Positions 1 through 64,000 of a stretch of 64,000 nt of DNA are shown in pieces (the stretch's first letter is position 1; every line of letters begins with the position of its first letter). A program made the position numbers and the translations under genes. Source of the DNA: Rhodococcus zopfii NBRC 100606 = JCM 9919 (lineage in GTDB: Bacteria; Actinomycetota; Actinomycetes; Mycobacteriales; Mycobacteriaceae). Below the pieces are notes generated by a model. It worked only from the letters and a program-made list of their open reading frames with translations. It did not search any database and had not been told where the DNA came from. The DNA is taken from positions 62,001 to 126,000 of the forward strand of contig NZ_BCXI01000017.1 of assembly GCF_001895025.1 (NCBI RefSeq), in the 5' to 3' direction.

Positions 1-507
1 TCCCATGGTCGGCGTGGATGCCTCGACATAGTCGTCCAGCACCTGAAGACACGTCGCGTCCCACCGCGGGTCCACGCCGACTGCATATCGGCTGCGAATG
101 CGGGTGTCGGCCAACCCGGCGACCCCCGATGCCCGGAAGCCCGCGATCCAGCGGTAGAGCGTGCGCACCGAGACATCCAGTTCCTTCGCCTTGGCCGCTA
201 GCACCGACTCCAGGTTGGTCCCGTCATCGTTGACCGCGGCGAGCGCGCTGCGCACGTGCCCGGCTCGGACGTCGAGCTTGTGGCGCTGCGACGTCGTCAG
301 CGACGACAGCACCACCGCTGTGGGATCGAAGGAGTCGTCCTTATGGGCCATTGCCACAGCGTGGGCAGCGATTTCGGTGACCGCGACCCTTTGCAACGAC
401 GGCCCTGACCGGAGCGTCACCTCAAGACCATGGAGGGCGACGACCTCCCACGAGGCGCCCCCGAACCAGACCCGAATCCCAGGACGGAGATCGAGGATTT
501 CTGTCAT
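1..507 (-). CDS. TnsB/Mu-type transposase, N-terminal part (runs off window)
   Basis: This frame is open from an ATG at 507 to the window edge, giving 169 codons. It starts 12 bases after the stop of the TnsA-like gene, so the two look co-transcribed. The visible part is the N-terminal DNA-binding region: a helix-turn-helix stretch around residues 110-135 (motif DVSVRTLYRWIAGFRASG) is typical of the Mu/TnsB/IstA transposase superfamily. The catalytic DDE core would lie beyond the edge. In TnsA/TnsB elements TnsB binds repeats at the transposon ends and does the strand transfer, while TnsA cuts the 5' strand. The TnsB assignment rests mainly on the adjacent TnsA; an IstA-like protein is the alternative. 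Confidence 0.7.
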   Translation of the reverse strand, partial: MTEILDLRPGIRVWFGGASWEVVALHGLEVTLRSGPSLQRVAVTEIAAHAVAMAHKDDSFDPTAVVLSSLTTSQRHKLDVRAGHVRSALAAVNDDGTNLESVLAAKAKELDVSVRTLYRWIAGFRASGVAGLADTRIRSRYAVGVDPRWDATCLQVLDDYVEASTPTMG

Positions 508-519
508 AAAGTCGTCCTC

Positions 520-1227
520 TCACCAGGTCAAGACCGTTTGCCCGGACAGCGGTACCGTAAGATCCGCCGTCCACGACCTGAACCACAACTTCGCCAGCAC
601 AGCGATGCGGCCCCGCTGCGTGTCTGCGGCCGCGACCACCTCGTCGATCGTCATTCCGGTCACGGCGACCGCCTCGATGCACGCCACGGTCGTGGTATCT
701 ATCGAGCCCGTTCTGCGCGCGGCGCCAATGGTCCGGATATTCGCCAGCACCACCGGGTCCGCGCCTGTCCACACCTCGTACGACCAACCCCGCGAGGCGC
801 ACACCCGCCCAGTCCAGGCGAATACCTGCGCCGCCTCCTCGCGGCGGGCGAACTCTTCCGGTTTGACGTCCACGACCGTGAACCCACCATCAGCATGTTC
901 GAGAAGCATGTCGGGAACGTGCCTACGTGTGCTCGTCCCGTCCGAGCCGCACATCCACATCGGTTGCGCCGCCATCCGGATTACCCCCGGAGCGAAGTCG
1001 GCCAACCACAGCCGATCGAGCTCCAACCGGCTCTCGTAGAGCACGTGGTCACGATTGGTCGCTGACCAGAACCAGCCCGCGTAATGCCTCCGTCGAGGAT
1101 GACTTCGCACTCGTCGAACCGGCAAACCGCGCACTATTCGTAGCGGATCCGCGGCGGCGACCGTCGTCGCGACAGGACCACCGTTGCCCTGCACGTACCT
1201 GACCTCGACCTCACCGCTTCGCGGCAC
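520..1227 (-). CDS. TnsA-like transposase endonuclease subunit
   Basis: A 235-residue protein starting at GTG 1227. It has the order of a TnsA-type PD-(D/E)XK nuclease: a YESRLELDRLW segment (active-site Glu), HVPDMLL (Asp) and VVDVKPEEF (D-x-K). An N-terminal stretch rich in Arg and His comes first. In Tn7-like elements TnsA cleaves the 5' ends of the transposon in a complex with TnsB, which allows cut-and-paste movement. The gene lies just upstream of the tnsB-like frame. Two pairs of short direct repeats follow at 1247-1307 and 1495-1542, which suits a transposon end. The length fits the short actinobacterial TnsA relatives. Confidence is high for the family and lower for the activity of this copy. 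Confidence 0.8.
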   Translation of the reverse strand: MPRSGEVEVRYVQGNGGPVATTVAAADPLRIVRGLPVRRVRSHPRRRHYAGWFWSATNRDHVLYESRLELDRLWLADFAPGVIRMAAQPMWMCGSDGTSTRRHVPDMLLEHADGGFTVVDVKPEEFARREEAAQVFAWTGRVCASRGWSYEVWTGADPVVLANIRTIGAARRTGSIDTTTVACIEAVAVTGMTIDEVVAAADTQRGRIAVLAKLWFRSWTADLTVPLSGQTVLTW

Positions 1228-1246
1228 CTACATAGCTTCACTCGTG

Positions 1247-1307
1247 CTGACACGAAAATGAGAAACCAACACGCCGCTGACAGACAACTGACACGAAATT
1301 GAGAAAC
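1247..1307. repeat. Pair of 20-bp direct repeats, candidate TnsB-binding sites
   Basis: CTGACACGAAAATGAGAAAC (1247-1266) recurs with one mismatch as CTGACACGAAATTGAGAAAC (1288-1307). The spacing is 41 bp. Immediately after the second copy comes CTGACA. Repeats of this kind, with TGACA/TGTCA cores, are typical at ends bound by Mu/TnsB/IS21-type transposases. They lie 20 bp upstream of the tnsA start. Confidence 0.6.
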
Positions 1308-1494
1308 TGACACCGATCGCGAGAACCTACAAAACCGGTCGAATCGGGCGCCCCAACGACCTGAGGGTATGTCACTCCTGGTTTGTGTGGTGTCGACGCT
1401 GTAAATTCCCATTTACGCAGCCATCGCCGTAAACCCCGAGGTGAGCGTGTTCGGTCGCCGGGACCCTTGTCCTTGTCCACGTTGTCGGTGCGTT

Positions 1495-1542
1495 GTCCGA
1501 GATAGGTGTCGCATCCGGAAGGCGTCGTCCGAGATAGTTGTC
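1495..1542. repeat. Second pair of short direct repeats (GTCCGAGATAG-TGTC)
   Basis: GTCCGAGATAGGTGTC (1495-1510) and GTCCGAGATAGTTGTC (1527-1542) differ at one base and are 32 bp apart. The reverse complement starts with GACA and resembles ends of IS481- or IS21-type elements. This suggests a second, different element end next to the TnsAB end. Confidence 0.45.
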
Positions 1543-1877
1543 ACCACGCTGTGCGACACGCGGTGTCGGTTGCACGGTTCGGGGCTCGGTTGGAAGTTCT
1601 CGAGCCCAACCCCAACCGGTGGTATCTGACCGCAGCGATCTGCGGGGCAGCCGATTACCCGATTGTCGTTGCGCTCACGACGTCTTTGGCTGACACCGCG
1701 TGGCGGAATCGGGTGCTCACGATGGAGTCACCCGGTCAACAGGATGCGATCGGGGGTCTCATCGAGGAGTCCGTCACCGACGGCGCAGTCCCAGCCGGCG
1801 TGTTCGATTCGCTGCTCACGCGGTACATCAGGCATCGTCCCGGTGCCCGGACTCGACCCGCCGAAACGGTGGGCTGA
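1543..1877 (+). pseudogene. Possible gene fragment behind a transposon end
   Basis: An open frame with actinobacterial codon use ends at 1877. Its plausible part encodes RWYLTAAICGAADYPIVVAL followed by a Leu/Thr-rich helical stretch of about 80 residues. The apparent N-terminus falls inside the short repeats at 1495-1542, so any original start has been lost. No motif identifies it. It could be the tail of a gene cut by the mobile element, or chance. Confidence 0.3.
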
Positions 1878-1892
1878 TTCGACGATGTGCGA

Positions 1893-1937
1893 CAACTAAC
1901 TTGGACGATTCGATCCTGCGGCCGTCCAACCAAGTTG
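1893..1937. repeat. Imperfect inverted repeat upstream of the recombinase (candidate core site)
   Basis: CAACTAACTTGGACG (1893-1907) faces CGTCCAACCAAGTTG (1923-1937). Twelve of 15 positions pair, with a 15-bp spacer. The site is 87 bp upstream of the recombinase start. Tyrosine recombinase core sites have this shape, so it may be the site of action; an operator is the alternative. Confidence 0.4.
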
Positions 1938-2024
1938 TGGCATCGCAGCTCAGGTAACGCGTTCTGCGTCAGATAGATTGAGCGAGGACAACCCTGTCGG
2001 AGCCGTCCGGTAGCGTCGCCACCC

Positions 2025-3191
2025 GTGGATCTCGAGACGAACGACGCAGGAGACGGCCAGCTCGTCGTGCCTGGGACCCCGGCGGGGCCCGCGGCGCCGG
2101 ACCTCGCACCCGGCGCGGCGGCGCGGATCGCGGAGTCGGTGGCCGCCTCCCGGGCCGCGGGCACCCGCCGCACCTACGCCTCGGCGTGGCGGGCCTTCAC
2201 CGCGTGGTGCGCCGCGGAAAACCATGTGGCGGTGCCGGCGCATCCGGTCACGATCGCCGCCTACCTGATCGCCTGCGCCGACACCGTCACCGAGGCGGGG
2301 GAGCGGGCCTACGCCCCGGCGACCCTCGCCCATCGCCTCGCCGCGATCGCCCACCACCACCGCCAGACCGGACACCCGGCTCCCACCGGCGACGACCTGG
2401 TGAAAGCGACGATGGCCGGGATCCGCCGCGGCTACGCCACCGCTGGCGACCGGCCCCGCACCCCGCGGGCCCCGCTGCTCACCGCCGACATCCTTGCCAT
2501 CGTCGACAAGGCCCGCGCGAACAGCGCGGGCTGGGCGGACGAGGTGCTCGAACGCCGCGATACCGCGATCCTGCTATTGGGGTTCGCGGGGGCGTTCCGC
2601 CGCAGCGAACTCGTCGCCCTGACCTGTGGGGACATCAGCCTGCACCGGCTCGACGGCCTGCACATCAAACTGCGCAAATCGAAGACCGACCAGGAGGGCC
2701 GCGGCACCGTCCGCGCCCTGCCGTTCACCCCCAGCCATACGAGCTGCCCGCCGTGCGCGTGGATGCGGTGGGCGCAGGTGGTCGCCGCGTTCGACACCGG
2801 CGGCCGGCCCGCGGTGATCCGGCTGCTGCGCAGCGCCGAGCCGCTCGCGGCGCACGTGTGCCGCGGCACCCGCCCCCGCATGGTCCCGGCATCACCTCTG
2901 CTGCGGTCGATCCGTAAGAACGGCCACCTCTCCGACACCGCCTTGTCGGGGGCGGCGGTGCACCACGCGATCCGCCGCCGCGCCGAGTCGGCGGGCTATG
3001 ACCCCGAGATCGTGAAGCAGCTCGGGGGGCATTCGCTGCGGGCCGGGTTCGTCACCCAGGCCTTCCGCAACGGCGCCTCCGCGCACGCGATCATGCGCCA
3101 GACCGGGCACACCACCCCCGCCATGCTCGAGGTCTACGCCCGCGAACACGCACCCCTCATCAACAATGCCGTCACCAACCTGGGGCTGTGA
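2025..3191 (+). CDS. Tyrosine recombinase/integrase
   Basis: A 388-residue site-specific recombinase from GTG 2025. The N-terminal SAM-like core-binding domain (about residues 30-140) contains the TRRTYASAWRAF segment. The catalytic domain holds every expected residue: Arg in FRRSELV, Lys in KSKTDQEG, His-x-x-Arg in GGHSLRAGF, a second His in TGHTTP and the nucleophile Tyr in EVYAREH. It should therefore be active in strand exchange. The companion gene follows 6 bases later. A broken, homologous pair lies inverted at 26.8-28.7 kb. The inverted repeat at 1893-1937 may be its binding site. The ribosome site before the GTG is weak, so the start could be a little further in. Confidence 0.88.
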   Translation: MDLETNDAGDGQLVVPGTPAGPAAPDLAPGAAARIAESVAASRAAGTRRTYASAWRAFTAWCAAENHVAVPAHPVTIAAYLIACADTVTEAGERAYAPATLAHRLAAIAHHHRQTGHPAPTGDDLVKATMAGIRRGYATAGDRPRTPRAPLLTADILAIVDKARANSAGWADEVLERRDTAILLLGFAGAFRRSELVALTCGDISLHRLDGLHIKLRKSKTDQEGRGTVRALPFTPSHTSCPPCAWMRWAQVVAAFDTGGRPAVIRLLRSAEPLAAHVCRGTRPRMVPASPLLRSIRKNGHLSDTALSGAAVHHAIRRRAESAGYDPEIVKQLGGHSLRAGFVTQAFRNGASAHAIMRQTGHTTPAMLEVYAREHAPLINNAVTNLGL

Positions 3192-3197
3192 ACGGGC

Positions 3198-4217
3198 ATG
3201 AGTACCTCGATTGAGCGACTCGACGACTCCCCGGAAACGGTGTCCGGCCTGCGGATCCCGGCACGCTATCGGCACGACTGGGCACTGTTCGCCGACTGGT
3301 GCACCGCCACCGACCACCCGTGCCTGCCGGCCACCCCGGAGGCGCTCGCGGTGTTCCTGCGGGAGCATCCCGCCGCGCCCGCGACCCAGCGGCGGCGCGT
3401 GTCGGCGATCAACACCGTGCACACCCGCCGCGGCCACCCGGCGCCCGGCCGCAGCGAAACCGTCCGCCGCCGCCTCGACACCGCCCGCGCCGCCCGGCAC
3501 GACCGACTCGCCCCGCTCCTGCTGCACAAAGCCGCCGAGCTGCCCACCACCGGCTGGCCGAGCGGGCTGTTCGGCCGCCGCGACGCCCTCCTCCTGGCCC
3601 TGGCGGCGACCGGGATGCCGTTCGCCCGGCTGGCCCGGCTGCGCCGCGGCGACATCACCGTCGACGCCGGCACCCTCGTCGCCACCACCGAGAGCGGGGA
3701 ACGGCTATGTCTTCCAACGGAGTCCGCCGCCGCCGCGAGCCCGGCGGTGGGGATGTATTGCAGGTGGGCCGAGGTCCAAGCCTTTCTCGACGCGTACCCG
3801 AACACCGATCTGCTCGCCCAACACCTGACCGACCCGATCGAGGTCGAGCAGGTCGCGCTCACCGACCGCCAAGCCCGACAACCCCTGCTGACCCCGATCG
3901 ACCGCTGGGGACACCTACCGCTGATGCCGCAACCGATGACCGCGCAGTCCATCGCCTCGATCGTCCGGGAGCATTTGTCCGGCCGGGTACGGGCCCGTGC
4001 GCCGCTGCCGCTGCGTAAGCAGAGCGATTGCAACGATGAGCCGACTGTGCAGATTGAGTCGGAGACCGACCTCGATCCGCATTACTACGAACGAGGTGTT
4101 GCAGCCCGCCGTCAGGCCCGCGACAGTCTGGACGGTCTCGCCGACGTCTTCGACGAGATCGAAGATCGCGCCGACGCCCTGCTCGAGGAACTGCTCACCG
4201 TGCTCGACGGGCTGTAA
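3198..4217 (+). CDS. Recombinase companion protein (integrase-like, no catalytic tyrosine)
   Basis: A 339-residue protein starting 6 bases after the recombinase stop, so probably translated with it. Its first half resembles a core-binding domain of tyrosine recombinases (RYRHDWALFADWC, then RRRVSAINTVH), followed by a partial catalytic-like region (LFGRRDALLLALAATGM, RLRRGDI). No His-x-x-Arg or Tyr motif follows. The C-terminal 60 residues are acidic and helical (LDPHYYERGVAARRQ, ADVFDEIEDRADALLEELL). The same gene order recurs, broken, at 26766-27758, so the pair is a conserved two-gene module. It is probably an accessory or directionality subunit, which is inference. Confidence 0.7.
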   Translation: MSTSIERLDDSPETVSGLRIPARYRHDWALFADWCTATDHPCLPATPEALAVFLREHPAAPATQRRRVSAINTVHTRRGHPAPGRSETVRRRLDTARAARHDRLAPLLLHKAAELPTTGWPSGLFGRRDALLLALAATGMPFARLARLRRGDITVDAGTLVATTESGERLCLPTESAAAASPAVGMYCRWAEVQAFLDAYPNTDLLAQHLTDPIEVEQVALTDRQARQPLLTPIDRWGHLPLMPQPMTAQSIASIVREHLSGRVRARAPLPLRKQSDCNDEPTVQIESETDLDPHYYERGVAARRQARDSLDGLADVFDEIEDRADALLEELLTVLDGL

Positions 4218-4241
4218 GGCGGCCACGTCACGATCAGGTCA

Positions 4242-4683
4242 GGCTGCTTGCGGTCCATCCCCCCACTTCGTGTGGACGAATTCCCGGAATACCGCGACGA
4301 GATCGGCATTCTGGCTGTGCGTTCGATGAGTGACGGCCAGGTTGGTGCTTCACCCACGCTTGAGGCCGGGCTGGGTGCGAAGCAGGTCCTTCGGCGTCTT
4401 GAGGACCTTGCCACCGAGGGTGACCATGCTCCGTTCTGCCTGAGCGAGGCTGAGCACACTTGTGTCGTAGTAGCGGCCTGCGGACACCAACAGTGTCGGA
4501 CGAGCCCAGTAACGAGGTACCAACCGCAAGGGCTTTCCTGCGGCCAGGGGCAGCGCGACCTTCATCTGCTTCCACTGCTGGCTATGCGGGTCCCATGCCT
4601 GACGGGAAGAGAGACCGACCCGGCGACGTCCAGCGGTGAACTGCGGATAGCGAGAACGTGCTGCCTCGCCACGGGCGTGGCCT
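4242..4683 (-). pseudogene. C-terminal remnant of an unidentified gene with an in-frame stop
   Basis: Read on the minus strand, a coherent protein segment runs from about 4683 through QAWDPHSQQWKQMKVALPL, GKPLRLVPRYWARPTLLV and AGRYYDTSVLSLAQAERSM to a stop near 4350. The same frame then continues past that stop through HSQNADLVAVFREFVHTKWG to a second stop near 4242. No start codon opens the segment: an in-frame stop lies just upstream. I read it as a truncated gene with a nonsense mutation, left next to the recombinase module. I do not recognise the family. Confidence 0.5.
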
Positions 4684-4708
4684 CAATAGCGGTCACTTCC
4701 TTCCTCGG

Positions 4709-5557
4709 TTAGCGAAAGGTCGCCGCACGAGCCGCTTGCGCCAACGCCGCGGAGCGATCATAGGAGGTGTGCACGGCGATTCCCCTCATGATCGCGGCTG
4801 CCGTATATGCGCCGGCGCAACTCGGGCACCATGGCGGTATTCGGACTGACAGTGCGCATACCGGATCTCCTGCGTTGCACACGCTGAAGACAGGAGTGTC
4901 ATTGTTTATGTCGATCGGATCCGGCTTGCTGGCAGAGAGGAAGGGGAATGCCTGCCCGATTCCCTGGATACCGGGATCAGCGTTTCCAAAGTTGTGTGTT
5001 CCATCGTGCGCGACTCGGTCGCCGTCTCCTACCAGGATCGCGGAGAGGAAGTGAAATCGGGCGAGTTGCGAGGGGTCATAGGCTTGAATTATTCGATGCA
5101 TCACCATTGCCCCTTGCGAGAATCCGCCGAGGAATACGGTTACGTGCGAGCACTCCGACAACGTCTGGACTTGCTGTAGGTACTGTGAGGTCTTGACGAA
5201 ACCGTCGGCGATACCGTCGAAGTACGAGTTGCTTCCCACGGCGACGAGAGCAGCACTCGACACGTGCCGGGCAGGATAATCCACGTTGACCAGGTTGAGC
5301 TTCGATGCTCCGTTCGTTGTCCGAGAAATATGGTCCGCCATGGTTGTGTATACGGACCACATGGTGCCGCCTACACCAGTTTCCCCAGATCCTCGTGCAG
5401 ATATGAGAATGAAGTCCGCGTTATTGCAAGCTTCCTTGATGGACGATCTAGCAGGGTCCGGCGCAGCGTTGGCAACGGACGGGGCCCACCATGACATCAA
5501 GGAAGCGACCAGGGCGGCTATGAGTAGCCCGGCTCTGCTCGCCTGACTGAAGCGCAT
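4709..5557 (-). CDS. Secreted cutinase-family serine esterase
   Basis: The start at ATG 5557 is chosen because AGAAGGAG lies 8 bases upstream; an in-frame ATG further out has no such site. The product has 282 residues with a Sec signal peptide (basic MRFSQASR, then a hydrophobic core ending in ANAAP). The catalytic triad of the alpha/beta-hydrolase cutinase family is visible: Ser in GGFSQGAMV, Asp in CNAGDPVCA with its flanking cysteines, and His in AVHTSYDRS. The conserved RGSGET oxyanion segment is near the N-terminus. Such enzymes hydrolyse cutin, polyesters or lipid esters outside the cell and are common in mycolic-acid actinobacteria. The gene is transcribed alone. Confidence 0.9.
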   Translation of the reverse strand: MRFSQASRAGLLIAALVASLMSWWAPSVANAAPDPARSSIKEACNNADFILISARGSGETGVGGTMWSVYTTMADHISRTTNGASKLNLVNVDYPARHVSSAALVAVGSNSYFDGIADGFVKTSQYLQQVQTLSECSHVTVFLGGFSQGAMVMHRIIQAYDPSQLARFHFLSAILVGDGDRVAHDGTHNFGNADPGIQGIGQAFPFLSASKPDPIDINNDTPVFSVCNAGDPVCALSVRIPPWCPSCAGAYTAAAIMRGIAVHTSYDRSAALAQAARAATFR

Positions 5558-5951
5558 TTCGGTGACTCCTTCTGTCGAGCGAAGCAAGACGGCGTCAGAA
5601 CTTGGAATTCTTCTGAGTAAGAGAGAAGTTCGACCCAATCGATTGTTGTCTCGACCGGGCTGTTGGACATTGATACCAGATTCGTTCGGTTTCTGCTGCC
5701 CTGTCAGCTGTTCGGAGGACTATAACCTGTTGATAGGGAACTCTGGGAGACTGGCGGAGACACGATCGGCTATTCAGAGTCCGTTCACAGCCCGAAGTCA
5801 ACACCTATGGCGCCCTCGTGCCTGACTGATCTCGACGAGGCGTGCCTGCGGTTCATCGTGGGCTTCTCGCGTACGTGGTGAAGATGGTTGCATGCTAATC
5901 GGCGGAACAATCGATACGACGTGAACGGTGGCCCTACGGATACATTGCGTA
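5558..5951. other. Intergenic, no gene seen
   Basis: This 394-bp stretch separates the start of the cutinase gene from the stop of the lipoprotein gene, both on the minus strand. It is visibly richer in A/T than its neighbours and should carry the cutinase promoter. I see no convincing reading frame, repeat or RNA. Confidence 0.5.
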
Positions 5952-7526
5952 TCACTTCCCGAGGACGATCTTCGCGCCCCTTGCAGCGTCGTCGCAGGTG
6001 ATGACGTAGCCGTACTGTTCCTGCTCGCCAGCACCAAGGACACCACATGTGTATGTCCGCACAGGCCAGGTCCGGTCGTTGATCGTGGCGAGCAGTTCGC
6101 GGAAGGTCGCTTCAGCTTCGCTGCATTCGAGTGGAACGTTTGAGGACTTGATAGTTACGGTCAAGGTGTTGCCGCTCCGCGGGTCGGTTATCTGGCCGCA
6201 TCGGGTGTTCTGGACGACGGGGCCAGGAGCTCCGGCGTTCGTGGCAGCGGCTGCAGGCTGGTCAGTCGTGGTGCGGATTACCTCGAAGCTGGCGCTTTGC
6301 GCAGCGAGTCGCGGATTGACCAGCGATGCCAGCGGACCCATCACGGCGCCGCCAAACAGGCCAGTAATGGCTCCGAAAACTGATCCGCCGACAGCTCCGG
6401 TGCAGGCGATGACACCCTTGACTAGATCGCCCATGCGAGCGCCTGTGAGGCCCCCTTGCAGGTCATTGAAGGTCTCGCTCAAATCGATCAGACACTGGAT
6501 CGCTGCTTTGTCTTCGAGAATTCGCTGGTACTTCCCAGGCGCGAACTTGCTCATCACGGTGCCGATGCCGTAGCCGGTGAGGCCAACCAGATAGACTCCA
6601 AGGTCGTAGCTCAGTACGCCAGACTTAGGTGACATGTTGTACTGTCCGAAGTCCAGCGAGATTGACTGGCCAGGAAGAAGAATCCTGTCACTGTCTGCAT
6701 CGTTGTCCAAGATCTCCCTGTAGAGGGCGACAGCCGGAATCGCTTCGGCATCGCCCAGACTCCCAGAAGTCTCTATCGGGTCCGGATTGGTCTGTACCTT
6801 CCAGATGTACGGGGAATTCGAGTAGAGGTCGATGCCGAGCGTGCCCTCCTGAGCGGCTTTGTTGAGCCGAATACACGTCCACGCCACATCGCCCGATACG
6901 GGGCTGACTGTGTACGAGGTTGACGTGAAGTCAGCGGACTCTCCGACACAGTCCGGCTTCGGGAAGCTGAGGCCGAAGACGGACGTAAACGCGGCGCCCA
7001 CCTCTTTGATGATCGCATCGGGTTTCAGGAATCCTGGCCATCCGAACGACAAGTGGGGAGCTTGGCCGGTGAGGGTCTGGGTGTCCTGGTTCCAAGTCGC
7101 TTCGAGTACGTCGACTGAATCACTTCCCTCGGACTGTAGCAATAGGACCGGTATGTGGCCGGCGTCGACTTGTCTTTGTGCTTCGGCGCCGTCGAGCTTG
7201 AACGAGAAGGTCACGGGGACGGCCGGCTGGGTGTTGCCATTGTCGATCTTTACCTCGACGGGAGCGCTGAAAACCTCGACCATCTCGTGTACGTCATTCG
7301 GCAGCGCCTTGTCTGATGAGGAGGCTGTAACTGTGCTGCCGATGGGCGCGACGCCGGCCGGCCCGGTGATCGTCATCGGTCCCTGGGCGACCTCGAAGCC
7401 GCCCTCGCTGACCGTCACGCTGTCAGGGGGGCTCGCCACTTCGGATGAGCACGACGCAAGCAAACACGCGACGACACCAACGGCGATTGCAGGCAGCGCT
7501 GAGTTGCCGAGCCACTTCGACCTCAT
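5952..7526 (-). CDS. Large lipoprotein of unknown function
   Basis: The start is set at ATG 7526, where AGGAGG lies 5 bases upstream, giving 524 residues. A lipoprotein signal is clear: a basic start (MRSKW), a hydrophobic stretch and the lipobox LLASC. The mature protein begins with a beta-rich domain (GPAGVAPIGSTVTAS, then PVTFSFKL and APHLSFGWPG). A middle region follows, with a glycine/alanine-rich helix pair (GGSVFGAITGLFGGAVMGPL) that could insert in or lie on the membrane. The C-terminal domain has four cysteines. The first domain resembles that of the protein at 43307-45184. It should sit on the outer face of the cytoplasmic membrane. No enzymatic motif is seen. Confidence 0.75.
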   Translation of the reverse strand: MRSKWLGNSALPAIAVGVVACLLASCSSEVASPPDSVTVSEGGFEVAQGPMTITGPAGVAPIGSTVTASSSDKALPNDVHEMVEVFSAPVEVKIDNGNTQPAVPVTFSFKLDGAEAQRQVDAGHIPVLLLQSEGSDSVDVLEATWNQDTQTLTGQAPHLSFGWPGFLKPDAIIKEVGAAFTSVFGLSFPKPDCVGESADFTSTSYTVSPVSGDVAWTCIRLNKAAQEGTLGIDLYSNSPYIWKVQTNPDPIETSGSLGDAEAIPAVALYREILDNDADSDRILLPGQSISLDFGQYNMSPKSGVLSYDLGVYLVGLTGYGIGTVMSKFAPGKYQRILEDKAAIQCLIDLSETFNDLQGGLTGARMGDLVKGVIACTGAVGGSVFGAITGLFGGAVMGPLASLVNPRLAAQSASFEVIRTTTDQPAAAATNAGAPGPVVQNTRCGQITDPRSGNTLTVTIKSSNVPLECSEAEATFRELLATINDRTWPVRTYTCGVLGAGEQEQYGYVITCDDAARGAKIVLGK

Positions 7527-7966
7527 AGATCCTCCTACGATCAGAACCGAATTATGCTCATCGACGACGGCCTTTCGGGATCCGTGGCCCACTGGCAGGC
7601 TGCCGGTAAATCAACCGCAATTTGCAAATCCAACCACTTAGCACCGGATCCCGGCTAATTTTCCCGCGACCGCCCGGCGACAGGGTCCCCCAAGTGCACT
7701 TTCCTCCGCGCAGATCGACCACCGCCTCAGTGCAATTTCGGGCGTGAACCTGTGGAGTCCGCTATTAGTTGCGGACGGGGACAGGGTAGCTAACGACTTC
7801 ACAACCAAATTCGGCGGTGCACCGCCGGCCTCTGCTGGCGTAGGCCAGCATTCACGTTCTTGGGTACGGACAGCCAGCCACACAACTTTCAACTCCAAGA
7901 CGTCTGAACCGTCACAGGTTTGATGCGGTTTGATGCCGCTTCCTTTCTTGGGAGAGGATGCACATC
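7527..7966. other. Intergenic, no gene seen
   Basis: 440 bp between the start of the lipoprotein gene and an IS3 remnant. It should contain the lipoprotein promoter. A 26-bp near-perfect tandem repeat lies just beyond it at 8024-8075. No supported gene. Confidence 0.4.
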
Positions 7967-8440
7967 GTGTCCAAGCGTCACCCTGCCGAGCAGCGTGAGC
8001 GAGCGGTGTTGTTCACCGAGCGCGCTGTCCAGGTCGGCCCACGCACATAGCTGTCCAGGTCGGCCCACGCACATACCGGAACTGGAACCGCCCCACCCTC
8101 GCAGCGCACCGTCACCGACGCACACCTGACGAACGCCCTGCGTGGGACCGTCGGAACTGCCGAGGGCCTCTACGGACGACGGAAGATGACCATGATCTAC
8201 GGAGGCGGGGCCACGAGGTCGCGGCGTGCACCGTCGACCGACTCATGCGCGACGAGGGGCTATCCGGAGCCGTTCGCGGCCGTCGGTACCGCACCACGAT
8301 TCCCGGCGAGAAGGAGACCAAACGTGCGTCTGACCTGGTCGATCGTGATTTCACGACCGAGGCGCCGAACCGGAAATGGGTCACCGACTTCGGAGTTCCA
8401 TCAGGAGTACTCGGGCGGACTGGCGCATCGCATCGTCTAG
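7967..8440 (+). pseudogene. Degraded IS3-family transposase (orfA and orfB remnants)
   Basis: At 7967 a GTG opens SKRHPAEQRERAVLFTERAV, the N-terminus of an IS3 orfA product, which soon ends. After a 26-bp tandem duplication, orfB fragments follow in several frames: AHLTNALRGTVGTAEGLYGRRK, then a shift to a frame with CTVDRLMRDEGLSGAVRGRR and EAPNRKWVTDF. The last is the conserved NRKWVTDFTY-type catalytic segment of IS3/IS150 transposases. The frameshifts and the missing C-terminal half show that the element is dead. Confidence 0.8.
8024..8075. repeat. 26-bp tandem duplication inside the IS3 remnant
   Basis: CTGTCCAGGTCGGCCCACGC occurs twice at 26-bp spacing (unit ending in ACAT). It interrupts the transposase frame and is probably a slippage duplication. 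Confidence 0.7.
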
Positions 8441-8653
8441 AGGCTGGTGCCGCACCTTGGACACCAGGTCGATGATGTCGTCCTGCACCGTGCCTGCCGT
8501 TCGCAGTGGTGCAGCCGATGTGGAGGGTCCGGCAGAGGATGCTGCGGGATTGGCATCGGGGTGGGGCCGCACGAGCGCGAGGAGCGAGACCCATGGTGCT
8601 GATCCGAGGACGGTCGCGTAGACGATGTCGGCAGGGGAGGGTTGGAGGCTCAT
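8381..8653 (-). CDS. Short frame fused to IS3 debris; possible truncated gene
   Basis: ATG 8653 lies 18 bases after the LuxR-type gene stop on the same strand. The first 65 residues (MSLQPSPADIVYATVLGSAP, then an Ala/Ser/Pro-rich stretch and TVQDDIIDLVSKV) look like plausible coding sequence. The last 20 come from antisense IS3 sequence. It may be a former last gene of the cluster, cut by the IS. There is no recognisable domain. Confidence 0.3.
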   Translation of the reverse strand: MSLQPSPADIVYATVLGSAPWVSLLALVRPHPDANPAASSAGPSTSAAPLRTAGTVQDDIIDLVSKVRHQPLDDAMRQSARVLLMELRSR

Positions 8654-8671
8654 TTCTTCAGGAGTCGGCGG

Positions 8672-9052
8672 CTAGAGTTCGTCGAGCGCGATCAGGCCAT
8701 CTTGCACGGCCCGCGCTACGAGTGCCGCCTTGGTGGAGGCGGGGCGTCCTACCAGGGCGTATTTCCGTCGGATCCGCATCAGGTGTGTGCTCACCGTGCT
8801 TTCGGTGACATACAGTCGGCTCGCAACAACGCCCTTGGAGTCGCTGCGCAGCCACTCGAGGAGAACCTCGACTTCGCGGGACGACAGCTTGGGGCGAAGG
8901 ACGCTCGTCTGTCGATGCGACAGCGGAGGATGGCATCGAAGCACTGCCGGGGACCGCGGAGTGGGTGGCGGATACAACGCGTCCAACTCTCCGCCGAGGG
9001 CCGCGCGTTCTGCGACGCTTCGATAGGGGACGTGGTCGAGTGTGCTGGTCAC
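8672..9052 (-). CDS. LuxR-type helix-turn-helix regulator (short, no receiver domain)
   Basis: The start is GTG 9052, with GAGGAG 5 bases upstream, although the frame is open further. The 126-residue product has an N-terminal segment of about 60 residues without a receiver domain. A LuxR/NarL DNA-binding domain follows: LSSREVEVLLEWLRSDSKG, then VTESTVSTHLMRIRRKYA as the recognition region. Its C-terminus (GRPASTKAALVARAVQDGLI) matches that of the response regulator upstream (GRPAPSKTDLYKRALEDGYL), so the two are paralogues. It lies downstream of the kinase genes on the same strand. It may act as an output regulator or compete for the same operator. Confidence 0.75.
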   Translation of the reverse strand: MTSTLDHVPYRSVAERAALGGELDALYPPPTPRSPAVLRCHPPLSHRQTSVLRPKLSSREVEVLLEWLRSDSKGVVASRLYVTESTVSTHLMRIRRKYALVGRPASTKAALVARAVQDGLIALDEL

Positions 9053-9301
9053 GGTATCTCCTCGCGGGGTATGCCGCATGCCTCTTCGGGCAGTTGGTTT
9101 CGAGGTCCGACCGTATGTCGCCGGGAGGTGCGCGACCAGACCGATCTTCCTCGACCTGCAAACCACGGTCATAATTACTTGAAGAAAACAACAATATTCC
9201 GGGGCGGCCGCACACCATCTTCGGTTCCGCTCTGCCCACCGAACCGATTCGCTTTGATTCTCCACCGCCGCAGAGACATACACGCGCCACCGAGGAATGA
9301 A

Positions 9302-10342
9302 TTAATCGGATGGTGGGCGCGCGTGGCCGTCCTGACCGAACTCGGTCCGACGTGTGCCAGTGTCGGCGCTGGTCAAGACCGTCGCCAGGCTCGGCCGTCC
9401 AGGTGGTAGGACGCGGACAGTGATCGACCCTGTCCGGGCGGTGTCGATTTCGGCAGTGATCGCTGCCAGGAGCTTGTCTTGAATGTCGGTGGTCACCTCG
9501 TCGAGCCCGTGCTCGTCGAAGAGATTGACCTCGACTCCGCGGCTGCGCGCGGCCCGGGTGGCGGCCGCGACGCGGGTGGCCGTGAGCGCGGGTGCTCGCA
9601 GACTGTCGCGCAGTTGAGCCTCGAGCAGGGTGCATTCGAACAGGTCTGCTTCGTCGAGTTCGTCGGCGGTGGCGATGCGGTCGAGGAGTGGTCGGGCGAG
9701 CGTGTCGAGACGAGCGAGTTGTGCGTCGCGCTCGCGCATCATGGTGTCGGCGGCAGCTTCGGCTGCGGCATTGTGCAGGGATCGCTTGCGCAGTTCGAAG
9801 ATTGTGCGAGCCATCGGCCGGATGGTGAGCGCGAAGAAGGTCGACATCAGCAGCGGTGCGAAGTTGATCACCGATATGGCCAGCCCGTGGAGTCCGCCCT
9901 GTCCAGTGGCGGCCGCCCACACTATGCAGACTCCGATCATCAGCAGGAATCCGACCCACGCCGCGAGTGTGCGGCCGCGGACGCACATGAAGGTGTAGAT
10001 GGCTGTGGCCGCACTGAGTGGCCATGTCTGCCAGTGATGGGCCATGGGGACGGGCAGGACCGCGAACACCATCGCCGAGGTGCCGGGCCCGATGCAGGCG
10101 AGCGCGACCGTCGTTGCGAGGGGGAGCGGGTCGCCGGGCACCGTCACCAAGGACAGTGCTCCGAGGCTGGCTACCCCCACGGCCAGCGCAACGGGCCAGT
10201 ACGGCTCGATGCCGTCGCGGAAGGTGTACGCCAGCACCGCTATGGTAAGGGCGTAGAAGGCAACCAGGGCGAGGGCGGTGCGGGTGTGCATGCCTAACAG
10301 TTCCCGCACATCCCGGGTCCCATCCGCGGGTGGCCGTCTCAT
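9302..10342 (-). CDS. Membrane pseudo-histidine kinase
   Basis: The start is ATG 10342, which overlaps the stop of the upstream kinase as ATGA. The product has 346 residues. The first 190 form about six membrane segments, laid out like the adjacent DesK-type kinase. A helical linker (residues about 190-260) follows where a dimerisation domain would be, but the phospho-acceptor histidine box is missing. The end of the protein resembles a worn HATPase domain (LLAAITAEIDTARTGSITV, then a beta strand) that lacks the Asn box and the DxGxG loop. So it probably does not phosphorylate. It may modulate or sense for the catalytic partner through heterodimers, which is inference. Confidence 0.7.
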   Translation of the reverse strand: MRRPPADGTRDVRELLGMHTRTALALVAFYALTIAVLAYTFRDGIEPYWPVALAVGVASLGALSLVTVPGDPLPLATTVALACIGPGTSAMVFAVLPVPMAHHWQTWPLSAATAIYTFMCVRGRTLAAWVGFLLMIGVCIVWAAATGQGGLHGLAISVINFAPLLMSTFFALTIRPMARTIFELRKRSLHNAAAEAAADTMMRERDAQLARLDTLARPLLDRIATADELDEADLFECTLLEAQLRDSLRAPALTATRVAAATRAARSRGVEVNLFDEHGLDEVTTDIQDKLLAAITAEIDTARTGSITVRVLPPGRPSLATVLTSADTGTRRTEFGQDGHARPPSD

Positions 10343-11526
10343 TCGCTTGCCCGCCACGACAGCAGCACCCGCGTCCCCCTGCCCGGTTGCGACTCCACGA
10401 CGGCGTCGCCTCCGGGTAGCTGCCGCAGGCGCCCCACAATGCTGACCGCGACCCCCAGCCGATGTGGTGACACCGCAGACACGTCGAACCCCCTGCCATT
10501 GTCGAGGACTTCGACCTTGAGTTGTCCCGGTCGAATACGTACGCTAACGGAGCGCTCGGCTTTCTCCCCGGCGTGGAGCATGCTGTTGCGGACCGCCTCG
10601 CTCACGGCGGCGCCGATCGTGCGCACCGCCTCGGCGGGCAGCGATGCGGGCATCGCCTGCGGTTCGAGATCCGCGCGAACCGCGATGCTAGGGGCGACCG
10701 CCGTGGCAGACGTCCGCAGATGCGCCACGGCGGTCTTGGCATCAAAGTCGTCGTCTGGTGCCGGATTCCGGAACTCGTCCAAACGCACGATCGCGTGCTT
10801 GGCCTGACGCGACACCGCCGGGCCCGCGCCTAGGCGGGCCGCCGACAACAATGTCGCCATCACATGGTCATGGATCAGCGCCCCGAACCGCTTGCGTTCG
10901 GCCAGCCGGGCGGCGGCACGCGCTGCGTGGGCAGCGGCTTCGTGCGAAGTGGCCCGGGTGTCGTCCAGGATCCGTCCCGTCCGCAGCGCCATGATGGCCG
11001 CCGCCACGAACAGCAGGCAGAACATGAATCCGAACATGATGTCCGGGAGGAGGGGGCCATTGACCCGGCCCACATGCGAGCCGTGGTTGAACACCTGAAC
11101 CGCGACAGTGGCTACGAGCAGGTATCCGACCGCGATGCCGGCGGGCCATGCCAGTGTTGCGGCCAGAGCGGCAAGTCCGGGAAAGAGCACCAACCAGAAG
11201 CCGGTCCGATCCGGACTCGGCGGCCCGACCCACGCCAACGGCCACGTCAGTGCGATTCCCATGTATGCCGTCGCGGCGACCGCGGCCACCGTCCGAATCC
11301 GGCCCGCGCCTTCGCGCACCCCCGCGGCGCCGAGCCAGAGACCGGACCCGAACACCACTGCCACCGCCACCGGCGTCCACCATGTCCACAGGTAGCCGGC
11401 GAAGGAGATGATGTTCGGAAGCAACAGCAGCAGATAGAAGATGTAGCCGGCACCGATGAATTGCGCGAAGGCCCGCACGATTCGATCCGATGAGGACTCC
11501 GAACCCGCAGCGTCTCCGACGGTCAT
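10339..11526 (-). CDS. Sensor histidine kinase (NarL/DesK type)
   Basis: A 395-residue kinase whose ATG overlaps the regulator stop as ATGA. Five to six membrane helices fill residues 20-190. A HisKA_3-type dimerisation helix contains the phospho-acceptor region ERKRFGALIHDHVMATLL. The HATPase domain has the N box (AVSEAVRNSMLHAG), the G1 box (VLDNGRGFD) and the G2 glycines (GGDAVVESQPGRGTRV). It should sense a signal at the membrane and phosphorylate the regulator encoded just upstream. The overlap of regulator, kinase and pseudokinase implies translational coupling and a fixed ratio. Confidence 0.9.
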   Translation of the reverse strand: MTVGDAAGSESSSDRIVRAFAQFIGAGYIFYLLLLLPNIISFAGYLWTWWTPVAVAVVFGSGLWLGAAGVREGAGRIRTVAAVAATAYMGIALTWPLAWVGPPSPDRTGFWLVLFPGLAALAATLAWPAGIAVGYLLVATVAVQVFNHGSHVGRVNGPLLPDIMFGFMFCLLFVAAAIMALRTGRILDDTRATSHEAAAHAARAAARLAERKRFGALIHDHVMATLLSAARLGAGPAVSRQAKHAIVRLDEFRNPAPDDDFDAKTAVAHLRTSATAVAPSIAVRADLEPQAMPASLPAEAVRTIGAAVSEAVRNSMLHAGEKAERSVSVRIRPGQLKVEVLDNGRGFDVSAVSPHRLGVAVSIVGRLRQLPGGDAVVESQPGRGTRVLLSWRASE

Positions 11527-12233
11527 CGCCGGTCCGGGCGTCTGGGGATCGGCAGATAACCGTCCTCGAGCGCTCGCTTGTACAGGTCGGTCTTGCTCGG
11601 TGCCGGGCGACCGGCCTCGGCGTACTTGGTGCGAATTCGTTGCAGGTACTCGGTCACGGTCGGCGTTGCCAGACCCGTCAAGCGGGCGACCCGTTCCGTC
11701 GTCTCCCCGGAGGCGTACAACTCCAAAACATGCAGTTGCCGGGGGCTCAGCCCGACCTCGGACAGCGCCGGATCACTGTCGATGGCGGCGGCCCAGTCGG
11801 TGGTGACCACCTGCTCACCGAAGGCGGCAGCGCGAATCGCCTGCACCACCACCGCGTTGGTCTCGGACTTGCGTACCACTCCGAGTACCCCTGCCGCCGC
11901 TGCTAAGCGCACCAGGTACGGGTCCTCACCGCCGGTAAATACCAGAGTTCCGATGCCGCCCGCGGTCAACCGCTGCACGTTCCCGGTCGGCGAGGAACCG
12001 TCGCTCAGCCGCAAGTCGAGAATCACTAGATCGAGATCGGATGTCACGGCCAACAACTCGTCGACAGTCGGGGCACAGGCCACCAGCGTCAAATCGGCCT
12101 GGTCGGCAAGCATCGCCGACAAGCCCGACACCACCGATTCGTGGTCCTCGACGGCGCCGATTCGGCGGGGCAGTCGACGAAGTGGCTCTGAGAGGCATGT
12201 GTCACCGTCGTGACGTCGGATTCTCACGAACAC
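11523..12233 (-). CDS. Two-component response regulator, NarL/LuxR family
   Basis: The start is taken as GTG 12233 because GGGAGG lies 8 bases upstream; nearby in-frame starts would alter only the unconserved N-terminus. The product has about 236 residues. The receiver domain has the acidic pair in GAVEDHESV, the phospho-acceptor Asp in LVILDLRLSDG, Thr in VFTGGED and Lys in VVRKSE. The C-terminal LuxR domain (LSPRQLHVLELYASGETTER, VTEYLQRIRTKYA) binds DNA. It is the first gene of the regulator-kinase-pseudokinase set. The two flanking LuxR-type genes share a C-terminal signature. Confidence 0.88.
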   Translation of the reverse strand: MFVRIRRHDGDTCLSEPLRRLPRRIGAVEDHESVVSGLSAMLADQADLTLVACAPTVDELLAVTSDLDLVILDLRLSDGSSPTGNVQRLTAGGIGTLVFTGGEDPYLVRLAAAAGVLGVVRKSETNAVVVQAIRAAAFGEQVVTTDWAAAIDSDPALSEVGLSPRQLHVLELYASGETTERVARLTGLATPTVTEYLQRIRTKYAEAGRPAPSKTDLYKRALEDGYLPIPRRPDRR

Positions 12234-12371
12234 TCTGATCGCCTCCCGCACCGAAAGTGTTTCATCGCCGCCCTCATGTAGCTCGAATCGAAGGGGTTGC
12301 GGCGCACGTACACCGTCGCAGTTACCGCCGCGGACCGGATCGACGATGGCGCCGACGTAGAGACTCCGCGG

Positions 12372-12665
12372 CTACCTCCGCTCGCGCGCGTATGCCTCTG
12401 AAAGTCGAGCGTATTCGGCACGTGCACGAACATGCTCGACATGGCGGCACGGTTCGGGATCTTTGTACCGTGGAAGAACAAGAATTAGCGGCCAGATGCT
12501 CATCAGGAACGTTGCTCCGCTGAAGAACGCATTCCAACCACCATTGATAATCTTGATCGGAACACCGTGCTTCTTCCAATAATAGTTCTTCACGACAGGG
12601 ATGCTGATCAAGAAATAGACGGTACAGAAAACAAGCCAGTAGAGCAGGAATTCCGTGGAATCCAT
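12372..12665 (-). CDS. Small membrane protein
   Basis: A 97-residue protein from ATG 12665 with AAGGAG 7 bases upstream. Two hydrophobic helices are visible (FLLYWLVFCTVYFLISIPV and ATFLMSIWPLILVL), separated by a basic loop (YYWKKHGVPIKI). The tail is charged and helical (RARAEYARLSEAYARERR). I do not recognise a family. It lies upstream of the two-component genes on the same strand, 138 bases away, and could belong to the signalling set. Confidence 0.7.
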   Translation of the reverse strand: MDSTEFLLYWLVFCTVYFLISIPVVKNYYWKKHGVPIKIINGGWNAFFSGATFLMSIWPLILVLPRYKDPEPCRHVEHVRARAEYARLSEAYARERR

Positions 12666-12781
12666 GACGATTCTCCTTGCGCTCGCACGGCGAATGGCGG
12701 TTGATCGACCTAGGATGAGTAGATCAAGCTAGCGGGACCGCGAATCGGAGGGACAGCCCGACAAACTTGTTGCTTGGACTC

Positions 12782-12820
12782 GTGAGGGCGGGGCCCGCAA
12801 AATCCGCGGGCCCCACTCAC
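12782..12820 (-). terminator. Strong hairpin behind the microprotein gene
   Basis: The left arm 12782-12798 pairs with the right arm 12806-12820: a 9-bp GGGGCCCGC/GCGGGCCCC stem, a small internal loop and a 5-bp GTGAG/CTCAC base. It lies 4 bases past the stop of the 39-codon gene. There is no clear T-run, so termination may depend on hairpin strength alone. Confidence 0.65.
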
Positions 12821-12823
12821 GTC

Positions 12824-12943
12824 CTATTTCTGCCCCGTGCCCTTACACGCCGCGCAGTTGACCCAATTTCCGAAATCACTGTGCCCACCCGTTCCATTGC
12901 AACGTGGGCACGTCGCCCGACCCATCCTGCGCAAGAACTTCAT
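12824..12943 (-). CDS. 39-residue zinc-knuckle microprotein
   Basis: ATG 12943 follows an AAAGGGGA ribosome site, and the frame ends in TAG at 12824. The product has two CxxCxGxG-type knuckles: CPRCNGTGG at residues 12-20 and CAACKGTG at 30-37, with the linker HSDFGNWVN between. Such paired motifs bind one zinc ion in DnaJ-type zinc-binding domains. A basic N-terminus (MKFLRRMGR) could contact nucleic acid or membrane. A strong hairpin directly follows the stop. The start, ribosome site, motif pair and terminator together support a real gene. Its role is unknown. Confidence 0.65.
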   Translation of the reverse strand: MKFLRRMGRATCPRCNGTGGHSDFGNWVNCAACKGTGQK

Positions 12944-13571
12944 TCTGATCCCCTTTCACATAGACCGATACAGCTATGATTTTCACACTCGTATACCGAA
13001 ACGCGCTATCGCTCGAACGGGTGACACGCAAGGACACATGTGTCCAATGAATTACCGAAACCTGCGGGTGGGCGCGGCGATGAATGACTCGAACTTGTAG
13101 TAGGCGGTTCGAGCGCGACGGGGTCTTCGGGCAGACCATCTTCGGACAAACCAAATGAGGGTTGGCGTGCCGAGAACACCGAGTTGCCAGTCCCTTCTGG
13201 ATCTGCGCGAGTTCCGAATGGGTAGTCGTCGCAGCTACGCACGAGAGTGGTGAGCGCAGGCAGAACCTCGACAGCATGCCGCTGGTGTGGGTGTTCGCCG
13301 ATGTCGCTGTGGTCACCGGGGGACTGTTCCAGTCGGGATTGACTTCCCTAGGTTGTTCACGATCGTGAGCGTCGCGCGCTGACGTTAATCTCTGTGGCGT
13401 CATATTTCGGCCGGGAGAACTCCGGCCGGCCAGTCGTTTGTTAACTGCGGTGCTTCTCACCATATGCCTTGTGGATCGGCACATGTCGGTCGAACGGGGG
13501 ATGTCCGGCGATCAGCATTGGTGTGAGCATGGTGACCGAAAAGCGTGTGGCCAGCGAGTTGCGGAGGAAAT
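12944..13571. other. Intergenic, no gene seen
   Basis: 628 bp between two divergently oriented genes (the microprotein on minus, the secreted protein on plus). It should hold both promoters. Several frames are open but none has a ribosome site, a domain or consistent codon use. Confidence 0.4.
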
Positions 13572-14108
13572 ATGTTAGGCAGATCAGCAGTTCAGTACGT
13601 CCGGGTCCGCAACGCGGTCGGCATCGCGGTAGCTCTGGCCGCGGCCTCCGTCGCTGCTCCTGCCACGGCGTCTACGAGCCCGCTGACCGGAAGCGCTGGC
13701 AGCAGCGATACCGGCAGCAGCGTCGTCGACCTTGGCAGCAGCGTCGTCGACCTCGGCAGCAGCATTGTCGGCAGTGGCAGTAGCGGGCTCTTTGCGCCGA
13801 CCCAACGGTGCGATGAATCGACCCTGTCCGGCGGCGAAGGCATCACCGACACTGTGCATCAGCTCGGTAGAGGGGGGCCGACGTCGTTCGTTCTGCGTTT
13901 TGAGACCTACGACGTCCCGGACCAGATCGAGGTCTTCTACGAAGGAGCCCTGCTCCACAACACCGGCTATATCGGCGACAACGTCAACGAAGGAACTGGT
14001 TCGGCAATGATCAATGTGCCGGCTGGGAATGCGACGTCGGTATTGGTCCGTGTCACCGGTCTCAGCGGCACCGATTGGGATTACACCGTCCACTGTCCGA
14101 TCGTGTGA
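13572..14108 (+). CDS. Secreted protein with GSSVVDL repeats
   Basis: The start is ATG 13572, with GGAGG 4 bases upstream, giving 178 residues. A Sec signal peptide (RNAVGIAVALAAASVAAPATAS) is followed by a low-complexity Gly/Ser region with three 7-residue repeats of the type GSSVVDL. The C-terminal 100 residues form a beta-rich domain (SFVLRFETYDVPDQIEVFY, VLVRVTGLSGTDWDYTVHC) with two cysteines that could form a disulphide. It resembles extracellular binding modules of the pre-peptidase C-terminal kind, but I cannot assign it firmly. It is transcribed alone. Confidence 0.75.
   Translation: MLGRSAVQYVRVRNAVGIAVALAAASVAAPATASTSPLTGSAGSSDTGSSVVDLGSSVVDLGSSIVGSGSSGLFAPTQRCDESTLSGGEGITDTVHQLGRGGPTSFVLRFETYDVPDQIEVFYEGALLHNTGYIGDNVNEGTGSAMINVPAGNATSVLVRVTGLSGTDWDYTVHCPIV
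13713..13770 (+). repeat. 21-bp in-frame tandem repeat, nearly three units
   Basis: The unit GGCAGCAGCGTCGTCGACCT plus one base occurs at 13713, 13734 and 13755, with the third copy diverged. It encodes the GSSVVDL repeats of the secreted protein. Copy number could vary between strains. Confidence 0.75.
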
Positions 14109-14552
14109 CCTTCGACCGGTCTCCGGGACAGTGGCCAAAGGCCGTCATCGGAGCCGCCACCATCTCGCATCGTGCCCGTGGGTCTTTCTCATAGACCCAC
14201 TGGCACTCTCACCTCCGCTTGGTACGTGAGGGGGCTGCCGCGGATGCGGCAGGATCCGTGGCGATGTCAGCAACAACATGATCGAGTGGAGCGTGCGTGC
14301 CGAAACCTCGCTCGCCGCCGAAGAGGCTGCGCTCGGATGCGGCTGTCAACCATCTCGATGGATGTTGCGCCGGTAGGGGGCGAAGACGCCGCTCAGCTTC
14401 GCGGTCATGTGGTCTCTGATCAGCCGCAGGAAATCCCACTGTCGACACACTCTCACGGCTCCGCAATACGCAATTCACCGATCGATGGACACCCCCCTGC
14501 CGGGAGGACGGCTAACATCACAGGGCTGCTGATGCGCAAATTAGGAGGGCAT
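14109..14552. other. Leader region of the TerD-FtsK operon
   Basis: 444 bp ahead of the GTG start at 14553. The frame of the large protein is open through it but shows no conserved sequence and no ribosome site, so I treat it as untranslated. The operon promoter should be here. No clear operator was seen. Confidence 0.4.
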
Positions 14553-17500
14553 GTGCTGGCTGAATTGGTGAAGGGACAGAACATGCCTCTCCCCGGCACC
14601 GCTGTGCGCGTGGCGATCACAGCGGCAACGCCGTTGGACGTCTCCGCGGTGGTAGTCGGGAAAGACGGCAAGGCCCGCCGGGACGAAGACTTCGTGTTCT
14701 ACAACGCGCCGACGCATCCCACCGGAATCGCACTCATAGCGGCCGGTACCGCCCTGGACTGCGAACTCGGACGCGCCGATCCCGACGCGGAAAAGGTTGT
14801 TGTGTTGCTGTCAGCCGATGACCGACCTGTTCCCGCATTCGAGGTGCGCCTGGTGACGGCCGGAGCCGACACCTCCGAGTCCTTTGCTCGGTTCCTGGTC
14901 GCACCGTCACACAACGAGACCGTGGTAATCGCCGTCGAACTGTACCTGCGCAACGACCAGTGGAAGGTCCGCGCCGTCGGCCAAGGATATGACGATGGAC
15001 TGGCCGGGGCAGCAAAGGATCTAGGAATCGAGATCGAGGACGCCCCCGACGTCACACCGCACACCCCAGCTGATCCTCAAATCAGTTCTACACCCGCACA
15101 TCAGGATGGCCCCGCCGGACCACTCGACTCCTCGCCAGCTGCCTCCCCACTCCCGATCACTCCCGAACCGGCCGTCGCCCCGCAAGCGCGGAGCGCCCCG
15201 GTGGTTGGGCCCGCAGCAGAACCGCAGCTAGTCGAACGGGCCCGCCGTTTGGACGTCGACATATCCGCTCAGCGTCGGCTGACCGAGATCTCATCGATGC
15301 TCACACGGCTGGTCGAGGTCATAGCCAGCACCTACCCACAGACCGAAATCGACCGCCGGATCACCGCCCTCGACCACACATACTCCAGTCGCTCCGAGCA
15401 GCTCAGCAAGACGATGGAGACTCTTCGATCGGCCCTGTACCACAAGTACCGAAGCAAACTTCCCAATGGGTGGGATCAGCTGAGCGACTATCCGAACACC
15501 AACGCGCCGACAACACCAGACCGATGGACGGACGAAGGCAACGCGCTGATTCAGCAAATCGTCCAATCCGGACCCGTCTTGCTCAAGGCCAACCGCCTAA
15601 CGTTGATGTCAGAGCTGGTGAACGCGACCCGCGCGCTGCTCAGCTCCTACAAGAGGGCGGTAACTACCCTCGAAGATGAAACTGCACGCAGACACCAAGC
15701 CATCTACGAAGACGAGTTCTCGACATTTGTGCGCAAGGCCGAGTCGTCGGGACACTCAGCGATTCGCACCTGGGAAGCCAGCGCCCGTGCGACGCTGCCT
15801 CACCCACACCATACGATCCGCCCGGTATGGCTGTCGGATGTCGCCGCGACTGCATTGACCACCGGCGTGGGCACCTTACATTTTCCGCTCGGACAGGTCG
15901 CCGCCACTTCCGTCAACTACGACCTGGGCGTGAATCCGGGCCGCTCGACCTCCACCACACTGAGCAAGCGCACGGACCTTCCTCTGTCCCGGGCAGTCCA
16001 TTCGATTCCCTACATCGTGGATCTCGACGAATGCGGCGGCTTCGTCACGGACGACAGGCGCATCGTCGAAAACGTGGTGTTGGACATGCTGGCCTTGCTG
16101 CCGGCCGGAAGGGTCAAGATCGACGCAGTCGACCCTGTTGAACTCGGCGCTTCCCTGAATTTCCTCTACGGTCTCGGGGATGCAGGCCCGAAGGTGTTCG
16201 GGGACAAGATATGGGGCAGCCACAACATCAGCGAATTGCTGATAGAACTAGAAAACCACGTTGCGTTCGTAACGCAGAAATACCTACAGGGCACGCACGA
16301 GACACTGACCAGCTACAATCGAGAGGCCGGTGAGGTCGCCGAGCCGTACCGGCTGGTGTTGCTGTTCGATCATCCAAAATCGTTCTCCAAGGACGGCGAG
16401 AACTGGGACCGAGAGGCCCTGACCAGGTTACGCCGTCTGGCTGACGTCGGCCGGCGGGCCGGTGTGTTCCTCCTTGCCACTGTCCCAGCGGCCACCTCAC
16501 CACACGAGGCCGTCAAACCAGCAGAACTGAGCGCATTAGCCTCGGCCATGACCAGCGGCCGAGACCCGGAGATCGTACAAGCGTTGGGTCTTCCGACCAG
16601 TGGATCCAGAAAGGGACCGGTGCATCTGTCGGACATCATCTGGCAGCTGACATCGGACACCCCGCCTACCGAGCAGCAGTTGGCTGATCTCCTTGCACAT
16701 ATCGAACGCCAGATGCACGCTGCGGCGAACGTGCAAGTCGACCCGGCCAAGGTATACGCACTCGCACAGGCCGAGGCGCACCGCGCCGCTGCCAAGGGGA
16801 CTCGACCTGACCAGGTCATCGCCGATCCCCACAATCCGAAGACCTGGTGGAGCGATCATTCCGCCAATGCTGCGGTGTCCCGATTCGGGCGCATGGGCGC
16901 TTCAAATGTTGCGGAACTGCGCATCGATTCCGGGGATTTTCCAGGCGCACTCGTCGGCGGTCGTACCGGTTCCGGAAAATCAGTGTTGCTGCACTCCTTG
17001 ATTCTCGGCTGGGCGATGCAGTACCCGCCGGAAGAACTCGAGTTCTACCTGATCGACTTCAAAGAGGGCGTGGAGTTCAAACCATACGCAGCCGGGCTGT
17101 TGCCTCACGCTCGCATCGTGGCGATCGAAACCAACCGTGATTTCGGTATCAGCGTCCTCGAAAGCCTGGACGAGGAGATCGAGAAGCGAGGAGAACTCTT
17201 CAAAGCAGTGGGCGGCGGAGAGGTCAATTTCGGCACCTACCGGAGTCAGTCCGGCGAACAACTGCCGCGGATCATCCTGGTCATCGACGAGTTCCACATG
17301 ATGCTGGAAGAAGAAGACGAGGCCAGCCGAAAGGCTGCGGCGCTGATCGAACGGGTCATCCGGCAAGGACGTGCCTTCGGCGTTCACGCAGTCCTTGCGT
17401 CTCAATCCGTGTCCGGAAGCGCCCAGAAAATTCGTGTGGCCCTTGATCAGATCAAGACTCGACTGGTTCTGTCGAGCTCGTCGAAAGACTCCGAGCTTCT

Positions 17501-18521
17501 TCTCGCAGACGGCAATGTAGATGCTCAACTGCTCGACAAGCCCGGCGAGGGCATCATCAATACCAAGGGAGGAGTGCGCGATGCAAACAACCGATTCCAA
17601 TGCGCGTACTGGTCGGGACAGGATCGGGAGGACGTAATTTCAGCCCTGCACGCATTGGCCCAACAGCGTGGATTCACCCGCCGGCCAGTGGTGTTCGAAG
17701 GGAATGCTGAAGCGCCGATCACAGATCAGCCATCGTCGCTATTTACTCGTTCATCGCCCATTGGCGAGTTGGTGTTGCCCGTGGGTGCTCCCATGTCCTT
17801 GGCTGACCCGGTGTGTATGCGGGTTGCCCGTGCCGCCGGTGGGAATATGCTGGTAATCAGTCCGGATGCGCTCGACTCGCTCGCACTGATGACGGCGTCA
17901 CTGTTGGCAACCGGCATCACCGTCGACGCCGTCGACTTCGCCGCGATGGCCTCACCATGGGACGAGGTTTTCAAGGGATTCACTGCGTACGGCGCCCGTC
18001 TGACGCACAGCCGTCAGTTCCCGTCCCTGCTGTCCGAACTCAATGAGCTGGTCATGGAGCGACATGCCCTCAACGACTTCCGTGGCCGTGGCCGAGTGCT
18101 GGTACTACCGGGTCTGCAGCGAGCACGCGACCTGAATCCCGACGACTACGACGACAAGTCGCCATCCAAGATCCTGGCGGCGATCCTGCGGGATGGTCCG
18201 GAGGTAGGGGTGCATGTCCTGGCGTGGGCAGATCGATACGCGACATTCCAGCGGCGGTTCGACCACGCATCCGCCCGCGAGTTCTCCCACAAGCTACTCG
18301 GTCCGCTCAACGAGTCCGATTCGCGGGTTCTGGCCGACTCCACAGCCGCCGCCAAGTTGACTCCGGCGCAGTTCCTGTACGACGATTTCGACACTGGTCG
18401 GCAGCTTGTGACTCGTCGGTTCAGTCTTCCGAAGGATCCCGTTCCGGATAAGACCCTTGTGGAGACAACGCAGTGGCTGTGGTCCTTGGCGGAGCAGTCG
18501 ACGGATACGAGCGATGTCTGA
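14553..18521 (+). CDS. TerD-FtsK/SpoIIIE fusion ATPase
   Basis: The start is GTG 14553, with GGAGG 4 bases upstream, so the product has 1322 residues. Residues 1-165 form a TerD-like domain (MPLPGTAVRVAITAATPLDV, DEDFVFYNAPTHPTG, WKVRAVGQGYDDGLAG), but without the GDNLTGxGxGDDE calcium-binding loop of true TerD. A Pro/Ala linker and a helical region follow (about 230-390). The FtsK/HerA-type motor has Walker A in GGRTGSGKSVLLHS (near 805) and Walker B in ILVIDEFHMML (near 910). A second, degenerate ATPase-like domain ends the protein. Such motors pump DNA or, in type VII secretion (EccC), proteins. The next gene overlaps by 8 bases, which marks an operon. The fusion of a stress-response domain to a translocase is unusual. 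Confidence 0.88.
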   Translation: MLAELVKGQNMPLPGTAVRVAITAATPLDVSAVVVGKDGKARRDEDFVFYNAPTHPTGIALIAAGTALDCELGRADPDAEKVVVLLSADDRPVPAFEVRLVTAGADTSESFARFLVAPSHNETVVIAVELYLRNDQWKVRAVGQGYDDGLAGAAKDLGIEIEDAPDVTPHTPADPQISSTPAHQDGPAGPLDSSPAASPLPITPEPAVAPQARSAPVVGPAAEPQLVERARRLDVDISAQRRLTEISSMLTRLVEVIASTYPQTEIDRRITALDHTYSSRSEQLSKTMETLRSALYHKYRSKLPNGWDQLSDYPNTNAPTTPDRWTDEGNALIQQIVQSGPVLLKANRLTLMSELVNATRALLSSYKRAVTTLEDETARRHQAIYEDEFSTFVRKAESSGHSAIRTWEASARATLPHPHHTIRPVWLSDVAATALTTGVGTLHFPLGQVAATSVNYDLGVNPGRSTSTTLSKRTDLPLSRAVHSIPYIVDLDECGGFVTDDRRIVENVVLDMLALLPAGRVKIDAVDPVELGASLNFLYGLGDAGPKVFGDKIWGSHNISELLIELENHVAFVTQKYLQGTHETLTSYNREAGEVAEPYRLVLLFDHPKSFSKDGENWDREALTRLRRLADVGRRAGVFLLATVPAATSPHEAVKPAELSALASAMTSGRDPEIVQALGLPTSGSRKGPVHLSDIIWQLTSDTPPTEQQLADLLAHIERQMHAAANVQVDPAKVYALAQAEAHRAAAKGTRPDQVIADPHNPKTWWSDHSANAAVSRFGRMGASNVAELRIDSGDFPGALVGGRTGSGKSVLLHSLILGWAMQYPPEELEFYLIDFKEGVEFKPYAAGLLPHARIVAIETNRDFGISVLESLDEEIEKRGELFKAVGGGEVNFGTYRSQSGEQLPRIILVIDEFHMMLEEEDEASRKAAALIERVIRQGRAFGVHAVLASQSVSGSAQKIRVALDQIKTRLVLSSSSKDSELLLADGNVDAQLLDKPGEGIINTKGGVRDANNRFQCAYWSGQDREDVISALHALAQQRGFTRRPVVFEGNAEAPITDQPSSLFTRSSPIGELVLPVGAPMSLADPVCMRVARAAGGNMLVISPDALDSLALMTASLLATGITVDAVDFAAMASPWDEVFKGFTAYGARLTHSRQFPSLLSELNELVMERHALNDFRGRGRVLVLPGLQRARDLNPDDYDDKSPSKILAAILRDGPEVGVHVLAWADRYATFQRRFDHASAREFSHKLLGPLNESDSRVLADSTAAAKLTPAQFLYDDFDTGRQLVTRRFSLPKDPVPDKTLVETTQWLWSLAEQSTDTSDV

Positions 18522-19458
18522 CGCGGCGCATGTCGACCCCGACGCAGTAGTTCGATTGGGTGCCGACTTGAACAGCTACACCCGCGTCGGTGATGAGGTC
18601 AGAGCGGCAGCGGCGTCCGCAGCCGCATCCGTGCTCCGGCACATCGATGCCGAACTCGACCGGCGCCGGCTCGAACTACAGCGGGCCGAGGACGCCTATG
18701 CGGCGTGCATGCGCGGCGAAGACGCCGACTGTAGCGTCGAACGACGGCAGGTGAACCGAGCCCAGGTGCGGCTGACCGTCGCCCAAGGGTGTCTGCAGCG
18801 TTTCCGGGTCGCTAAGGAGCAATACGACCAGGACAGTGCCCGATATCGATCCGCGGTGTCGCATGTCAACGACCAGGCACAGAGGCGACTAGCGCAGATC
18901 GCCACAGATTTGGGGATATACCAGCAATTCGCATTGCACACCAGCCCAGGGGGCGGACATACGGTGGCGTTCGGCGGTGGGGGCCGCCACACGTCGTCCG
19001 GAGCCAGTACCGGGGGCGGTTGGTCCGTCGGTACCGGCGGTCCTGGTCAATCGACGGGCGACATCGTGTACAGACCGCCCGGCATCCCTGACGGCTATTC
19101 GCTGGTGCCGCTGGCGCTGATCGATGATTCGGACAGCCGGGTGGGAGGTCCGGAGGACTTCAAGATGGACTGTTCTCCTGAGGATCTCGAGTGGGGATTC
19201 ACAGCACTGCAGCAGGTTGTCCTGCCAGCACTGGCTCGTGGCAAGAGCCTGGACTACTTCCGAGATCGGGACACTCGCGATGGACTGATGGGCAATCGCA
19301 GCTACTCCGACACTTACACCGGATTCTTCGGTGCGTCGGAAGCTCCACGCTTCACCCGACAGGTGAACGGGACCTTTCGTATCGCGAATGGATTCCACCG
19401 CGTCTGGGTAGCCCGACGGTTGGGTCTAGATTCTGTTCCCGGCCAGGTGGTGGACTAG
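18514..19458 (+). CDS. Coiled-coil protein with ParB-like C-terminal segment
   Basis: The ATG at 18514 overlaps the stop of the FtsK-like gene, so translation is coupled. The product has 314 residues. Residues 15-140 are almost entirely helical and coiled-coil-like (HIDAELDRRRLELQRAED, RRQVNRAQVRLTVAQG, ending RLAQIATDLGIYQQF), reminiscent of WXG/LXG leader domains. A Gly/Ser/Thr linker follows. The last 25 residues contain NGFHRVWVARRLGLDSVPGQ, close to the ParB/Srx signature NGxHRxxAARxLGxxxVP. The layout of a helical leader, flexible linker and C-terminal module is that of secreted effectors, which would fit an EccC-like ATPase. It could equally be a DNA-binding adaptor. Confidence 0.65.
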   Translation: MSDAAHVDPDAVVRLGADLNSYTRVGDEVRAAAASAAASVLRHIDAELDRRRLELQRAEDAYAACMRGEDADCSVERRQVNRAQVRLTVAQGCLQRFRVAKEQYDQDSARYRSAVSHVNDQAQRRLAQIATDLGIYQQFALHTSPGGGHTVAFGGGGRHTSSGASTGGGWSVGTGGPGQSTGDIVYRPPGIPDGYSLVPLALIDDSDSRVGGPEDFKMDCSPEDLEWGFTALQQVVLPALARGKSLDYFRDRDTRDGLMGNRSYSDTYTGFFGASEAPRFTRQVNGTFRIANGFHRVWVARRLGLDSVPGQVVD

Positions 19459-19680
19459 ATGAGCCGACTGCACCGCAGCAGGGAAATCCATGCCCAGAAC
19501 ATCAACCGCCGTCGCGCCGCTGAATCCGCTGCAGGAGATCTATGGCGGGACGTGGTGTTCAAGCGGATCGAAGACCGGGAACTGGCCGACCTCGATGCGG
19601 CAGACCATCGTTTTCAGGCGTCGTTGATCGAATTCGACCTCGAGATCGACCGGATCCTGGGCACCCTGGACGGGCACTGA
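19459..19680 (+). CDS. Small helical protein of the TerD-FtsK operon
   Basis: The ATG at 19459 begins directly after the previous stop. The 73-residue product is highly charged and helical (REIHAQNINRRRAAESAAGD, IEDRELADLDAADHRFQASL). There is no signal peptide or membrane segment. Position and size suggest a partner or chaperone for the neighbouring coiled-coil protein. No known family is recognised. Confidence 0.6.
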   Translation: MSRLHRSREIHAQNINRRRAAESAAGDLWRDVVFKRIEDRELADLDAADHRFQASLIEFDLEIDRILGTLDGH

Positions 19681-19719
19681 CCAACACACTCGACAACCAC
19701 CGGAGACCGAGGAGACGAC

Positions 19720-19983
19720 ATGGCCGGCGTCAACGCTGATCCCAGCTCACTGCGCACACTCCGCGCCGACATCGATCGGACGCAAAGGGAGATCAAGCAG
19801 GCGATCGCTCGCACTCGCGGTGCGTTGCGCAGCGCCCAGTGGAAGGACTCGATGAAAGATCAGTTCGAGCGAGAACTGGAATCGACACTGCGCACCCTCG
19901 ATGCATTCGACCGCAACGCCGACCAACTCAAAGCGCACCTGGACCGGAAGGCCCGCGAATTGGACCAATACCTGGGTCGCTGA
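19720..19983 (+). CDS. WXG100-like small helical protein
   Basis: ATG 19720 follows GAGGAG. The 87-residue product fits a helical hairpin: helix 1 (LRTLRADIDRTQREIKQAIA), a turn with ARTRGALRSAQWKDSMKDQF, then helix 2 (ESTLRTLDAFDRNADQLKAH). Size and layout match WXG100/ESAT-6-type proteins, which are substrates or cofactors of EccC/FtsK-like ATPases. The W-x-G turn is replaced by WKD, so the match is structural, not exact. It is the last gene of the operon led by the TerD-FtsK ATPase. The tail ends KARELDQYLGR, with no classical type VII signal. Confidence 0.6.
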   Translation: MAGVNADPSSLRTLRADIDRTQREIKQAIARTRGALRSAQWKDSMKDQFERELESTLRTLDAFDRNADQLKAHLDRKARELDQYLGR

Positions 19984-20230
19984 AGTATGACAGGAACCCA
20001 TGTGACCTTCAGTATCGAGGCGACTTGTGGCTGGCCTAATGTTGCGGTGCGCTGCGATACCACCTCCCCTCAAAGTTCGACCCGGAGTTGTCGCCAGCTA
20101 CGCACTTGTCCGGCGCCAAAGGAGGCTGTCGGAGCATGCACGGCACCGATGGTGGTTACGCTTTCTGTGGTGACGGCTATCGCTCAGACCTTGACCACCG
20201 AAGCGAGTGCTCGGCACACCTTCCTTCCTA

Positions 20231-21460
20231 GTGCCGCACCCGTGAACCTTTGCCCCGTTGCAGCCGACACGCCGACCAGATGCGGAGTGTCGGCTACGGC
20301 ATCGGTCAGCCTGGGCAGGTGGCAGAACGAGTACGAGTGCGAGAACTCGATGACGACGAAGGTAAACGACTGGTGCGGATCCTGCGCCGGGGCACCGGAT
20401 CGGTGGTGACCTGGCGGCGTGCCCAGATGATCCTGCTCTCCGCTCAGGGCATGCCGGTCCCGAAGATCGCCGAGATCAGCTTCACCAGCGCCGACCGTGT
20501 CCGCGACGTGATCCACAACTTCAACACCGACGGATTCGATTCGCTGTACCCGAAGTATGCCGGCGGACGGCCCAAGAAATTCACTCTTCCCGAACGCCGG
20601 GAGATCAAGAAGATCGCCAAGTCCACCCCCGTCGAGCACGATCTGCCGTTCTCCACCTGGAGCCTGACCAAACTCGCCGAGTTCCTGGTCGCCGAGGGGG
20701 TGGTCGACGACATCAGCCACGAAACTCTGCGCGTGCTGCTCCGCGAGGAGGGTGTCTCCTTTCAAAAAGTGAAGACGTGGAAGAGATCTCGGGATCCCGG
20801 GTACGCGGTGAAGAAAGCTCGGGTCGAGCATCTGTATGCGATCGCCGACGGTGAGGTTGTCGCCGAGTCCGGAGAGCCGGAGGTCGTGTTCTGCCTCGAC
20901 GAGTTCGGGCCGCTGAACCTGCAGCCGCATCCCGGCCGGCAGTGGGCCGAGCGTGGCGGCAAGCACAAGGACCCGAACCGGGAACCGCGACGCCGACGGC
21001 GGGCGACCTATACCCGTCCGCACGGGGTGCGGCATCTGTTCGCGGCCTACGACCTGGGCGCGGACAAGCTGTATGGGCACGTCAAGACGACGAAGAACCG
21101 CACGAAGTTCCTCGAGTTCTGCCGGTACCTGCGCACCTTGTATCCGGCCGCGGTGCGCATCGCGATCGTGTGCGACAACTTCTCCCCGCATCTGACGACG
21201 AAGAAGTGTCGGCGGGTCATCGAGTGGGCGGAGGCGAACAACGTCGAGATCGCGTACACCCCGACGAACAGTTCGTGGTTGAACAGGATCGAGGCGCAGT
21301 TCACCGCGTTGCGGTACTTCGCGCTCGACGGCACCGACCACAGCAGCCACCGCGAGCAGGCATCGATGATTCGGCGTTACATCATCTGGCGCAACAAGCA
21401 TGCCCAAGATCAACGGCTACGGGACATCGTCAACAGGGCAAACGTAGCCTGATGCGGCAC
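20231..21460 (+). mobile_element. Intact IS630-family element
   Basis: The element is 1,230 bp and is flanked by TA at 20229-20230 and 21461-21462, the target duplicated by IS630/Tc1-mariner elements. Its ends are inverted repeats: the left reads GTGCCGCACCCGTGAACCTT, the right (complement) GTGCCGCATCAGGCTACGTT; both go on to TTGCCC-GTTG. It contains one complete transposase. It separates the TerD-FtsK operon from terD/terC. Confidence 0.88.
20319..21452 (+). CDS. IS630-family transposase
   Basis: Starting from GTG 20319 the product has 377 residues; a TTG at 20250 would extend it. The N-terminal helix-turn-helix (RRAQMILLSAQGMPVPKIAE) and linker precede the DDE catalytic core: first Asp in VVFCLDEFGPL, second Asp in IAIVCDNFSPH, and Glu in NSSWLNRIEAQF. 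All residues needed for cut-and-paste at TA sites are present, and both ends of the element look intact, so it should be active. The stop lies 8 bases inside the right end. Confidence 0.92.
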   Translation: MAERVRVRELDDDEGKRLVRILRRGTGSVVTWRRAQMILLSAQGMPVPKIAEISFTSADRVRDVIHNFNTDGFDSLYPKYAGGRPKKFTLPERREIKKIAKSTPVEHDLPFSTWSLTKLAEFLVAEGVVDDISHETLRVLLREEGVSFQKVKTWKRSRDPGYAVKKARVEHLYAIADGEVVAESGEPEVVFCLDEFGPLNLQPHPGRQWAERGGKHKDPNREPRRRRRATYTRPHGVRHLFAAYDLGADKLYGHVKTTKNRTKFLEFCRYLRTLYPAAVRIAIVCDNFSPHLTTKKCRRVIEWAEANNVEIAYTPTNSSWLNRIEAQFTALRYFALDGTDHSSHREQASMIRRYIIWRNKHAQDQRLRDIVNRANVA

Positions 21461-21462
21461 TA

Positions 21463-21790
21463 GCCGAAACGTGACGGCCGAAGAGACAACTGTGGAATGC
21501 GTGCTCCGACCGGGTAGGACCGCACTAGTCGAAGCACCTTGCCGCAACGGGTGCGCCAATTCCGCCTCGTAGAATCGGTCCCGCGTCGTCCTGTCGGCAT
21601 CGATGCGGCTATGGCAGCTACCGGATCCACGCTCGAATCCGGTACTCAGCGCGGGCTGGGTACCGGGAAGCTGGAGCGGCCCCTTATCTTCTGTTGGGTG
21701 GTCTAGCGGGGGCATGATCGCCTCACCGTTCTGTTCCCTGCGAGTGCATTGGTATTCGGAGGGTTCCGTCAACTCGAAGGAGTCCATTTC
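21463..21790. other. Upstream region of terD, no gene seen
   Basis: 328 bp between the IS630 end and terD. It should carry the terD promoter. The IS insertion may have split this region from sequence at 19984-20230, which likewise holds no clear gene. Confidence 0.4.
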
Positions 21791-22366
21791 ATGGGTGTTA
21801 CTCTCGCCAAGGGTGGCAATGTGTCGCTGTCCAAGCAGGCAGCCAATCTGACTGCGATCACCGTCGGTCTGGGCTGGGACCAGCGCACCACCACCGGGGC
21901 CGATTACGATCTCGACGCCTCCGCGCTGCTGACCGGCTCGGATCGCAAAGTGTTGTCCGACCGGCACTTCGTGTTCTACAACCAGCTCAAGTCCCCCGAC
22001 GGTGCCGTCGAGCACACCGGCGACAACCTCACCGGTGAAGGTGACGGCGACGACGAGTCGATCAACGTCGACCTGATCGCCCTCGACCCGAAGGTGACGA
22101 ACATCTTCTTTCCGGTGTCGATCCACGACGCGGTCCAGCGGGGCCAGTCGTTCGGTCAGGTGATCAACGCCTTCATCCGTATCGTCGACCGCAACACCGG
22201 CATCGAGCTGGCCCGCTACGACCTGACCGAGGAAGCCTCCACCGAGACCGCCATGATTTTCGGCGAGGTCTACCGCAGCGGCGCCGAATGGAAGTTCCGC
22301 GCCGTCGGACAGGGCTACGCCTCCGGGCTCGAAGGCATCGCCCGCGACTACGGCGTCAACATCTGA
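21791..22366 (+). CDS. terD: TerD-family stress protein
   Basis: ATG 21791 follows AAGGAG at 8 bases. The 191-residue product is a full-length TerD: MGVTLAKGGNVSLSK at the N-terminus, the calcium-binding loops around YDLDASALLTGSD and TGEGDGDDESINVDL, and the C-terminal WKFRAVGQGYASGLEGIA. TerD proteins bind calcium and act in the cytoplasm in tellurite, phage and oxidative-stress resistance, usually with TerC at the membrane. The DUF475/TerC gene follows, after a long hairpin. Unlike the TerD domains at 14553 and 24900, this copy keeps the acidic loop. Confidence 0.95.
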   Translation: MGVTLAKGGNVSLSKQAANLTAITVGLGWDQRTTTGADYDLDASALLTGSDRKVLSDRHFVFYNQLKSPDGAVEHTGDNLTGEGDGDDESINVDLIALDPKVTNIFFPVSIHDAVQRGQSFGQVINAFIRIVDRNTGIELARYDLTEEASTETAMIFGEVYRSGAEWKFRAVGQGYASGLEGIARDYGVNI

Positions 22367-22386
22367 CCGACGCGACCGTTTCCTTC

Positions 22387-22452
22387 GGTCGTCCCGCCGC
22401 CGCACCGGCGCACTGAGCATCGACGCTCGGCCCAGTGCGGGGCGGGACGACC
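22387..22452 (+). promoter_or_regulatory. 66-nt compound hairpin between terD and terC
   Basis: GGTCGTCCCGCC (22387-22398) pairs perfectly with GGCGGGACGACC (22441-22452). Nested inside, CGCACTG (22409-22415) pairs with CAGTGCG (22433-22439) and GAGC with GCTC around a six-base loop. It begins 20 bases after the terD stop and ends 25 bases before the terC start. It could be a partial terminator/attenuator or a processing site that sets the terD:terC ratio. Confidence 0.65.
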
Positions 22453-22477
22453 GCCTCAGACAGAAAGGCCACGTTCT

Positions 22478-23590
22478 GTGGTTCTGCGCATTTTCGGCGT
22501 CTCGTTCGCCGTCACGGTCGTCTCCCTGGTGGTGGCGTTCCTCTACGGCGGGCCGCAGGCGCTGCTGCTCGCCACCATCCTCGGCATCCTCGAGGTCTCG
22601 CTCTCCTTCGACAACGCCGTCATCAACGCCACCGTGCTCCGGCGGATGAGCGAGTTCTGGCAGAAGATCTTCCTCACCGTCGGCATCCTGATCGCCGTGT
22701 TCGGCATGCGGCTGGTCTTCCCGCTGGTCATCGTCTGGCTCGCCTCCGGTCTCGGCCCGGTCGCCGCCCTCGATCTGGCGCTGAACCCGCCGCCGGACGG
22801 TGCCGCGTACTTCCCCGACGGCTCCCCGAGTTACGAAACGCTCATCACCGCCGCGCATCCGCAGATCGCCGCGTTCGGCGGCATGTTCTTGCTCATGCTC
22901 TTCCTCGGATTCGTCCTCGAGGAAAAGGAGATCACCTGGCTGTCGTGGCTCGAGCGTCCCCTCGAACGGATCGGCAAGCTCGACCAGCTCGAAGTGGTCA
23001 TCGCCACCGCCCTGCTGGTGCTCACCGCGGTGTACATCGCCCCGGACGATCAGACCTCCACCGTCATGATCGCCGGCGCCTTGGGCATGATCACCTACAT
23101 CGCCGTCAACGGACTCGGGGAGCTGTTCAACGTCGAACACGACGACGCGCAGGCCGGTCGCTCCGGTCCGACCGAGCTGGCCAAGGCCACCGGCAAGGCC
23201 GGGTTCTTCCTGTTCCTCTACCTCGAGGTGCTCGACGCGTCGTTCTCCTTCGACGGCGTCATCGGCGCGTTCGCCATCACCGCAGACCCGATCATCATCG
23301 CCCTGGGCCTGGGCTTCATCGGCGCGATGTTCGTGCGCTCCCTGACGGTGTACTTGGTCCGGCAGGGCACCCTGTCCGAGTACGTGTACCTCGAACACGG
23401 CGCCCACTGGGCCATCGGTGCCCTCGCCTTGATCCTGCTGTACTCGATCGGCACCCACGTCTCCGAGATCGTCACCGGCCTGGTCGGGGTCGTCCTCATC
23501 GTGGCCGCCCTGGTCTCGAGCATCGCCCGTAAGCGCCGCAATCCCGACGACGATGTCGATACCGCCGATCGGGTCTCGGTGTCCGTGTAA
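22478..23590 (+). CDS. TerC-like DUF475 integral membrane protein
   Basis: GTG 22478 follows AGAAAGG. The 370-residue product has about eight to nine membrane helices. The TerC signature appears twice: EVSLSFDNAVINATVL in the first half and EVLDASFSFDGVIGAFAIT in the second, each carrying acidic residues within the membrane that are thought to bind a metal ion. The extra length over classic TerC and the FVLEEKEITWLSWLE loop fit the DUF475 subfamily, which regularly neighbours terD. TerC-type proteins have been linked to manganese/calcium export and to anchoring of Ter complexes. The C-terminal tail is cytoplasmic and charged. Confidence 0.9.
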   Translation: MVLRIFGVSFAVTVVSLVVAFLYGGPQALLLATILGILEVSLSFDNAVINATVLRRMSEFWQKIFLTVGILIAVFGMRLVFPLVIVWLASGLGPVAALDLALNPPPDGAAYFPDGSPSYETLITAAHPQIAAFGGMFLLMLFLGFVLEEKEITWLSWLERPLERIGKLDQLEVVIATALLVLTAVYIAPDDQTSTVMIAGALGMITYIAVNGLGELFNVEHDDAQAGRSGPTELAKATGKAGFFLFLYLEVLDASFSFDGVIGAFAITADPIIIALGLGFIGAMFVRSLTVYLVRQGTLSEYVYLEHGAHWAIGALALILLYSIGTHVSEIVTGLVGVVLIVAALVSSIARKRRNPDDDVDTADRVSVSV

Positions 23591-23646
23591 CCCCGTCACC
23601 GTTCACGCCGCGGCCTCCCTCTGGGGTCGTGACAGCGGTAAATGTG

Positions 23647-23732
23647 GTGATGCCGCCGGGCTCGGTCCGATGCGGGCCCTGCGGCATCACTGGAGGGTCG
23701 CTGGGCAAGCCGGCCGTTTCGCTGGCTTGCCC
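23647..23732. terminator. Two hairpins between convergent ter genes
   Basis: GTGATGCCG (23647-23655) pairs with CGGCATCAC (23682-23690). GGGCAAGCC (23703-23711) pairs with GGCTTGCCC (23724-23732). They fill the gap between the terC-like stop and the stop of the TerD-TerA gene on the other strand, so they probably form a bidirectional terminator. No T-tract. Confidence 0.65.
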
Positions 23733-23760
23733 ACCAGCCCTCAAGCGATGCCAACGGGCG

Positions 23761-24900
23761 TCACTTGTAGAGATTCAGCGGTCCCGCATCCATCGTCAGT
23801 TGGCCGCGGTGGTCGAGTAGCGGACGGTATTCGGAGTTCGGTCGACTGTAAAGTTCGACAGCATCGATTTCGACGCCGTGAGCTCTGTTCCACACGATCG
23901 CCGGTACACAGGTGTAGATGTTGTCGTGCCGCTGCGCGTGCCGCGCATCGACGGTGACGACATCGCCGGCGCCGTTGTCCACGGCGAGAGACACCTTGTA
24001 GCGATGGAACGAGCCGGTTCCGTTCGACTGGGCCGAGTACGCCACCGGAACAACGCACACGATGTCGTCGTTGAGCCGGATCTCGACCTTCTCCACGGCG
24101 CGGCCGCGTCGGCCGGCGTCCCGGCCGATGTCACCACAGTGCCGGACTGCGCCTGCGGCGACGACCGGAGTGAAGTAAGGATTGTCCGCGGTGCCGAACT
24201 GCGCGGCAGTCTCGACGTGGCCGTCCCGGAACAACACAAGGGCGTACACGTCGTAGTCGGTTTCGGAATTCCACGAAACCGTGGCGGTAATTGCTGCGGT
24301 CTTGGCCATCGATACACGCTGGCCCTTGTCGAGATTGATCTTGCCTTTCGCCAAGTTCACCTGCGTCGGGGGAGCCGCGGCCGGAGCCGGGACAGCGGGG
24401 GCGTCGTCGACGGTGACGCCGTGCTCGGTGACCAACGCCGCCAGACCGCCCTCCCAGCCGGCCGAGACATTGCGGACCTTCCAGCGCCCGTTGTACCGGT
24501 AAACCTCGAGCAAGACCGCCGAGCGTTCCGTGGTCAAGCCCACCGCCGGCGCCGTCACCACCGCACCGGTGGCCTGACTGGCCGTCACCGCCAGCGACGG
24601 AACCGACGACAGCGGACCGGGAACCGACCCGTCGACGGCGACCGCGACCACGATCCTCGCCACCGCCGCCGGTACGGCGTGCAGATCTACCCGTACCTGA
24701 CCCGAGGACACCAGCATGACTGCGCCCTCGGGGGACCGCGGGTTGTTGAAAAAGACCAGGTCGTCATCGCTACGGACCTTGCGATTGTCACCGAGCTGGA
24801 AAACGAACAAGTCAACACTGCCCGGCGCGGTGCCGGTGACGGCAAGGGTCGTGGCCGCAGTGTCGATGCCAATGTTGGCACCACGCGTCAAGGTGGTCAC
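23761..24900 (-). CDS. TerD-TerA fusion protein
   Basis: Taken from GTG 24900, which opens VTTLTRGANIGID, the usual N-terminus of this family; the ribosome site (GAGAGG, 12 bases away) is weak. The product has 379 residues. Residues 1-170 are a TerD domain (DDLVFFNNPRSPEGAV, WKVRNVSAGWEGGLAAL) that lacks the acidic calcium loop. A Pro/Ala linker is followed by a TerA-type domain (QVNLAKGKINLDKGQRVSM, then VSWNSETDYDVYALVLF and an end with EIDAVELYSRPNSEY). TerA-like proteins form part of a cytoplasmic ter complex with TerD. It converges on the terD-terC pair, and the three genes make up a compact ter unit. Confidence 0.85.
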   Translation of the reverse strand: MTTLTRGANIGIDTAATTLAVTGTAPGSVDLFVFQLGDNRKVRSDDDLVFFNNPRSPEGAVMLVSSGQVRVDLHAVPAAVARIVVAVAVDGSVPGPLSSVPSLAVTASQATGAVVTAPAVGLTTERSAVLLEVYRYNGRWKVRNVSAGWEGGLAALVTEHGVTVDDAPAVPAPAAAPPTQVNLAKGKINLDKGQRVSMAKTAAITATVSWNSETDYDVYALVLFRDGHVETAAQFGTADNPYFTPVVAAGAVRHCGDIGRDAGRRGRAVEKVEIRLNDDIVCVVPVAYSAQSNGTGSFHRYKVSLAVDNGAGDVVTVDARHAQRHDNIYTCVPAIVWNRAHGVEIDAVELYSRPNSEYRPLLDHRGQLTMDAGPLNLYK

Positions 24901-25478
24901 AGCGCAGTCATTCCTCTCGGGATTGCGGTTCGGAGGGACGATCAGTGCCGCCGACAAGTCATGACGGAACTGATCAAGGCGACCTGTTTCGGCGAGGCCG
25001 ATGTCGGGCCACCGACAGGATGCCCATCCTCTGGAGGACCCTTCGATCCTCGAAAACGGTCGTGGTATCGAACTATTCGTACACGACGCAGTCACTACCC
25101 TCACGAACTGCATCCCAAGCTGGCCATCGGTGGTACTTCGAAAGGATCCCTAGGGGTATTCGCACCCGGATCCGATTGCCCGAGCAAACGCAACGGGTAG
25201 GTACGAAATTGCGCTGGTCCACGGCTTATGACCGTCGATGGTCCGCGTGTGGCTCCGAAGTGCAGGGAAAAGCAGGAGAAGGCCAGCTAGTGTCCTTCTG
25301 GGGCTGTTGGATGTGGTGCTCCCACGCAGACAGGTGCCTCGATCAGATTCGCCAATGCGACCATGGAGGGACGATGTGGTAGCCACGCCCGTCCGGCGGA
25401 GAAGAGCCTAGCGCCGATCGGTATGCAAGCGCTCAGCAAAACCCTCTACACCAAGCCCGCGCAAGGACTTATTTCCGC
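24901..25478. other. Intergenic, no gene seen
   Basis: 578 bp between the TerD-TerA start and the stop of the next minus-strand gene. It should contain the TerD-TerA promoter. I see no frame with a ribosome site or recognisable motif. Confidence 0.4.
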
Positions 25479-25898
25479 CTATCTAAATTCATTTATGACG
25501 GCTTTTCCTACATATGTGACAGTTCCAAGAATTGGCGGTAGCCACCATATGGCGATACCGAACATTTCCCCTGCCCCATAGTCCAGCTGACTCCACGGAA
25601 TATTCCAAAAGAAGATAATTACACCGACAATGAATCCAGTCACGAAAGCGGTCCAGGCGGAGCGCCCCAAGATAAAATCCGATGCTACTGTCACTGCAAA
25701 GGCCATCAACAAAGACAAAGCGGTGGCGAGGTACAGCCCATCCGGGAGATACGTCTCGCCTGTTGCATGGTTACGGCCCGTGGGCCTATCGCCAACATTG
25801 ACGAACAGCCACAACAACGCACAGGTGGCCAGACCGAGCAGAAGTAACCCCACCGCACGAGATGCGATATCCCCCGGCCGCGTCTGAGATGTCGTCAT
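25479..25898 (-). CDS. Four-helix membrane protein
   Basis: ATG 25898 has GAGAGGA 6 bases upstream. The 139-residue product has four predicted membrane segments (AVGLLLLGLATCALLWLFV, ATALSLLMAFAVTVASDFIL, AWTAFVTGFIVGVIIFFW and the C-terminal IAIWWLPPILGTVTYVG). No conserved charged residues lie in the membrane. It is relatively A/T-rich compared with neighbours, which hints at separate acquisition. Function unknown; transcribed alone. Confidence 0.75.
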   Translation of the reverse strand: MTTSQTRPGDIASRAVGLLLLGLATCALLWLFVNVGDRPTGRNHATGETYLPDGLYLATALSLLMAFAVTVASDFILGRSAWTAFVTGFIVGVIIFFWNIPWSQLDYGAGEMFGIAIWWLPPILGTVTYVGKAVINEFR

Positions 25899-26360
25899 CG
25901 GGATCCTCTCGTAGATCTGCTCAGGACGCAGGAAGCATAGAGGATTTCACAGGAGCCGGTCTTCTCGCCGCGACATTGCATGGAATGCTGCCGTCGTGCG
26001 CTGTACCCGGCCGAAGCTGACATCTGGCCGCTGACCCCATCGATGTCCAGCTCGCCGGGGCGCTGCATACGGTTCTTACGCATCGGCAGAGCTGACCGGG
26101 GACCGAGCAGCGTCACCGATGGGGTTTCTCCCACGGTCGTTATGAGTGGACTTCCCGACGACGGTGAGCTCGGAGCAGTCCACCTTCGCGCTGGCATCAA
26201 TGTAGAAGGAGCCTGCGAACTGTTCAGCCAGACCACCTCGAAGCACTGGCGCCAGGTCAGATTATCGACCAAACAGATGAAATTTCTCACGAGAGCAGAT
26301 GTTTCCCTTCGTCAGGAAATACGGTCCACTACGAGCAACTCACTAGAAAGGATTTACACA
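25899..26360. other. Intergenic, no supported gene
   Basis: 462 bp between divergent genes. A plus-strand frame is open from 25980 into the next gene, but its first 127 codons show no motif, and the real start at 26361 has its own ribosome site. Promoters for both neighbours should lie here. Confidence 0.4.
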
Positions 26361-26690
26361 ATGAAGACAATGAAGCGGATCCGACAAGGTGTCGCCTCCA
26401 TGGCCCTATGCGCTGCTGTCATAGGGGCTCCGCTAGCGCTGGCTCCCGCTGCGAACGCGGTGACAGGCTGCAACTTCTGGGCAGGAACCGACAACCGAGC
26501 CTACGCACAATGCTCGGGCGGCTCGGGATACGTCCGAGCCGGAGCGCGATGCAAGACTTGGTATGGGGGGCAAGTCACCGCTTACGGTGCTTGGGTGCGA
26601 GCAGGACAAGTCTCCGTCGCCAATTGCGGATGGCCCGGCTTTGTATGGGGGGCTCACGGACCCATCGTCTGGTTCGAGACGAAATCGTAA
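26361..26690 (+). CDS. Small secreted protein
   Basis: ATG 26361 follows AAAGGA at 9 bases; the frame is open further upstream but without a ribosome site. The 109-residue precursor has a standard Sec signal (MKTMKRIRQGVASMALCAAV, ending ANAVTG). The mature part has about 75 residues, with four cysteines and many aromatic and glycine residues (CNFWAGTDNRAYAQCSGGSG, CGWPGFVWGAHGPIVWF). This pattern is seen in short extracellular proteins of actinobacteria, some bactericidal or inhibitory, but I cannot name a function. It lies between the ter region and the broken recombinase copy. Confidence 0.75.
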   Translation: MKTMKRIRQGVASMALCAAVIGAPLALAPAANAVTGCNFWAGTDNRAYAQCSGGSGYVRAGARCKTWYGGQVTAYGAWVRAGQVSVANCGWPGFVWGAHGPIVWFETKS

Positions 26691-26765
26691 GTAGAATCCA
26701 GCGGCGGTAGCGACCGACCAACGGAGCGGAATAGCCGCTTCTGGAGCTCTTAGATTCACGACGGT

Positions 26766-27758
26766 TTATCCAGGCCAGCTGGCGAAGATGCCAAATTGCG
26801 TTCCCGGCACAGTGTCAGCTTGGTTTTCGACCTCGTCGAAGACACTAGCGATGTCGCCCAGTTGCTTCCGGGCGGCGACGCCGCGCTCGTAGTAATCGGG
26901 ATCCAGTGTGACGTCCTGAGTAATCAACTCGTCCCGCCTATCCAGATCCGGCTGTGGTGCTCGGATCGGCAACGGGCGGTGCACAGGCCCTGGGGCCGAT
27001 CAGGTGTGCTCGCACCACGGAGGCGACGGACTGGGAGGTCATGGTGAGCGGCATCAGCGGGGTGTGGCCCCAGCGGTCGATCGGCAACGGCCACGTCTGG
27101 CACCAATCGGGAACATCTGCCGTGACCGGTTCGAACAGATGCTGAGCGAGCAGTCGAGTGTTGGAATGCTCGTCCAGAAAAGACTGGATCTCGGCCCAGT
27201 CCCGGTACACCGCCACCACATCGACACCAGCGACCACACTCGTCAGCTCCACACGGTGGCCGTCACCGGTGCCGACGTGCACCGTGTCGTCGGTGCAGAC
27301 GATGTCCCACGTCGCGGCCGTCTGATCTGGACGAATCCGAGCCCAGCGGTAGCCAGCACCAACAGCAACCGCTCACGGCGACCGAACAGGCCCTGCGGCC
27401 ACGCGGTGATGGGGATCCCCGGTATCCGCGAGGCCACAATGTCGGCAATCTGAGTCAGTCGGTCGCGGCGTGCGGCATCGAGCAGGTGCCGGACGAAGGC
27501 GCTGCGGCCCGGTGGGGGCAGGCCGGGGCGGGTGTGCAGGATGTTGATGACGGTGAGCCGCCGGCGCTGGGCGGCCACAGCGGCGGGGTTGACGCGGACG
27601 GCCTTTGCCGCGGTGAGCGGGTCGGCAGGCAGCACCTCGTAACCAAAGGCGGTGCACCAGTCGATGAACAGCGCCCATGGGTGCCGGTCCCGGGCCGGCA
27701 GTTCTTCGGCGGGGTCCATCGCGGCGGCCGCGGTGTCGCAGAGGTGTTCGCCGGTCAC
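26766..27758 (-). pseudogene. Broken recombinase companion gene (second copy)
   Basis: Three minus-strand frames together rebuild a homologue of the companion protein at 3198-4217. From 27758: PWALFIDWCTAFGYEVLP and QRRRLTVINILHTRPG through LFGRRERLLLVLATAG. After a frameshift near 27280: YRDWAEIQSFLDEHSNTRLL and PIDRWGHTPLMPLTMTSQS. After another near 26980: DPDYYERGVAARKQLGDIAS. The order and sequence match the first copy throughout, but the frameshifts make it non-functional. Confidence 0.85.
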
Positions 27759-28731
27759 AATCTGAGGTTCGTCACGGCGTTGTTGATCAGGGGGCGTGTT
27801 CGCGGGCGTAGACCTTGAGCATCGCGGGAGTGGTGTGTTTGATATGCGGGTAATCCTGTGCGATCTCGATGACTCGGCGAGGATCTCGGGTAGGCCTGGG
27901 TGACGAACCCGGCGCGCGGCGAGTGCCCGCCGAGCCGGGCGACGAGTTCGGGGTCGTAGCCGGCACGCTGAGCGCGGCGGCGGATCGCCTGGTGCACCGC
28001 CCCCGACAACGGCGTGATCGAGAGGTTGCCGTCTTGCGGATCGCCCGCAGCAGCGGTGCGTTCGCGGCGGTGCGCGGGCGGGAGCCGCGGCAGAGGTGCG
28101 CGTCGAACAGCGGGGCGATGCCGAGCAGCCGGATCACCGCGGGCCGGTCGCCGGTGTCGAACGCGGCAACGACCTGCGCCCACGAGTTCGCTGCGGCGCA
28201 GCGCCCCGGCGTACCCGAGCAGCAGGATCGCGGTGTCGCGGCGTTCGAGGACCTCGTCCGCCCACCCGGCGACCTCGGCGCGGGCCTTGGCGACGATGGC
28301 GACGATGTCGGCGGTGAGCAGCGGGGCGCGTGGGGTACGGGAGCGTTCGCCGGCGGTGGCGTAGTCGCGGCGGATGCCGGCCACGGTGGCCCGCACCAGC
28401 TCGTGGCTGGTGGGGAGGGGTAGCCGGCGGTGCGGTGCTGGTGCGCGATCGCCGCCACCCACTTGGCCAGGGTCGACGGCGCGTACGCCCGCCGCCCCTC
28501 GGTGAGGGTGTCGGCGGCGACAGCCAGATACGCGGACCCCGTCGCCGGATGCGCCGGCAACGCGGGGTGGCCTTCGGCGCCGCACCAGCTGGTGAAGCGG
28601 CGCCAGGCGGCGGTGTAGGCGCGGCGGGTGCCGGCGGAACGCGCCGCGGTCACCGACGCCTCGATCCGGGTCCGCACCGGCTCGGCGAGCAGCGGCGCCG
28701 CGGCCGGTGCGGGGGTCAGAAGAGGCCACAT
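27755..28731 (-). pseudogene. Broken tyrosine recombinase (second copy)
   Basis: Homologous to the recombinase at 2025-3191 but inverted. One frame from 28731 carries the core-binding domain (TRRAYTAAWRRFTSWCGAEG). A shift follows near 28410 into ATVAGIRRDYATAGERSRTP and LERRDTAILLLGYAGALRRS. After the catalytic-Arg motif about 45 residues, including the Lys motif region, are deleted. The rest alternates between two frames, with a changed HSPRAGF box and a final VYAREHAP. It cannot make an active enzyme. Together with its broken companion it forms the inverted partner of the intact module. Confidence 0.88.
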
Positions 28732-29305
28732 CCCGGCATTGGGGCGGGTGTCGTCCTGGTCGAGAGTCTCGCCGGGCGCCCTACCGGGGGTGCTCCGACA
28801 GTTCGGCAGCGGAAAACGCGCTGAGGTGCGTTTTCGTGGGAGAGGGTGCGGGAAGGACGATTCTCGTCACCGACCGCGCGCTAACTGTGAGTGACAAACC
28901 CCAGGTCGCCTGGTATGGCCGATTTGGATGTTTTGCGAATTTGTCGAGATGCAGCGAAGATTGACAAGATTGCTCGCCTTGTTTAGCAAGCTCGTAGCAG
29001 CGAGCAACCGACTCTGACCTGGCCTGATTCGCTCCATCAGTCTGTCTCGGCGCCGGATACTTGCTGGATTTACTGCTGATTCCTTCGGGAGTTGGCGGTG
29101 GTCCTTATCCTCGTCTCCACGCAGCCGACGCATCAGACCCTCTGCGTCTCCCACGCCGTGAGCGGAGGTGTGGTCGGCCGCCTCCAACTCTCTCGCAGCC
29201 AACGTTCTTCATCGACGTGTGGCCGTAGACCGGGGTCGGCGAGCAGCTCGGGTGACCCGCCGCACGGTCCGACCGCCGCCCTGCCTGGCATGAAATATTT
29301 GTCTG
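28732..29305. other. Intergenic; contains an 8-bp hairpin
   Basis: 574 bp without a supported gene. GAAAACGC (28812-28819) pairs with GCGTTTTC (28828-28835), a perfect hairpin with an 8-base loop. The region marks the outer edge of the broken recombinase module and the upstream region of the next plus-strand gene. Confidence 0.45.
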
Positions 29306-31147
29306 GTGGCGAACAGGCGAACACGGAGGGCGCGCAGGTTGGGAATCGAGCTGGCTGGGCACCAGCAGACGAACACGGGCTACACCATTCCCATGCCGGA
29401 CCTGACGGGCCTACCTCCGGAGGCCGGACCAGTACTTGACTTGATGCAGCAGAACCAGCCGATGGTCATCGTCGCAGGCACAGTGGGAATCACCGCACTG
29501 AGTGAGGACGAACGTCGAGCACTCCTCGCGGAGATTGACGTGGCGGATGCCCTCGCCCGGGCAGCAGACATCCAGGCGCAGTGGGACGTCGCGTCTACCA
29601 CGCATTGGAACCTCAAGCCGTTGCATCTCGATTTGCTGCTACCCGCTTCGGATGACTGGATGCCAGCCGTGCGCGCGGAAGTCAACAAGGGAAACATCTT
29701 CGCTGCCCCGCAGGTGATGGTCCAGTTCATGCGTGAGCTCTTGGAGGCGGATTCGACGGCGTCAAGGAAGCTGGCCGCCGATGAGTTGGTCCGCTTGCTG
29801 ATCTCTATCGCGACCGAACAGCAGTTGAACGCCGAGTTCAAGTCAGACACGCCAACCCCCGCCGAGTTCAGGGCGCTCGACGAGAAGTACAAGGCGATGA
29901 CCCCCGAGGTCCTGCAGTCTGTATTGCACCAGGCCCTCCACGACCAGAGTGCGGCTGCGCTGTTCAATACGCCGCGCAAGATCGAATGCCTCAAGGCGGA
30001 CGCATTCGACTTCTGGTACTCGCCGTGGGCCGCCAGGGTCCACGATTCTCTCGGGGCGGCTCCCGCAGAGACATTCAAGGATGCAACCGGGATCGCTATC
30101 GACGACTTCCTCCGTGCTGGCGTCGCTGTTGCCAAAGCGATCGGCGCCGGCCAAACGGTGGTCAGTCTCAACGACCTCACCGATGACGAGCGGATGCGCA
30201 GCTACATCGCCGAGAACATGGCGCTAGACCTCTCCGGATACCGCGAGCAACTCGCGGCCGACCGGGCGCGGGGGGACGTCAAGCTGCAGAGGTACACATT
30301 CACCCGGTACCCGTTCCTTGACCTCGGCGACGGTAACCTCCTGATCCTTCGCGCCAACTGGGCAACTGAACGATTCTTCGGTGATCCCGCTCAGCTCGAT
30401 GTCATGGCAGCGTTCACTAGCGAAGGCGACAAGACGAGCGTGAAGCGATTCAACGAAGGGATCAAGTACCAGTTCGAGGACATTGTGGGAGGCACCCTCG
30501 CCCGCATCGCGACGCGAAGCGCAAGGGTCGACGCCCTGGTCGCGGAACCTGAGCTGGAAGCCCAATGGACTGAGAAGAAGGGGCAGAAGCCTTCGGTATG
30601 TGACTGGGTTCTACGCGCCGGACCGGTCGCGATCCTGGTGGACGCGACACACCATCCTCTGAACGCCAAGCTCGCTCAGGGCCTCGGCGACGGGGAGACC
30701 TACGACGCTGACGCGGACAAAATCCTGACCGACGGCAAGTTCAAGCAGTTCGCCTCGGTCATGCGGCTGGTTCGCCGACTCGGTTGGTCCGGCCAGCCGC
30801 AGCCGGACGCGATCTTCATCCCGTTCGTGGTGGTACCGAACTCGGGCACGCCGAGCTCGATGCTGACCGAACTCGACTACGGTCTGCGGGCGCAGCACGT
30901 CTTTGCAGAGTTCCAGGGACGCGTCGCGCGGCCCACGGTCCTGCGGCTTCAAGACCTCCAGCTTCTTGAAGGAATCGGTGACCACCTGCCCGGCGATGTA
31001 GTGACGTTCCTGTACGCGTGGCGCAAATTCCCCATGCCGCTGTCCATGCAAGAGTTTCTCGAAGTGCACGGGCAGCCTCGGCCGGTCTCAAAGCACATCC
31101 TCAGAATTGCAGCGGCCCTCGATCGCCGGCTCGGCGAGAACAGCTAG
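29306..31147 (+). CDS. Large protein of unknown function
   Basis: An open frame of 613 codons with strong actinobacterial codon use. The start is unsure: GTG 29306 is the longest choice, ATG 29393 (MPDLTGLPPEAGPVL) is the other; neither has a good ribosome site. The protein is soluble and mostly helical in its first 300 residues (LLAEIDVADALARAADIQAQ). The C-terminal third alternates strands and helices, with SVCDWVLRAGPVAILVDATHH. That arrangement recalls the core of PD-(D/E)XK nucleases, but the lysine is missing, so this is only a suggestion. There is no signal peptide or ATP-binding motif. It stands alone next to mobile-element debris, as many defence genes do. Confidence 0.7.
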   Translation: MANRRTRRARRLGIELAGHQQTNTGYTIPMPDLTGLPPEAGPVLDLMQQNQPMVIVAGTVGITALSEDERRALLAEIDVADALARAADIQAQWDVASTTHWNLKPLHLDLLLPASDDWMPAVRAEVNKGNIFAAPQVMVQFMRELLEADSTASRKLAADELVRLLISIATEQQLNAEFKSDTPTPAEFRALDEKYKAMTPEVLQSVLHQALHDQSAAALFNTPRKIECLKADAFDFWYSPWAARVHDSLGAAPAETFKDATGIAIDDFLRAGVAVAKAIGAGQTVVSLNDLTDDERMRSYIAENMALDLSGYREQLAADRARGDVKLQRYTFTRYPFLDLGDGNLLILRANWATERFFGDPAQLDVMAAFTSEGDKTSVKRFNEGIKYQFEDIVGGTLARIATRSARVDALVAEPELEAQWTEKKGQKPSVCDWVLRAGPVAILVDATHHPLNAKLAQGLGDGETYDADADKILTDGKFKQFASVMRLVRRLGWSGQPQPDAIFIPFVVVPNSGTPSSMLTELDYGLRAQHVFAEFQGRVARPTVLRLQDLQLLEGIGDHLPGDVVTFLYAWRKFPMPLSMQEFLEVHGQPRPVSKHILRIAAALDRRLGENS

Positions 31148-31545
31148 GAGCTCCCCATCGACCTTCGGCCAGCCAGTCGAAACGTGCGGAGATACAGCGT
31201 CGGAGGGATCAGCATACGGTGACGCGCCTATATTGACGGGCGCGGCCAACATGCCCGAGATCTGTCAAAGTGCGATGGCATGTCTTGTCAGTTTTCACTG
31301 CAACTCGACAGTATTTTCCATGGACGTGGAAGAAGGCGGCGACGTGCAGCAGAGGCCGCATAGGTGGGATTACCCACACACGATCGGGTGGGAACGGTGG
31401 TGATCGACACCGTTGGCGAGGAAGTACGTGGCCGCCAACTACGCGCCAAACCGGCTCCGCCCCCAGGGCGTACCTCGCGTCTATGACAAGGTCAAGCTAA
31501 GCGGAGTCGTCAACGTGTGACCGAGTGCGTCCAGCGGAGAACGGG
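31148..31545. other. Intergenic, no gene seen
   Basis: 398 bp between the large unknown gene and the truncated gene at 31546. No frame has a start signal or motif. Confidence 0.35.
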
Positions 31546-31855
31546 GTGAGGATGGACGGCGAGCCAACCAAGTACGAGTCGGACCGCGGACAGGTAGAGG
31601 TGCGTCACGACGGTAGGGTTTTAGTGCTCATGTGGTTCGACAACGCAAGCACGTCGAGCAAGGGCGACTTGCGCGGTACCGAGATGGTTCGGTTCGATCC
31701 GGATGCACGTCTACTGCGAATCTTTCCAAAAATTGGCTCCAGCACAGGCTTAGATGAGCAGTTCGAGCAGGTCCGGGAACTGCAGATCGATACCGCAGTC
31801 TGGGGGTGGAATCCCCCCGCGACCATAGCCGAGAACGACAGAGGAGACTTGGAGC
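31546..31855 (+). pseudogene. N-terminal part of a gene cut by an IS21 element
   Basis: GTG 31546 has GGAG 7 bases upstream; an ATG follows two codons later. About 103 codons read as a normal soluble protein (GQVEVRHDGRVLVLMWFDNA, GTEMVRFDPDARLLRIFP). The frame then runs into the antisense or out-of-frame part of the istB remnant at about 31850. The native C-terminus is therefore lost. No family is recognised. Confidence 0.55.
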
Positions 31856-32317
31856 TCGTCGGCTTACCTCTACGGGCCCGTTGGCGTCGGCAAAACCCAT
31901 GTGGCACAAGCGCTTGGCCATCATGTCGCCCGCCGTGGTGGGGACGTGCGGTTCGTCAAGTGCTCCCGCATGCTTGCCGATCTCGCCGGTGGCCATGCAG
32001 ACCGCACGATCGGTCAGCGGATGCGCGAATACACCCGGCCGCTGGTGTTGATCATCGATGATTTCGCGATGCGTGAGCACACCACCACCCAGTCCGACGA
32101 CCTCTACGATCTGGTCTCGGACCGGGCGATCGCCGGCAAACCGCTGATTCTGACGAGCAACCGCGCCCCGAAGGACTGGTATCCACTGTTCCCGAACCCG
32201 GTCGTCGCCGAGTCCCTCCTCGACCGGCTCATCAACACCAGCCATCAAACCCTGATGGACGGACCGTCCTACCGACCCCGAAAACGACCCGGCAACCGGG
32301 CCGCCAACGCAACCTGA
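31850..32317 (+). pseudogene. istB: Truncated IS21-family IstB ATPase
   Basis: The frame begins inside the Walker A region (YLYGPVGVGKTHVAQALG) and continues through FVKCSRMLADLAGG, the Walker B segment PLVLIIDDFAMREHT and ILTSNRAPKDWYPLF to the stop at 32317. That is the C-terminal two thirds of IstB, the helper ATPase of IS21 transposition; istA and the N-terminus of istB are missing. The right end of the element follows at 32366-32412. The remnant cannot transpose alone. Confidence 0.88.
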
Positions 32318-32365
32318 TCCGCATGCCCGCCGCTCGGGTTACCCTCGACTCAGCACGCCCGAGCA

Positions 32366-32412
32366 TGGGGAATTACGTGAAGGAGACCCCTGGGGAATTG
32401 CGTGACGGTCGA
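32366..32412. repeat. IS21 right-end repeats
   Basis: TGGGGAATTACGTGA (32366-32380) and TGGGGAATTGCGTGA (32391-32405) are direct repeats 25 bp apart, followed by CGGTCGACA. Multiple end repeats are a hallmark of IS21-type elements, and the element probably ends near 32412-32415. Confidence 0.7.
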
Positions 32413-32645
32413 CACCGGGGTCGATAGATCGTGGTTGCCCAATGGACCGCCTGCCCGAGCTGCGCGTCGTCGATCTCGAAGACGGCATCGACATCTGGCG
32501 GCAGGGGATCGCACGGGCAGTACCCGTTGGCTGGACCGGCATACGTCGAGAGCACAGCGCCGCCCTGGACGACGAACACATCCGGGTAGATCTCGCAGGC
32601 CAAGCCTCGTCTATTGGTGAGGTGCGTGGCCTTGACCTCGTACAT
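32373..32645 (-). CDS. Small protein, C-terminus replaced by IS21 sequence
   Basis: ATG 32645 follows GGAAGGA at 6 bases. The 90-residue product starts MYEVKATHLTNRRGLACEIY and continues with FVVQGGAVLSTYAGPANGYC and FEIDDAQLGQAVHWAT. The last dozen residues (CRPSRNSPGVSFT) are encoded by the IS21 end repeats, so the native tail was lost when the element inserted at about 32412. No known domain is recognised. Whether the protein still works is unclear. Confidence 0.55.
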   Translation of the reverse strand: MYEVKATHLTNRRGLACEIYPDVFVVQGGAVLSTYAGPANGYCPCDPLPPDVDAVFEIDDAQLGQAVHWATTIYRPRCRPSRNSPGVSFT

Positions 32646-33106
32646 GTGCGTTCCTTCCGGTGAGCGCCGCGGGTTGCCCGGTGACCGTGTCTTCCGGACC
32701 CTAACCGTTGTGCGGGCCTTGGCTCCGCAACAACACATCCCAGTTGTCGGGCCGCGAAAGCCCGAACGCGGTTCGGTAACCGAACCGGTAATGACCGTGA
32801 GCCGAGATAGAGTCCGCTTGCCGATGACTCTCCGTCCGTGTCCGTCTCGGCTGGCGGGACGCACTCTGGGGACTGGTTGTCCCTGATCTCGTGCGATGCG
32901 CAATCGAATGCGGGGCAGGCGCAGGCATTTCCTGAGGACATCAGCCCGCACCGCGTCCCAACCCCAGTCCGGCCCGCTCATCTTTGTCGGCGAGATCGAC
33001 CCGGACACGCCGATCGCTGATTGGCCTGGAAGCGGTGACGCCCTGGTGGATCGCATGACATCGGGGCGTGCCGCTGTGTCGGCATCCATTGTCTGCTGTC
33101 GCGGCG
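32646..33106. other. Intergenic, no supported gene
   Basis: 461 bp between two minus-strand genes. Long minus-strand frames cross it, but they lack start signals and coherent motifs. Confidence 0.35.
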
Positions 33107-34243
33107 CTACTCGTAGAACGCGCTGCCGCCACGCCACTCGTTGTCGTCGTCGGTGGGGCTGCCGAGAAACTCCTCCGGGTCCTGGCCGTAGGACGCCGTG
33201 CCCCACTCCAGGCGGGAGCGATGAGAAAAGCGCGGATCGTCGAGGCGCGCCGGGCTCCCGTAGGGGGTGCGGGTCGTCCACCGCCCGGGCTGGACGTCCC
33301 GGTCGGTGGCCCGAGTCGTGTTGCGCGAGTTCCGTCGGCTCTTGGTCCGCTTCCGCTTCGTCTTCTCGCCGAAACCACTCAGCGGAGGCAGCGGAAGTTT
33401 CCGTCGTTCGTGGTCGGGTATCGAGCCCAGGACTGCCCGCAACATGCTCGCCAAGCCTTCCCCGCATGCCCGGCAGGGAGTCAACCGGCTGTAGTGGGCT
33501 TCCTCAGCCGTGCACCAGTAGTGGATCGGTTTCGACGAACGGCAATTGGGAAGCGTGTGGACGCGGCCGGCACCGGTCTCGACGAACACCCGCCGGGTGA
33601 GAAGGTGCGCGGCAGCGCGCCGTCGAGAGGTGGTCGGACCGTCACCGGAGCGCACAGGACCGCCGGGCTGCCGCGGTGCCTGGCGCGTTCGAGCCTGCCC
33701 CGAGGTCCGCGCTACGGGAGCGGCGGAGCGGCTGCTCGAAGACGACGTCGAGTTCCTGCCACCGCGCCGTGGCCCGGTTGCTGCGTCGTTCGCAGAGACT
33801 GTTCCGGGCGCGGGGGTCGCCGCCGATGCCGCCGCGGGGGTCCGCGGCGTGACGGTCGTGGCAGATCCGGCCGGCGGCGGGCAGATTCGCTCGGGCGAGC
33901 CGGTGATGGCATCGGCGAGAGCATGGTCGAATCGGCTGTGATAGCCGTGTCCGAACTCGTTGTAGCTGTCACCGAGGTTGTGGAACGCCTGCGCGATGGC
34001 GACGCATTCGGCCCGGCTGTCGCGGGTGGCGATATGCGAGGCGAACAGTTCGGGCACCCGCGCTCCGCTGTCGGTGTCCATCGGATAGATGCGCAACTCC
34101 CAACGCCCACTGGCGGCATGTTTGACCGCATACCGGTAGCTGACGGTGTCGGCGCTGCTCACCCCGGACGACGCGACCTTCGTGGTGAACCTGAGCGAGG
34201 TGGCCGGATCATGCTGTGGAACTGTTCGCTCTCGACGCGCCAT
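33107..34243 (-). CDS. Ada-like zinc-module protein, paralogue of 50000-51139
   Basis: ATG 34243 has GGAAGGA 7 bases upstream, although the frame is open further. The 378-residue product has three parts. The N-terminal domain (YAVKHAASGRWELRIYPMDT, ECVAIAQAFHNLGDSYNEF) is shared with the paralogue. A variable Pro/Ser/Arg linker follows. Then comes a cysteine module, HTLPNCRSSKPIHYWCTAEE ending TPCRACGEG, whose H-x4-C and P-C-x2-C spacing resembles the Ada-type zinc-binding module found on many nucleases. The last 40 residues are highly conserved between the copies (SRLEWGTASYGQDPEEFLGS). Function unknown; nucleic-acid binding is inferred from the basic charge and the zinc module. Confidence 0.7.
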   Translation of the reverse strand: MARRERTVPQHDPATSLRFTTKVASSGVSSADTVSYRYAVKHAASGRWELRIYPMDTDSGARVPELFASHIATRDSRAECVAIAQAFHNLGDSYNEFGHGYHSRFDHALADAITGSPERICPPPAGSATTVTPRTPAAASAATPAPGTVSANDAATGPRRGGRNSTSSSSSRSAAPVARTSGQARTRQAPRQPGGPVRSGDGPTTSRRRAAAHLLTRRVFVETGAGRVHTLPNCRSSKPIHYWCTAEEAHYSRLTPCRACGEGLASMLRAVLGSIPDHERRKLPLPPLSGFGEKTKRKRTKSRRNSRNTTRATDRDVQPGRWTTRTPYGSPARLDDPRFSHRSRLEWGTASYGQDPEEFLGSPTDDDNEWRGGSAFYE

Positions 34244-34316
34244 CGGTAGTCCTTCCTGGACTGTCGGGAGGGCGGCCCACCTCGGCCACCGATCCCGGCT
34301 ACTGGAGAGAACTTCT

Positions 34317-34446
34317 TCATTCAAGCACCGCGAGTGTGTCGTAGACCACTGACGAAACCGGGATTCCCCTGCCGGTGCCGACGCCGACAATGTGGTCGTG
34401 CAGCGAGATGGGGCGGGGACTCCGCGTCCAGTCGCGACCGGCCGAT
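34317..34446 (-). pseudogene. Possible C-terminal remnant of a ketopantoate reductase-like gene
   Basis: The last codons of a minus-strand frame read ISLHDHIVGVGTGRGIPVSS, which resembles the C-terminal helix of 2-dehydropantoate 2-reductases (the GxxxGIPxP region). No N-terminal part is present. The match is short, so confidence is low. Confidence 0.25.
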
Positions 34447-34938
34447 CTATTCGTAGGTGTGCCCGGTCCGGCTGGGTGATTCGTTGCCGTAGAGGACGCT
34501 GACGATCGCTCTGGCCAGCTCGACCCATGCCTGCGGTTCGTGCAAAGCTTCTTCTGGGTCCTCGTCGTCGTCGCCCGGCGCGCCACCGGGAATGTGCGCC
34601 CACCCATCGATGCCGACTTCGGGCCAGGTGTAGGCCAGGAGCAGATCGGTTCCGTTGCGCCAGCAGGCCCAGCCGTAGGCGGGGGCGCTCGAGCCGGCAG
34701 AGAGGTCACCTTCGTGTTCGGAAATGTCTTGGGACCAGGTGACCCATGAACCGCCGTCCCAGGCGAAGGTGATGTCCTGTGCGCAGAAGCCGTCACCGGT
34801 GTCGAACATGAAGGTGAACCTGAGCTCACCCGACGCGATTTCGTCCGGGAGACCGAGTGTGGCAAAGCGTTCGTCGCCCGCGTCGGCGATGGCTTCCTCG
34901 AGTGCAACCGTGCGCCCACTGGCGGCTCTTTTCGGCAT
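34447..34938 (-). CDS. Acidic soluble protein of unknown function
   Basis: ATG 34938 follows GGAGG at 5 bases. The 163-residue product is acidic and rich in aromatics (GELRFTFMFDTGDGFCAQDI, WDGGSWVTWSQDISEHEGDL), with a C-terminal helix (EPQAWVELARAIVSVLYGN). Several conserved-looking tryptophans suggest a compact beta domain. There is no signal peptide. It is on the same strand as the zinc-module gene downstream, 203 bases away. Not recognised. Confidence 0.7.
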   Translation of the reverse strand: MPKRAASGRTVALEEAIADAGDERFATLGLPDEIASGELRFTFMFDTGDGFCAQDITFAWDGGSWVTWSQDISEHEGDLSAGSSAPAYGWACWRNGTDLLLAYTWPEVGIDGWAHIPGGAPGDDDEDPEEALHEPQAWVELARAIVSVLYGNESPSRTGHTYE

Positions 34939-35084
34939 CTCGACCTCCGGGCGTGTGGATCCTTCGGCCCAAGGTATCGATGACTGTGGTATGTCGCTGC
35001 CGAAACCCGCTTTCCGGACCAGATCAGGCCCGTGACTCCACCCTCCCCGTTCCGAATCTCGGGGCTGCACGGGCAGGCGTTTCA

Positions 35085-35342
35085 CGTGCCTGGAGTCAAG
35101 TCAGCCTCATGGGCGTCGACTCCCGCGTACCCGTTCACCTCGGCACGCGATGCATGAGCTGGCGAAACGGTGCTTGTACTGCCCCCACTCGACCAGCTCG
35201 ACACGGAATCCACGTCCACCACAGGTTCGGTTGCTTCCGGATGCACGCCGGCAATTGCCGCGGCCCCGCCCTCAATCACGTCGGGGACCCGGTCGGACCG
35301 TGCACCGTGGCGAAGCACAACCAGCTGCCCACCGCGCAGTAA
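35085..35342 (+). pseudogene. Decayed copy of the HNH gene
   Basis: Plus-strand fragments match the intact HNH protein at 41111-42124. VSLMGVDSRVPVHLGTRC corresponds to AVLMGVNSRTYKFALGTA near its N-terminus. HGIHVHHRFGCFRMHAGNC and GPALNHVGDPVGPCTVAKHN correspond to the HNH region. The middle of the gene (about 220 codons) is deleted and several active-site residues are changed. It directly precedes the decayed CBS gene, as in the intact pair. Confidence 0.7.
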
Positions 35343-35372
35343 ATGGAGCAACTGCCGGGCGGGTCACGATGG

Positions 35373-35840
35373 GGGAGGGACGCATCGAGTTCCCGCGACC
35401 CTGCCCGTGAGTTTCTCGATTTGTGGACCGAAATCGAAGGCACCTGCGGAACAAGTACGCGTTGCCCGCACACGTTCGGACCATGGGTGAGATCCTCGCC
35501 GCAACCCGTGGTCGGGACGCACTCGTCCGTCGCTACGAACCGGTCCTCGCCGCGTTCCGGGAGCTGCGCAACGCGATCGTCCACTACCCATACCGCGGCG
35601 ATGTTCCCATCGCCACACCCCGGCCGGACACCGTCGACCGACTGCGCCGCATCCACCACTGACTGCTCCATCCCGTCCAGATCGGACAGTGTCTCTGAGC
35701 TCCGGCGGTGATCACAGCCGCCCCGGGCCAGCCGCTACACGACGCACTGCACCAAATTGGCGAGCACAGCTTCTCCCAGCTGCCCGCCTACGAGGACGGC
35801 AGCTACCTCGGCCTGTTGACCACCAACGCCGTTGCCCGGT
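35373..35840 (+). pseudogene. Decayed copy of the HEPN-CBS gene
   Basis: Fragments in two frames match the protein at 42341-43087: DPAREFLDLWTEIEG, then after a shift KYALPAHVRTMGEILAATRG, RELRNAIVHYPYRGDVPIAT, DTVDRLRRIHH and a stop, followed by GEHSFSQLPAYEDGSYLGLL. The Arg-Asn-x3-His motif is still legible. Frameshifts, stop codons and loss of the last third show that it is dead. Confidence 0.8.
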
Positions 35841-36172
35841 GACGGCCGACCACGCCAGCCAGCTTGTTGACGACCGGAACGACGCGCGGGTGGTGGCGTA
35901 GGCCGAGGGTTCACACCGCGTCGAGGACGCACGGGGTGAGTCCGCCCGGCGGTGCAGGCACCACTTCACCCGGGCTTCGGGCGGTGACGCGTGACAGACG
36001 AGCACGCTCGCATCGAAGACGGTCGGTAACGAATGGGACCCGGGGAGCGCTGACAACGGGGAACGCACGTATTTTCTCCGGGGAGCGCGTGCTCGAGGGC
36101 CGGGCCGGCAGGGCGTCCGGTGAGTCGACCTGCCGGCGCGGGTCGGGGTAGAAGAAGGGGCCATCAGAGGAT

Positions 36173-36880
36173 ATGACTCAGCCACCGCAGTGGGGGCCCG
36201 AGCCAGGCGAGCACAACTACCGATGGCCCCCGCCCGAGGATCAGCCGACCGCCCAGTACCCGCGCATCGACGATGCCCGCGACGGATACATGCCGCCGCA
36301 ACAGCCCCAGCCGATCCCGCAGCCCCATCAGCCTGGGCAGATCCCGCCGCCCGGCTATGCGCAACAACCGGCCTACGGGCCGCCGCCCAGCTATCCGGCA
36401 CCGCCGCCCAAGAACTCCAACGCGGCCGTGTGGATCGTCGTCGCGGTGCTCGCCGTCATCGTGCTCGGTCTGGTCGGCTACCTGTGGTTATGGCCGCAGA
36501 TCGTCAACGACAGCAGGGCGTCCGGGCCCTCAACCTCGACGTCGACCGTGGTCGTGCCGGCACCCGGCGGCCCGGCCCCGGCCCAGGGTGGCGCGGGCCC
36601 GGCACCGGCAACCGGGGAGAGCGTGCCGGCGTACTCCACGCCGTGTCCGAGTGTGTTCACGAGCCCGAGTTTCGGCACCTCGGCAGTGGGCAGCGGTGTC
36701 ACCTCGTGCGAGTTCGCCGAGGAGGTGCGTTCTGCCTATCTGCGCCAGGGTGTGCGGGGCGGTGTCGTGTCGGTCGACGCCTACAGCCCGGTCACCGGCC
36801 GCACCTACACGATGACCTGTTCGGGCAACACGGTGGTCACCTGCACCGGCGGCAACGACGCCGTGGTGTATCTGTACTGA
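36173..36880 (+). CDS. Proline-rich single-pass membrane protein
   Basis: ATG 36173 follows AGAGGAT at 2-3 bases. The 235-residue product has an N-terminal cytoplasmic region of about 80 residues rich in Pro, Gln and Tyr. One membrane helix follows (AAVWIVVAVLAVIVLGLVGY). The extracellular part has a Ser/Thr/Pro/Gly stalk and a domain of about 80 residues with four cysteines (TPCPSVFTSPSFGTSAVGSG, CEFAEEVRSAYLR). This architecture is common in mycobacterial and rhodococcal envelope proteins. The next gene starts 1 base after its stop, so the two form an operon. Confidence 0.8.
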   Translation: MTQPPQWGPEPGEHNYRWPPPEDQPTAQYPRIDDARDGYMPPQQPQPIPQPHQPGQIPPPGYAQQPAYGPPPSYPAPPPKNSNAAVWIVVAVLAVIVLGLVGYLWLWPQIVNDSRASGPSTSTSTVVVPAPGGPAPAQGGAGPAPATGESVPAYSTPCPSVFTSPSFGTSAVGSGVTSCEFAEEVRSAYLRQGVRGGVVSVDAYSPVTGRTYTMTCSGNTVVTCTGGNDAVVYLY

Positions 36881-36881
36881 C

Positions 36882-37796
36882 ATGGCCGAGTTTCGGCGCT
36901 CGAACACGCGCACTCACCTGCTTGCGGTCGCCGTCGCGGCCGTGGTCACGACCGCCGTCGGCGCGTGCAGCCCACCACCGGGCAACGACGAACCGGATGT
37001 GATCGTCATCGAGACGATCACCGAGTCCGTCGGACCCGTTCCGGCTGTTCCCCCTGCGACCGCCGGTCCGGGCGTGGGGGTAGGGGTGGGCGGCGGTTTG
37101 GAGGAGTTCGATGCCTTCGCCCGGCAATTGCCCGCTCAGGTGGGTCTGGCGATCGTCCCGGTCGGCGGCGGGCAGGTAATCACCGGTGGCACCGTGATGA
37201 CCGATGTCGCCTGGTCCACGATCAAGGTGCCCTTAGCCATCGCCGCGCTGACCGCCGATCCCGCCCAAGCCGGCAACGCCGCCGCCGCGATCACCGCCTC
37301 GGACAACGATGCCGCCCAGGCGATGTGGGACGACCTCGGTTCCGGAACGGCGGCCGCGGCCGCGGTACAGCGGGTGCTGGCCGAGTTCGGCGACCCCGGA
37401 ACCATGGTCCAACCCCAGGTCACCCGCCCCGGATTCACCGCCTTCGGGCAGACGATCTGGCCGCTGACCGCCCAGGCACAGTTCGCGGCCTCGCTGCCCT
37501 GCCGTGGCGCCGCCGACGAGGTTCTGACGCTGATGGGGCAGGTCTCGCCGGATCAATCCTGGGGGCTGGGAGCGCTCCCCGGCGCCCGGTTCAAGGGCGG
37601 CTGGGGGCCGAACCCCTCCGGCGGCTACCTGGTCCGCCAGTTCGGGGTCGCCGATACCGCGGCCGGGCAGGTCGCCATCGCCGTGGCCGCGGTCCCGACC
37701 TCGGGCGTCTTCGAGGACGGCATCGCCGTCCTCGACCGCGTAGCCTCCTGGCTGGCGCCGCGCCTGGCCGCCCTCACCGTCGGCAGTACCTGCTGA
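36882..37796 (+). CDS. Beta-lactamase-like lipoprotein
   Basis: ATG 36882 overlaps the end of the upstream gene region closely. The 304-residue product has a lipoprotein signal (VAVAAVVTTAVGAC). The serine-enzyme motifs are in order: S-x-x-K in WSTIKVPLAIA, the SDN-like loop in ITASDNDAAQAMW, and a K-G-G in RFKGGWGPNPSGG in place of KTG. This is the class A beta-lactamase / penicillin-binding fold, anchored outside the cell. The altered third motif and missing Glu loop make true beta-lactamase activity doubtful; a peptidase or cell-wall-sensing role is as likely. Co-transcribed with the membrane protein. Confidence 0.75.
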   Translation: MAEFRRSNTRTHLLAVAVAAVVTTAVGACSPPPGNDEPDVIVIETITESVGPVPAVPPATAGPGVGVGVGGGLEEFDAFARQLPAQVGLAIVPVGGGQVITGGTVMTDVAWSTIKVPLAIAALTADPAQAGNAAAAITASDNDAAQAMWDDLGSGTAAAAAVQRVLAEFGDPGTMVQPQVTRPGFTAFGQTIWPLTAQAQFAASLPCRGAADEVLTLMGQVSPDQSWGLGALPGARFKGGWGPNPSGGYLVRQFGVADTAAGQVAIAVAAVPTSGVFEDGIAVLDRVASWLAPRLAALTVGSTC

Positions 37797-38103
37797 CCTC
37801 CGCCTCCGCGGCCGCATGCCGCGGGTGGTCGAGCCAGCTTCCGGAAAGGGAAATGGCCGGGTCGGATCCTCCGCTGGTGCGGCGAGATGTCCACGACCAC
37901 AGCCCGGATGCGGGGAACGGCACCTCCGGAAGGTCGCGAGGTAGCTTCGACGGACTTCCCCGGTGGAGCCGGACGAATGTGCGTCACGGGGTTGGCGAAG
38001 CGAGGGGTGGACGGGTATGTATCCGGGTCGTGCGGGCGAGTCTTCGCGTTTCGGCGTTGCGCATCCTGCCGAGATTTCCGTGCCCCGATGTTTCCCGACA
38101 CTT
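37797..38103. other. Intergenic between convergent genes, no gene seen
   Basis: 307 bp between the stops of two converging genes. No clear terminator hairpin or frame was found. Confidence 0.35.
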
Positions 38104-38712
38104 TCAATTGCACTGCGGTCCGGTGATGTACCCCTGTTCGCAGCCGTACTGGGTTTGGATGTCGCCGCTGGTGGGGGCTTCCCCGCACGCGAGACCGCAG
38201 CGTTCGTACCCCTGGACTACCCCGTCTCCGTTGCGATCTTCGTCGGCGTTGTACGGATACGACGTGGCATCGCCGCCGGTCTCCGCTTCGCTGGTTCCGG
38301 GGGCGGGCTGGGTGCATGCCGGGTCGGTCGACGACGAGGACCCATCGGTGTATACCGCCACGCCCGGGTAGTCGCAGTACCACAAGGTCGGTGGTTCCGG
38401 AGCGGCGTAGGTGTCGCAGGTGGCCTCGTAGCCGATGCTCCCGTCCGAATAGATGGCTGTGCCCGATTGGTACATCGGAAGATCGCCGCAGGAGAAGGTG
38501 ACCGGCTCGGGTGCCGGCTCACCGGGCGGCGGCGGTGGGAGCGCGTCGGTGGTGGTGGTGGACGTCGTGGTGAGCGGGGTTGTCGAGGCCTCGGTGGTTA
38601 CGGTGACAGTGGTGGTCGCCGGTGGCGGAGCGACCGCATCGTCGGTGCTGCAGCCGGTCACGCCGAAGGTACCGAGTGCAGCCACTGCGATCAGGGCGCT
38701 CTTGGTGTTCAC
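38104..38712 (-). CDS. Lipoprotein with Thr/Pro-rich stalk
   Basis: GTG 38712 follows GGGAG at 8 bases. The 202-residue product has a lipobox (LGTFGVTGC). A Thr/Pro-rich stalk of about 45 residues follows, which would span the cell wall. The distal domain has several cysteines (FSCGDLPMYQSGTAIYSDGS, GLACGEAPTSGDIQTQYGC) and an Asp/Asn loop NADEDRNGDGVVQGYE that resembles a calcium-binding dockerin/EF-hand loop. Function unknown. Confidence 0.75.
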   Translation of the reverse strand: MNTKSALIAVAALGTFGVTGCSTDDAVAPPPATTTVTVTTEASTTPLTTTSTTTTDALPPPPPGEPAPEPVTFSCGDLPMYQSGTAIYSDGSIGYEATCDTYAAPEPPTLWYCDYPGVAVYTDGSSSSTDPACTQPAPGTSEAETGGDATSYPYNADEDRNGDGVVQGYERCGLACGEAPTSGDIQTQYGCEQGYITGPQCN

Positions 38713-39051
38713 GGGCAGTCTCCCTACAGGCCCGGCGGTCCCGTGGACGAATACGCGCGAGTGCGGTTTCGTGGTCCGATCCGGATGTTCTGCTTATCGC
38801 GCACCCCGCCGTGAGTGTTCCACTGTCTGTCGTCGCGATGCTTGTCCCACGGCACAAAGATCGACAGGAGCAAGCCGGAATCGGTGTCCGAAAGAGTTTC
38901 CCGACTTGCCACGTGCCGTGAGCATGAGCGCGGGCTGGAGTGGTCCCCGCGATCAAGAACGCTGGTCCACCGACGACTGCCCCCGCCCCGCGCCGATTCG
39001 CGCCATGAGGAAGCGCCGCGGATCGGCCTGAGACTGGGCTCGGGCACCGGA
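38713..39051. other. Intergenic, no gene seen
   Basis: 339 bp between two minus-strand genes; it should contain the lipoprotein promoter. No supported frame or repeat. Confidence 0.35.
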
Positions 39052-40620
39052 TCAGGCGGACGGGAAGTGATCGGGCCGGAAGAGTATGTGCACGAGTTGA
39101 CGGCCGGCGCCGTCGGTGGTCCACCACAGGCCCACGCAGGACGGGCTGTGAGCAAGTTGTGGCCAGCGGGTCAGGGCACCGTCCGCGACATATCCGAAGG
39201 TGACACCGTGCCGGGTGTCCTGTGCGACGTCAGCTGCCGGAGGTGCTCCGGCATCGATGGTGAACGCACTCACCCGGATCCGGCCGTTCACCGGTTGCAG
39301 CATCCCCAGACTGAGGCCCATGCCCTGACCGGTGGCGAGCATGGGCACACCGGTCTGTCGCGCCAGTGCCGACAGGTCCGGGCCGGGATAGTCCACCGGG
39401 ACGGAGGTCACTGCCGGATCGCGGGCTTCGAGCGAGCTCAGCGGTCCGATGAGATCGCGCAGCCGGAAGGTCTGGACGGCCGGCTCGGGGTCCTCGGGCG
39501 GGTCGTCGACGGCCGGTGGTGCTGTCTCGGCTCCCTGCTGGAGGTGTCCGAGCAGGGCTCGCAGGTCCGGTTCGTCGTCGAGATCGAGGGGGATCAGTTC
39601 CTTGGTGCGCCCACCGGTGGCGACGCGCAGGTGCGTTCCCCGCTGCCAGATCTCTTCGGCACCGTCTGCGGCGTAGTTCGCGGTTTCGATCACCTGCCGG
39701 GAATGCACCCCGGCCAGCAGAAACTCGTAGCCGTGGGTCGGTGCGGGGCGGACAACGACGGAGCGGACCTGTATCACCGACGGGGCGACGGCGAAGATCT
39801 CCTTGAGGGTCACCACGACATGTCCGGCGAGCCAGCGGCGGTACAGCGCGTTGCGCGCGGATTTGGTGTAGGTGCGCACGGTCGGGTTGCCGGCGGGGGT
39901 GAGGTCCGGGTGCCGGGTGGGTGTCTGCTCGAACGGTGGGGCCCAGATGACCACCGAGACCTCGCCATGTTGGTAGTCGACGACCGCGGAGGGCTGTGCG
40001 TTGTCGGTGAGGGCGTCGTTGAGCACGTCCAGGACGGTGTCACGCTCCCCGGCCACGAGCCGGCTCCACTGCTGGTCCCACCAGGCTTGAGCTTGGGTCT
40101 GCCACCGCAGCAGGGACTGGTGTTGTTGCTCGGTTTCGAACTCGATCTGCTGGGCGGCCAGTCGTTTCGCCTCCGCCCGGGCGGACAGGGAGAACCGGGA
40201 ACGGGTCTGCATCAGGTCCCGGTATCGCTGTTGCACCCCTCGGCGGCGGACCTGCATGGAGGGATAGGCGGGAGGGGGCACGGTGTGCCGCGCCGCCGGC
40301 GGGAAGTGCACCCGGTGCAGGTTGTCGATGCGCTCGACGTCGTCGCGGGCCGCCGCGAGGGCTTGTTCTTTGGCGCGGCGTCGCTCTTCTCGCTGCGCCT
40401 GTCGTTCGGCGGTCTGCGTCCACCCCGAGCCGGTCGTGTAGGTTCCGCCTCGGCCGCTGGTCAAGGAGGTGTAGCCGCTGATCGGTCCGAGGCCGCTGGA
40501 GACACCGACACCGCGTGTCCCGACGTGTACTCGGGCGATCCGCGGGCCGAGTCCGGCGCTCACCCCCCGCGAGGACACCCGCAGCCGCACCCCGGGTGCG
40601 AGCCGGAAACCGAAACCCAT
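39052..40620 (-). CDS. DUF4236 protein with long helical body
   Basis: ATG 40620 follows GGGAGG at 6-8 bases; this start places the family N-terminus correctly. The 522-residue product begins with a DUF4236 domain: GFGFRLAPGVRLRVSSRGVS, then RVHVGTRGVGVSSGLGP. A helical, Gln/Arg-rich region follows (residues about 70-195, ERQAQREERRRAKEQALAAA). The C-terminal half mixes strands and helices (VVIWAPPFEQTPT, LWWTTDGAGRQLVHILF). DUF4236 is often an N-terminal add-on of bacterial proteins with no known role. It is the last gene on this strand before the MazG-like gene. Confidence 0.7.
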   Translation of the reverse strand: MGFGFRLAPGVRLRVSSRGVSAGLGPRIARVHVGTRGVGVSSGLGPISGYTSLTSGRGGTYTTGSGWTQTAERQAQREERRRAKEQALAAARDDVERIDNLHRVHFPPAARHTVPPPAYPSMQVRRRGVQQRYRDLMQTRSRFSLSARAEAKRLAAQQIEFETEQQHQSLLRWQTQAQAWWDQQWSRLVAGERDTVLDVLNDALTDNAQPSAVVDYQHGEVSVVIWAPPFEQTPTRHPDLTPAGNPTVRTYTKSARNALYRRWLAGHVVVTLKEIFAVAPSVIQVRSVVVRPAPTHGYEFLLAGVHSRQVIETANYAADGAEEIWQRGTHLRVATGGRTKELIPLDLDDEPDLRALLGHLQQGAETAPPAVDDPPEDPEPAVQTFRLRDLIGPLSSLEARDPAVTSVPVDYPGPDLSALARQTGVPMLATGQGMGLSLGMLQPVNGRIRVSAFTIDAGAPPAADVAQDTRHGVTFGYVADGALTRWPQLAHSPSCVGLWWTTDGAGRQLVHILFRPDHFPSA

Positions 40621-40776
40621 GTCGTTCCTCCCTCCGCCGCGACGCAGACTCATGCCGATGATCATCGATTACCCATGATGTCGGGGGATTCCGCGGTCCG
40701 CGCCTGCTCGGACTTCGGATGAACGTGGTCGGATCGCCTCGACGGAAAAGGAGGGTTCTGTGGCTGTCGTGGCTGG

Positions 40777-41079
40777 CTATTCGAGCCAGATCCGGTCCGT
40801 GAATCCGCCGCGCTCGCCGCGTTTTTCTTCCGCCTTGCGGCGGACGTCGTCGAGGGTGTAGCCGTGGCATGCCGCCACCGCGGTCAGGACCTCCAGGACG
40901 TCGGCGGCCTCTTCCAGCACGTGCTCGGGCGAACCGGACTCGCGCAGTTCCCGGGCCTCTTCGGCCAGTTTGTCGTGCAGCGCGCCTTCGTAGGCGTCCG
41001 CGTCGAGCTGTCGGGTGTCGGGAGTCCGGCCGCTGGCGCGGATGATCTCCGGTATCCGGTCGCGAACCAGCTTTCCCAT
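40777..41079 (-). CDS. MazG-like nucleotide pyrophosphohydrolase
   Basis: ATG 41079 has GGAAGGG at 6 bases. The 100-residue product begins MGKLVRDRIPEIIRASG, the usual start of this all-alpha NTP-pyrophosphatase subgroup. The metal-binding acidic motifs are present: LAEEARELRE and VLEEAADVLEVL. Enzymes of this group hydrolyse (d)NTPs or related nucleotides to monophosphate plus pyrophosphate, cleaning damaged nucleotides or draining nucleotide signals. The gene is divergent from the HNH gene with only 31 bases between the starts, so the promoters overlap. A broken relative lies at 46232. Confidence 0.85.
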   Translation of the reverse strand: MGKLVRDRIPEIIRASGRTPDTRQLDADAYEGALHDKLAEEARELRESGSPEHVLEEAADVLEVLTAVAACHGYTLDDVRRKAEEKRGERGGFTDRIWLE

Positions 41080-41110
41080 CGGTGTCCCTTCCACGCGTGA
41101 TACTGGCCGC

Positions 41111-42124
41111 ATGTCGTTCTACAGCGTCGAGCCGACACCGCGCACATCGTGGCGTCAGGCCGTTCTGATGGGGGTCAATTCCCGCACGTACAAGTTCGCC
41201 CTCGGGACGGCGCTGCTCGAGCTGGCGAAACAGGGGCGCGATGCCGTGGCGCTTGGGGAGCTGGCCGAGCGATACGCCTGGGCGCTGCTCGCGCGGGAGG
41301 GCGGCTTTCCGCAGGCTCCGGCCGCCGTCGAGCTTCGCGACACCGATTTCCTGGCAATCCTGGAGCGGGAGCGGTCGGCGTCGTCGGCTGCGGGACGGCC
41401 CACGGAGGCACTGGTCGAGGCCGCGGTGAGGTCGATGCCCGGCATGGTGATGCAGAAGTTCCACAATCTGCGGGGGATCGGGGAGGTCGCGCACGCCTTC
41501 TACCGGGTGCAGGGCCGGGGGAGTAACGGGGTTGTGCGGCTGACGCCGGAGTTGCACCGCGTCGCTGCCGCCGACGATGTGCTCGGCCGTGAACTGGACT
41601 CGCGGTGGTCGATCGTCGAAGCGTCGTTCGATGCGGCAATCGGCCGTACCCTCATCGACCGGGGCGTGGAGATCGATGCCGAGGGAGCGGTGGTGGTGTC
41701 GCCGGCGCGGCGGGTGCCGCTGACCTCCGTGCGTGGTGCAATCGCCGGCTTCCAGCACGGTCGCTGCTTCTACTGTCATCAGGAGCTCGACCGGCTCGAT
41801 GCGGACATCCACGTCGACCATGTCTTCCCGTTCTCCTGGATGAACACCGGCAGCTGGTGTGGGCCCGACCTCAACCACGTCTGGAATCTGGTCCTGGCGT
41901 GCGCACCGTGCAACCTGGCGAAGAGCAACCGGCTACCCACCGCCGAAGAAGTGGAGCGCTTGCTGGACCGCAACGACGCGATTGCAGGATCACCGCATCC
42001 GCTGCGGCGCACGTTGGAGATCACCATGGGAACCACCGGTCCGACCGCAGAGGCGCGCCGGCGGCAGCGGCGGGACTTCGTCGGCGCGGTATGGAACCAC
42101 GTCACCGAGGGACTGATGAGGTGA
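41111..42124 (+). CDS. HNH endonuclease domain protein
   Basis: ATG 41111 opens a 337-residue protein. The first 190 residues are a helical domain with no recognised family (LMGVNSRTYKFALGTALLEL, MPGMVMQKFHNLRGIGEVAH). The HNH nuclease (about 215-285) is complete: zinc cysteines in CFYCHQEL, the catalytic His in ADIHVDHVFPFSW, the Asn in LNHVWNLVLAC and the second zinc pair in CAPCNLAKSN. It should nick or cut DNA. The HEPN-CBS gene follows 216 bases later. A decayed copy of the same gene order at 35.1-35.8 kb shows that the two travel together. Confidence 0.85.
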   Translation: MSFYSVEPTPRTSWRQAVLMGVNSRTYKFALGTALLELAKQGRDAVALGELAERYAWALLAREGGFPQAPAAVELRDTDFLAILERERSASSAAGRPTEALVEAAVRSMPGMVMQKFHNLRGIGEVAHAFYRVQGRGSNGVVRLTPELHRVAAADDVLGRELDSRWSIVEASFDAAIGRTLIDRGVEIDAEGAVVVSPARRVPLTSVRGAIAGFQHGRCFYCHQELDRLDADIHVDHVFPFSWMNTGSWCGPDLNHVWNLVLACAPCNLAKSNRLPTAEEVERLLDRNDAIAGSPHPLRRTLEITMGTTGPTAEARRRQRRDFVGAVWNHVTEGLMR

Positions 42125-42340
42125 CGGCACCGCCATCGCCGGCTCGGTGATCTCCGGCCGACGCCGAAGCGAGGCAGGCGAGCAGGGTGATGCGGCCCCT
42201 GGACCTGGGGCGTCGTACCGCGCGACCGCCGAACGTCCTGACGGGTCGGCGGCCGGCACCGTGTGCCGGGCAGGATCTCGTCTCGGTCGAGAGCACCCGA
42301 ATCCAGTACGGCGGCGTCGGCCTCGGATCACGATGAGAGG

Positions 42341-43087
42341 ATGGACGCATCGAGTCCTCAGGATCCGGCCCGCGAGTTTCTCGACCTGTGGGCCGACATC
42401 GAAAAGCATCTACGACACAAGTACTCGCTGCCCGGGCATATTCGCACCATGGGCGAGATCATCGCCGAAACCCGCACTCGGGACGCACTTGTCCGCCGCT
42501 ACGAACCCGCCCTCACCGCGTTCCGGGATCTGCGCAACGCGATCGTCCACCATCCGTACCGCGGCGACGTTCCCATCGCTACACCGCGCCCGGACACCGT
42601 CGACCGACTGCGCCGCATCCACCACGAGCTGCTCCACCCAGCCCAGATCGGACGGTGCCTGCGAGCACCGGTGGTGAGCACCGCGGCCCCGGACGAGCCG
42701 CTTCGCGACGCCTTGTACGAGATGGCCGAGCATTCGTACTCTCAGCTGCCTGTCTACGAGGACGGCCGATACCTCGGCCTGTTGACCACCAACGCCGTCG
42801 CCCGATGGCTGGCGGCGCAGATCAGCGACGCCGGTGAGGTCCTGGTGGATCAGGTTCTGGTGCGAGAAGTGCTCGACTTTGTCGAGCCGACCGAATTGGT
42901 CGTCCACCTCGCGCGCACCGTGTCGGTCGCCGCGGTGATCGACGGGTTCCGCAAGGAGGACCCAGCCGGCACACTGGTCGCGGTCATCGTCAGCGAACTG
43001 GGTCTACCGACGCAGAAACCGCTCGGTGTCGTCGTGCGCGACGATCTGGCATACCTGCTCGCTCAGCTCCCGGCAGTGGGCCTGTAG
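42341..43087 (+). CDS. HEPN-like RNase domain fused to CBS pair
   Basis: ATG 42341 lies just after a GAGAGG sequence; the frame is open further but the decayed copy aligns from here. The 248-residue product has a helical N-terminal domain (residues 10-75) ending in DLRNAIVHHPYRG. This holds R65-N66-x3-H70, the RNxxxH signature of HEPN ribonucleases. Two CBS motifs follow (LRDALYEMAEHSYSQLPVYE, GRYLGLLTTNAVARWLA, then ELVVHLARTVSVAAVIDGF). CBS pairs bind adenine nucleotides or cyclic dinucleotides, so the RNase could be gated by a nucleotide. The neighbours are an HNH nuclease and a MazG-like pyrophosphatase. The HEPN call rests on one motif and helical context. Confidence 0.7.
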   Translation: MDASSPQDPAREFLDLWADIEKHLRHKYSLPGHIRTMGEIIAETRTRDALVRRYEPALTAFRDLRNAIVHHPYRGDVPIATPRPDTVDRLRRIHHELLHPAQIGRCLRAPVVSTAAPDEPLRDALYEMAEHSYSQLPVYEDGRYLGLLTTNAVARWLAAQISDAGEVLVDQVLVREVLDFVEPTELVVHLARTVSVAAVIDGFRKEDPAGTLVAVIVSELGLPTQKPLGVVVRDDLAYLLAQLPAVGL

Positions 43088-43306
43088 AACGCGGTGTCGC
43101 GGGGGACAGGGCGGGGATTGGGGGACTGGTCGCCTGCAGGTGCCGGTAACCGGTATGCCGCGCTCGACTACGAGGCCCACGGTTACGCACCGGGGATCGG
43201 GGGCGCCGCGGGTGTCTTCGAGGGGAATCCGCTGACAACGTTCCCTGACGTCGGGACGCCCCTGCGGAGCTCGGCGACGCCACATTCTTCGACATCAACG
43301 CGTTGG

Positions 43307-45184
43307 TCACGAGTATGCGCGTCCGTCCCAGCGAAGGATCCGGTCGGTGATGGTGCCCGCAGCGCAGCTGGGGTTGCAGTCGTTGTCGAACTGGCGAATC
43401 GTGTACTGCCCATCGGCCCCCGGCCCTTCCAGCTCGGCGTAGTAATAGACGTGGCTGGTGCTCGCGTAGTTCGGTCCGGATCCGTCATCCCATTCGATCG
43501 TCTCGAAGCCGTCGACGTGGGGCACGAGGGTCAGGACACCGTTGTATCGCCCGGGGTTGTAGGTGAGGAAGACGTTGCCGGTGGCGTCCGTGGTGGGCTC
43601 GGCGAAGTCCAGTGCGTCGCCGTAGACGGCGAGATCGACCCGGGTCAGGATCTGTCCGGATGAGCTGATGGCCGCGACGCATCCGCCTCCATCAAGACCT
43701 GGTTCGCCATTGAGGACGGTGGAGACCTGCACAGTGCCCAGGTGCGGGTGAGGCACGCTGCGGGTGTCTTCAACCCTGCCCCCACAGATGGATTCCGCGG
43801 TCGCCGGCGGCGGCTTCACCTGGGTGAACAGGGTGATCTCGTAGGCGCCGCTGGAGAGCGCCAGGGTCGAGATCAGATCGCCGGCCACGACGGTGGCTTT
43901 GCCGATCCCCAGGAGCGCCATCAGTTTGCCCGCGACGACGGCGGCCGTGCGGGTGATGCCCTTCTCGGTGAGCTGATCCCACATCTGAGTCGACAGTCGG
44001 CCCTGAATCTCGGCGAGGATGTCGGGGGTTCTCTCGACGCCGCACATCACGAGCGATGCGATTCCGCCGGTGAGGGCACCGAGGTCGGCAGCGCTGACGG
44101 TGGTGGTGAGCCCGTCGGTGACGCACACGCCCATGACACCGAGTTCCAGGGCCGTCAAGACGGCAGGATCGTCGGCGGCTTCCTCGATCGCGTTCCATAG
44201 GACGCCGTACGCCAGTGACGAGGTCGACACGGTCGCGGTGATCGTCGAGCTGCCGTTCAGTGGCGCCAGGGATTGTTCGGTGAATCCGAGGTCGACGCCG
44301 CCGCCGGGCGGCAGGACCCAGGTGCGGGAGCGTCTGTCGGCCGGCACGCCCATCGCGTCTGTGGTGGCGGACAGTACTTCCGCTGTGAGGGCGCTGATCT
44401 GGCCGGAATGCAGATCGACGAACGCCCAGGTCGGGGTGACCGGTGCGGTGACGATCAGTGCAACGCCGCGATTGTTGCGGATCTTGACGACCGCGGTGTC
44501 GGAATCGTGGGGGTCGGAGCCGGTGCACACGAGCATGGGTGCGTTCCTGTCCTCTACGTACACGACGTCGTCCATCCATCTCGGGCGAGGTTGGGATGGG
44601 CAGGACGGCGGGCGTGCACGCAGGCCCGCCGCGGAGGTGAGGAAGTGGTTGGCGTCTTCGACGCGTGCCACCAGCCACTCCTTGATGCTCAGGTGGGTGA
44701 CCTCAGCTGTCGCGGTGCGGCGATCAGGGCTGATCTGCGGCTCGATCACCTGTGTCGCCGCGGGTTCGGCCGAGTTCGACGCGTGCGCGTCGTAACTGAT
44801 CAGGAAGAGCTGTTCGTCGGACGGGAGCGGTTCCGGTAGTCGGTATCTGAACGTCAGCGGCTTCTGGGGTTGACCGCTGGACAGGGTCACTTCCGCGCGG
44901 GCAAGAACACCGGGTATGTCCGCATCATCGAGTGGGGTGACTGTGAGGGTCGAGTCGGCCGGCCCCGCACCGGGCGGCACGGCCACGGTCCAGGCGTCGG
45001 TGACCGGGACGTCGGTAGCTTCGCTGTCCGACAGAGCCACCGAGGTCGAGGAAGACGGCTCCGGCGTCCCCGATGCCTCGTCGGAACGACCGGCACCGGG
45101 GAGCAGTGCGCATCCGCTTGCCACCAGCGTCGCCGCAACCAGCATCGCCATGGTCACGGGACCGGACCGAAGTCGTTGCACCAC
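43307..45184 (-). CDS. Large lipoprotein, relative of the 5952-7526 protein
   Basis: GTG 45184 is chosen because AGGAGG lies 8 bases upstream. The 625-residue product has a lipobox (ATLVASGC). A beta-rich N-terminal domain follows (WTVAVPPGAGPADSTLTVTP, KPLTFRYRLPEPL, TAEVTHLSIKEW), whose order matches the first domain of the lipoprotein at 5952-7526. The centre is a region with alternating strands and helices and a helix-rich part near residue 400 (GGIASLVMCGVERTPDILAE). The last 130 residues hold paired cysteines. It should be attached to the outside of the cytoplasmic membrane. No enzymatic motif. It is convergent with the HEPN-CBS gene. Confidence 0.75.
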   Translation of the reverse strand: MVQRLRSGPVTMAMLVAATLVASGCALLPGAGRSDEASGTPEPSSSTSVALSDSEATDVPVTDAWTVAVPPGAGPADSTLTVTPLDDADIPGVLARAEVTLSSGQPQKPLTFRYRLPEPLPSDEQLFLISYDAHASNSAEPAATQVIEPQISPDRRTATAEVTHLSIKEWLVARVEDANHFLTSAAGLRARPPSCPSQPRPRWMDDVVYVEDRNAPMLVCTGSDPHDSDTAVVKIRNNRGVALIVTAPVTPTWAFVDLHSGQISALTAEVLSATTDAMGVPADRRSRTWVLPPGGGVDLGFTEQSLAPLNGSSTITATVSTSSLAYGVLWNAIEEAADDPAVLTALELGVMGVCVTDGLTTTVSAADLGALTGGIASLVMCGVERTPDILAEIQGRLSTQMWDQLTEKGITRTAAVVAGKLMALLGIGKATVVAGDLISTLALSSGAYEITLFTQVKPPPATAESICGGRVEDTRSVPHPHLGTVQVSTVLNGEPGLDGGGCVAAISSSGQILTRVDLAVYGDALDFAEPTTDATGNVFLTYNPGRYNGVLTLVPHVDGFETIEWDDGSGPNYASTSHVYYYAELEGPGADGQYTIRQFDNDCNPSCAAGTITDRILRWDGRAYS

Positions 45185-45380
45185 AGGCGTGTCCTCCTGT
45201 CCCACGGGAAGGTCGGCGGCTCACTCTAGCTCTGTCCCTCGGCGCCGAAGGCGGAATACGAAGCGCTATCGGCCGTGACCGGGCAGTCGACGAGAATGGA
45301 CACGCAGTACGTACTCTGCGTATAGCGCAGATGACGGCTTCGCCGATCGGCGGCCAAGCACCTACCCATGCTGCGAGGAC

Positions 45381-45839
45381 CTAGGGGGACAAGCCCGGAA
45401 CCTCGCCGGACAACACCCGTCTGGTCGCCGCGCTGGCGCGGTGTCCCGACTCGTACAGTTTCGGCCAGGCCGCGAAGTCCTCGGGGTCGACGATCGTCGT
45501 GTCGTGACCGCCGTTTCCCGGCCGCTTCGGGCGATGTTCGGGATGGTTCGGAAACTCCAAGGCCAAATAGCCGCGGTCGAGTTCGAGCCGGAAGATCAGC
45601 CAGGTGTGCGGCGTGAATCCCACCGTTTCGGCGCGTTTGGCGAGGTCGACCCAGTCGGTGATGTTCGTGTACCCGCCGTCGAGCACCGCCGTCTGGGTGG
45701 CGATCATGGGGATCGTGCCCAGCCAGATCGGCGGAAACTCCAGCAGGACCCGGCACCATTCGCGCCGACGGGCGGGCGGGATCGGTTCCCACTTCGCCTG
45801 CGCGTTTCGCAAGGTGTCGCTGTCGTGGTGCGAAGACAT
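45381..45839 (-). CDS. Soluble protein of unknown function
   Basis: ATG 45839 follows GGAAGG and AGAGG sequences 7-16 bases upstream. The 152-residue product is rich in Trp, Pro and charged residues (AKWEPIPPARRREWCRVLLE, FTPHTWLIFRLELDRGYLAL). There is no signal peptide or membrane helix. Gene-like codon use supports it, but I recognise no domain. Confidence 0.65.
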   Translation of the reverse strand: MSSHHDSDTLRNAQAKWEPIPPARRREWCRVLLEFPPIWLGTIPMIATQTAVLDGGYTNITDWVDLAKRAETVGFTPHTWLIFRLELDRGYLALEFPNHPEHRPKRPGNGGHDTTIVDPEDFAAWPKLYESGHRASAATRRVLSGEVPGLSP

Positions 45840-46231
45840 CGCGCCCCTCTACCTTCCGGAGGCGTGGGCCTCCATCGACTTGTCCGCCGGCGGTTACCGC
45901 GCGAACCGGTTCTTCCCCTGGGGCACCCACAGTCGATGGAGACGGGGTTGCCGGGCAGCCGGCCAGGTACCGACAACTGCCACTCTGGAACCTGCTGCCA
46001 CGATAGCAAGAGCGACCGACATGACGGCGTCCTGTCAGCAGACGCCCTGCTCGTCCTGACCTGCCGGCACCGCCGCAATCACACTCTCGTACTACCAGCT
46101 CGATCCGGGTCAGGAACACGTCGCGTTCCTGCGTCGCGAACTCGAGCTGCGCGAGGGGAGCACGGCGTGACGACACCGGTGTTGGTGCGGTGGCGCCGGT
46201 GAACCGGCCTGGATCCGGGGCCCTCGGTCGA
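45840..46231. other. Remnant-rich stretch, no complete gene
   Basis: A short plus-strand frame ends at 46170 with SYYQLDPGQEHVAFLRRELE, which looks like the tail of a coding sequence without a start. The rest holds nothing I can support. Confidence 0.3.
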
Positions 46232-46366
46232 TCAAGTCCGGTCGGCGAAGCCGCCGCGCTGGTCCCGCTTCTCGCCGGCCTTGCGGCGAATGTCGTCGAG
46301 GACCTGTCCGTGCAGGGCTGCGAGCGTGGTGAGCATTTTCAGGACGTCCGGTGGATGTCGCCGCTG
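46232..46366 (-). pseudogene. C-terminal remnant of a second MazG-like gene
   Basis: The minus strand encodes DVLKMLTTLAALHGQVLDDI followed by RRKAGEKRDQRGGFADRT and a stop. This matches the last 40 residues of the MazG-like protein at 40777-41079 (DVLEVLTAVAACHGYTLDDV, EEKRGERGGFTDRIWLE). No N-terminal half is present. Confidence 0.75.
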
Positions 46367-46479
46367 CCGGTGCACGGGACCGACGTCGTGACCGCGTGGA
46401 GCCGCCACCACCGCCGCATGGCGGGCACAGTAGTCTGACCTGCACGGCAACGGTGTCAGGCAGTCGAGGAGGGCATGCG

Positions 46480-49400
46480 GTGCGGCGGCTGCGTGTGACC
46501 ACCTACGACGGCGGGAACAGCCTCTACGACACGGTGCTCGAACTGATCACCGCGGCCCAGCGCAGGGTATGGATCAAGATCCCGTGGTGGGACACCTCCC
46601 CTCAGGCTCGTCGTCTCCTCGATGCGGTGATCGCCGCCAAGCAGCGCGGTGTCGATGTCCTGGTGCTCTGCCGGCCCGAAGCGTCCAACGACGCCGTGCT
46701 GCGAAAGCTGCGCCGCGCCGACATCTCCCTGACCAGCGTCCGGTACATCCACGAGAAAGAGCTGATCGCCGACGACATCGCGGTCACCCACTCGATGAAC
46801 TTCACGCGTACCGAGATCGAGCGCAACCAGAACTCCGGCTCGGTCTTCGACACCCCCGAGGAGATCGACGACCTCGAAGCGGGTTTCCGCACGCTGCTGG
46901 ACAATCGGGAGGCGGTCAGCGTCGGCGAGGGGGAGTGGACACCGAGTTCGGTGCTGATCCCCCCGGATTTCCAGAAGTTCCTGACACGCTACGACCGGCT
47001 CAATCCGTTGCAGTCGAAGGCCGTGCCCGTGGTGCTGTCGAGTCCGGGGCATGTGATGGTGGTGGCTCCGACCAGCGCGGGGAAAACGTTGATCGGGGAA
47101 GTTGCGGCGTTGCGGTCGATCGTCGGAGAGGGCAGGCCGGCGGTGTGGCTGTTGCCGGCACGCGCTCTGGCCGCCGAGATCGGTGAGACCGCCAAGCGGT
47201 GGAACGAGCACGGGATCCGTGCCATCGAACTGACCGGCGAGACCAACATGTCCAGTGAGGCGGTCCGCAAGGCGCAACTGTGGGTGGCGACGACGGAGAA
47301 GTTCGAGGCACTCTACCGGCGGTCCTCGCTGCGCGAGTTCATCGGCAGCGTCGGCTGCCTGATCATCGACGAGGTGCATCTCGTCGGCGATCCGGAACGC
47401 GGCGCCACCCTCGAATCGCTCATCGCCCGGTTGCGTGCCGCCGAAGCCCGCACCCGGATCGTGGCGCTGTCGGCGACCGTGTCCAATGCCGACGAGCTCG
47501 CCTCCTGGTTTCGTGCTCAGCTGATCCGGTCGGCGTGGCGGCCGACAATCCTGAACACCCAGTTCGTCGCCTACGACGCCCCGGCGGTCGAGGAACGACG
47601 GGAGCTGCACGAAGCCGCCAAAGACCGGGCTCTGCGGGATCTGCTCGGCGAGCTGGTCGATACTGCCGGGCAGTCGATGACCGTCGGCGGCGGCGCCGCG
47701 ACGGCAGAGGGCGGTGTCCTGGTCTTCTGTGGGAGCAAGAACGCGGTGCGACGCACCGCGGCGCTTGTTGCCGGCGTCGAGTTCCGCGAGGTCGACGACG
47801 AACAGTTGATCGATGCGGCCTTCGCGCGTGGGGTGGGAATCCACTTTCGCGATGCGCCCCGGGCCGGGCGCGCGCTGACCGCGTTCAAGGAGCGAGACAT
47901 CCGCGTTCTCGTCGCCACGTCCGGGTTGTCGACCGGGGTGAACACCCCCGCCCGGTTCGTGGTGATCCGGGATCTCGAGCTGGGAATCTCTGCTCTGGAG
48001 GTTAGTCAGGCTCAGCAGATGTTCGGCCGGGCAGGACGGGCCGGGCAGGAACCCGAGGGGTTCGGGTTCATGCTGGTACCACGCGACCAGGAGGCCCTCT
48101 GGCGTCATAAACTCGCCGACGGGTACACAGCACGCAGCCGGGTTGTCGACCGGCTGGCCGATACCGTCCTTGCCGAGATCCTGCTCCGGTCGGTCCGACA
48201 CCGATCCGACGCGTCGACCTGGTTTCAGGAGACGTTCGCCTACGCCCAGGCCCGTGAGGTTTACGACGTCGACGAGGCCCTCGACTTCCTGGTCCGCCGC
48301 GGATTTGTGACCGAATCCGAGGACGGCCTGGCGGTGACGGAGATCGGTGCGTTGACCTCACGGCTGATGATCGATGTCGAGTCCGCCGCCGAGCTCCTGG
48401 CTGCGTTGGCCGAAGTCCCGGTCCCCGCCGACGCGGCCGAGGCCGAGGAGTACGTGCTGCAGATGACGGCGGGCGGCGTTCGCTCGCTTCGAGAGTGGCC
48501 GGTGAATCAGAGAACCTACGAGGCGGTGGTCCAGGAGGCGCTCTCGTCGTGGTCGCGGCGGGTGACCTCGCGTCTGGGCAGCCACTTCGGGTCTCGATTC
48601 TGCCTGGCGGCCGCGCATCTGGCGCTGCGCGATCCCCGTAGGCTCCACGCGAAGCCCCCACGTGGGATGTCCCTGGCCGACTTCCGGCGCGCGATCGACG
48701 AGATGCCGCGGTACCTCGCGTGGATCAGCGCCCTCGGTTACCTCGGGTCGGCGACATGGGCGCCGGCGGTGGCCGGTGATCTGGCCCGCCGCCTGTCGTG
48801 GTGGACCCTGTCCCCACGCCCGGAGCGAGGCTCCGGTCGTCTGCTGGGGATGCTCGAACGCACGCTGCATCCGGAGAACCGGCGGATGCGCATGCAGAAT
48901 CTGTGGGGTCGAGCCCGACAGAACGGCTACTCGAGCCCCGACCGGATCAACGCTCGGCCCCGCGACGTCGACGTCTCGACCGAGGAATTCGCGCAGGTCG
49001 TGCGTAGTCGTGCCGATCTGCAACTCGCCGTGCCGGACCGGCTCACCCTGCCCGTCACGGCGGCGACCGCCCAGTCCCGAGTGACGGTGCTGAGCAGTAT
49101 CGGAACCCGCCGAGCGGTGTCCACCGTGTGCCCGGTGCTCGACCGGATCGAACTCGTGCTGCCCCCGGGCAGGGAGGCGGGCTCGATGGTTGCGGATGTA
49201 TTCCTCTACACCCGTGACGGGGACTTCGCGTACCGCAATGTCGTGGTCGAGCTACCCGACGATGCGGTCGGTACACGACTCGATCCGCTGGTGGAGGCGG
49301 CTCGGCTGGTCGACGACCTGCCCGTCGTCGCCGTGGTGGTGAAGAAGAAGTTCTCGGGGCTGCGGCGCCTGCTGTCGAGTGAACGCAAAAAGCGCCGCAT

Positions 49401-49860
49401 GTCGCTGCTGCCGTTGCTTGCGCCCGACCCGCAGTTGCGTCCGGTGGCGCTGGCCCTCGCCGAACACGAGGCTGAGCCCGAGCGTGCGGTGCTCACCCTG
49501 CGCGCCAACCTACGGGCGTTTCTCGCCGCTGAGGACAGTCACGTTCCGCGCCCGGCCGCGGTGGTGCTGCGCTCCGGTCACGCCTGCGACGACGAGTTCG
49601 AACTGACCTTGGCGGCGCTGGTCGGTGCCCTGCAGTTCGACACCGGTGCCGCGATATCGGGTGAGAAGGTCGTGGCGCTGGTGAAGATCTCCGGTGAGTG
49701 GCACCTGGCGGCCCCAACGAAGGAACCGTTCGTTCAGGTCGAACCTGTTGTTCCCGAGGAGCTCCCGCCGGTGATCCGAACGGTGCAGGAGCGAGAACAC
49801 GACCCGGATGCCACCGTCACGCCGCTCTGCGACTGGATGCAGGAATTCACCCAGTCGTAG
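46480..49860 (+). CDS. Phospholipase D-domain / Ski2-like helicase fusion
   Basis: GTG 46480 has GAGGAGG 7 bases upstream, giving 1126 residues. Residues 1-150 form a PLD-type nuclease domain with one HKD motif (H91-x-K93-x4-D98 in YIHEKELIADD) and the following THSMNFTRTEIERNQNSG. A superfamily 2 helicase follows: Walker A in VVAPTSAGKTLIGE (near 200), DEVH box in LIIDEVHLVGD (near 297), SATV, and motif VI in QQMFGRAGRAGQE (near 515). A winged-helix-like part and a C-terminal region of about 500 residues without known domains complete it. The helicase core is closest to Hel308/Ski2 enzymes. Coupling a PLD nuclease to a helicase recalls defence systems such as DISARM, where they are separate genes. 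Confidence 0.85.
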   Translation: MRRLRVTTYDGGNSLYDTVLELITAAQRRVWIKIPWWDTSPQARRLLDAVIAAKQRGVDVLVLCRPEASNDAVLRKLRRADISLTSVRYIHEKELIADDIAVTHSMNFTRTEIERNQNSGSVFDTPEEIDDLEAGFRTLLDNREAVSVGEGEWTPSSVLIPPDFQKFLTRYDRLNPLQSKAVPVVLSSPGHVMVVAPTSAGKTLIGEVAALRSIVGEGRPAVWLLPARALAAEIGETAKRWNEHGIRAIELTGETNMSSEAVRKAQLWVATTEKFEALYRRSSLREFIGSVGCLIIDEVHLVGDPERGATLESLIARLRAAEARTRIVALSATVSNADELASWFRAQLIRSAWRPTILNTQFVAYDAPAVEERRELHEAAKDRALRDLLGELVDTAGQSMTVGGGAATAEGGVLVFCGSKNAVRRTAALVAGVEFREVDDEQLIDAAFARGVGIHFRDAPRAGRALTAFKERDIRVLVATSGLSTGVNTPARFVVIRDLELGISALEVSQAQQMFGRAGRAGQEPEGFGFMLVPRDQEALWRHKLADGYTARSRVVDRLADTVLAEILLRSVRHRSDASTWFQETFAYAQAREVYDVDEALDFLVRRGFVTESEDGLAVTEIGALTSRLMIDVESAAELLAALAEVPVPADAAEAEEYVLQMTAGGVRSLREWPVNQRTYEAVVQEALSSWSRRVTSRLGSHFGSRFCLAAAHLALRDPRRLHAKPPRGMSLADFRRAIDEMPRYLAWISALGYLGSATWAPAVAGDLARRLSWWTLSPRPERGSGRLLGMLERTLHPENRRMRMQNLWGRARQNGYSSPDRINARPRDVDVSTEEFAQVVRSRADLQLAVPDRLTLPVTAATAQSRVTVLSSIGTRRAVSTVCPVLDRIELVLPPGREAGSMVADVFLYTRDGDFAYRNVVVELPDDAVGTRLDPLVEAARLVDDLPVVAVVVKKKFSGLRRLLSSERKKRRMSLLPLLAPDPQLRPVALALAEHEAEPERAVLTLRANLRAFLAAEDSHVPRPAAVVLRSGHACDDEFELTLAALVGALQFDTGAAISGEKVVALVKISGEWHLAAPTKEPFVQVEPVVPEELPPVIRTVQEREHDPDATVTPLCDWMQEFTQS

Positions 49861-49999
49861 CGGAGAGTCCGCACCCCGCGGCTGCGCGCCACGCGATGCA
49901 CACCGGCGCGGCGCAGTGAGGGACCGCCCGGAAGCAGCACGGTACGACCGGCCGTCACTCGTCGCAAAGGGCGCAGAAGTCACCAAGGGGGGTGGAGCG

Positions 50000-51139
50000 T
50001 TATTCGTAGAGCGCGCTGTTGCCGCGCCAGTCGTTGTCGTCGTCGGTAGGGCTGCCGAGGAACTCTTCGGGGTTCTGACCGTACGAGGCGCTACCCCAGT
50101 CCAGACGTGAACGATGATTGAATCGCAGATCGTCGGCACGGGACGGCCGCCCGTAGGGGATCTCTCGTGCCTGACCTCCCGCACGATCGTGTCGGCGCCC
50201 GGTATCGGAGTGTCCTGCGCTCCGCTGAGCACTCTTGGGGCGCTTGGGTGCCGGCTTCGCGGCATGAGGTGTCAACGGGGGCAGCGGATGCCGCATGCGG
50301 GTTTCGGCCGTTATCACTCCCAGGCATCGGTTCAGGAACCGCACCAGTGACCTGGTGCATTTCGGGCAGGGAGCCAATCGGCTGTGATGAGCTTGTTCCG
50401 CGGTGCACCGGTGCTGCACCGTGTTCTTGGAAACGCAGTGGTCGTGCGCGTGGTAGTGCCCGGCGCGTGCGTCGACGAACACCGGCCGACGGAGTCGTTC
50501 GGCGACGGCACGCGCGAACGCTGGGTTCGCCCTCGGGGGTGGAGGGACCGCCCCGTTCCGACGTCGAGACGGTACGTGGTCGTCACGAGACCGTGGCTCA
50601 TCGGGTGCAGCTGGCGACATCCCACGAGTAGAAGCAGGAGATGCCGCGTCGCCGGGTCGCCGTGCCGGGGACTTCTCTCCACCGTGAGGGACGGGGCTCG
50701 TACCGGAGTGGCGGGCCGGGGGCGCAATACCAGCCCCTTTGGGGGAAGCTGGGGCGCGGGTAGCGCCGGAGGGCGCCGACCGGGATTGCTCCGTGTGCAA
50801 CGCCGCGGCGGCATCGGCGACAGCTTGGTCCAGTCGGCTGCGGTAGCCGTTCCTGAACTCATTGTAGCTGTCGCCGAGGTTCTGGAAGGCACGCGCGATG
50901 GCGGCACATTCGGCTCTGGTGTCGCGTGTGAGGATGTGCGAGGCGAACGGCGCGGGTGCATCTTTCGGGCTGTCGGTCTCCCGCTCGTAGATGCGCAGTT
51001 CCCACCGGCCGCTGCTGGCGCGTTTGATGACATACCGGTGTCGCGCGGTGCCGGCAGTGCTGACGCGACGCGCGGCGTTCTTCGTGCGGACTACCCGTGC
51101 AGGGTCCTGACTGCGTTTCCGCTTCCTGCCACCTGCCAT
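50000..51139 (-). CDS. Ada-like zinc-module protein, paralogue of 33107-34243
   Basis: ATG 51139 follows AAAGAGG at 6 bases, giving 379 residues. The N-terminal domain (YVIKRASSGRWELRIYERET, ECAAIARAFQNLGDSYNEF) and the C-terminal tail (SRLDWGSASYGQNPEEFLGS) are nearly the same as in the other copy. The middle linker is different. The cysteine module is kept: HAHDHCVSKNTVQHRCTAEQ ending APCPKCTRS. The tail that follows, TDDDNDWRGNSALYE, matches TDDDNEWRGGSAFYE, so the end is under strong constraint. It lies 94 bases downstream of the NYN RNase gene on the same strand and converges with the PLD-helicase gene. Confidence 0.75.
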   Translation of the reverse strand: MAGGRKRKRSQDPARVVRTKNAARRVSTAGTARHRYVIKRASSGRWELRIYERETDSPKDAPAPFASHILTRDTRAECAAIARAFQNLGDSYNEFRNGYRSRLDQAVADAAAALHTEQSRSAPSGATRAPASPKGAGIAPPARHSGTSPVPHGGEKSPARRPGDAASPASTRGMSPAAPDEPRSRDDHVPSRRRNGAVPPPPRANPAFARAVAERLRRPVFVDARAGHYHAHDHCVSKNTVQHRCTAEQAHHSRLAPCPKCTRSLVRFLNRCLGVITAETRMRHPLPPLTPHAAKPAPKRPKSAQRSAGHSDTGRRHDRAGGQAREIPYGRPSRADDLRFNHRSRLDWGSASYGQNPEEFLGSPTDDDNDWRGNSALYE

Positions 51140-51233
51140 GTGCAGCCTCTTTCTCGGATGTGCGGGGATTCGGACATGCACCTCGACCATCCGGTCGGAT
51201 GCGGACGATCTGGGAGATGCCTACGGGTGGGTC

Positions 51234-52220
51234 TCAGCCCTCGTCGTACTTCTCCCAGAAGCGGGCCCGCAACCGGTACCGGCTGTCCTCGTCCAGGTCG
51301 TAGTGCTGCATCGCGACGGACGCGTCGAGCAGCAGGGCCCGGTCGATCTCCCGCGGGATCGAGGGCCTGGCCCGGTCGAGCTCGAGCTTCTCGTCGGCGG
51401 TGGCGCTTTCCCGGAACGAGGCCAGCACCCGCATCACCACCTCGTCGATCGCGTGCTCGTCCTCGGTCTCGTCGTTGCGGTCGTAGCCCGGCAGTACCTG
51501 AGCGGGGGAGCCGGTGGTGCTGCTGTAGGCGAGCACACTGGTCCGGCGCGGGGCCGACGAGGCCGATACCCGCGCCGCCACGTCCAGGGGGGTCCGGCCA
51601 GCCGGCCGGGCCGCCGGGACCACGGCGGGCGTGGGCGCCGGTGGCGTGGGAATCGGTGCGGGCACCGGTTGACGGTCGACCTTGAGCACCGCGGCATCGA
51701 CGACGCCGCCGTCGATGACGTCGAGCTCGTCGGCAGCGCGGATCAGGTGCCGGCTGACCCCGTGCGAGGTGCCCACCGCGGTCGGGACGGCGAGCAGCAC
51801 GACTTGAACTCCGTGCACCTGAGCCTCTTCGACGGCTTCGGTCAGGTCATCGTCGCCGGAGACGAGGAAGAACACATCCGAGGCTCCGTTGCGGGCGTGA
51901 GCCACCAAGTCCAGGCCGATGCGCAGGTCCACGCCCTTCTGCTCGCCGTTGACACCGAAGCGGCCGAGACGAAGCTTGACCTTGGCAAGCTCACCGATGC
52001 GTTCTTGCTGCGCGTCGGGGATGCCGTTGCGGGCCGAGTCGTACCAATACACCCGCAACACCGGCAGCCCCGACCGGTCCTGCGCGGTGTCCACCAGCGA
52101 GCTGATCAGCGTGGAGTAGTCGACGTGAATCCCGCTGCGCAGCGACGTGCCGGTCACGCGAGTTGCAGCCGAGGCAAGCAGATATCCGGCATCGATGTAG
52201 AGCGAGCAGGTCGACCGCAT
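51234..52220 (-). CDS. NYN-domain ribonuclease
   Basis: ATG 52220 starts MRSTCSLYIDAGYLLASAAT, the family N-terminus with the first active-site Asp; the ribosome site is weak. The 328-residue product has the PIN-like NYN fold in residues 1-190: acidic residues in YIDAGYL, KGVDLRIGLDLVAHA and FLVSGDDDLTEAVEEA. A Pro/Ala-rich linker is followed by a helical C-terminal domain (AIDEVVMRVLASFRESATAD, RYRLRARFWEKYDEG). NYN proteins cut RNA and occur in RNA turnover and in defence. The zinc-module protein follows directly, suggesting joint function. Confidence 0.85.
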   Translation of the reverse strand: MRSTCSLYIDAGYLLASAATRVTGTSLRSGIHVDYSTLISSLVDTAQDRSGLPVLRVYWYDSARNGIPDAQQERIGELAKVKLRLGRFGVNGEQKGVDLRIGLDLVAHARNGASDVFFLVSGDDDLTEAVEEAQVHGVQVVLLAVPTAVGTSHGVSRHLIRAADELDVIDGGVVDAAVLKVDRQPVPAPIPTPPAPTPAVVPAARPAGRTPLDVAARVSASSAPRRTSVLAYSSTTGSPAQVLPGYDRNDETEDEHAIDEVVMRVLASFRESATADEKLELDRARPSIPREIDRALLLDASVAMQHYDLDEDSRYRLRARFWEKYDEG

Positions 52221-52746
52221 GCGCTCACTATGACATGCACGAACGACAGGGACGGCACACTGTGACCAGCCCATGCGCCCCTTTCACTGGTGGGAGCACG
52301 GGACAGCCTCGACCACCGCGAAGCCTGCCTGCAGTCGATGCTCGCGCCCGGCGTCCTGGTAGGACTCGCGGGTATGCCGCGTACGCGCGGTTAGCGGTGT
52401 GCGACTGGTATCGGGTAGCCGGAACGCAGAACCTTGCCTCTCCGCTGGTCACGGACGGTCTGCACACGGCAGTCGAGGTACCGAAGCGACGCCGCAGGGA
52501 AGGCCGAATGATGCATCGGATGCAATATGCAGGGGTTTAAGTTGACATAATCTCAATTATCGGCGTTTCGCACCGATTGCGCCACAGGGGTTTTCATGTG
52601 AAATCGGCGCAGTCTCTCACGGGAACGAGGTGCTGCGCGAGCGCACATGCACGGGCCCGTCGGTGGTGCCCGGCGCGGCGGCGTTGTCGGTGGGCGGCGA
52701 TAACGTGACCGTGACGCCTGCCGCACGCACCCGAAGGAGATTGTCC
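52221..52746. other. Intergenic between divergent genes, no gene seen
   Basis: 526 bp with promoters for the NYN gene and the next plus-strand gene. A plus-strand frame is open in part of it but lacks a ribosome site. Confidence 0.35.
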
Positions 52747-53211
52747 GTGGCCGACAGTACCGACGTACCGGAGATCGCCACGTGGGACGGGATGATCGAC
52801 TGGCTCGTCGAGTCGTTCACCGACCAGCCGACGGGGCTGATCATCGACCTCGGACCGAGCGACTACGTACACTTCGACGACGACCACGACAATGTGGACG
52901 AGCCGGTGGTGTGCTCCCAGGTGCATGTACTCGCCGACGGGGTGCTGATGGTACGTCGCTCCCGAACGGTGCTCGACCGACTGCGTTTCGACAGCCACGC
53001 GGTCGACGCCCTGGACCTGGACCGATGGTTCTTCGACGACCATTTCGACGACTGCACCGACGGGTACCTGTTCACCCGCGACATCGCACTCGCAGCGGAT
53101 GTGTGCGTGTCGTGGTTCCGGGACGTTCCCGGCGCACCGTCGCTCGAGGAGATCGGCTGCTCCTACGAGTTCCCCGACACCCTTCCGCCACGGCGCGAAC
53201 CCACCACCTGA
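52747..53211 (+). CDS. Acidic protein, TY-Chap-like
   Basis: GTG 52747 follows AAGGAG at 7 bases. The 154-residue product is strongly acidic (DYVHFDDDHDNVDEPVVCSQ, LDLDRWFFDDHFDDC). The pattern of a WxxMIDWLVESF helix, a YVHF strand, a middle motif and a C-terminal helix with a VPGAPSLEEIGCSYEF ending resembles the TY-Chap/YbjN-like chaperone folds known beside actinobacterial secretion and conflict systems. The match is by layout only. No signal peptide. Confidence 0.6.
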   Translation: MADSTDVPEIATWDGMIDWLVESFTDQPTGLIIDLGPSDYVHFDDDHDNVDEPVVCSQVHVLADGVLMVRRSRTVLDRLRFDSHAVDALDLDRWFFDDHFDDCTDGYLFTRDIALAADVCVSWFRDVPGAPSLEEIGCSYEFPDTLPPRREPTT

Positions 53212-53655
53212 CGGGCGACGATCTGCCTCCACCGATCGACCCGGTCCGCACACCACGCCGGCCGGTACGGTGAACCGAACGCGCCGCAGTGCGACGACCC
53301 GAACCGGTGACCCGGAAGAATGCGTCCGTGCCGTTGCCCATGGTCGACCATGACCACAACCTCACCCCGCGGCGCAGCGTCGACGACATCAACCCGGCCC
53401 TCGTTGCCGGCGGGAACGAGGATCGTGTACCCGACAGTGCGCGACACGGCGCAGAAGCACCACCCGGGATTCGGCGCCACCGCAAGGACGCTGCCCTGGC
53501 GCTGTTCGCTGCCGCCGACACGGCCGGATCGATCGACTGGGACGGTCGCAGTCCGGAACGCGACCGAATCCGCGTGTCGGCACGACGTGCGGAACCGGTG
53601 CCACGGCATCTCTCGTCCGGTCGTTCCACCGAAAACTACTGCACCGGAACATGAT

Positions 53656-53681
53656 TGATGGATAAACGAAATTATCCATCA
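53656..53681. promoter_or_regulatory. Perfect AT-rich palindrome, candidate operator
   Basis: TGATGGATAA (53656-53665) and TTATCCATCA (53672-53681) pair perfectly around a 6-base loop. It is AT-rich in a GC-rich region. It could be a repressor site or part of an origin. Confidence 0.5.
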
Positions 53682-53970
53682 TGGACGGTTGGAGCTGGTC
53701 GGCGGCACTTCACCTCGCAGCGCCGTGATCGACACCGCAGCGCACGTCAGTACCCGGGTGCCGAATCGGGGCGAAAATGGCCCCCCTTGATCGCGGCCGC
53801 GGGCACGGACTCGGGCCGGCGGCACGAGCTTGCAGCGTCGCGCGGGGCGTGATGGTTCGACTCCCGGTGCTACCCAGCCATGGGCAGGTACGGGCAGGAA
53901 ACCTCACGGCGTCGGTGTCCGTTCGGTAGAGTTTTCGTGTCACCGTCATCCCCCTGCACGGTGACCGAGG

Positions 53971-54014
53971 CCCCGCCGGAGTTGCCCCCCAAACTCTCTC
54001 CGGCGGGGTTTCTC
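53971..54014 (+). terminator. Rho-independent terminator
   Basis: CCCCGCCGGAG (53971-53981) pairs with CTCCGGCGGGG (53998-54008) around a 16-base loop, followed by TTTCTC. An 11-bp GC stem with a short T-run is a typical actinobacterial terminator. No gene ends directly before it, so its transcript is unclear. Confidence 0.7.
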
Positions 54015-54210
54015 AGTTCGATCTCGCCGATCTCGACCGAGCCTGCGACACTGCAGGGCGGCCGGCTCGGACTGCGCCGTGCAGGGGGGTTGCGCAGTGC
54101 GGGCCGGCTCTTGTCATCTTCCGTGCCCGGAGTCCCGTCGGCGCTTCCCTGACGGAACCGGATCATCCCCTACCGGGAGGGTGTCGGGGTCCCCGACGGA
54201 ATGGGTCGAC

Positions 54211-54256
54211 GCATGCTGCCGGAAGCATGCGTGCATTGCATGCACGCTACGCATGC
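54211..54256. repeat. Four evenly spaced GCATGC sites (iteron-like)
   Basis: GCATGC occurs at 54211, 54225, 54238 and 54251, a spacing of 14, 13 and 13 bp. The first two form a longer inverted repeat, ACGCATGC/GCATGCGT. Such phasing, slightly over one helical turn, is seen in operator arrays and plasmid iterons. Confidence 0.6.
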
Positions 54257-54485
54257 AACCTTGCGTCGCGATGGGCCAAGCCTCTAGTTCGACACCACCG
54301 CCTCGGGTCTGCGCACTCGGTAGGCGCTTGTTCCGCTTGTGGCCGAGGTCCTCGACCTAACCCGCAGCACAGGCGCGTTCGTATTCCCTCGGGATCCCTG
54401 TGCGTGCGTGTCCAGCATCTTCGACCGGAGCTCACGGGCGGCACCCCTACTCCCCCGGCTCCACGCTGCGTCGCAGGCAGGGCCC
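54257..54485. other. Region downstream of the Fic gene, no gene seen
   Basis: About 230 bp between the GCATGC array and the Fic stop. No terminator hairpin or supported frame. Confidence 0.35.
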
Positions 54486-55109
54486 TCAGTCCTGATCGTC
54501 CAGCGATGCGAAACGAACGTCCCGCCAGAATTCGCACAGCAGGGCCAACGACCTGTGCTGATCCCATTCCCGCAGCGCCGCCACATACCGGGCATGTTGG
54601 GCGGTGTCGCGTTCGACGCTGAGTTCGAGGACGGGAAAGTCCAGCCGCCGCATGGCTTCGGCGACCATCACTCGGACCGCTCGGCCGTTGAAATCCTCGA
54701 ACGGATGCACGTGCAGTGCCTGAGCCTCCAGGTAGGCGAGGGCTTCGAGTTGACGCTCGACGTCGCCGGCGCAGCAGTCGAGCCGGCCGGTGAAGCTGTG
54801 GAACAGCTCCCGCATCTCCCGGTCTACATGAATGTGTTCCGGCGGATAGTGGCCTCCCACCCGGACCGGCTTCCTGCGCCACCGGCCGGCGATGTCGGGC
54901 ATCACGTCGATCAGGATCCGGCGATGGAACTCGCGGAGCAGATCCACGTCCATCGCCTCGTCGGCGAAGTGACCGGAGGCCACCTCGTCGAGCAGCCGGC
55001 GCAGTGGCTCGGCGATCAGGTCGGCGACCTCGTGGTAGGTCTTCGTGCCGAACAGCGTCTCGAACTGGCGGGTGCTGCCGGTATCGACCGGCTCCGCCGG
55101 CTCACCCAC
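54486..55109 (-). CDS. Fic-domain toxin (AMP transferase)
   Basis: Read from GTG 55109, the product has 207 residues. The Fic core motif is HVHPFEDFNGRAVRVMVAEA: the catalytic His, the anion-binding Asn-Gly-Arg and the second Arg are present, but the usual GNGR is FNGR, so one glycine is replaced by phenylalanine. Upstream, PVRVGGHYPPEHIHVDREM forms the flap that positions the target. Fic enzymes transfer AMP from ATP to Ser, Thr or Tyr of a target such as DNA gyrase. The antitoxin gene lies 36 bases upstream on the same strand. The start codon is not well marked. Confidence 0.88.
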   Translation of the reverse strand: MGEPAEPVDTGSTRQFETLFGTKTYHEVADLIAEPLRRLLDEVASGHFADEAMDVDLLREFHRRILIDVMPDIAGRWRRKPVRVGGHYPPEHIHVDREMRELFHSFTGRLDCCAGDVERQLEALAYLEAQALHVHPFEDFNGRAVRVMVAEAMRRLDFPVLELSVERDTAQHARYVAALREWDQHRSLALLCEFWRDVRFASLDDQD

Positions 55110-55145
55110 CGGTCACCGCTGCTGCGCGGGTCCGTGCGTGCACGA

Positions 55146-55337
55146 TCAGTGCGAGTCCAGCATGGCGCGCTGGCGGTGCCGTGCCTGCTCGATCCACCGG
55201 TCGGAGACCGGCTCGCCTTCCATTGCCATGCTGTGGATCACGTGATCGACCACGGCGGCGCGCCGCCGATAGACCTTCTCCTCGGTGGGCAGCGCACGCC
55301 ACCGTGCGACCAGTGCCCGAACGTCGTGTGTGGTCAC
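55146..55337 (-). CDS. Fic antitoxin (class I inhibitory helix)
   Basis: GTG 55337 follows AAGGGAG at 6 bases. The 63-residue product contains DHVIHSMAMEGEPVSDRWIE. The segment SMAMEG matches the Fic-inhibitory motif [S/T]-x3-E-[G/N], in which the glutamate blocks ATP binding in the toxin. A separate small antitoxin upstream of a Fic gene defines class I, as in VbhA-VbhT. The rest is helical. Its position before the toxin fits transcription of the antitoxin first. Confidence 0.88.
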   Translation of the reverse strand: MTTHDVRALVARWRALPTEEKVYRRRAAVVDHVIHSMAMEGEPVSDRWIEQARHRQRAMLDSH

Positions 55338-55531
55338 GGCGTGCTCCCTTCCGTCTCGATCCGGTCCGTTGTACCCCCATGATGGCAGCCGGTGGCGACA
55401 GCGAGCAATCGAGACGGGCTGTGCCGGCCTGCGGACGTATGCGGACCGCGGCGCTGTCGGCCCCCTGGTGTAGGCACAGCTGGACGAGACGGCGGATGCG
55501 CCTGTCACGCCCACCGAGGTAGGGGGATCGA

Positions 55532-55720
55532 ATGGTTGTGCTGCTCATCTTCAATGTGCTCGGAATCCTGGCCGCGCTCTTCTGCGCGCACAGGTCGTAT
55601 CGCCGTTACGGCCGCCCGGTTCGGGCGGTGGTGGCCGGCGTCGGAGGGCTTCTGATTCTTCCGCTGATCGTCGTGGTGGCGGTCGCTGCGGCCGCTCCCC
55701 GGGCATCGCGGACCGGGTAG
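55532..55720 (+). CDS. Small two-helix membrane protein
   Basis: ATG 55532 follows GGGGGA at 4 bases. The 62-residue product has two hydrophobic helices (MVVLLIFNVLGILAALFCA and AVVAGVGGLLILPLIVVVAV) joined by a basic loop (HRSYRRYGRPVR). It precedes the two large-plasmid-type genes on the same strand. It could be part of a transfer or membrane complex, but no family is recognised. Confidence 0.65.
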   Translation: MVVLLIFNVLGILAALFCAHRSYRRYGRPVRAVVAGVGGLLILPLIVVVAVAAAAPRASRTG

Positions 55721-55903
55721 TAGAACGTCGGGTAACCGCAGTTCAAGACGCATTTCGTGGGCAGTAATCGCATAGAATTGATCTTGAAACGTTCCCGGAA
55801 TCGGGGGGAACTCCGCCCAGAATCGGGCGCAGTCGAGGAGGTCGCGTGGCGGACGAGAACGCCAACCAGGACACGTTCGAGACCGAGGATCAGGGAGGAC
55901 ACA

Positions 55904-56536
55904 GTGGCACCGCAGAGCGAGGAATTCAGGGCGCAGGTCGAGGGAATCGACCTGACGATCGCGGCCGAGACCAGGCGGATTCTGGTCGAGTGGCTGGGGA
56001 TCGACCCGGCGACCGAGCAGGAGCGGATCGACCGGGAAGCACTGCGCTTGCAGCAGATGACCGAGGACGCGGCCGAGCAGTTCGAACAGGCGACCCCGAC
56101 GACCCCGGACGCGACGTACCAGGACGCGGTACGCGCCAAGAAAACAGCGTGGCGGGCAGCGCGGGAGATGGTGCTGGAGGGCGAGCTGTACCCGCAAGTG
56201 ACACCGGAAATCCGGGAAGCGCGGGAGCAGTTCGCGGCGTGGGCCGAGCAGGAAGCCGAGAAGGACTGGGAAGCGGCCCGGACGGCGCAGGACCCCGATC
56301 GGTGGCGGACACAGAACGTGAAGCCGAACCCCACGGCGGTGCGAGTGGCCGAGCGAGTGTGGCTGGACAAGCCGGGATGGTTTCTGTCGCTGGCAGAGGC
56401 TTTGGTCGCGCAGCGGATCGAGGACAACTTGCCGGTGCCGATGACCTCCCGCGATCCGATCGCGGACGAGCTGGCGGCACTGATCGAGGACGAGATGCGG
56501 CGCAACCCGCCGCAGGACCCGGATCTGCCGTTCTGA
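55904..56536 (+). CDS. Helical protein upstream of the methylase-helicase
   Basis: GTG 55904 follows GGGAGG at 4-5 bases; the frame is open back to 55757 without a better site. The 210-residue product is almost all helix and acidic (RIDREALRLQQMTEDAAEQF, EAREQFAAWAEQEAEKDWEA), with a conserved-looking VRVAERVWLDKPGWFLSLAE. Its stop codon overlaps the first codons of the giant downstream frame. It is probably a partner of the methylase-helicase. No known domain is recognised. Confidence 0.7.
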   Translation: MAPQSEEFRAQVEGIDLTIAAETRRILVEWLGIDPATEQERIDREALRLQQMTEDAAEQFEQATPTTPDATYQDAVRAKKTAWRAAREMVLEGELYPQVTPEIREAREQFAAWAEQEAEKDWEAARTAQDPDRWRTQNVKPNPTAVRVAERVWLDKPGWFLSLAEALVAQRIEDNLPVPMTSRDPIADELAALIEDEMRRNPPQDPDLPF

Positions 56537-59500
56537 TCCAGGCGCAATGGGCGCGAGTCCGCGACGAACTCGTTGACCTGCGCAGCCAGGGAAAGAATGC
56601 CTCTTGTGCGCTCGCTTCGGCGCGTCGAGCATTGGCGACTGCGCAGGAACGCGGACTGCCCGACGGGATCGCAGCCAACACTGCGAACGTTGCGTCCTGC
56701 ACCGAACAACTCGAACGTCTCCGTGGGCAATGGCGTGAGCTGCGTGGCCGGGAGAATCAGCTGCGCAGCGAGCTGCACGCTCTGGGGATCGACCCGGAGA
56801 GCGTCCCCAAGCAAACGGTGCGCGAGGTCGCGGCTGCACAACCGGCTTGGCGGGAGCACCCCGCCACCGCCCGTCAGCTGCGGACCCTCGAACGCCTCGC
56901 CCGCGAGACGCACGTGCCGTTCGTCGTCGACGAGGACATCACCAAAGGTCAGGCCCACGACCTGATCGCCTCACTGCTGGCCGACAACATCCCGCAGGCC
57001 CAGTTCACCGACCGGCCCGCAGGGCCGATGTTCCTCCCGGCCGCGACACCGACCGAACCGACCGAACCGGCCGCACCGGACACTCCCCCGGCACCCAAAC
57101 CACCCCCGGCCGAGACGCCGGTGATCGATCCGTTGGGCGAGGTCGAACGTCGTTTGCTCGAGCGTCTCGCCGAACTGGACGCCGAGGCCGATGCTGCCGC
57201 GAACCCCGAGGTCAACACTGCGGCGCAGTTCTTCTCCTGGGCCGACGGGCATTTCAAGGTCAAGGCCCAGGTCGCGCTGGCCGACCTGATGACCGATCGC
57301 CAGTCACTCACGGACAAGATGTTCGCGGTGTGCCGGTCGATCCTGGCGGATCCGAAACGCTGGGGCGAACTCGGCCGCCGCGCCGCCGAGGCGTACTGGC
57401 AGGCCCGCACCGGCGAGCCGGTGCAGCATCCGGTCACCGCCGAGGTCGCCGACACGATCGTCGGCGCCCGCGCCAGCGAGGACCGCGCCGTCACTGAGGA
57501 CTTCCTCGACACCACCCAGCACGTTTTGGACGCGCAGGAGCGGGCCGAGCTCGCTACCGCCGAGCAGCGCAGCGTGCACGTCGATGCGGTGCAGGACGGC
57601 ATCGACCAGGCCGCCACGGTCGAGGTCGAGCAGTGGTGGGCGCGGGGTCGCGCCGCCTACGACCCCAGCGATCCGCTGACCCTGCCGCAGCCGGACACCG
57701 ACCCGCAGATCGCCGCCGCGATCAAGACGGTACGCGGCCGCAAGGCCCGCGACGAGATCCGCGCCCAGTGGTTCGCCGGTGTCGAGCAGGGACGCCGTGA
57801 GGCCACCGCCGAGGAACGCAGCGCCTTGGTCGCCGAGGTCGCCGTCGATCCGAGGCTCATCGCACGCGTTGAGGGTCGGCGCCCGGACTACCTGCCTACC
57901 GTGGCCCGTGACGAGGCCAAGTCCCTGATTGCCGAAGCCGCCCGTGATGGCTCGCCGCTGCGGCAGGCCGCAGCGAAGGTTCTGCTCGAGCATCACCGGT
58001 TGCCGGCCGAGCTGTACGAGCGGGCGTATGCCGAATGGGACCGCATCCACGGACCCGAGCTGACCTGGGACCAGGCCACCGCCGGGGAGTGGACGGCGTG
58101 GATGACCCTGCAGCTGCGCCGGGACCCGCTGGTGGGGTCGTGGGCGGGGCAGCCGATGTGGACCCGCACCGATCTGATCGAGTTCGGTATCGAGACCGCG
58201 TTCGCGGTCATGGCCGAGGAACGCCCCGATCTGATCGCCGCCACCGCCGGCATCCCTACCGAGCGTCTGGCTGCCGAGCTGCGCGGAAACATCATCCCGA
58301 ACCTGCCCCAACCCCAGGCACCGGACGTGTCCGCCCTGTTCGTCGCTACCGGCGAATTCCGGCAGCTGCGCTTGCAGGACTATGTGGAATCGAGGGTGCA
58401 GCACTACTCGATTCACGGGTGGGCATACACCCTCGACGGCGGCAGCACGTCGACCACCGCCGGCCACAATCCGCGGGTGGCGATCGGTGCGCTGCTCGAC
58501 GCCCGCGCCAAGCCGATCCCGGAGTGGATCGACCGCATCTACCGGCCCTACGCCCAGGCCCGCGCCACCGTGGTGACCAGGGCGATCACCTACGCCCGGA
58601 ACAACGAGTTCTACCACGCTGAGGCCCGGTCGGATCTGCTGTGGCAGTACGACGAGTCCGGCATCTTCGTTGCTGCCCACTCGCTCCTCGAGGACGTGCG
58701 CCGGGGCATCATCGAGCAGCTGCGCAGCGATGTCCCGGCCGAGGTCGAGCTGCTCGAATCCCTTGGGGTCGACCTGGAGTGGACTCTCGGTCACGATGCG
58801 GATCCGAAGGTTCTGCGTGAGATTCGGGCAGCAGGCGAGGACCTCTACAGCCTCACCCCTACCGACCTGACTTTTGCCGGGGCGGGAGATGTGGTCGTCG
58901 GTGATTCCGACGGCCGGCACGTCACGATCCGCTCCGGGTGGGCGCAGAACAGCAGCGAGCACATCACCTACGTCGACGGCGAGCCCCGTCCCGAGCTGAC
59001 GATGCGGGACGCGATCGCCGAAGCCCGCGCCGTCCTCGCAGCCGACCCCCAGGCCGAACAGCTCGACCCGGAGCGCACCACCGAGGCCGAGGCCGAACTC
59101 GACACCGACACCGACACCGACACCGAGGCTGAAGCCGAGGTGGACACCCACGACAAACCCGCCACGGAGACCGAGCAACCGCAGGTCAGCGAGGAGGCCC
59201 CGCCGCCGTCCCCCCGAGTCCTAGCGCCTGCGGTCGATGACACAGGCGCGGTGATATTCGAAGAGGTCGAATCGGCTCCCACCGAGCCGTCGGCCCCGGC
59301 CGGCCCCGACACGGCGACGACCTCGTGGATGCTCACCGATCGTCCGACGGTCGCCCACATCGGGCCGATCGTTGCACCGGCCCCCGCCCCCGAACCCGCG
59401 TTGGCACCGGAACCAGAAGCTGTCGCCGAGCCGATCAAGGCGGCCGCGGACGCCGACGAGCTGGTCGTTCCCGACACCGAGTACGGCGAGCCGCTGACCA

Positions 59501-62500
59501 GCCCCCTGTGGCGGGGCGGTGGTCTGGTCAAGGCACGGAAGGAATCCGGCGGATACGTCTACCTCTCCCCGGCCACCGCCGCCCAGTACGCCGCTGCCGA
59601 TGTGTCCGCCGAGCCGCAGACCGCCGTTGAGCAGCCGCAAAGCGACGCCACTGCCGCGGCCGAGCTATCCGAGACTGTCGCGGAGGTCACCGCTCCTACC
59701 CCGGACACCGGTGGTGACCAGGCCGAACCGGAGACCGGCGCCGCGGCCGCGCAGACCGCCCCGCAGGTCGAGACCCCGGTGGTGCGTCCTGCACCGCCGA
59801 CCGCGGCGGCGCAGGACTTCACCCTCGGTACCGAGGTGCTGGTCCCGTCCGGGGCGAAGGCCCGGGCGCGGGCGAACATCGCCGCCCTGCGTCTGGTGCG
59901 TCGGCTCGACGAGCAGCAGCGACCGGCCACCGCCGACGAGCAGGCGGTGCTGGCGCAGTGGTCCGGTTGGGGAGCGGTCCCGGAGGTCTTCGACAACCGC
60001 GCGAAGGTCCTCGCGCAGTGGGGCGACGAGCACGCCGAACTGCTCGATCTGCTCGGGGACAAGGGCTTCGCGCAGGCCCGCCAGACCACCCTCAACGCCC
60101 ACTACACCGACCCGGCGATCGTCGCCGAACTGTGGCGGGCGGTACAGCGCGCCGGACTGCCAGACGGGGCGCTGCTGCTCGAACCGGGCTGCGGGGCCGG
60201 TCATTTCGTCGGCACCGCCCCGGAGAAGGTGCGTATGGTCGGCGTCGAGATCGAGCCGATCAGCGCGAAGATCGCGCACTACCTGTGTCCCTCGCAGCAG
60301 ATCCGCAACCACGGCTTCGAACGCAACTTCGCCCCCGCCGGCACCTTCACCGGGGCGATCGGCAACGTCCCGTTCGGCAAGTTCGCGCCCGTCGATCCGA
60401 TCCACAACCCGGGCGGGTTGGCGATCCACAACCACTTCATCGCCAAATCCCTCGCCCTGACCGCGCCCGGTGGCTACGTCGCCGTGGTGACGAGCATGTT
60501 CACCTCGGACGCCAAACGCGCCGAACAGCGCGCCGCGATCACCGCCACAGGTGATCTGATCGGTGCGGTGCGTCTGCCCACCGGAGCGTTCGACCGGCAG
60601 GCCGGCACCGACGTGGTCACCGACGTGCTCATCTTCCGCCGCCGCGAGGACGGAACCGCCCCCACCGAGGACACCCTCGACTGGGCACAGCCCGCCGTGC
60701 AGGTCGCCGCGGTCGACGCCAAGACCGGTGAGCAGGCGCGGACCTGGATCAACCCCTACTTCGCGAAGTACCCGGAGCGGGTGCTGGGCACCCTCACCGT
60801 CGGGGGCGGCATGTATGCCGGGGGCTCGCTGCGGGTCACCCCGCACACCGGCGCCGCCCTGGGCGAGCAGCTGCGTACCCAGCTCGATCCGCTCATCGAC
60901 CGGGCCGTCGCCCGTGGTCTCGGGTTCACCGCGCAGGCCCCCGATCCGGTGCAGGTCGAAGCGTTCACCACGCCGGGATTGCGCACCGGAGCCGGTCTGG
61001 ACTCGAACGAGGTGCTGCCCGGTGCGATGCGATTCCACGAGACCGAGAATCGCTTCGAGCAGTTCACCCTCGGCCGCGGCTGGGCCGAGGTCGGCTGCCG
61101 CGGCAAGGACCTGGCGCAGCAGTGGAAGGTGCTCATCGCTCTCGGTGAGACGGTCATGGAGCTGTCCGAGGCCAGCCGCTCCCGCCGCCACACCGTCGCC
61201 GACCGTGACGTGATCCGGGGCCGGCTGAACTCGCTCTACGACGGCTATGTGCGCCGGTGGGGGCCGCTGAACCGGTTCAAGCTCACCGACCCGACCCCGC
61301 TGTCGGAGGCGAAGATCGCCGCTCGCCTGGACAAGGCGATCACCGAGTGGCGCATCAAGACCGGCCGCGAGGAAGCCCTTGCCGACGGGCTGGACCCGGC
61401 CGAGGCCGGCCCCTACACCGGGTCGATCCCCGACGAGGTGTACGAGGAGCTGTATGACAGGGCGGCCGAGCAGCCGCAGCCGCGCCGCTACTCCGCGCAT
61501 CTGCAAGGCGCGATCGCCCGCGATCCACGCCTGGGCATGGTGCTGGCGATCGAGAACTTCCAGTCGCGCTTCGACGGCAGCGAGGCGGTGGCGACCAAGA
61601 CGGCGATCTTCACCGAGGACACCACCCCGTTCAAGGACAAGGCCACCGGCGCCGCCGACCTCGACGAGGCGTTGGCGATCTGCTTCGACGAACTCGGACA
61701 CATCGCCCCGCACCGGGTCGCCGAGCTGCTGAACCTGTCCGTCGAGGACACCCTCGACCAGGCCCAGGGCCGCATCTTTCCGTCCCTGCACGCCGACGAC
61801 CAGTGGGAACTCGCCACCGTCGCGTTGTCCGGGCAGGTCCGCGACAAACTCACCCTCGCCCAGGTCAAAGCGGCCACCGATCCCCGCTACGCCCCGCTGG
61901 TGCAGGCCCTCGAATCGGTGGTGCCGGCGGATGTGGACCCCGCCGACATCGGGGTGCGCATCGGCGCGACCTGGGTGCCGATCGAGGACTACCGGGCGTT
62001 CCTGATCCAGGAGTTCGGGCTGCGCCCGGACCGGCTCACCGTCGAGCACGACGCGATCAGCGGCAGCTGGGAGATCTCCACCGACCAGAAAAGCCGCCAC
62101 GAGTTCTCCAGCGGCTATCCCGACAAGTACGGCACCGGCCGGCTCCCCGGGGTGAAGATGTTCGAGCTGCTCGCCAACAACAAACCCATCCAGGTCAACA
62201 AGACCGCCGACGAGCTGGAGCGCTCCCCCAAGCCGCGGTTCAACGTCAAGCTCACCGAACAGGCCCACGCCTCGGCGAATGCGCTGGCCGAGCGGTTCGA
62301 GAAGTGGCTGTGGGAGGACGGCGACCGCTATCTGCGCCTGGCCCGCACCTTCAACGAGCGCTACAACTCGTTCGTCAAACCGGTCCACGACGGACGCAGC
62401 AAGACCTTCCCCGGCCTGAACCCGAAATACACGCCCTACGACTACCAGGCCGCAGCGGTGCAGCGGTTCCTGCACGACGAGACGATCCTGCTCGACCACG

Positions 62501-64000
62501 TGGTCGGAGCCGGCAAGACCCTGACGATCACCGCCTCGTGCATGGAAGCCACACGCCTCGGACAGATCCGCCAACCCTGGATCGTGGTGCCCAATCACCT
62601 GCTGGCGCAGTGGGCGGTCGAGGCCCGCGATGCCTACCCGAACGCCAACATCCTCGTCGCCGCCGAACTCGGCGGCCGCGATGACCGGCAACGCTTCGTC
62701 GGGCAGACCGCGGTCGGGGACTGGGATCTGGTGATCGTGCCGCAGTCGGTGTTCAGTCGCATCGCCATGCGCCGCGAAGCGCAGATCGAGTACCTCGAAA
62801 GCGAAATCGCCGAACTACGGCAGGCTCTCGACGCCGCCAACAGCCAGGGCGCGGAGTTCACGGTCAAGCAGATCGAGAACGCGATCAAGGCCGCCGAAGG
62901 CCGCATCGAGAAGATCATCGACGCCAAGGCCACCGACGACGGGCTGACCTTCGAACAATCGGGCTGCGATTTCCTGTTCATCGACGAGGCCCACGACTAC
63001 AAGAACCTCACCCGCCCGTCCAACAGCGCCGACCTGTCGGTGCCGACCGGCTCCCAACGCGCCACCGACCTGGAGATGAAAGCCAAGTACCTGCGAGAAC
63101 AGGCCCGCGCCCGGGGCGCCGAGCAGGGGATGCCGCACGCCCCGGCCAAGGCGCTCGCGTTCGCCACCGGCACCCCGATCACCAACTCGCTGTCGGAGAT
63201 CTGGGTGATGACCAAGTACCTGCGCCCGGACCTGCTGCACGCCGCCGGCCTGGGGCGCATCGACAACTGGGCGGGCACCTTCGCCAAGCCGGTGTCGGTG
63301 GCGGAGATGAACATCACCGCCACCCGCATCCAGATGCGCACCCGCATGGCCGAATACGCCAACGTCCCCCAGCTGGTGGCGATGCTCGACCAGTTCCGCG
63401 ACGTGGTGACCGCCGATCAGATCCCGGTGCGCCTGCCCGTCCTCGACGGCGGAGCACCGCAGATCGTCGAGTTCGACATGGGCCCCGACGCCATCGACGC
63501 GATGGCCGACCTCGATGTGCGCATGGGCATGATCCAGGGCGATCGGATGGACCTGGACAACAGCCTCAAGATCGCCACCGACGGGCGCAACCTCACCATG
63601 CACCCCTCGCTGGCGAACCTCGCCCCACCCGACCCCGAGCACAGCCGCATCGAACACGCCGCCGAGCTGATCTGGCAGGTCCACACCGACCATGCCGATC
63701 TGCGCATCCCGGCCGACAAGTACGGCCCCGAGATGACCGGGGTGTTCCAGCTGGTGTTCTGCGACCGCGGCACCCCCAAGGCCGGCGCCGGCCCCAAGGC
63801 CCGCAATCTCTACACCGAGCTGCGCGACGCCCTGATCGCTCGGGGCATGAAACCCGACGAAATCGCGTTCATGCACGACTACGACAACCCCAAGGCCAAA
63901 GCGAGGCTGGTCCAAGCGTGTGCGGACGGGCGGGTCCGGGTGCTGCTCACCTCCACCAAAAAGGGCGGCACCGGCCTGAACGTCCAGCGGGCGCTCAAAC
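56533..64000 (+). CDS. Giant N-methyltransferase/SNF2-like helicase (runs off window)
   Basis: The frame is open from 56533 to the window end, about 2,489 codons. No ATG or GTG opens it early: a CTG at 56533 overlaps the preceding TGA as CTGA, and the first in-frame GTG is at 56819, so the start is uncertain. Order of parts: helical N-terminus; Pro/Ala linker; helical region; acidic linker with DTDTDTDT (near 856); an adenine-specific methyltransferase with motif I LLLEPGCGAGHFVG (near 1217) and motif IV GNVPFGKF (near 1277, in place of NPPF/Y); then a superfamily 2 helicase with VVGAGKTLTI (near 1992), FLFIDEAHDYKNL (near 2148), ATGTPITNSLSEIW and the start of motif VI, TKKGGTGLNVQ. Such proteins are typical of large plasmids and phages and may protect incoming DNA. 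Confidence 0.9.
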   Translation, partial: MIQAQWARVRDELVDLRSQGKNASCALASARRALATAQERGLPDGIAANTANVASCTEQLERLRGQWRELRGRENQLRSELHALGIDPESVPKQTVREVAAAQPAWREHPATARQLRTLERLARETHVPFVVDEDITKGQAHDLIASLLADNIPQAQFTDRPAGPMFLPAATPTEPTEPAAPDTPPAPKPPPAETPVIDPLGEVERRLLERLAELDAEADAAANPEVNTAAQFFSWADGHFKVKAQVALADLMTDRQSLTDKMFAVCRSILADPKRWGELGRRAAEAYWQARTGEPVQHPVTAEVADTIVGARASEDRAVTEDFLDTTQHVLDAQERAELATAEQRSVHVDAVQDGIDQAATVEVEQWWARGRAAYDPSDPLTLPQPDTDPQIAAAIKTVRGRKARDEIRAQWFAGVEQGRREATAEERSALVAEVAVDPRLIARVEGRRPDYLPTVARDEAKSLIAEAARDGSPLRQAAAKVLLEHHRLPAELYERAYAEWDRIHGPELTWDQATAGEWTAWMTLQLRRDPLVGSWAGQPMWTRTDLIEFGIETAFAVMAEERPDLIAATAGIPTERLAAELRGNIIPNLPQPQAPDVSALFVATGEFRQLRLQDYVESRVQHYSIHGWAYTLDGGSTSTTAGHNPRVAIGALLDARAKPIPEWIDRIYRPYAQARATVVTRAITYARNNEFYHAEARSDLLWQYDESGIFVAAHSLLEDVRRGIIEQLRSDVPAEVELLESLGVDLEWTLGHDADPKVLREIRAAGEDLYSLTPTDLTFAGAGDVVVGDSDGRHVTIRSGWAQNSSEHITYVDGEPRPELTMRDAIAEARAVLAADPQAEQLDPERTTEAEAELDTDTDTDTEAEAEVDTHDKPATETEQPQVSEEAPPPSPRVLAPAVDDTGAVIFEEVESAPTEPSAPAGPDTATTSWMLTDRPTVAHIGPIVAPAPAPEPALAPEPEAVAEPIKAAADADELVVPDTEYGEPLTSPLWRGGGLVKARKESGGYVYLSPATAAQYAAADVSAEPQTAVEQPQSDATAAAELSETVAEVTAPTPDTGGDQAEPETGAAAAQTAPQVETPVVRPAPPTAAAQDFTLGTEVLVPSGAKARARANIAALRLVRRLDEQQRPATADEQAVLAQWSGWGAVPEVFDNRAKVLAQWGDEHAELLDLLGDKGFAQARQTTLNAHYTDPAIVAELWRAVQRAGLPDGALLLEPGCGAGHFVGTAPEKVRMVGVEIEPISAKIAHYLCPSQQIRNHGFERNFAPAGTFTGAIGNVPFGKFAPVDPIHNPGGLAIHNHFIAKSLALTAPGGYVAVVTSMFTSDAKRAEQRAAITATGDLIGAVRLPTGAFDRQAGTDVVTDVLIFRRREDGTAPTEDTLDWAQPAVQVAAVDAKTGEQARTWINPYFAKYPERVLGTLTVGGGMYAGGSLRVTPHTGAALGEQLRTQLDPLIDRAVARGLGFTAQAPDPVQVEAFTTPGLRTGAGLDSNEVLPGAMRFHETENRFEQFTLGRGWAEVGCRGKDLAQQWKVLIALGETVMELSEASRSRRHTVADRDVIRGRLNSLYDGYVRRWGPLNRFKLTDPTPLSEAKIAARLDKAITEWRIKTGREEALADGLDPAEAGPYTGSIPDEVYEELYDRAAEQPQPRRYSAHLQGAIARDPRLGMVLAIENFQSRFDGSEAVATKTAIFTEDTTPFKDKATGAADLDEALAICFDELGHIAPHRVAELLNLSVEDTLDQAQGRIFPSLHADDQWELATVALSGQVRDKLTLAQVKAATDPRYAPLVQALESVVPADVDPADIGVRIGATWVPIEDYRAFLIQEFGLRPDRLTVEHDAISGSWEISTDQKSRHEFSSGYPDKYGTGRLPGVKMFELLANNKPIQVNKTADELERSPKPRFNVKLTEQAHASANALAERFEKWLWEDGDRYLRLARTFNERYNSFVKPVHDGRSKTFPGLNPKYTPYDYQAAAVQRFLHDETILLDHVVGAGKTLTITASCMEATRLGQIRQPWIVVPNHLLAQWAVEARDAYPNANILVAAELGGRDDRQRFVGQTAVGDWDLVIVPQSVFSRIAMRREAQIEYLESEIAELRQALDAANSQGAEFTVKQIENAIKAAEGRIEKIIDAKATDDGLTFEQSGCDFLFIDEAHDYKNLTRPSNSADLSVPTGSQRATDLEMKAKYLREQARARGAEQGMPHAPAKALAFATGTPITNSLSEIWVMTKYLRPDLLHAAGLGRIDNWAGTFAKPVSVAEMNITATRIQMRTRMAEYANVPQLVAMLDQFRDVVTADQIPVRLPVLDGGAPQIVEFDMGPDAIDAMADLDVRMGMIQGDRMDLDNSLKIATDGRNLTMHPSLANLAPPDPEHSRIEHAAELIWQVHTDHADLRIPADKYGPEMTGVFQLVFCDRGTPKAGAGPKARNLYTELRDALIARGMKPDEIAFMHDYDNPKAKARLVQACADGRVRVLLTSTKKGGTGLNVQRALK
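59101..59124 (+). repeat. Hexanucleotide repeat (GACACC)4
   Basis: Four perfect in-frame copies of GACACC encode DTDTDTDT in the acidic linker of the methylase-helicase. Slippage would keep the frame and change linker length. Confidence 0.85.

What the first reader, a model, noticed from the sequence alone, without database searches (positions are those of the whole stretch)
14553..19983. Operon that joins a TerD domain to an FtsK/EccC-like motor, with coiled-coil and WXG100-like partners
The sequence shows a TerD domain fused in frame to a single-Walker-motif FtsK/HerA ATPase, an 8-base gene overlap, then a coiled-coil protein with a ParB-like end, a 73-residue helical protein and an 87-residue helical hairpin. 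FtsK-like ATPases plus WXG100 proteins are the core of type VII secretion; TerD proteins belong to a stress and phage-resistance complex. Neighbouring terD, DUF475/TerC and TerD-TerA genes suggest one system: a ter-linked translocase exporting the coiled-coil protein or moving DNA. This linkage is inference.
Basis: partly seen in the sequence, partly recalled or inferred. Interest (0 to 1): 0.82.

Follow-up and report, generated by a model that had tools for sequence, protein, structure and literature searches.

The report
TerD-fused EssC-like motor operon
A four-gene operon on a soil-bacterium plasmid makes a probably soluble relative of the type VII secretion motor fused to a stress-system domain, with two small helical partners and a coiled-coil protein; it looks like a new version of a poorly understood, defence-linked kind of molecular machine rather than an ordinary secretion system.

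Summary
A TerD domain is fused in frame to an FtsK/EccC-type ATPase (14553-18521), followed, after an 8-base overlap, by a 314-residue coiled-coil protein and proteins of 73 and 87 residues. All six TerD-ATPase fusions read keep this order (four are one syntenic locus in one genus); one further locus keeps it without TerD. The ATPase aligns co-linearly with EccC as three P-loop-fold domains, only the middle one with a Walker A motif; EccC's last domain and, probably, any membrane anchor are missing. The 87-mer is a divergent WXG100 protein (WxD, not WxG) whose best solved match is H. pylori HP0062. The coiled-coil protein is modelled with a ParB/sulfiredoxin-like end. No YxxxD/E export signal was found in the three small proteins.

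The layout matches the EssC-like ATPase/two WXG100/coiled-coil-effector cassette already described in CoCoNuT III-A loci, here with TerD fused on. I think a cytosolic, signal-gated remodelling machine for stress or phage defence is more likely than secretion; that function is inferred. Relatives carry TerY-P or Hsp70/DnaJ/GrpE genes instead. New variant of a known kind.

The parts
14553..18521 (+). TerD - linker - three P-loop-fold domains (degenerate D1, active D2, degenerate D3); EccC/EssC-like ATPase without evident membrane segment, 1322 aa
   Evidence: Pfam TerD and FtsK_SpoIIIE; profile comparison with itself and with EccC; one Walker A
14553..15020 (+). fused TerD domain (residues 1-156), lacking the acidic loop of the canonical TerD in the same window
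16959..16982 (+). Walker A motif GRTGSGKS of the middle ATPase domain (residues 803-810)
18514..19458 (+). 314-aa coiled-coil protein: two long helices (9-66, 74-142), low-confidence linker (143-183), C-terminal ParB/sulfiredoxin-like domain (about 190-313)
   Evidence: AlphaFold2 mean pLDDT 76.6, pTM 0.40, 4 sequences; Foldseek; alignments
19459..19680 (+). 73-aa protein with W-x-D invariant in 4 of 4 aligned and a hydrophobic residue at +8; WXG100-like by pattern and position only
   Evidence: no significant Pfam or PDB match
19720..19983 (+). 87-aa divergent WXG100 protein (W-x-D, F at +8, C-terminal Y-x-G-R)
   Evidence: Pfam WXG100 17.5 bits, cut-off 27.3; PDB profile hits HP0062 and EsxB; alignments
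20228..21463 (+). IS630-type insertion (inverted repeats 20228-20260 / 21431-21463; transposase 20280-21452), absent from the sister plasmid; not part of the system
21791..22366 (+). canonical terD, possible associate
22478..23590 (+). DUF475 (TerC-like) membrane protein, possible associate
   Evidence: annotation; hydropathy 2.66
23761..24900 (-). TerD-family protein (two TerD stretches), neighbour

Best explanation
The operon encodes a cytosolic EccC/EssC-derived motor controlled by a TerD domain. Shown: the in-frame TerD fusion; three P-loop-fold domains with one Walker A, in the middle one; two small W-x-D proteins, one a recognisable WXG100 relative; a long helical hairpin protein modelled with a ParB/sulfiredoxin-like end; the conserved operon. 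Inferred: the two small proteins and the hairpin half of the CC protein dock together on the motor, as WXG100/LXG complexes do on EssC (recalled); a Ter-linked signal acting through TerD, possibly at the membrane via TerC/DUF475, gates ATP hydrolysis; the motor then remodels or releases the ParB/Srx-like effector inside the cell, where it acts on nucleotides or DNA. The outcome would be a stress or anti-phage response, parallel to the CoCoNuT III-A cassette whose coiled-coil protein carries a nuclease.
For: Profile alignment with EccC: 698 columns, E 6e-52; D1 and D3 match D2 (E 7e-10, 8e-14; one-to-one comparisons). No membrane-like segment in the ATPase, CC, P73 or P87 by hydropathy. Same four-gene order in the 6 TerD fusions read and in L051 without TerD. 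D2 tree: 28 members of this family split from 12 EccC at 100/100; the TerD-fused motors join L051 and a TerY-P-linked motor at 98/90. The published cassette has the same layout (PMC11090510, section 10), and a relative on a Caballeronia plasmid lies in such a locus. Effector fold. A WXG100 above the Pfam cut-off (32.0 of 27.3 bits) sits in the related operon L167.
Against: No call shows a function, an effector activity or an interaction. The fused TerD lacks the acidic loop of canonical TerD, so it may not bind the usual ligand. Foldseek E-values for the ParB/Srx end are 0.01-0.34 and its profile finds SbnI only at E 0.79. On the tree the CoCoNuT-like motor L181 does not group with the TerD-fused ones; its place is unsupported (88/18). 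A second, weaker register with EccC (657 columns, E 5e-26) would give a different domain correspondence. Hydropathy ranges of this family and of EccC overlap. Four of the six fusions are one syntenic locus, with no terD or DUF475 found in the 18-19 kb read.
Confidence: 0.45

Rival explanations
1. A minimal type VII-like export system: the motor docks on an unknown channel or on the TerC/DUF475 membrane protein and exports the CC protein with its two WXG-like partners.
For: The motor profile is most like EccC in the PDB (4nh0 E 2.7e-31, EccC5 5e-30). The 87-mer is WXG100-related. A long hairpin protein with two small hairpins resembles an LXG toxin with its partners (recalled); small WXG100-related cosecretion partners are proposed in PMC11217815 (abstract).
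Against: No evident membrane segment, no counterpart of EccC's last ATPase domain, no YxxxD/E in CC, P73 or P87 of four loci. The CC gene as a whole has dN/dS 0.13-0.19 and its C-terminal domain aligns in 5 of 5 loci, unlike a diversifying toxin.
Confidence: 0.2
2. A DNA motor: the FtsK-like ring moves DNA and the ParB/Srx-like end of the CC protein binds nucleotide or DNA, for plasmid upkeep or for attack on invading DNA.
For: FtsK/SpoIIIE family; ParB structures are among the first Foldseek rows for the CC C-terminus; the sister plasmid is typed conjugative.
Against: The motor scores higher for EssC (114.5 bits) than for FtsK (34.4 bits); WXG-like partners are not typical of DNA translocases (recalled). 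The operon also lies on contigs of 4.2 and 9.4 Mb, so plasmid upkeep is not its general role.
Confidence: 0.17
3. A lineage-specific relic with no present function.
For: Rare: 3 fusions among 301 genomes of the family sample; 1 of 72,556 plasmid records holds the CC gene at E <= 1e-3.
Against: Intact frames in homologues 36-56% identical and dN/dS at most 0.19 for each gene.
Confidence: 0.04

Closest known systems
EssC-like ATPase + two WXG100 + coiled-coil nuclease cassette of Type III-A CoCoNuT loci (eLife 2024, PMC11090510, section 10 read; it cites Anantharaman et al. 2012, not held)
   Same: Three ATPase-fold domains with only the middle one active; no transmembrane part; two WXG100-like genes; a coiled-coil protein with a C-terminal effector domain; a Ter-type neighbour or partner
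   Different: TerD fused to the motor; ParB/Srx-like end in place of the D-ExK nuclease; no TerY-P or McrBC-type genes seen beside it; WxD motifs; a CoCoNuT-like motor (L181) does not group with it on the tree
Type VII secretion ATPases EccC/EssC
   Same: Co-linear domains over 698 columns
   Different: No evident membrane anchor, no counterpart of the last ATPase domain, far below equivalog cut-offs, separate 100/100 side of the D2 tree
Helicobacter pylori HP0062 (WRD hairpin clustered with an FtsK gene; PMC3397514 and PMC4978471, passages)
   Same: Best PDB profile hit of the 87-mer (E 9e-4); same W-x-D with F at +8
   Different: The H. pylori gene cluster itself was not compared here
Hsp70/DnaJ/GrpE-linked EssC-like ATPase modules (Hsp70 in 12 of 29 loci read)
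   Same: Same ATPase family; a small gene of 86-91 aa within three genes in 10 of the 12
   Different: Chaperone genes in place of TerD; those small proteins lack the W motif; the coiled-coil partner has a C-terminal membrane segment in the two loci checked, L142 and L144

Membership tests
Type VII secretion system (EccC/EssC + WXG100) | Membrane-anchored ATPase with the full set of C-terminal ATPase domains | tested here: not met
   Best alignment with EccC ends before EccC's last domain (a weaker register exists); EssC/EccC cut-offs not reached; max hydropathy 1.62, inside TerD, against 1.61-2.97 in 12 EccC (ranges overlap, so the anchor part alone is weak)
Type VII secretion system (EccC/EssC + WXG100) | WXG100 partner with WxG motif | tested here: inconclusive
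   87-mer 17.5 bits, homologues 19.5, 19.4, 25.5, cut-off 27.3, with WxD; an 87-mer in the related operon L167 passes (32.0)
Type VII secretion system (EccC/EssC + WXG100) | YxxxD/E export signal (motif recalled) | tested here: not met
   None in CC, P73 or P87 of window, L139, L140, L051; in L167 one match at residue 3 of its 87-mer, an unlikely place
Type VII secretion system (EccC/EssC + WXG100) | Membrane partners (EccB/D/E or EssA/B, EsaA) | tested here: inconclusive
   None among the 20 window ORFs Pfam-scanned; not every ORF scanned, rest of genome not searched
CoCoNuT III-A EssC-like cassette | Three ATPase-fold domains, only the middle one active, no transmembrane part | tested here: met
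   feature as given in PMC11090510
CoCoNuT III-A EssC-like cassette | N-terminal coiled coil on the ATPase | tested here: inconclusive
   Helices at 78-257 of the body in a model of mean pLDDT 41.5
CoCoNuT III-A EssC-like cassette | Two WXG100 proteins and a coiled-coil protein with effector domain | tested here: inconclusive
   P87 is WXG100-related, P73 by pattern only, CC protein present with a ParB/Srx-like end instead of a nuclease
CoCoNuT III-A EssC-like cassette | TerY-P triad and McrBC-type genes beside it | tested here: not met
   None among the 20 window ORFs Pfam-scanned nor in the 33 annotated features of the sister plasmid stretch
Ter stress system | TerD domain and a TerC-type membrane protein | tested here: met
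   TerD fusion; terD and DUF475 nearby; the link of DUF475 to the operon is by position only
ParB/sulfiredoxin fold (CC C-terminus) | Fold match | tested here: inconclusive
   First 29 Foldseek rows: sulfiredoxins, ParB/Noc, an RK2 repressor, PadC, SbnI, free serine kinase, 1vk1 (titled only as hypothetical); E 0.01-0.34, none <= 0.001; not shown by VIA-align, whose rows cover the helices
Sulfiredoxin | Catalytic GCHR motif (recalled) | tested here: not met
   NG[FY]HR in 5 of 5 aligned

The most novel reading that the evidence does not exclude
A whole class of soluble, EssC-derived motors works inside the cell with small hairpin partners (WxD type in several branches), exchangeable control parts (TerD fusion, TerY kinase/phosphatase, Hsp70/DnaJ/GrpE) and exchangeable coiled-coil effectors. 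They would be signal-gated protein-remodelling machines of defence, not secretion systems, and the TerD fusion would show Ter sensing physically coupled to the motor.
Probability: 0.35. Interest if true: 0.72.

Novelty: new variant of a known kind. Interest (0 to 1): 0.5.

Why it matters
What TerD proteins do is a long-standing open question (recalled). A covalent TerD-motor fusion in a small conserved operon fixes TerD's partner and gives a four-protein system that can be purified and tested. It also adds to the evidence that EssC-type motors with WXG100-like partners exist in probably soluble, perhaps non-secretory forms under several control modules, which bears on how type VII machines arose.

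Tried and rejected
Canonical type VII secretion: not filed as such (membership tests). Chance juxtaposition: same gene order elsewhere. Polymorphic toxin with a variable end: the CC C-terminal domain aligns in 5 of 5 loci and the gene is under purifying selection. Plasmid upkeep as general role: contigs of 4.2 and 9.4 Mb. The 73% identity between the window terD and the fifth gene of G226 is not special: two other TerDs of the same genome are 86% and 73% identical to it.

Led nowhere: AlphaFold2 of the 1166-aa ATPase body (mean pLDDT 41.5, 4 sequences; only quoted as inconclusive); PDB search with the 73-mer profile; viral-contig scan with the CC alignment (45 pattern matches, 0 relatives); phage records (4 weak matches to the ATPase domain); the genome-contig scan, spent on the whole fusion, kept 80 loci of which 79 match only the TerD end; VIA-align. 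A count of small same-strand genes near the motor (22 of 29 loci) does not discriminate: control 7 of 12. No remnant of the fifth gene was found beside the window operon.

Dropped or partial: of the genomes with matches, 12 of 17 new ones were read (not G516, G525, G561, G591, G597). L055 (G153) was fetched but my gene caller did not find the motor in it, so it was left out. L148 (665-aa call) counts among the 29 loci but not in the profiles or tree; L181 is in those but not among the 29 loci; L052 (no Walker A) was left out of profiles and tree. Clusters were single-linkage, so all TerD-bearing genes fell in the motor's cluster.
Full report
OBSERVATION. The ATPase body and the CC protein are 100% identical to those of plasmid NZ_CP126457.1 of Rhodococcus sp. 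AH-ZY2 (201 kb, typed conjugative), where the four genes are annotated only as 'FtsK/SpoIIIE domain-containing protein' and 'hypothetical protein'. Window 39001-63999 matches 74 plasmid records, all Rhodococcus or Prescottella, so I infer that the window is a Rhodococcus-type plasmid. Between the operon and terD the window carries an IS630-type element with inverted repeats 20228-20260/21431-21463; AH-ZY2 lacks it (window 6135-20231 and 21460-28358 abut there).

MOTOR. Pfam finds TerD at residues 1-156 and FtsK_SpoIIIE at 763-954. I split 28 family members around their Walker A. The regions before (D1) and after (D3) it match the middle domain (D1 vs D2 E 7e-10; D3 vs D2 E 8e-14), and the whole aligns co-linearly with 12 EccC proteins (698 columns, E 6e-52). 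In that register the active D2 pairs with EccC's first canonical ATPase domain (D2 alone E 1e-39) and EccC's last domain has no counterpart. A second, weaker register (657 columns, E 5e-26) would shift this by one domain. These are one-to-one comparisons, so the E-values are for a search of one profile. By hydropathy the window motor peaks at 1.62, inside TerD; 12 EccC peak at 1.61-2.97; the relative L146 reaches 2.3. A membrane anchor is therefore unlikely rather than excluded. NCBI cut-offs for EssC/EccC are not reached (114.5 of 778.4; 106.5 of 509.15; 71.1 of 346.55 bits).

PARTNERS. The 87-mer scores 17.5 bits for Pfam WXG100 (cut-off 27.3); three homologues score 19.5, 19.4 and 25.5. An 87-mer in the related operon L167 passes (32.0), as does the small protein beside the Caballeronia relative (30.8). 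A profile of four 87-mers finds HP0062 (3fx7, E 9e-4; 2gts, 1e-3) and EsxB (4iyh, 0.009) first among PDB sequences. W41, D43, F49 and Y84-x-G-R are invariant in 7 of 7 aligned, of which L139 and L198-L200 are near-identical. HP0062 has WRD at its hairpin bend and is described in a gene cluster with an FtsK/SpoIIIE protein (PMC3397514, passages); PMC4978471 (passages) calls WxG plus FtsK genes with a TerY-P triad a minimal type VII set. The 73-mer has W-x-D in 4 of 4 and a hydrophobic residue at +8 but no significant database match. The CC protein was modelled from 4 sequences at mean pLDDT 76.6, pTM 0.40: helices 9-66 and 74-142, low confidence at 143-183, then an alpha/beta domain. Foldseek's first 29 rows are sulfiredoxins, ParB/Noc proteins, an RK2 repressor, PadC, SbnI, a free serine kinase and 1vk1, E 0.01-0.34. 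A profile of five C-terminal domains puts SbnI first among PDB sequences at a non-significant E 0.79; the profile of the whole protein found none of these folds. The Cys of sulfiredoxin's GCHR (recalled) is F or Y here, so, if the fold holds, nucleotide binding is likelier than sulfiredoxin activity.

CONSERVATION. The motor body matches in 12 of 301 family genomes at E <= 1e-32 and 19 of 150 order genomes at E <= 1e-40, own genome included. Of the 12, three (window, G449, G226) have TerD; no TerD match was seen in the motors of the other nine. The CC protein occurs in 4 of 69 sampled genomes of G449's genus, all four with TerD-motor, CC, 73, 87 and a 181-aa fifth gene in one synteny. So six fusions were read, from three contexts. 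In G226 the fifth gene is 517 aa; its start resembles the 181-aa gene (43%) and its end is a canonical TerD. L051 has the four genes without TerD. L167 has motor, 87, CC, 79 without TerD. Within the genus dN/dS is 0.16-0.19 (motor; three species, L199 not used), 0.13-0.19 (CC), at most 0.13 (73-mer), at most 0.03 (87-mer) and at most 0.10 (fifth gene); the two small genes differ at few sites.

FAMILY. On a tree of the D2 domain (40 rows, midpoint root, no FtsK outgroup) 28 members of this family split from 12 EccC at 100/100. Three TerD-fused motors form a 100/99 clade and join L051 and L141 at 98/90. The Caballeronia motor L181 falls elsewhere, next to the Hsp70-linked ones, without support (88/18). 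L141 has vWA and PP2C genes above Pfam cut-offs and a kinase below it, a TerY-P-like set. Twelve of 29 loci read carry an Hsp70 gene within three genes of the motor. In L142 Hsp70, DnaJ and GrpE pass Pfam cut-offs, and on a R. pseudokoreensis plasmid NCBI annotates Hsp70, TPR and GrpE. L181 lies in a vWA, WXG100, three hypotheticals, FtsK, CARF, vWA, PP2C, kinase, AAA locus, much as described for Type III-A CoCoNuTs. That paper's section 10, read whole, describes an EssC-like ATPase with three domains of which only the middle is predicted active, an N-terminal coiled coil, no transmembrane part, two WXG100 proteins (one without the motif) and a coiled-coil nuclease, and says that Anantharaman et al. 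2012 saw the WXG100/FtsK operon as a probable mobile, stand-alone unit. PADLOC models (SspH 1.4e-26, mad8 9.7e-22, several HerA) match only the ATPase domain.

LITERATURE. TerD+FtsK+WXG100 and TerD+EssC gave 0 papers. 'TerD domain'+FtsK gave 2: passages of one describe no such fusion, the other was seen as a listing only. The library lacks most subscription journals, so the fusion may be in print elsewhere.

MECHANISM AND JUDGEMENT. Shown: architecture, operon, family. Inferred: that the hairpins control the motor, that TerD brings in a Ter signal, that the CC end is the effector, and that the outcome is stress or phage defence. Against secretion: no evident membrane segment, no counterpart of EccC's last domain, no YxxxD/E in the three small proteins of four loci, a conserved CC protein. 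Against a strong Ter link: the fused TerD lacks the acidic loop of canonical TerD; terD-DUF475 occurs on at least 7 other plasmids among the 12 listed, without the motor; and the one-genus locus has no terD or DUF475 nearby. I file it as a new variant of the soluble EssC-like/WXG100 cassette, not as a type VII system and not as categorically new.

Noticed in passing
window 20228-21463: IS630-type insertion absent from the sister plasmid NZ_CP126457.1 (99.9% identical over the rest of 12000-28000): a recent event between the operon and terD.
   Followed up: yes
L053, L142-L147, L168, L170, L171, L173, L175: Hsp70 genes (with DnaJ/TPR and GrpE in several) within three genes of a soluble EssC-like ATPase in 12 of 29 loci read; 10 of the 12 also have a small gene of 86-91 aa within three genes.
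   Followed up: partly
   Followed up: partly
L140 4042-5595 (-) and L139 5453-5998 (-): Fifth gene of the operon: an unknown domain, in L140 fused to a canonical TerD; no Pfam match to the 181-aa form.
   Followed up: partly
L144 12522-13340 (+): 272-aa downstream protein without Pfam match, possibly another effector of the Hsp70-type module.
   Followed up: no
window 39001-63999: Helicase, Fic-family and other regions shared with many Rhodococcus and Prescottella plasmids.
   Followed up: no
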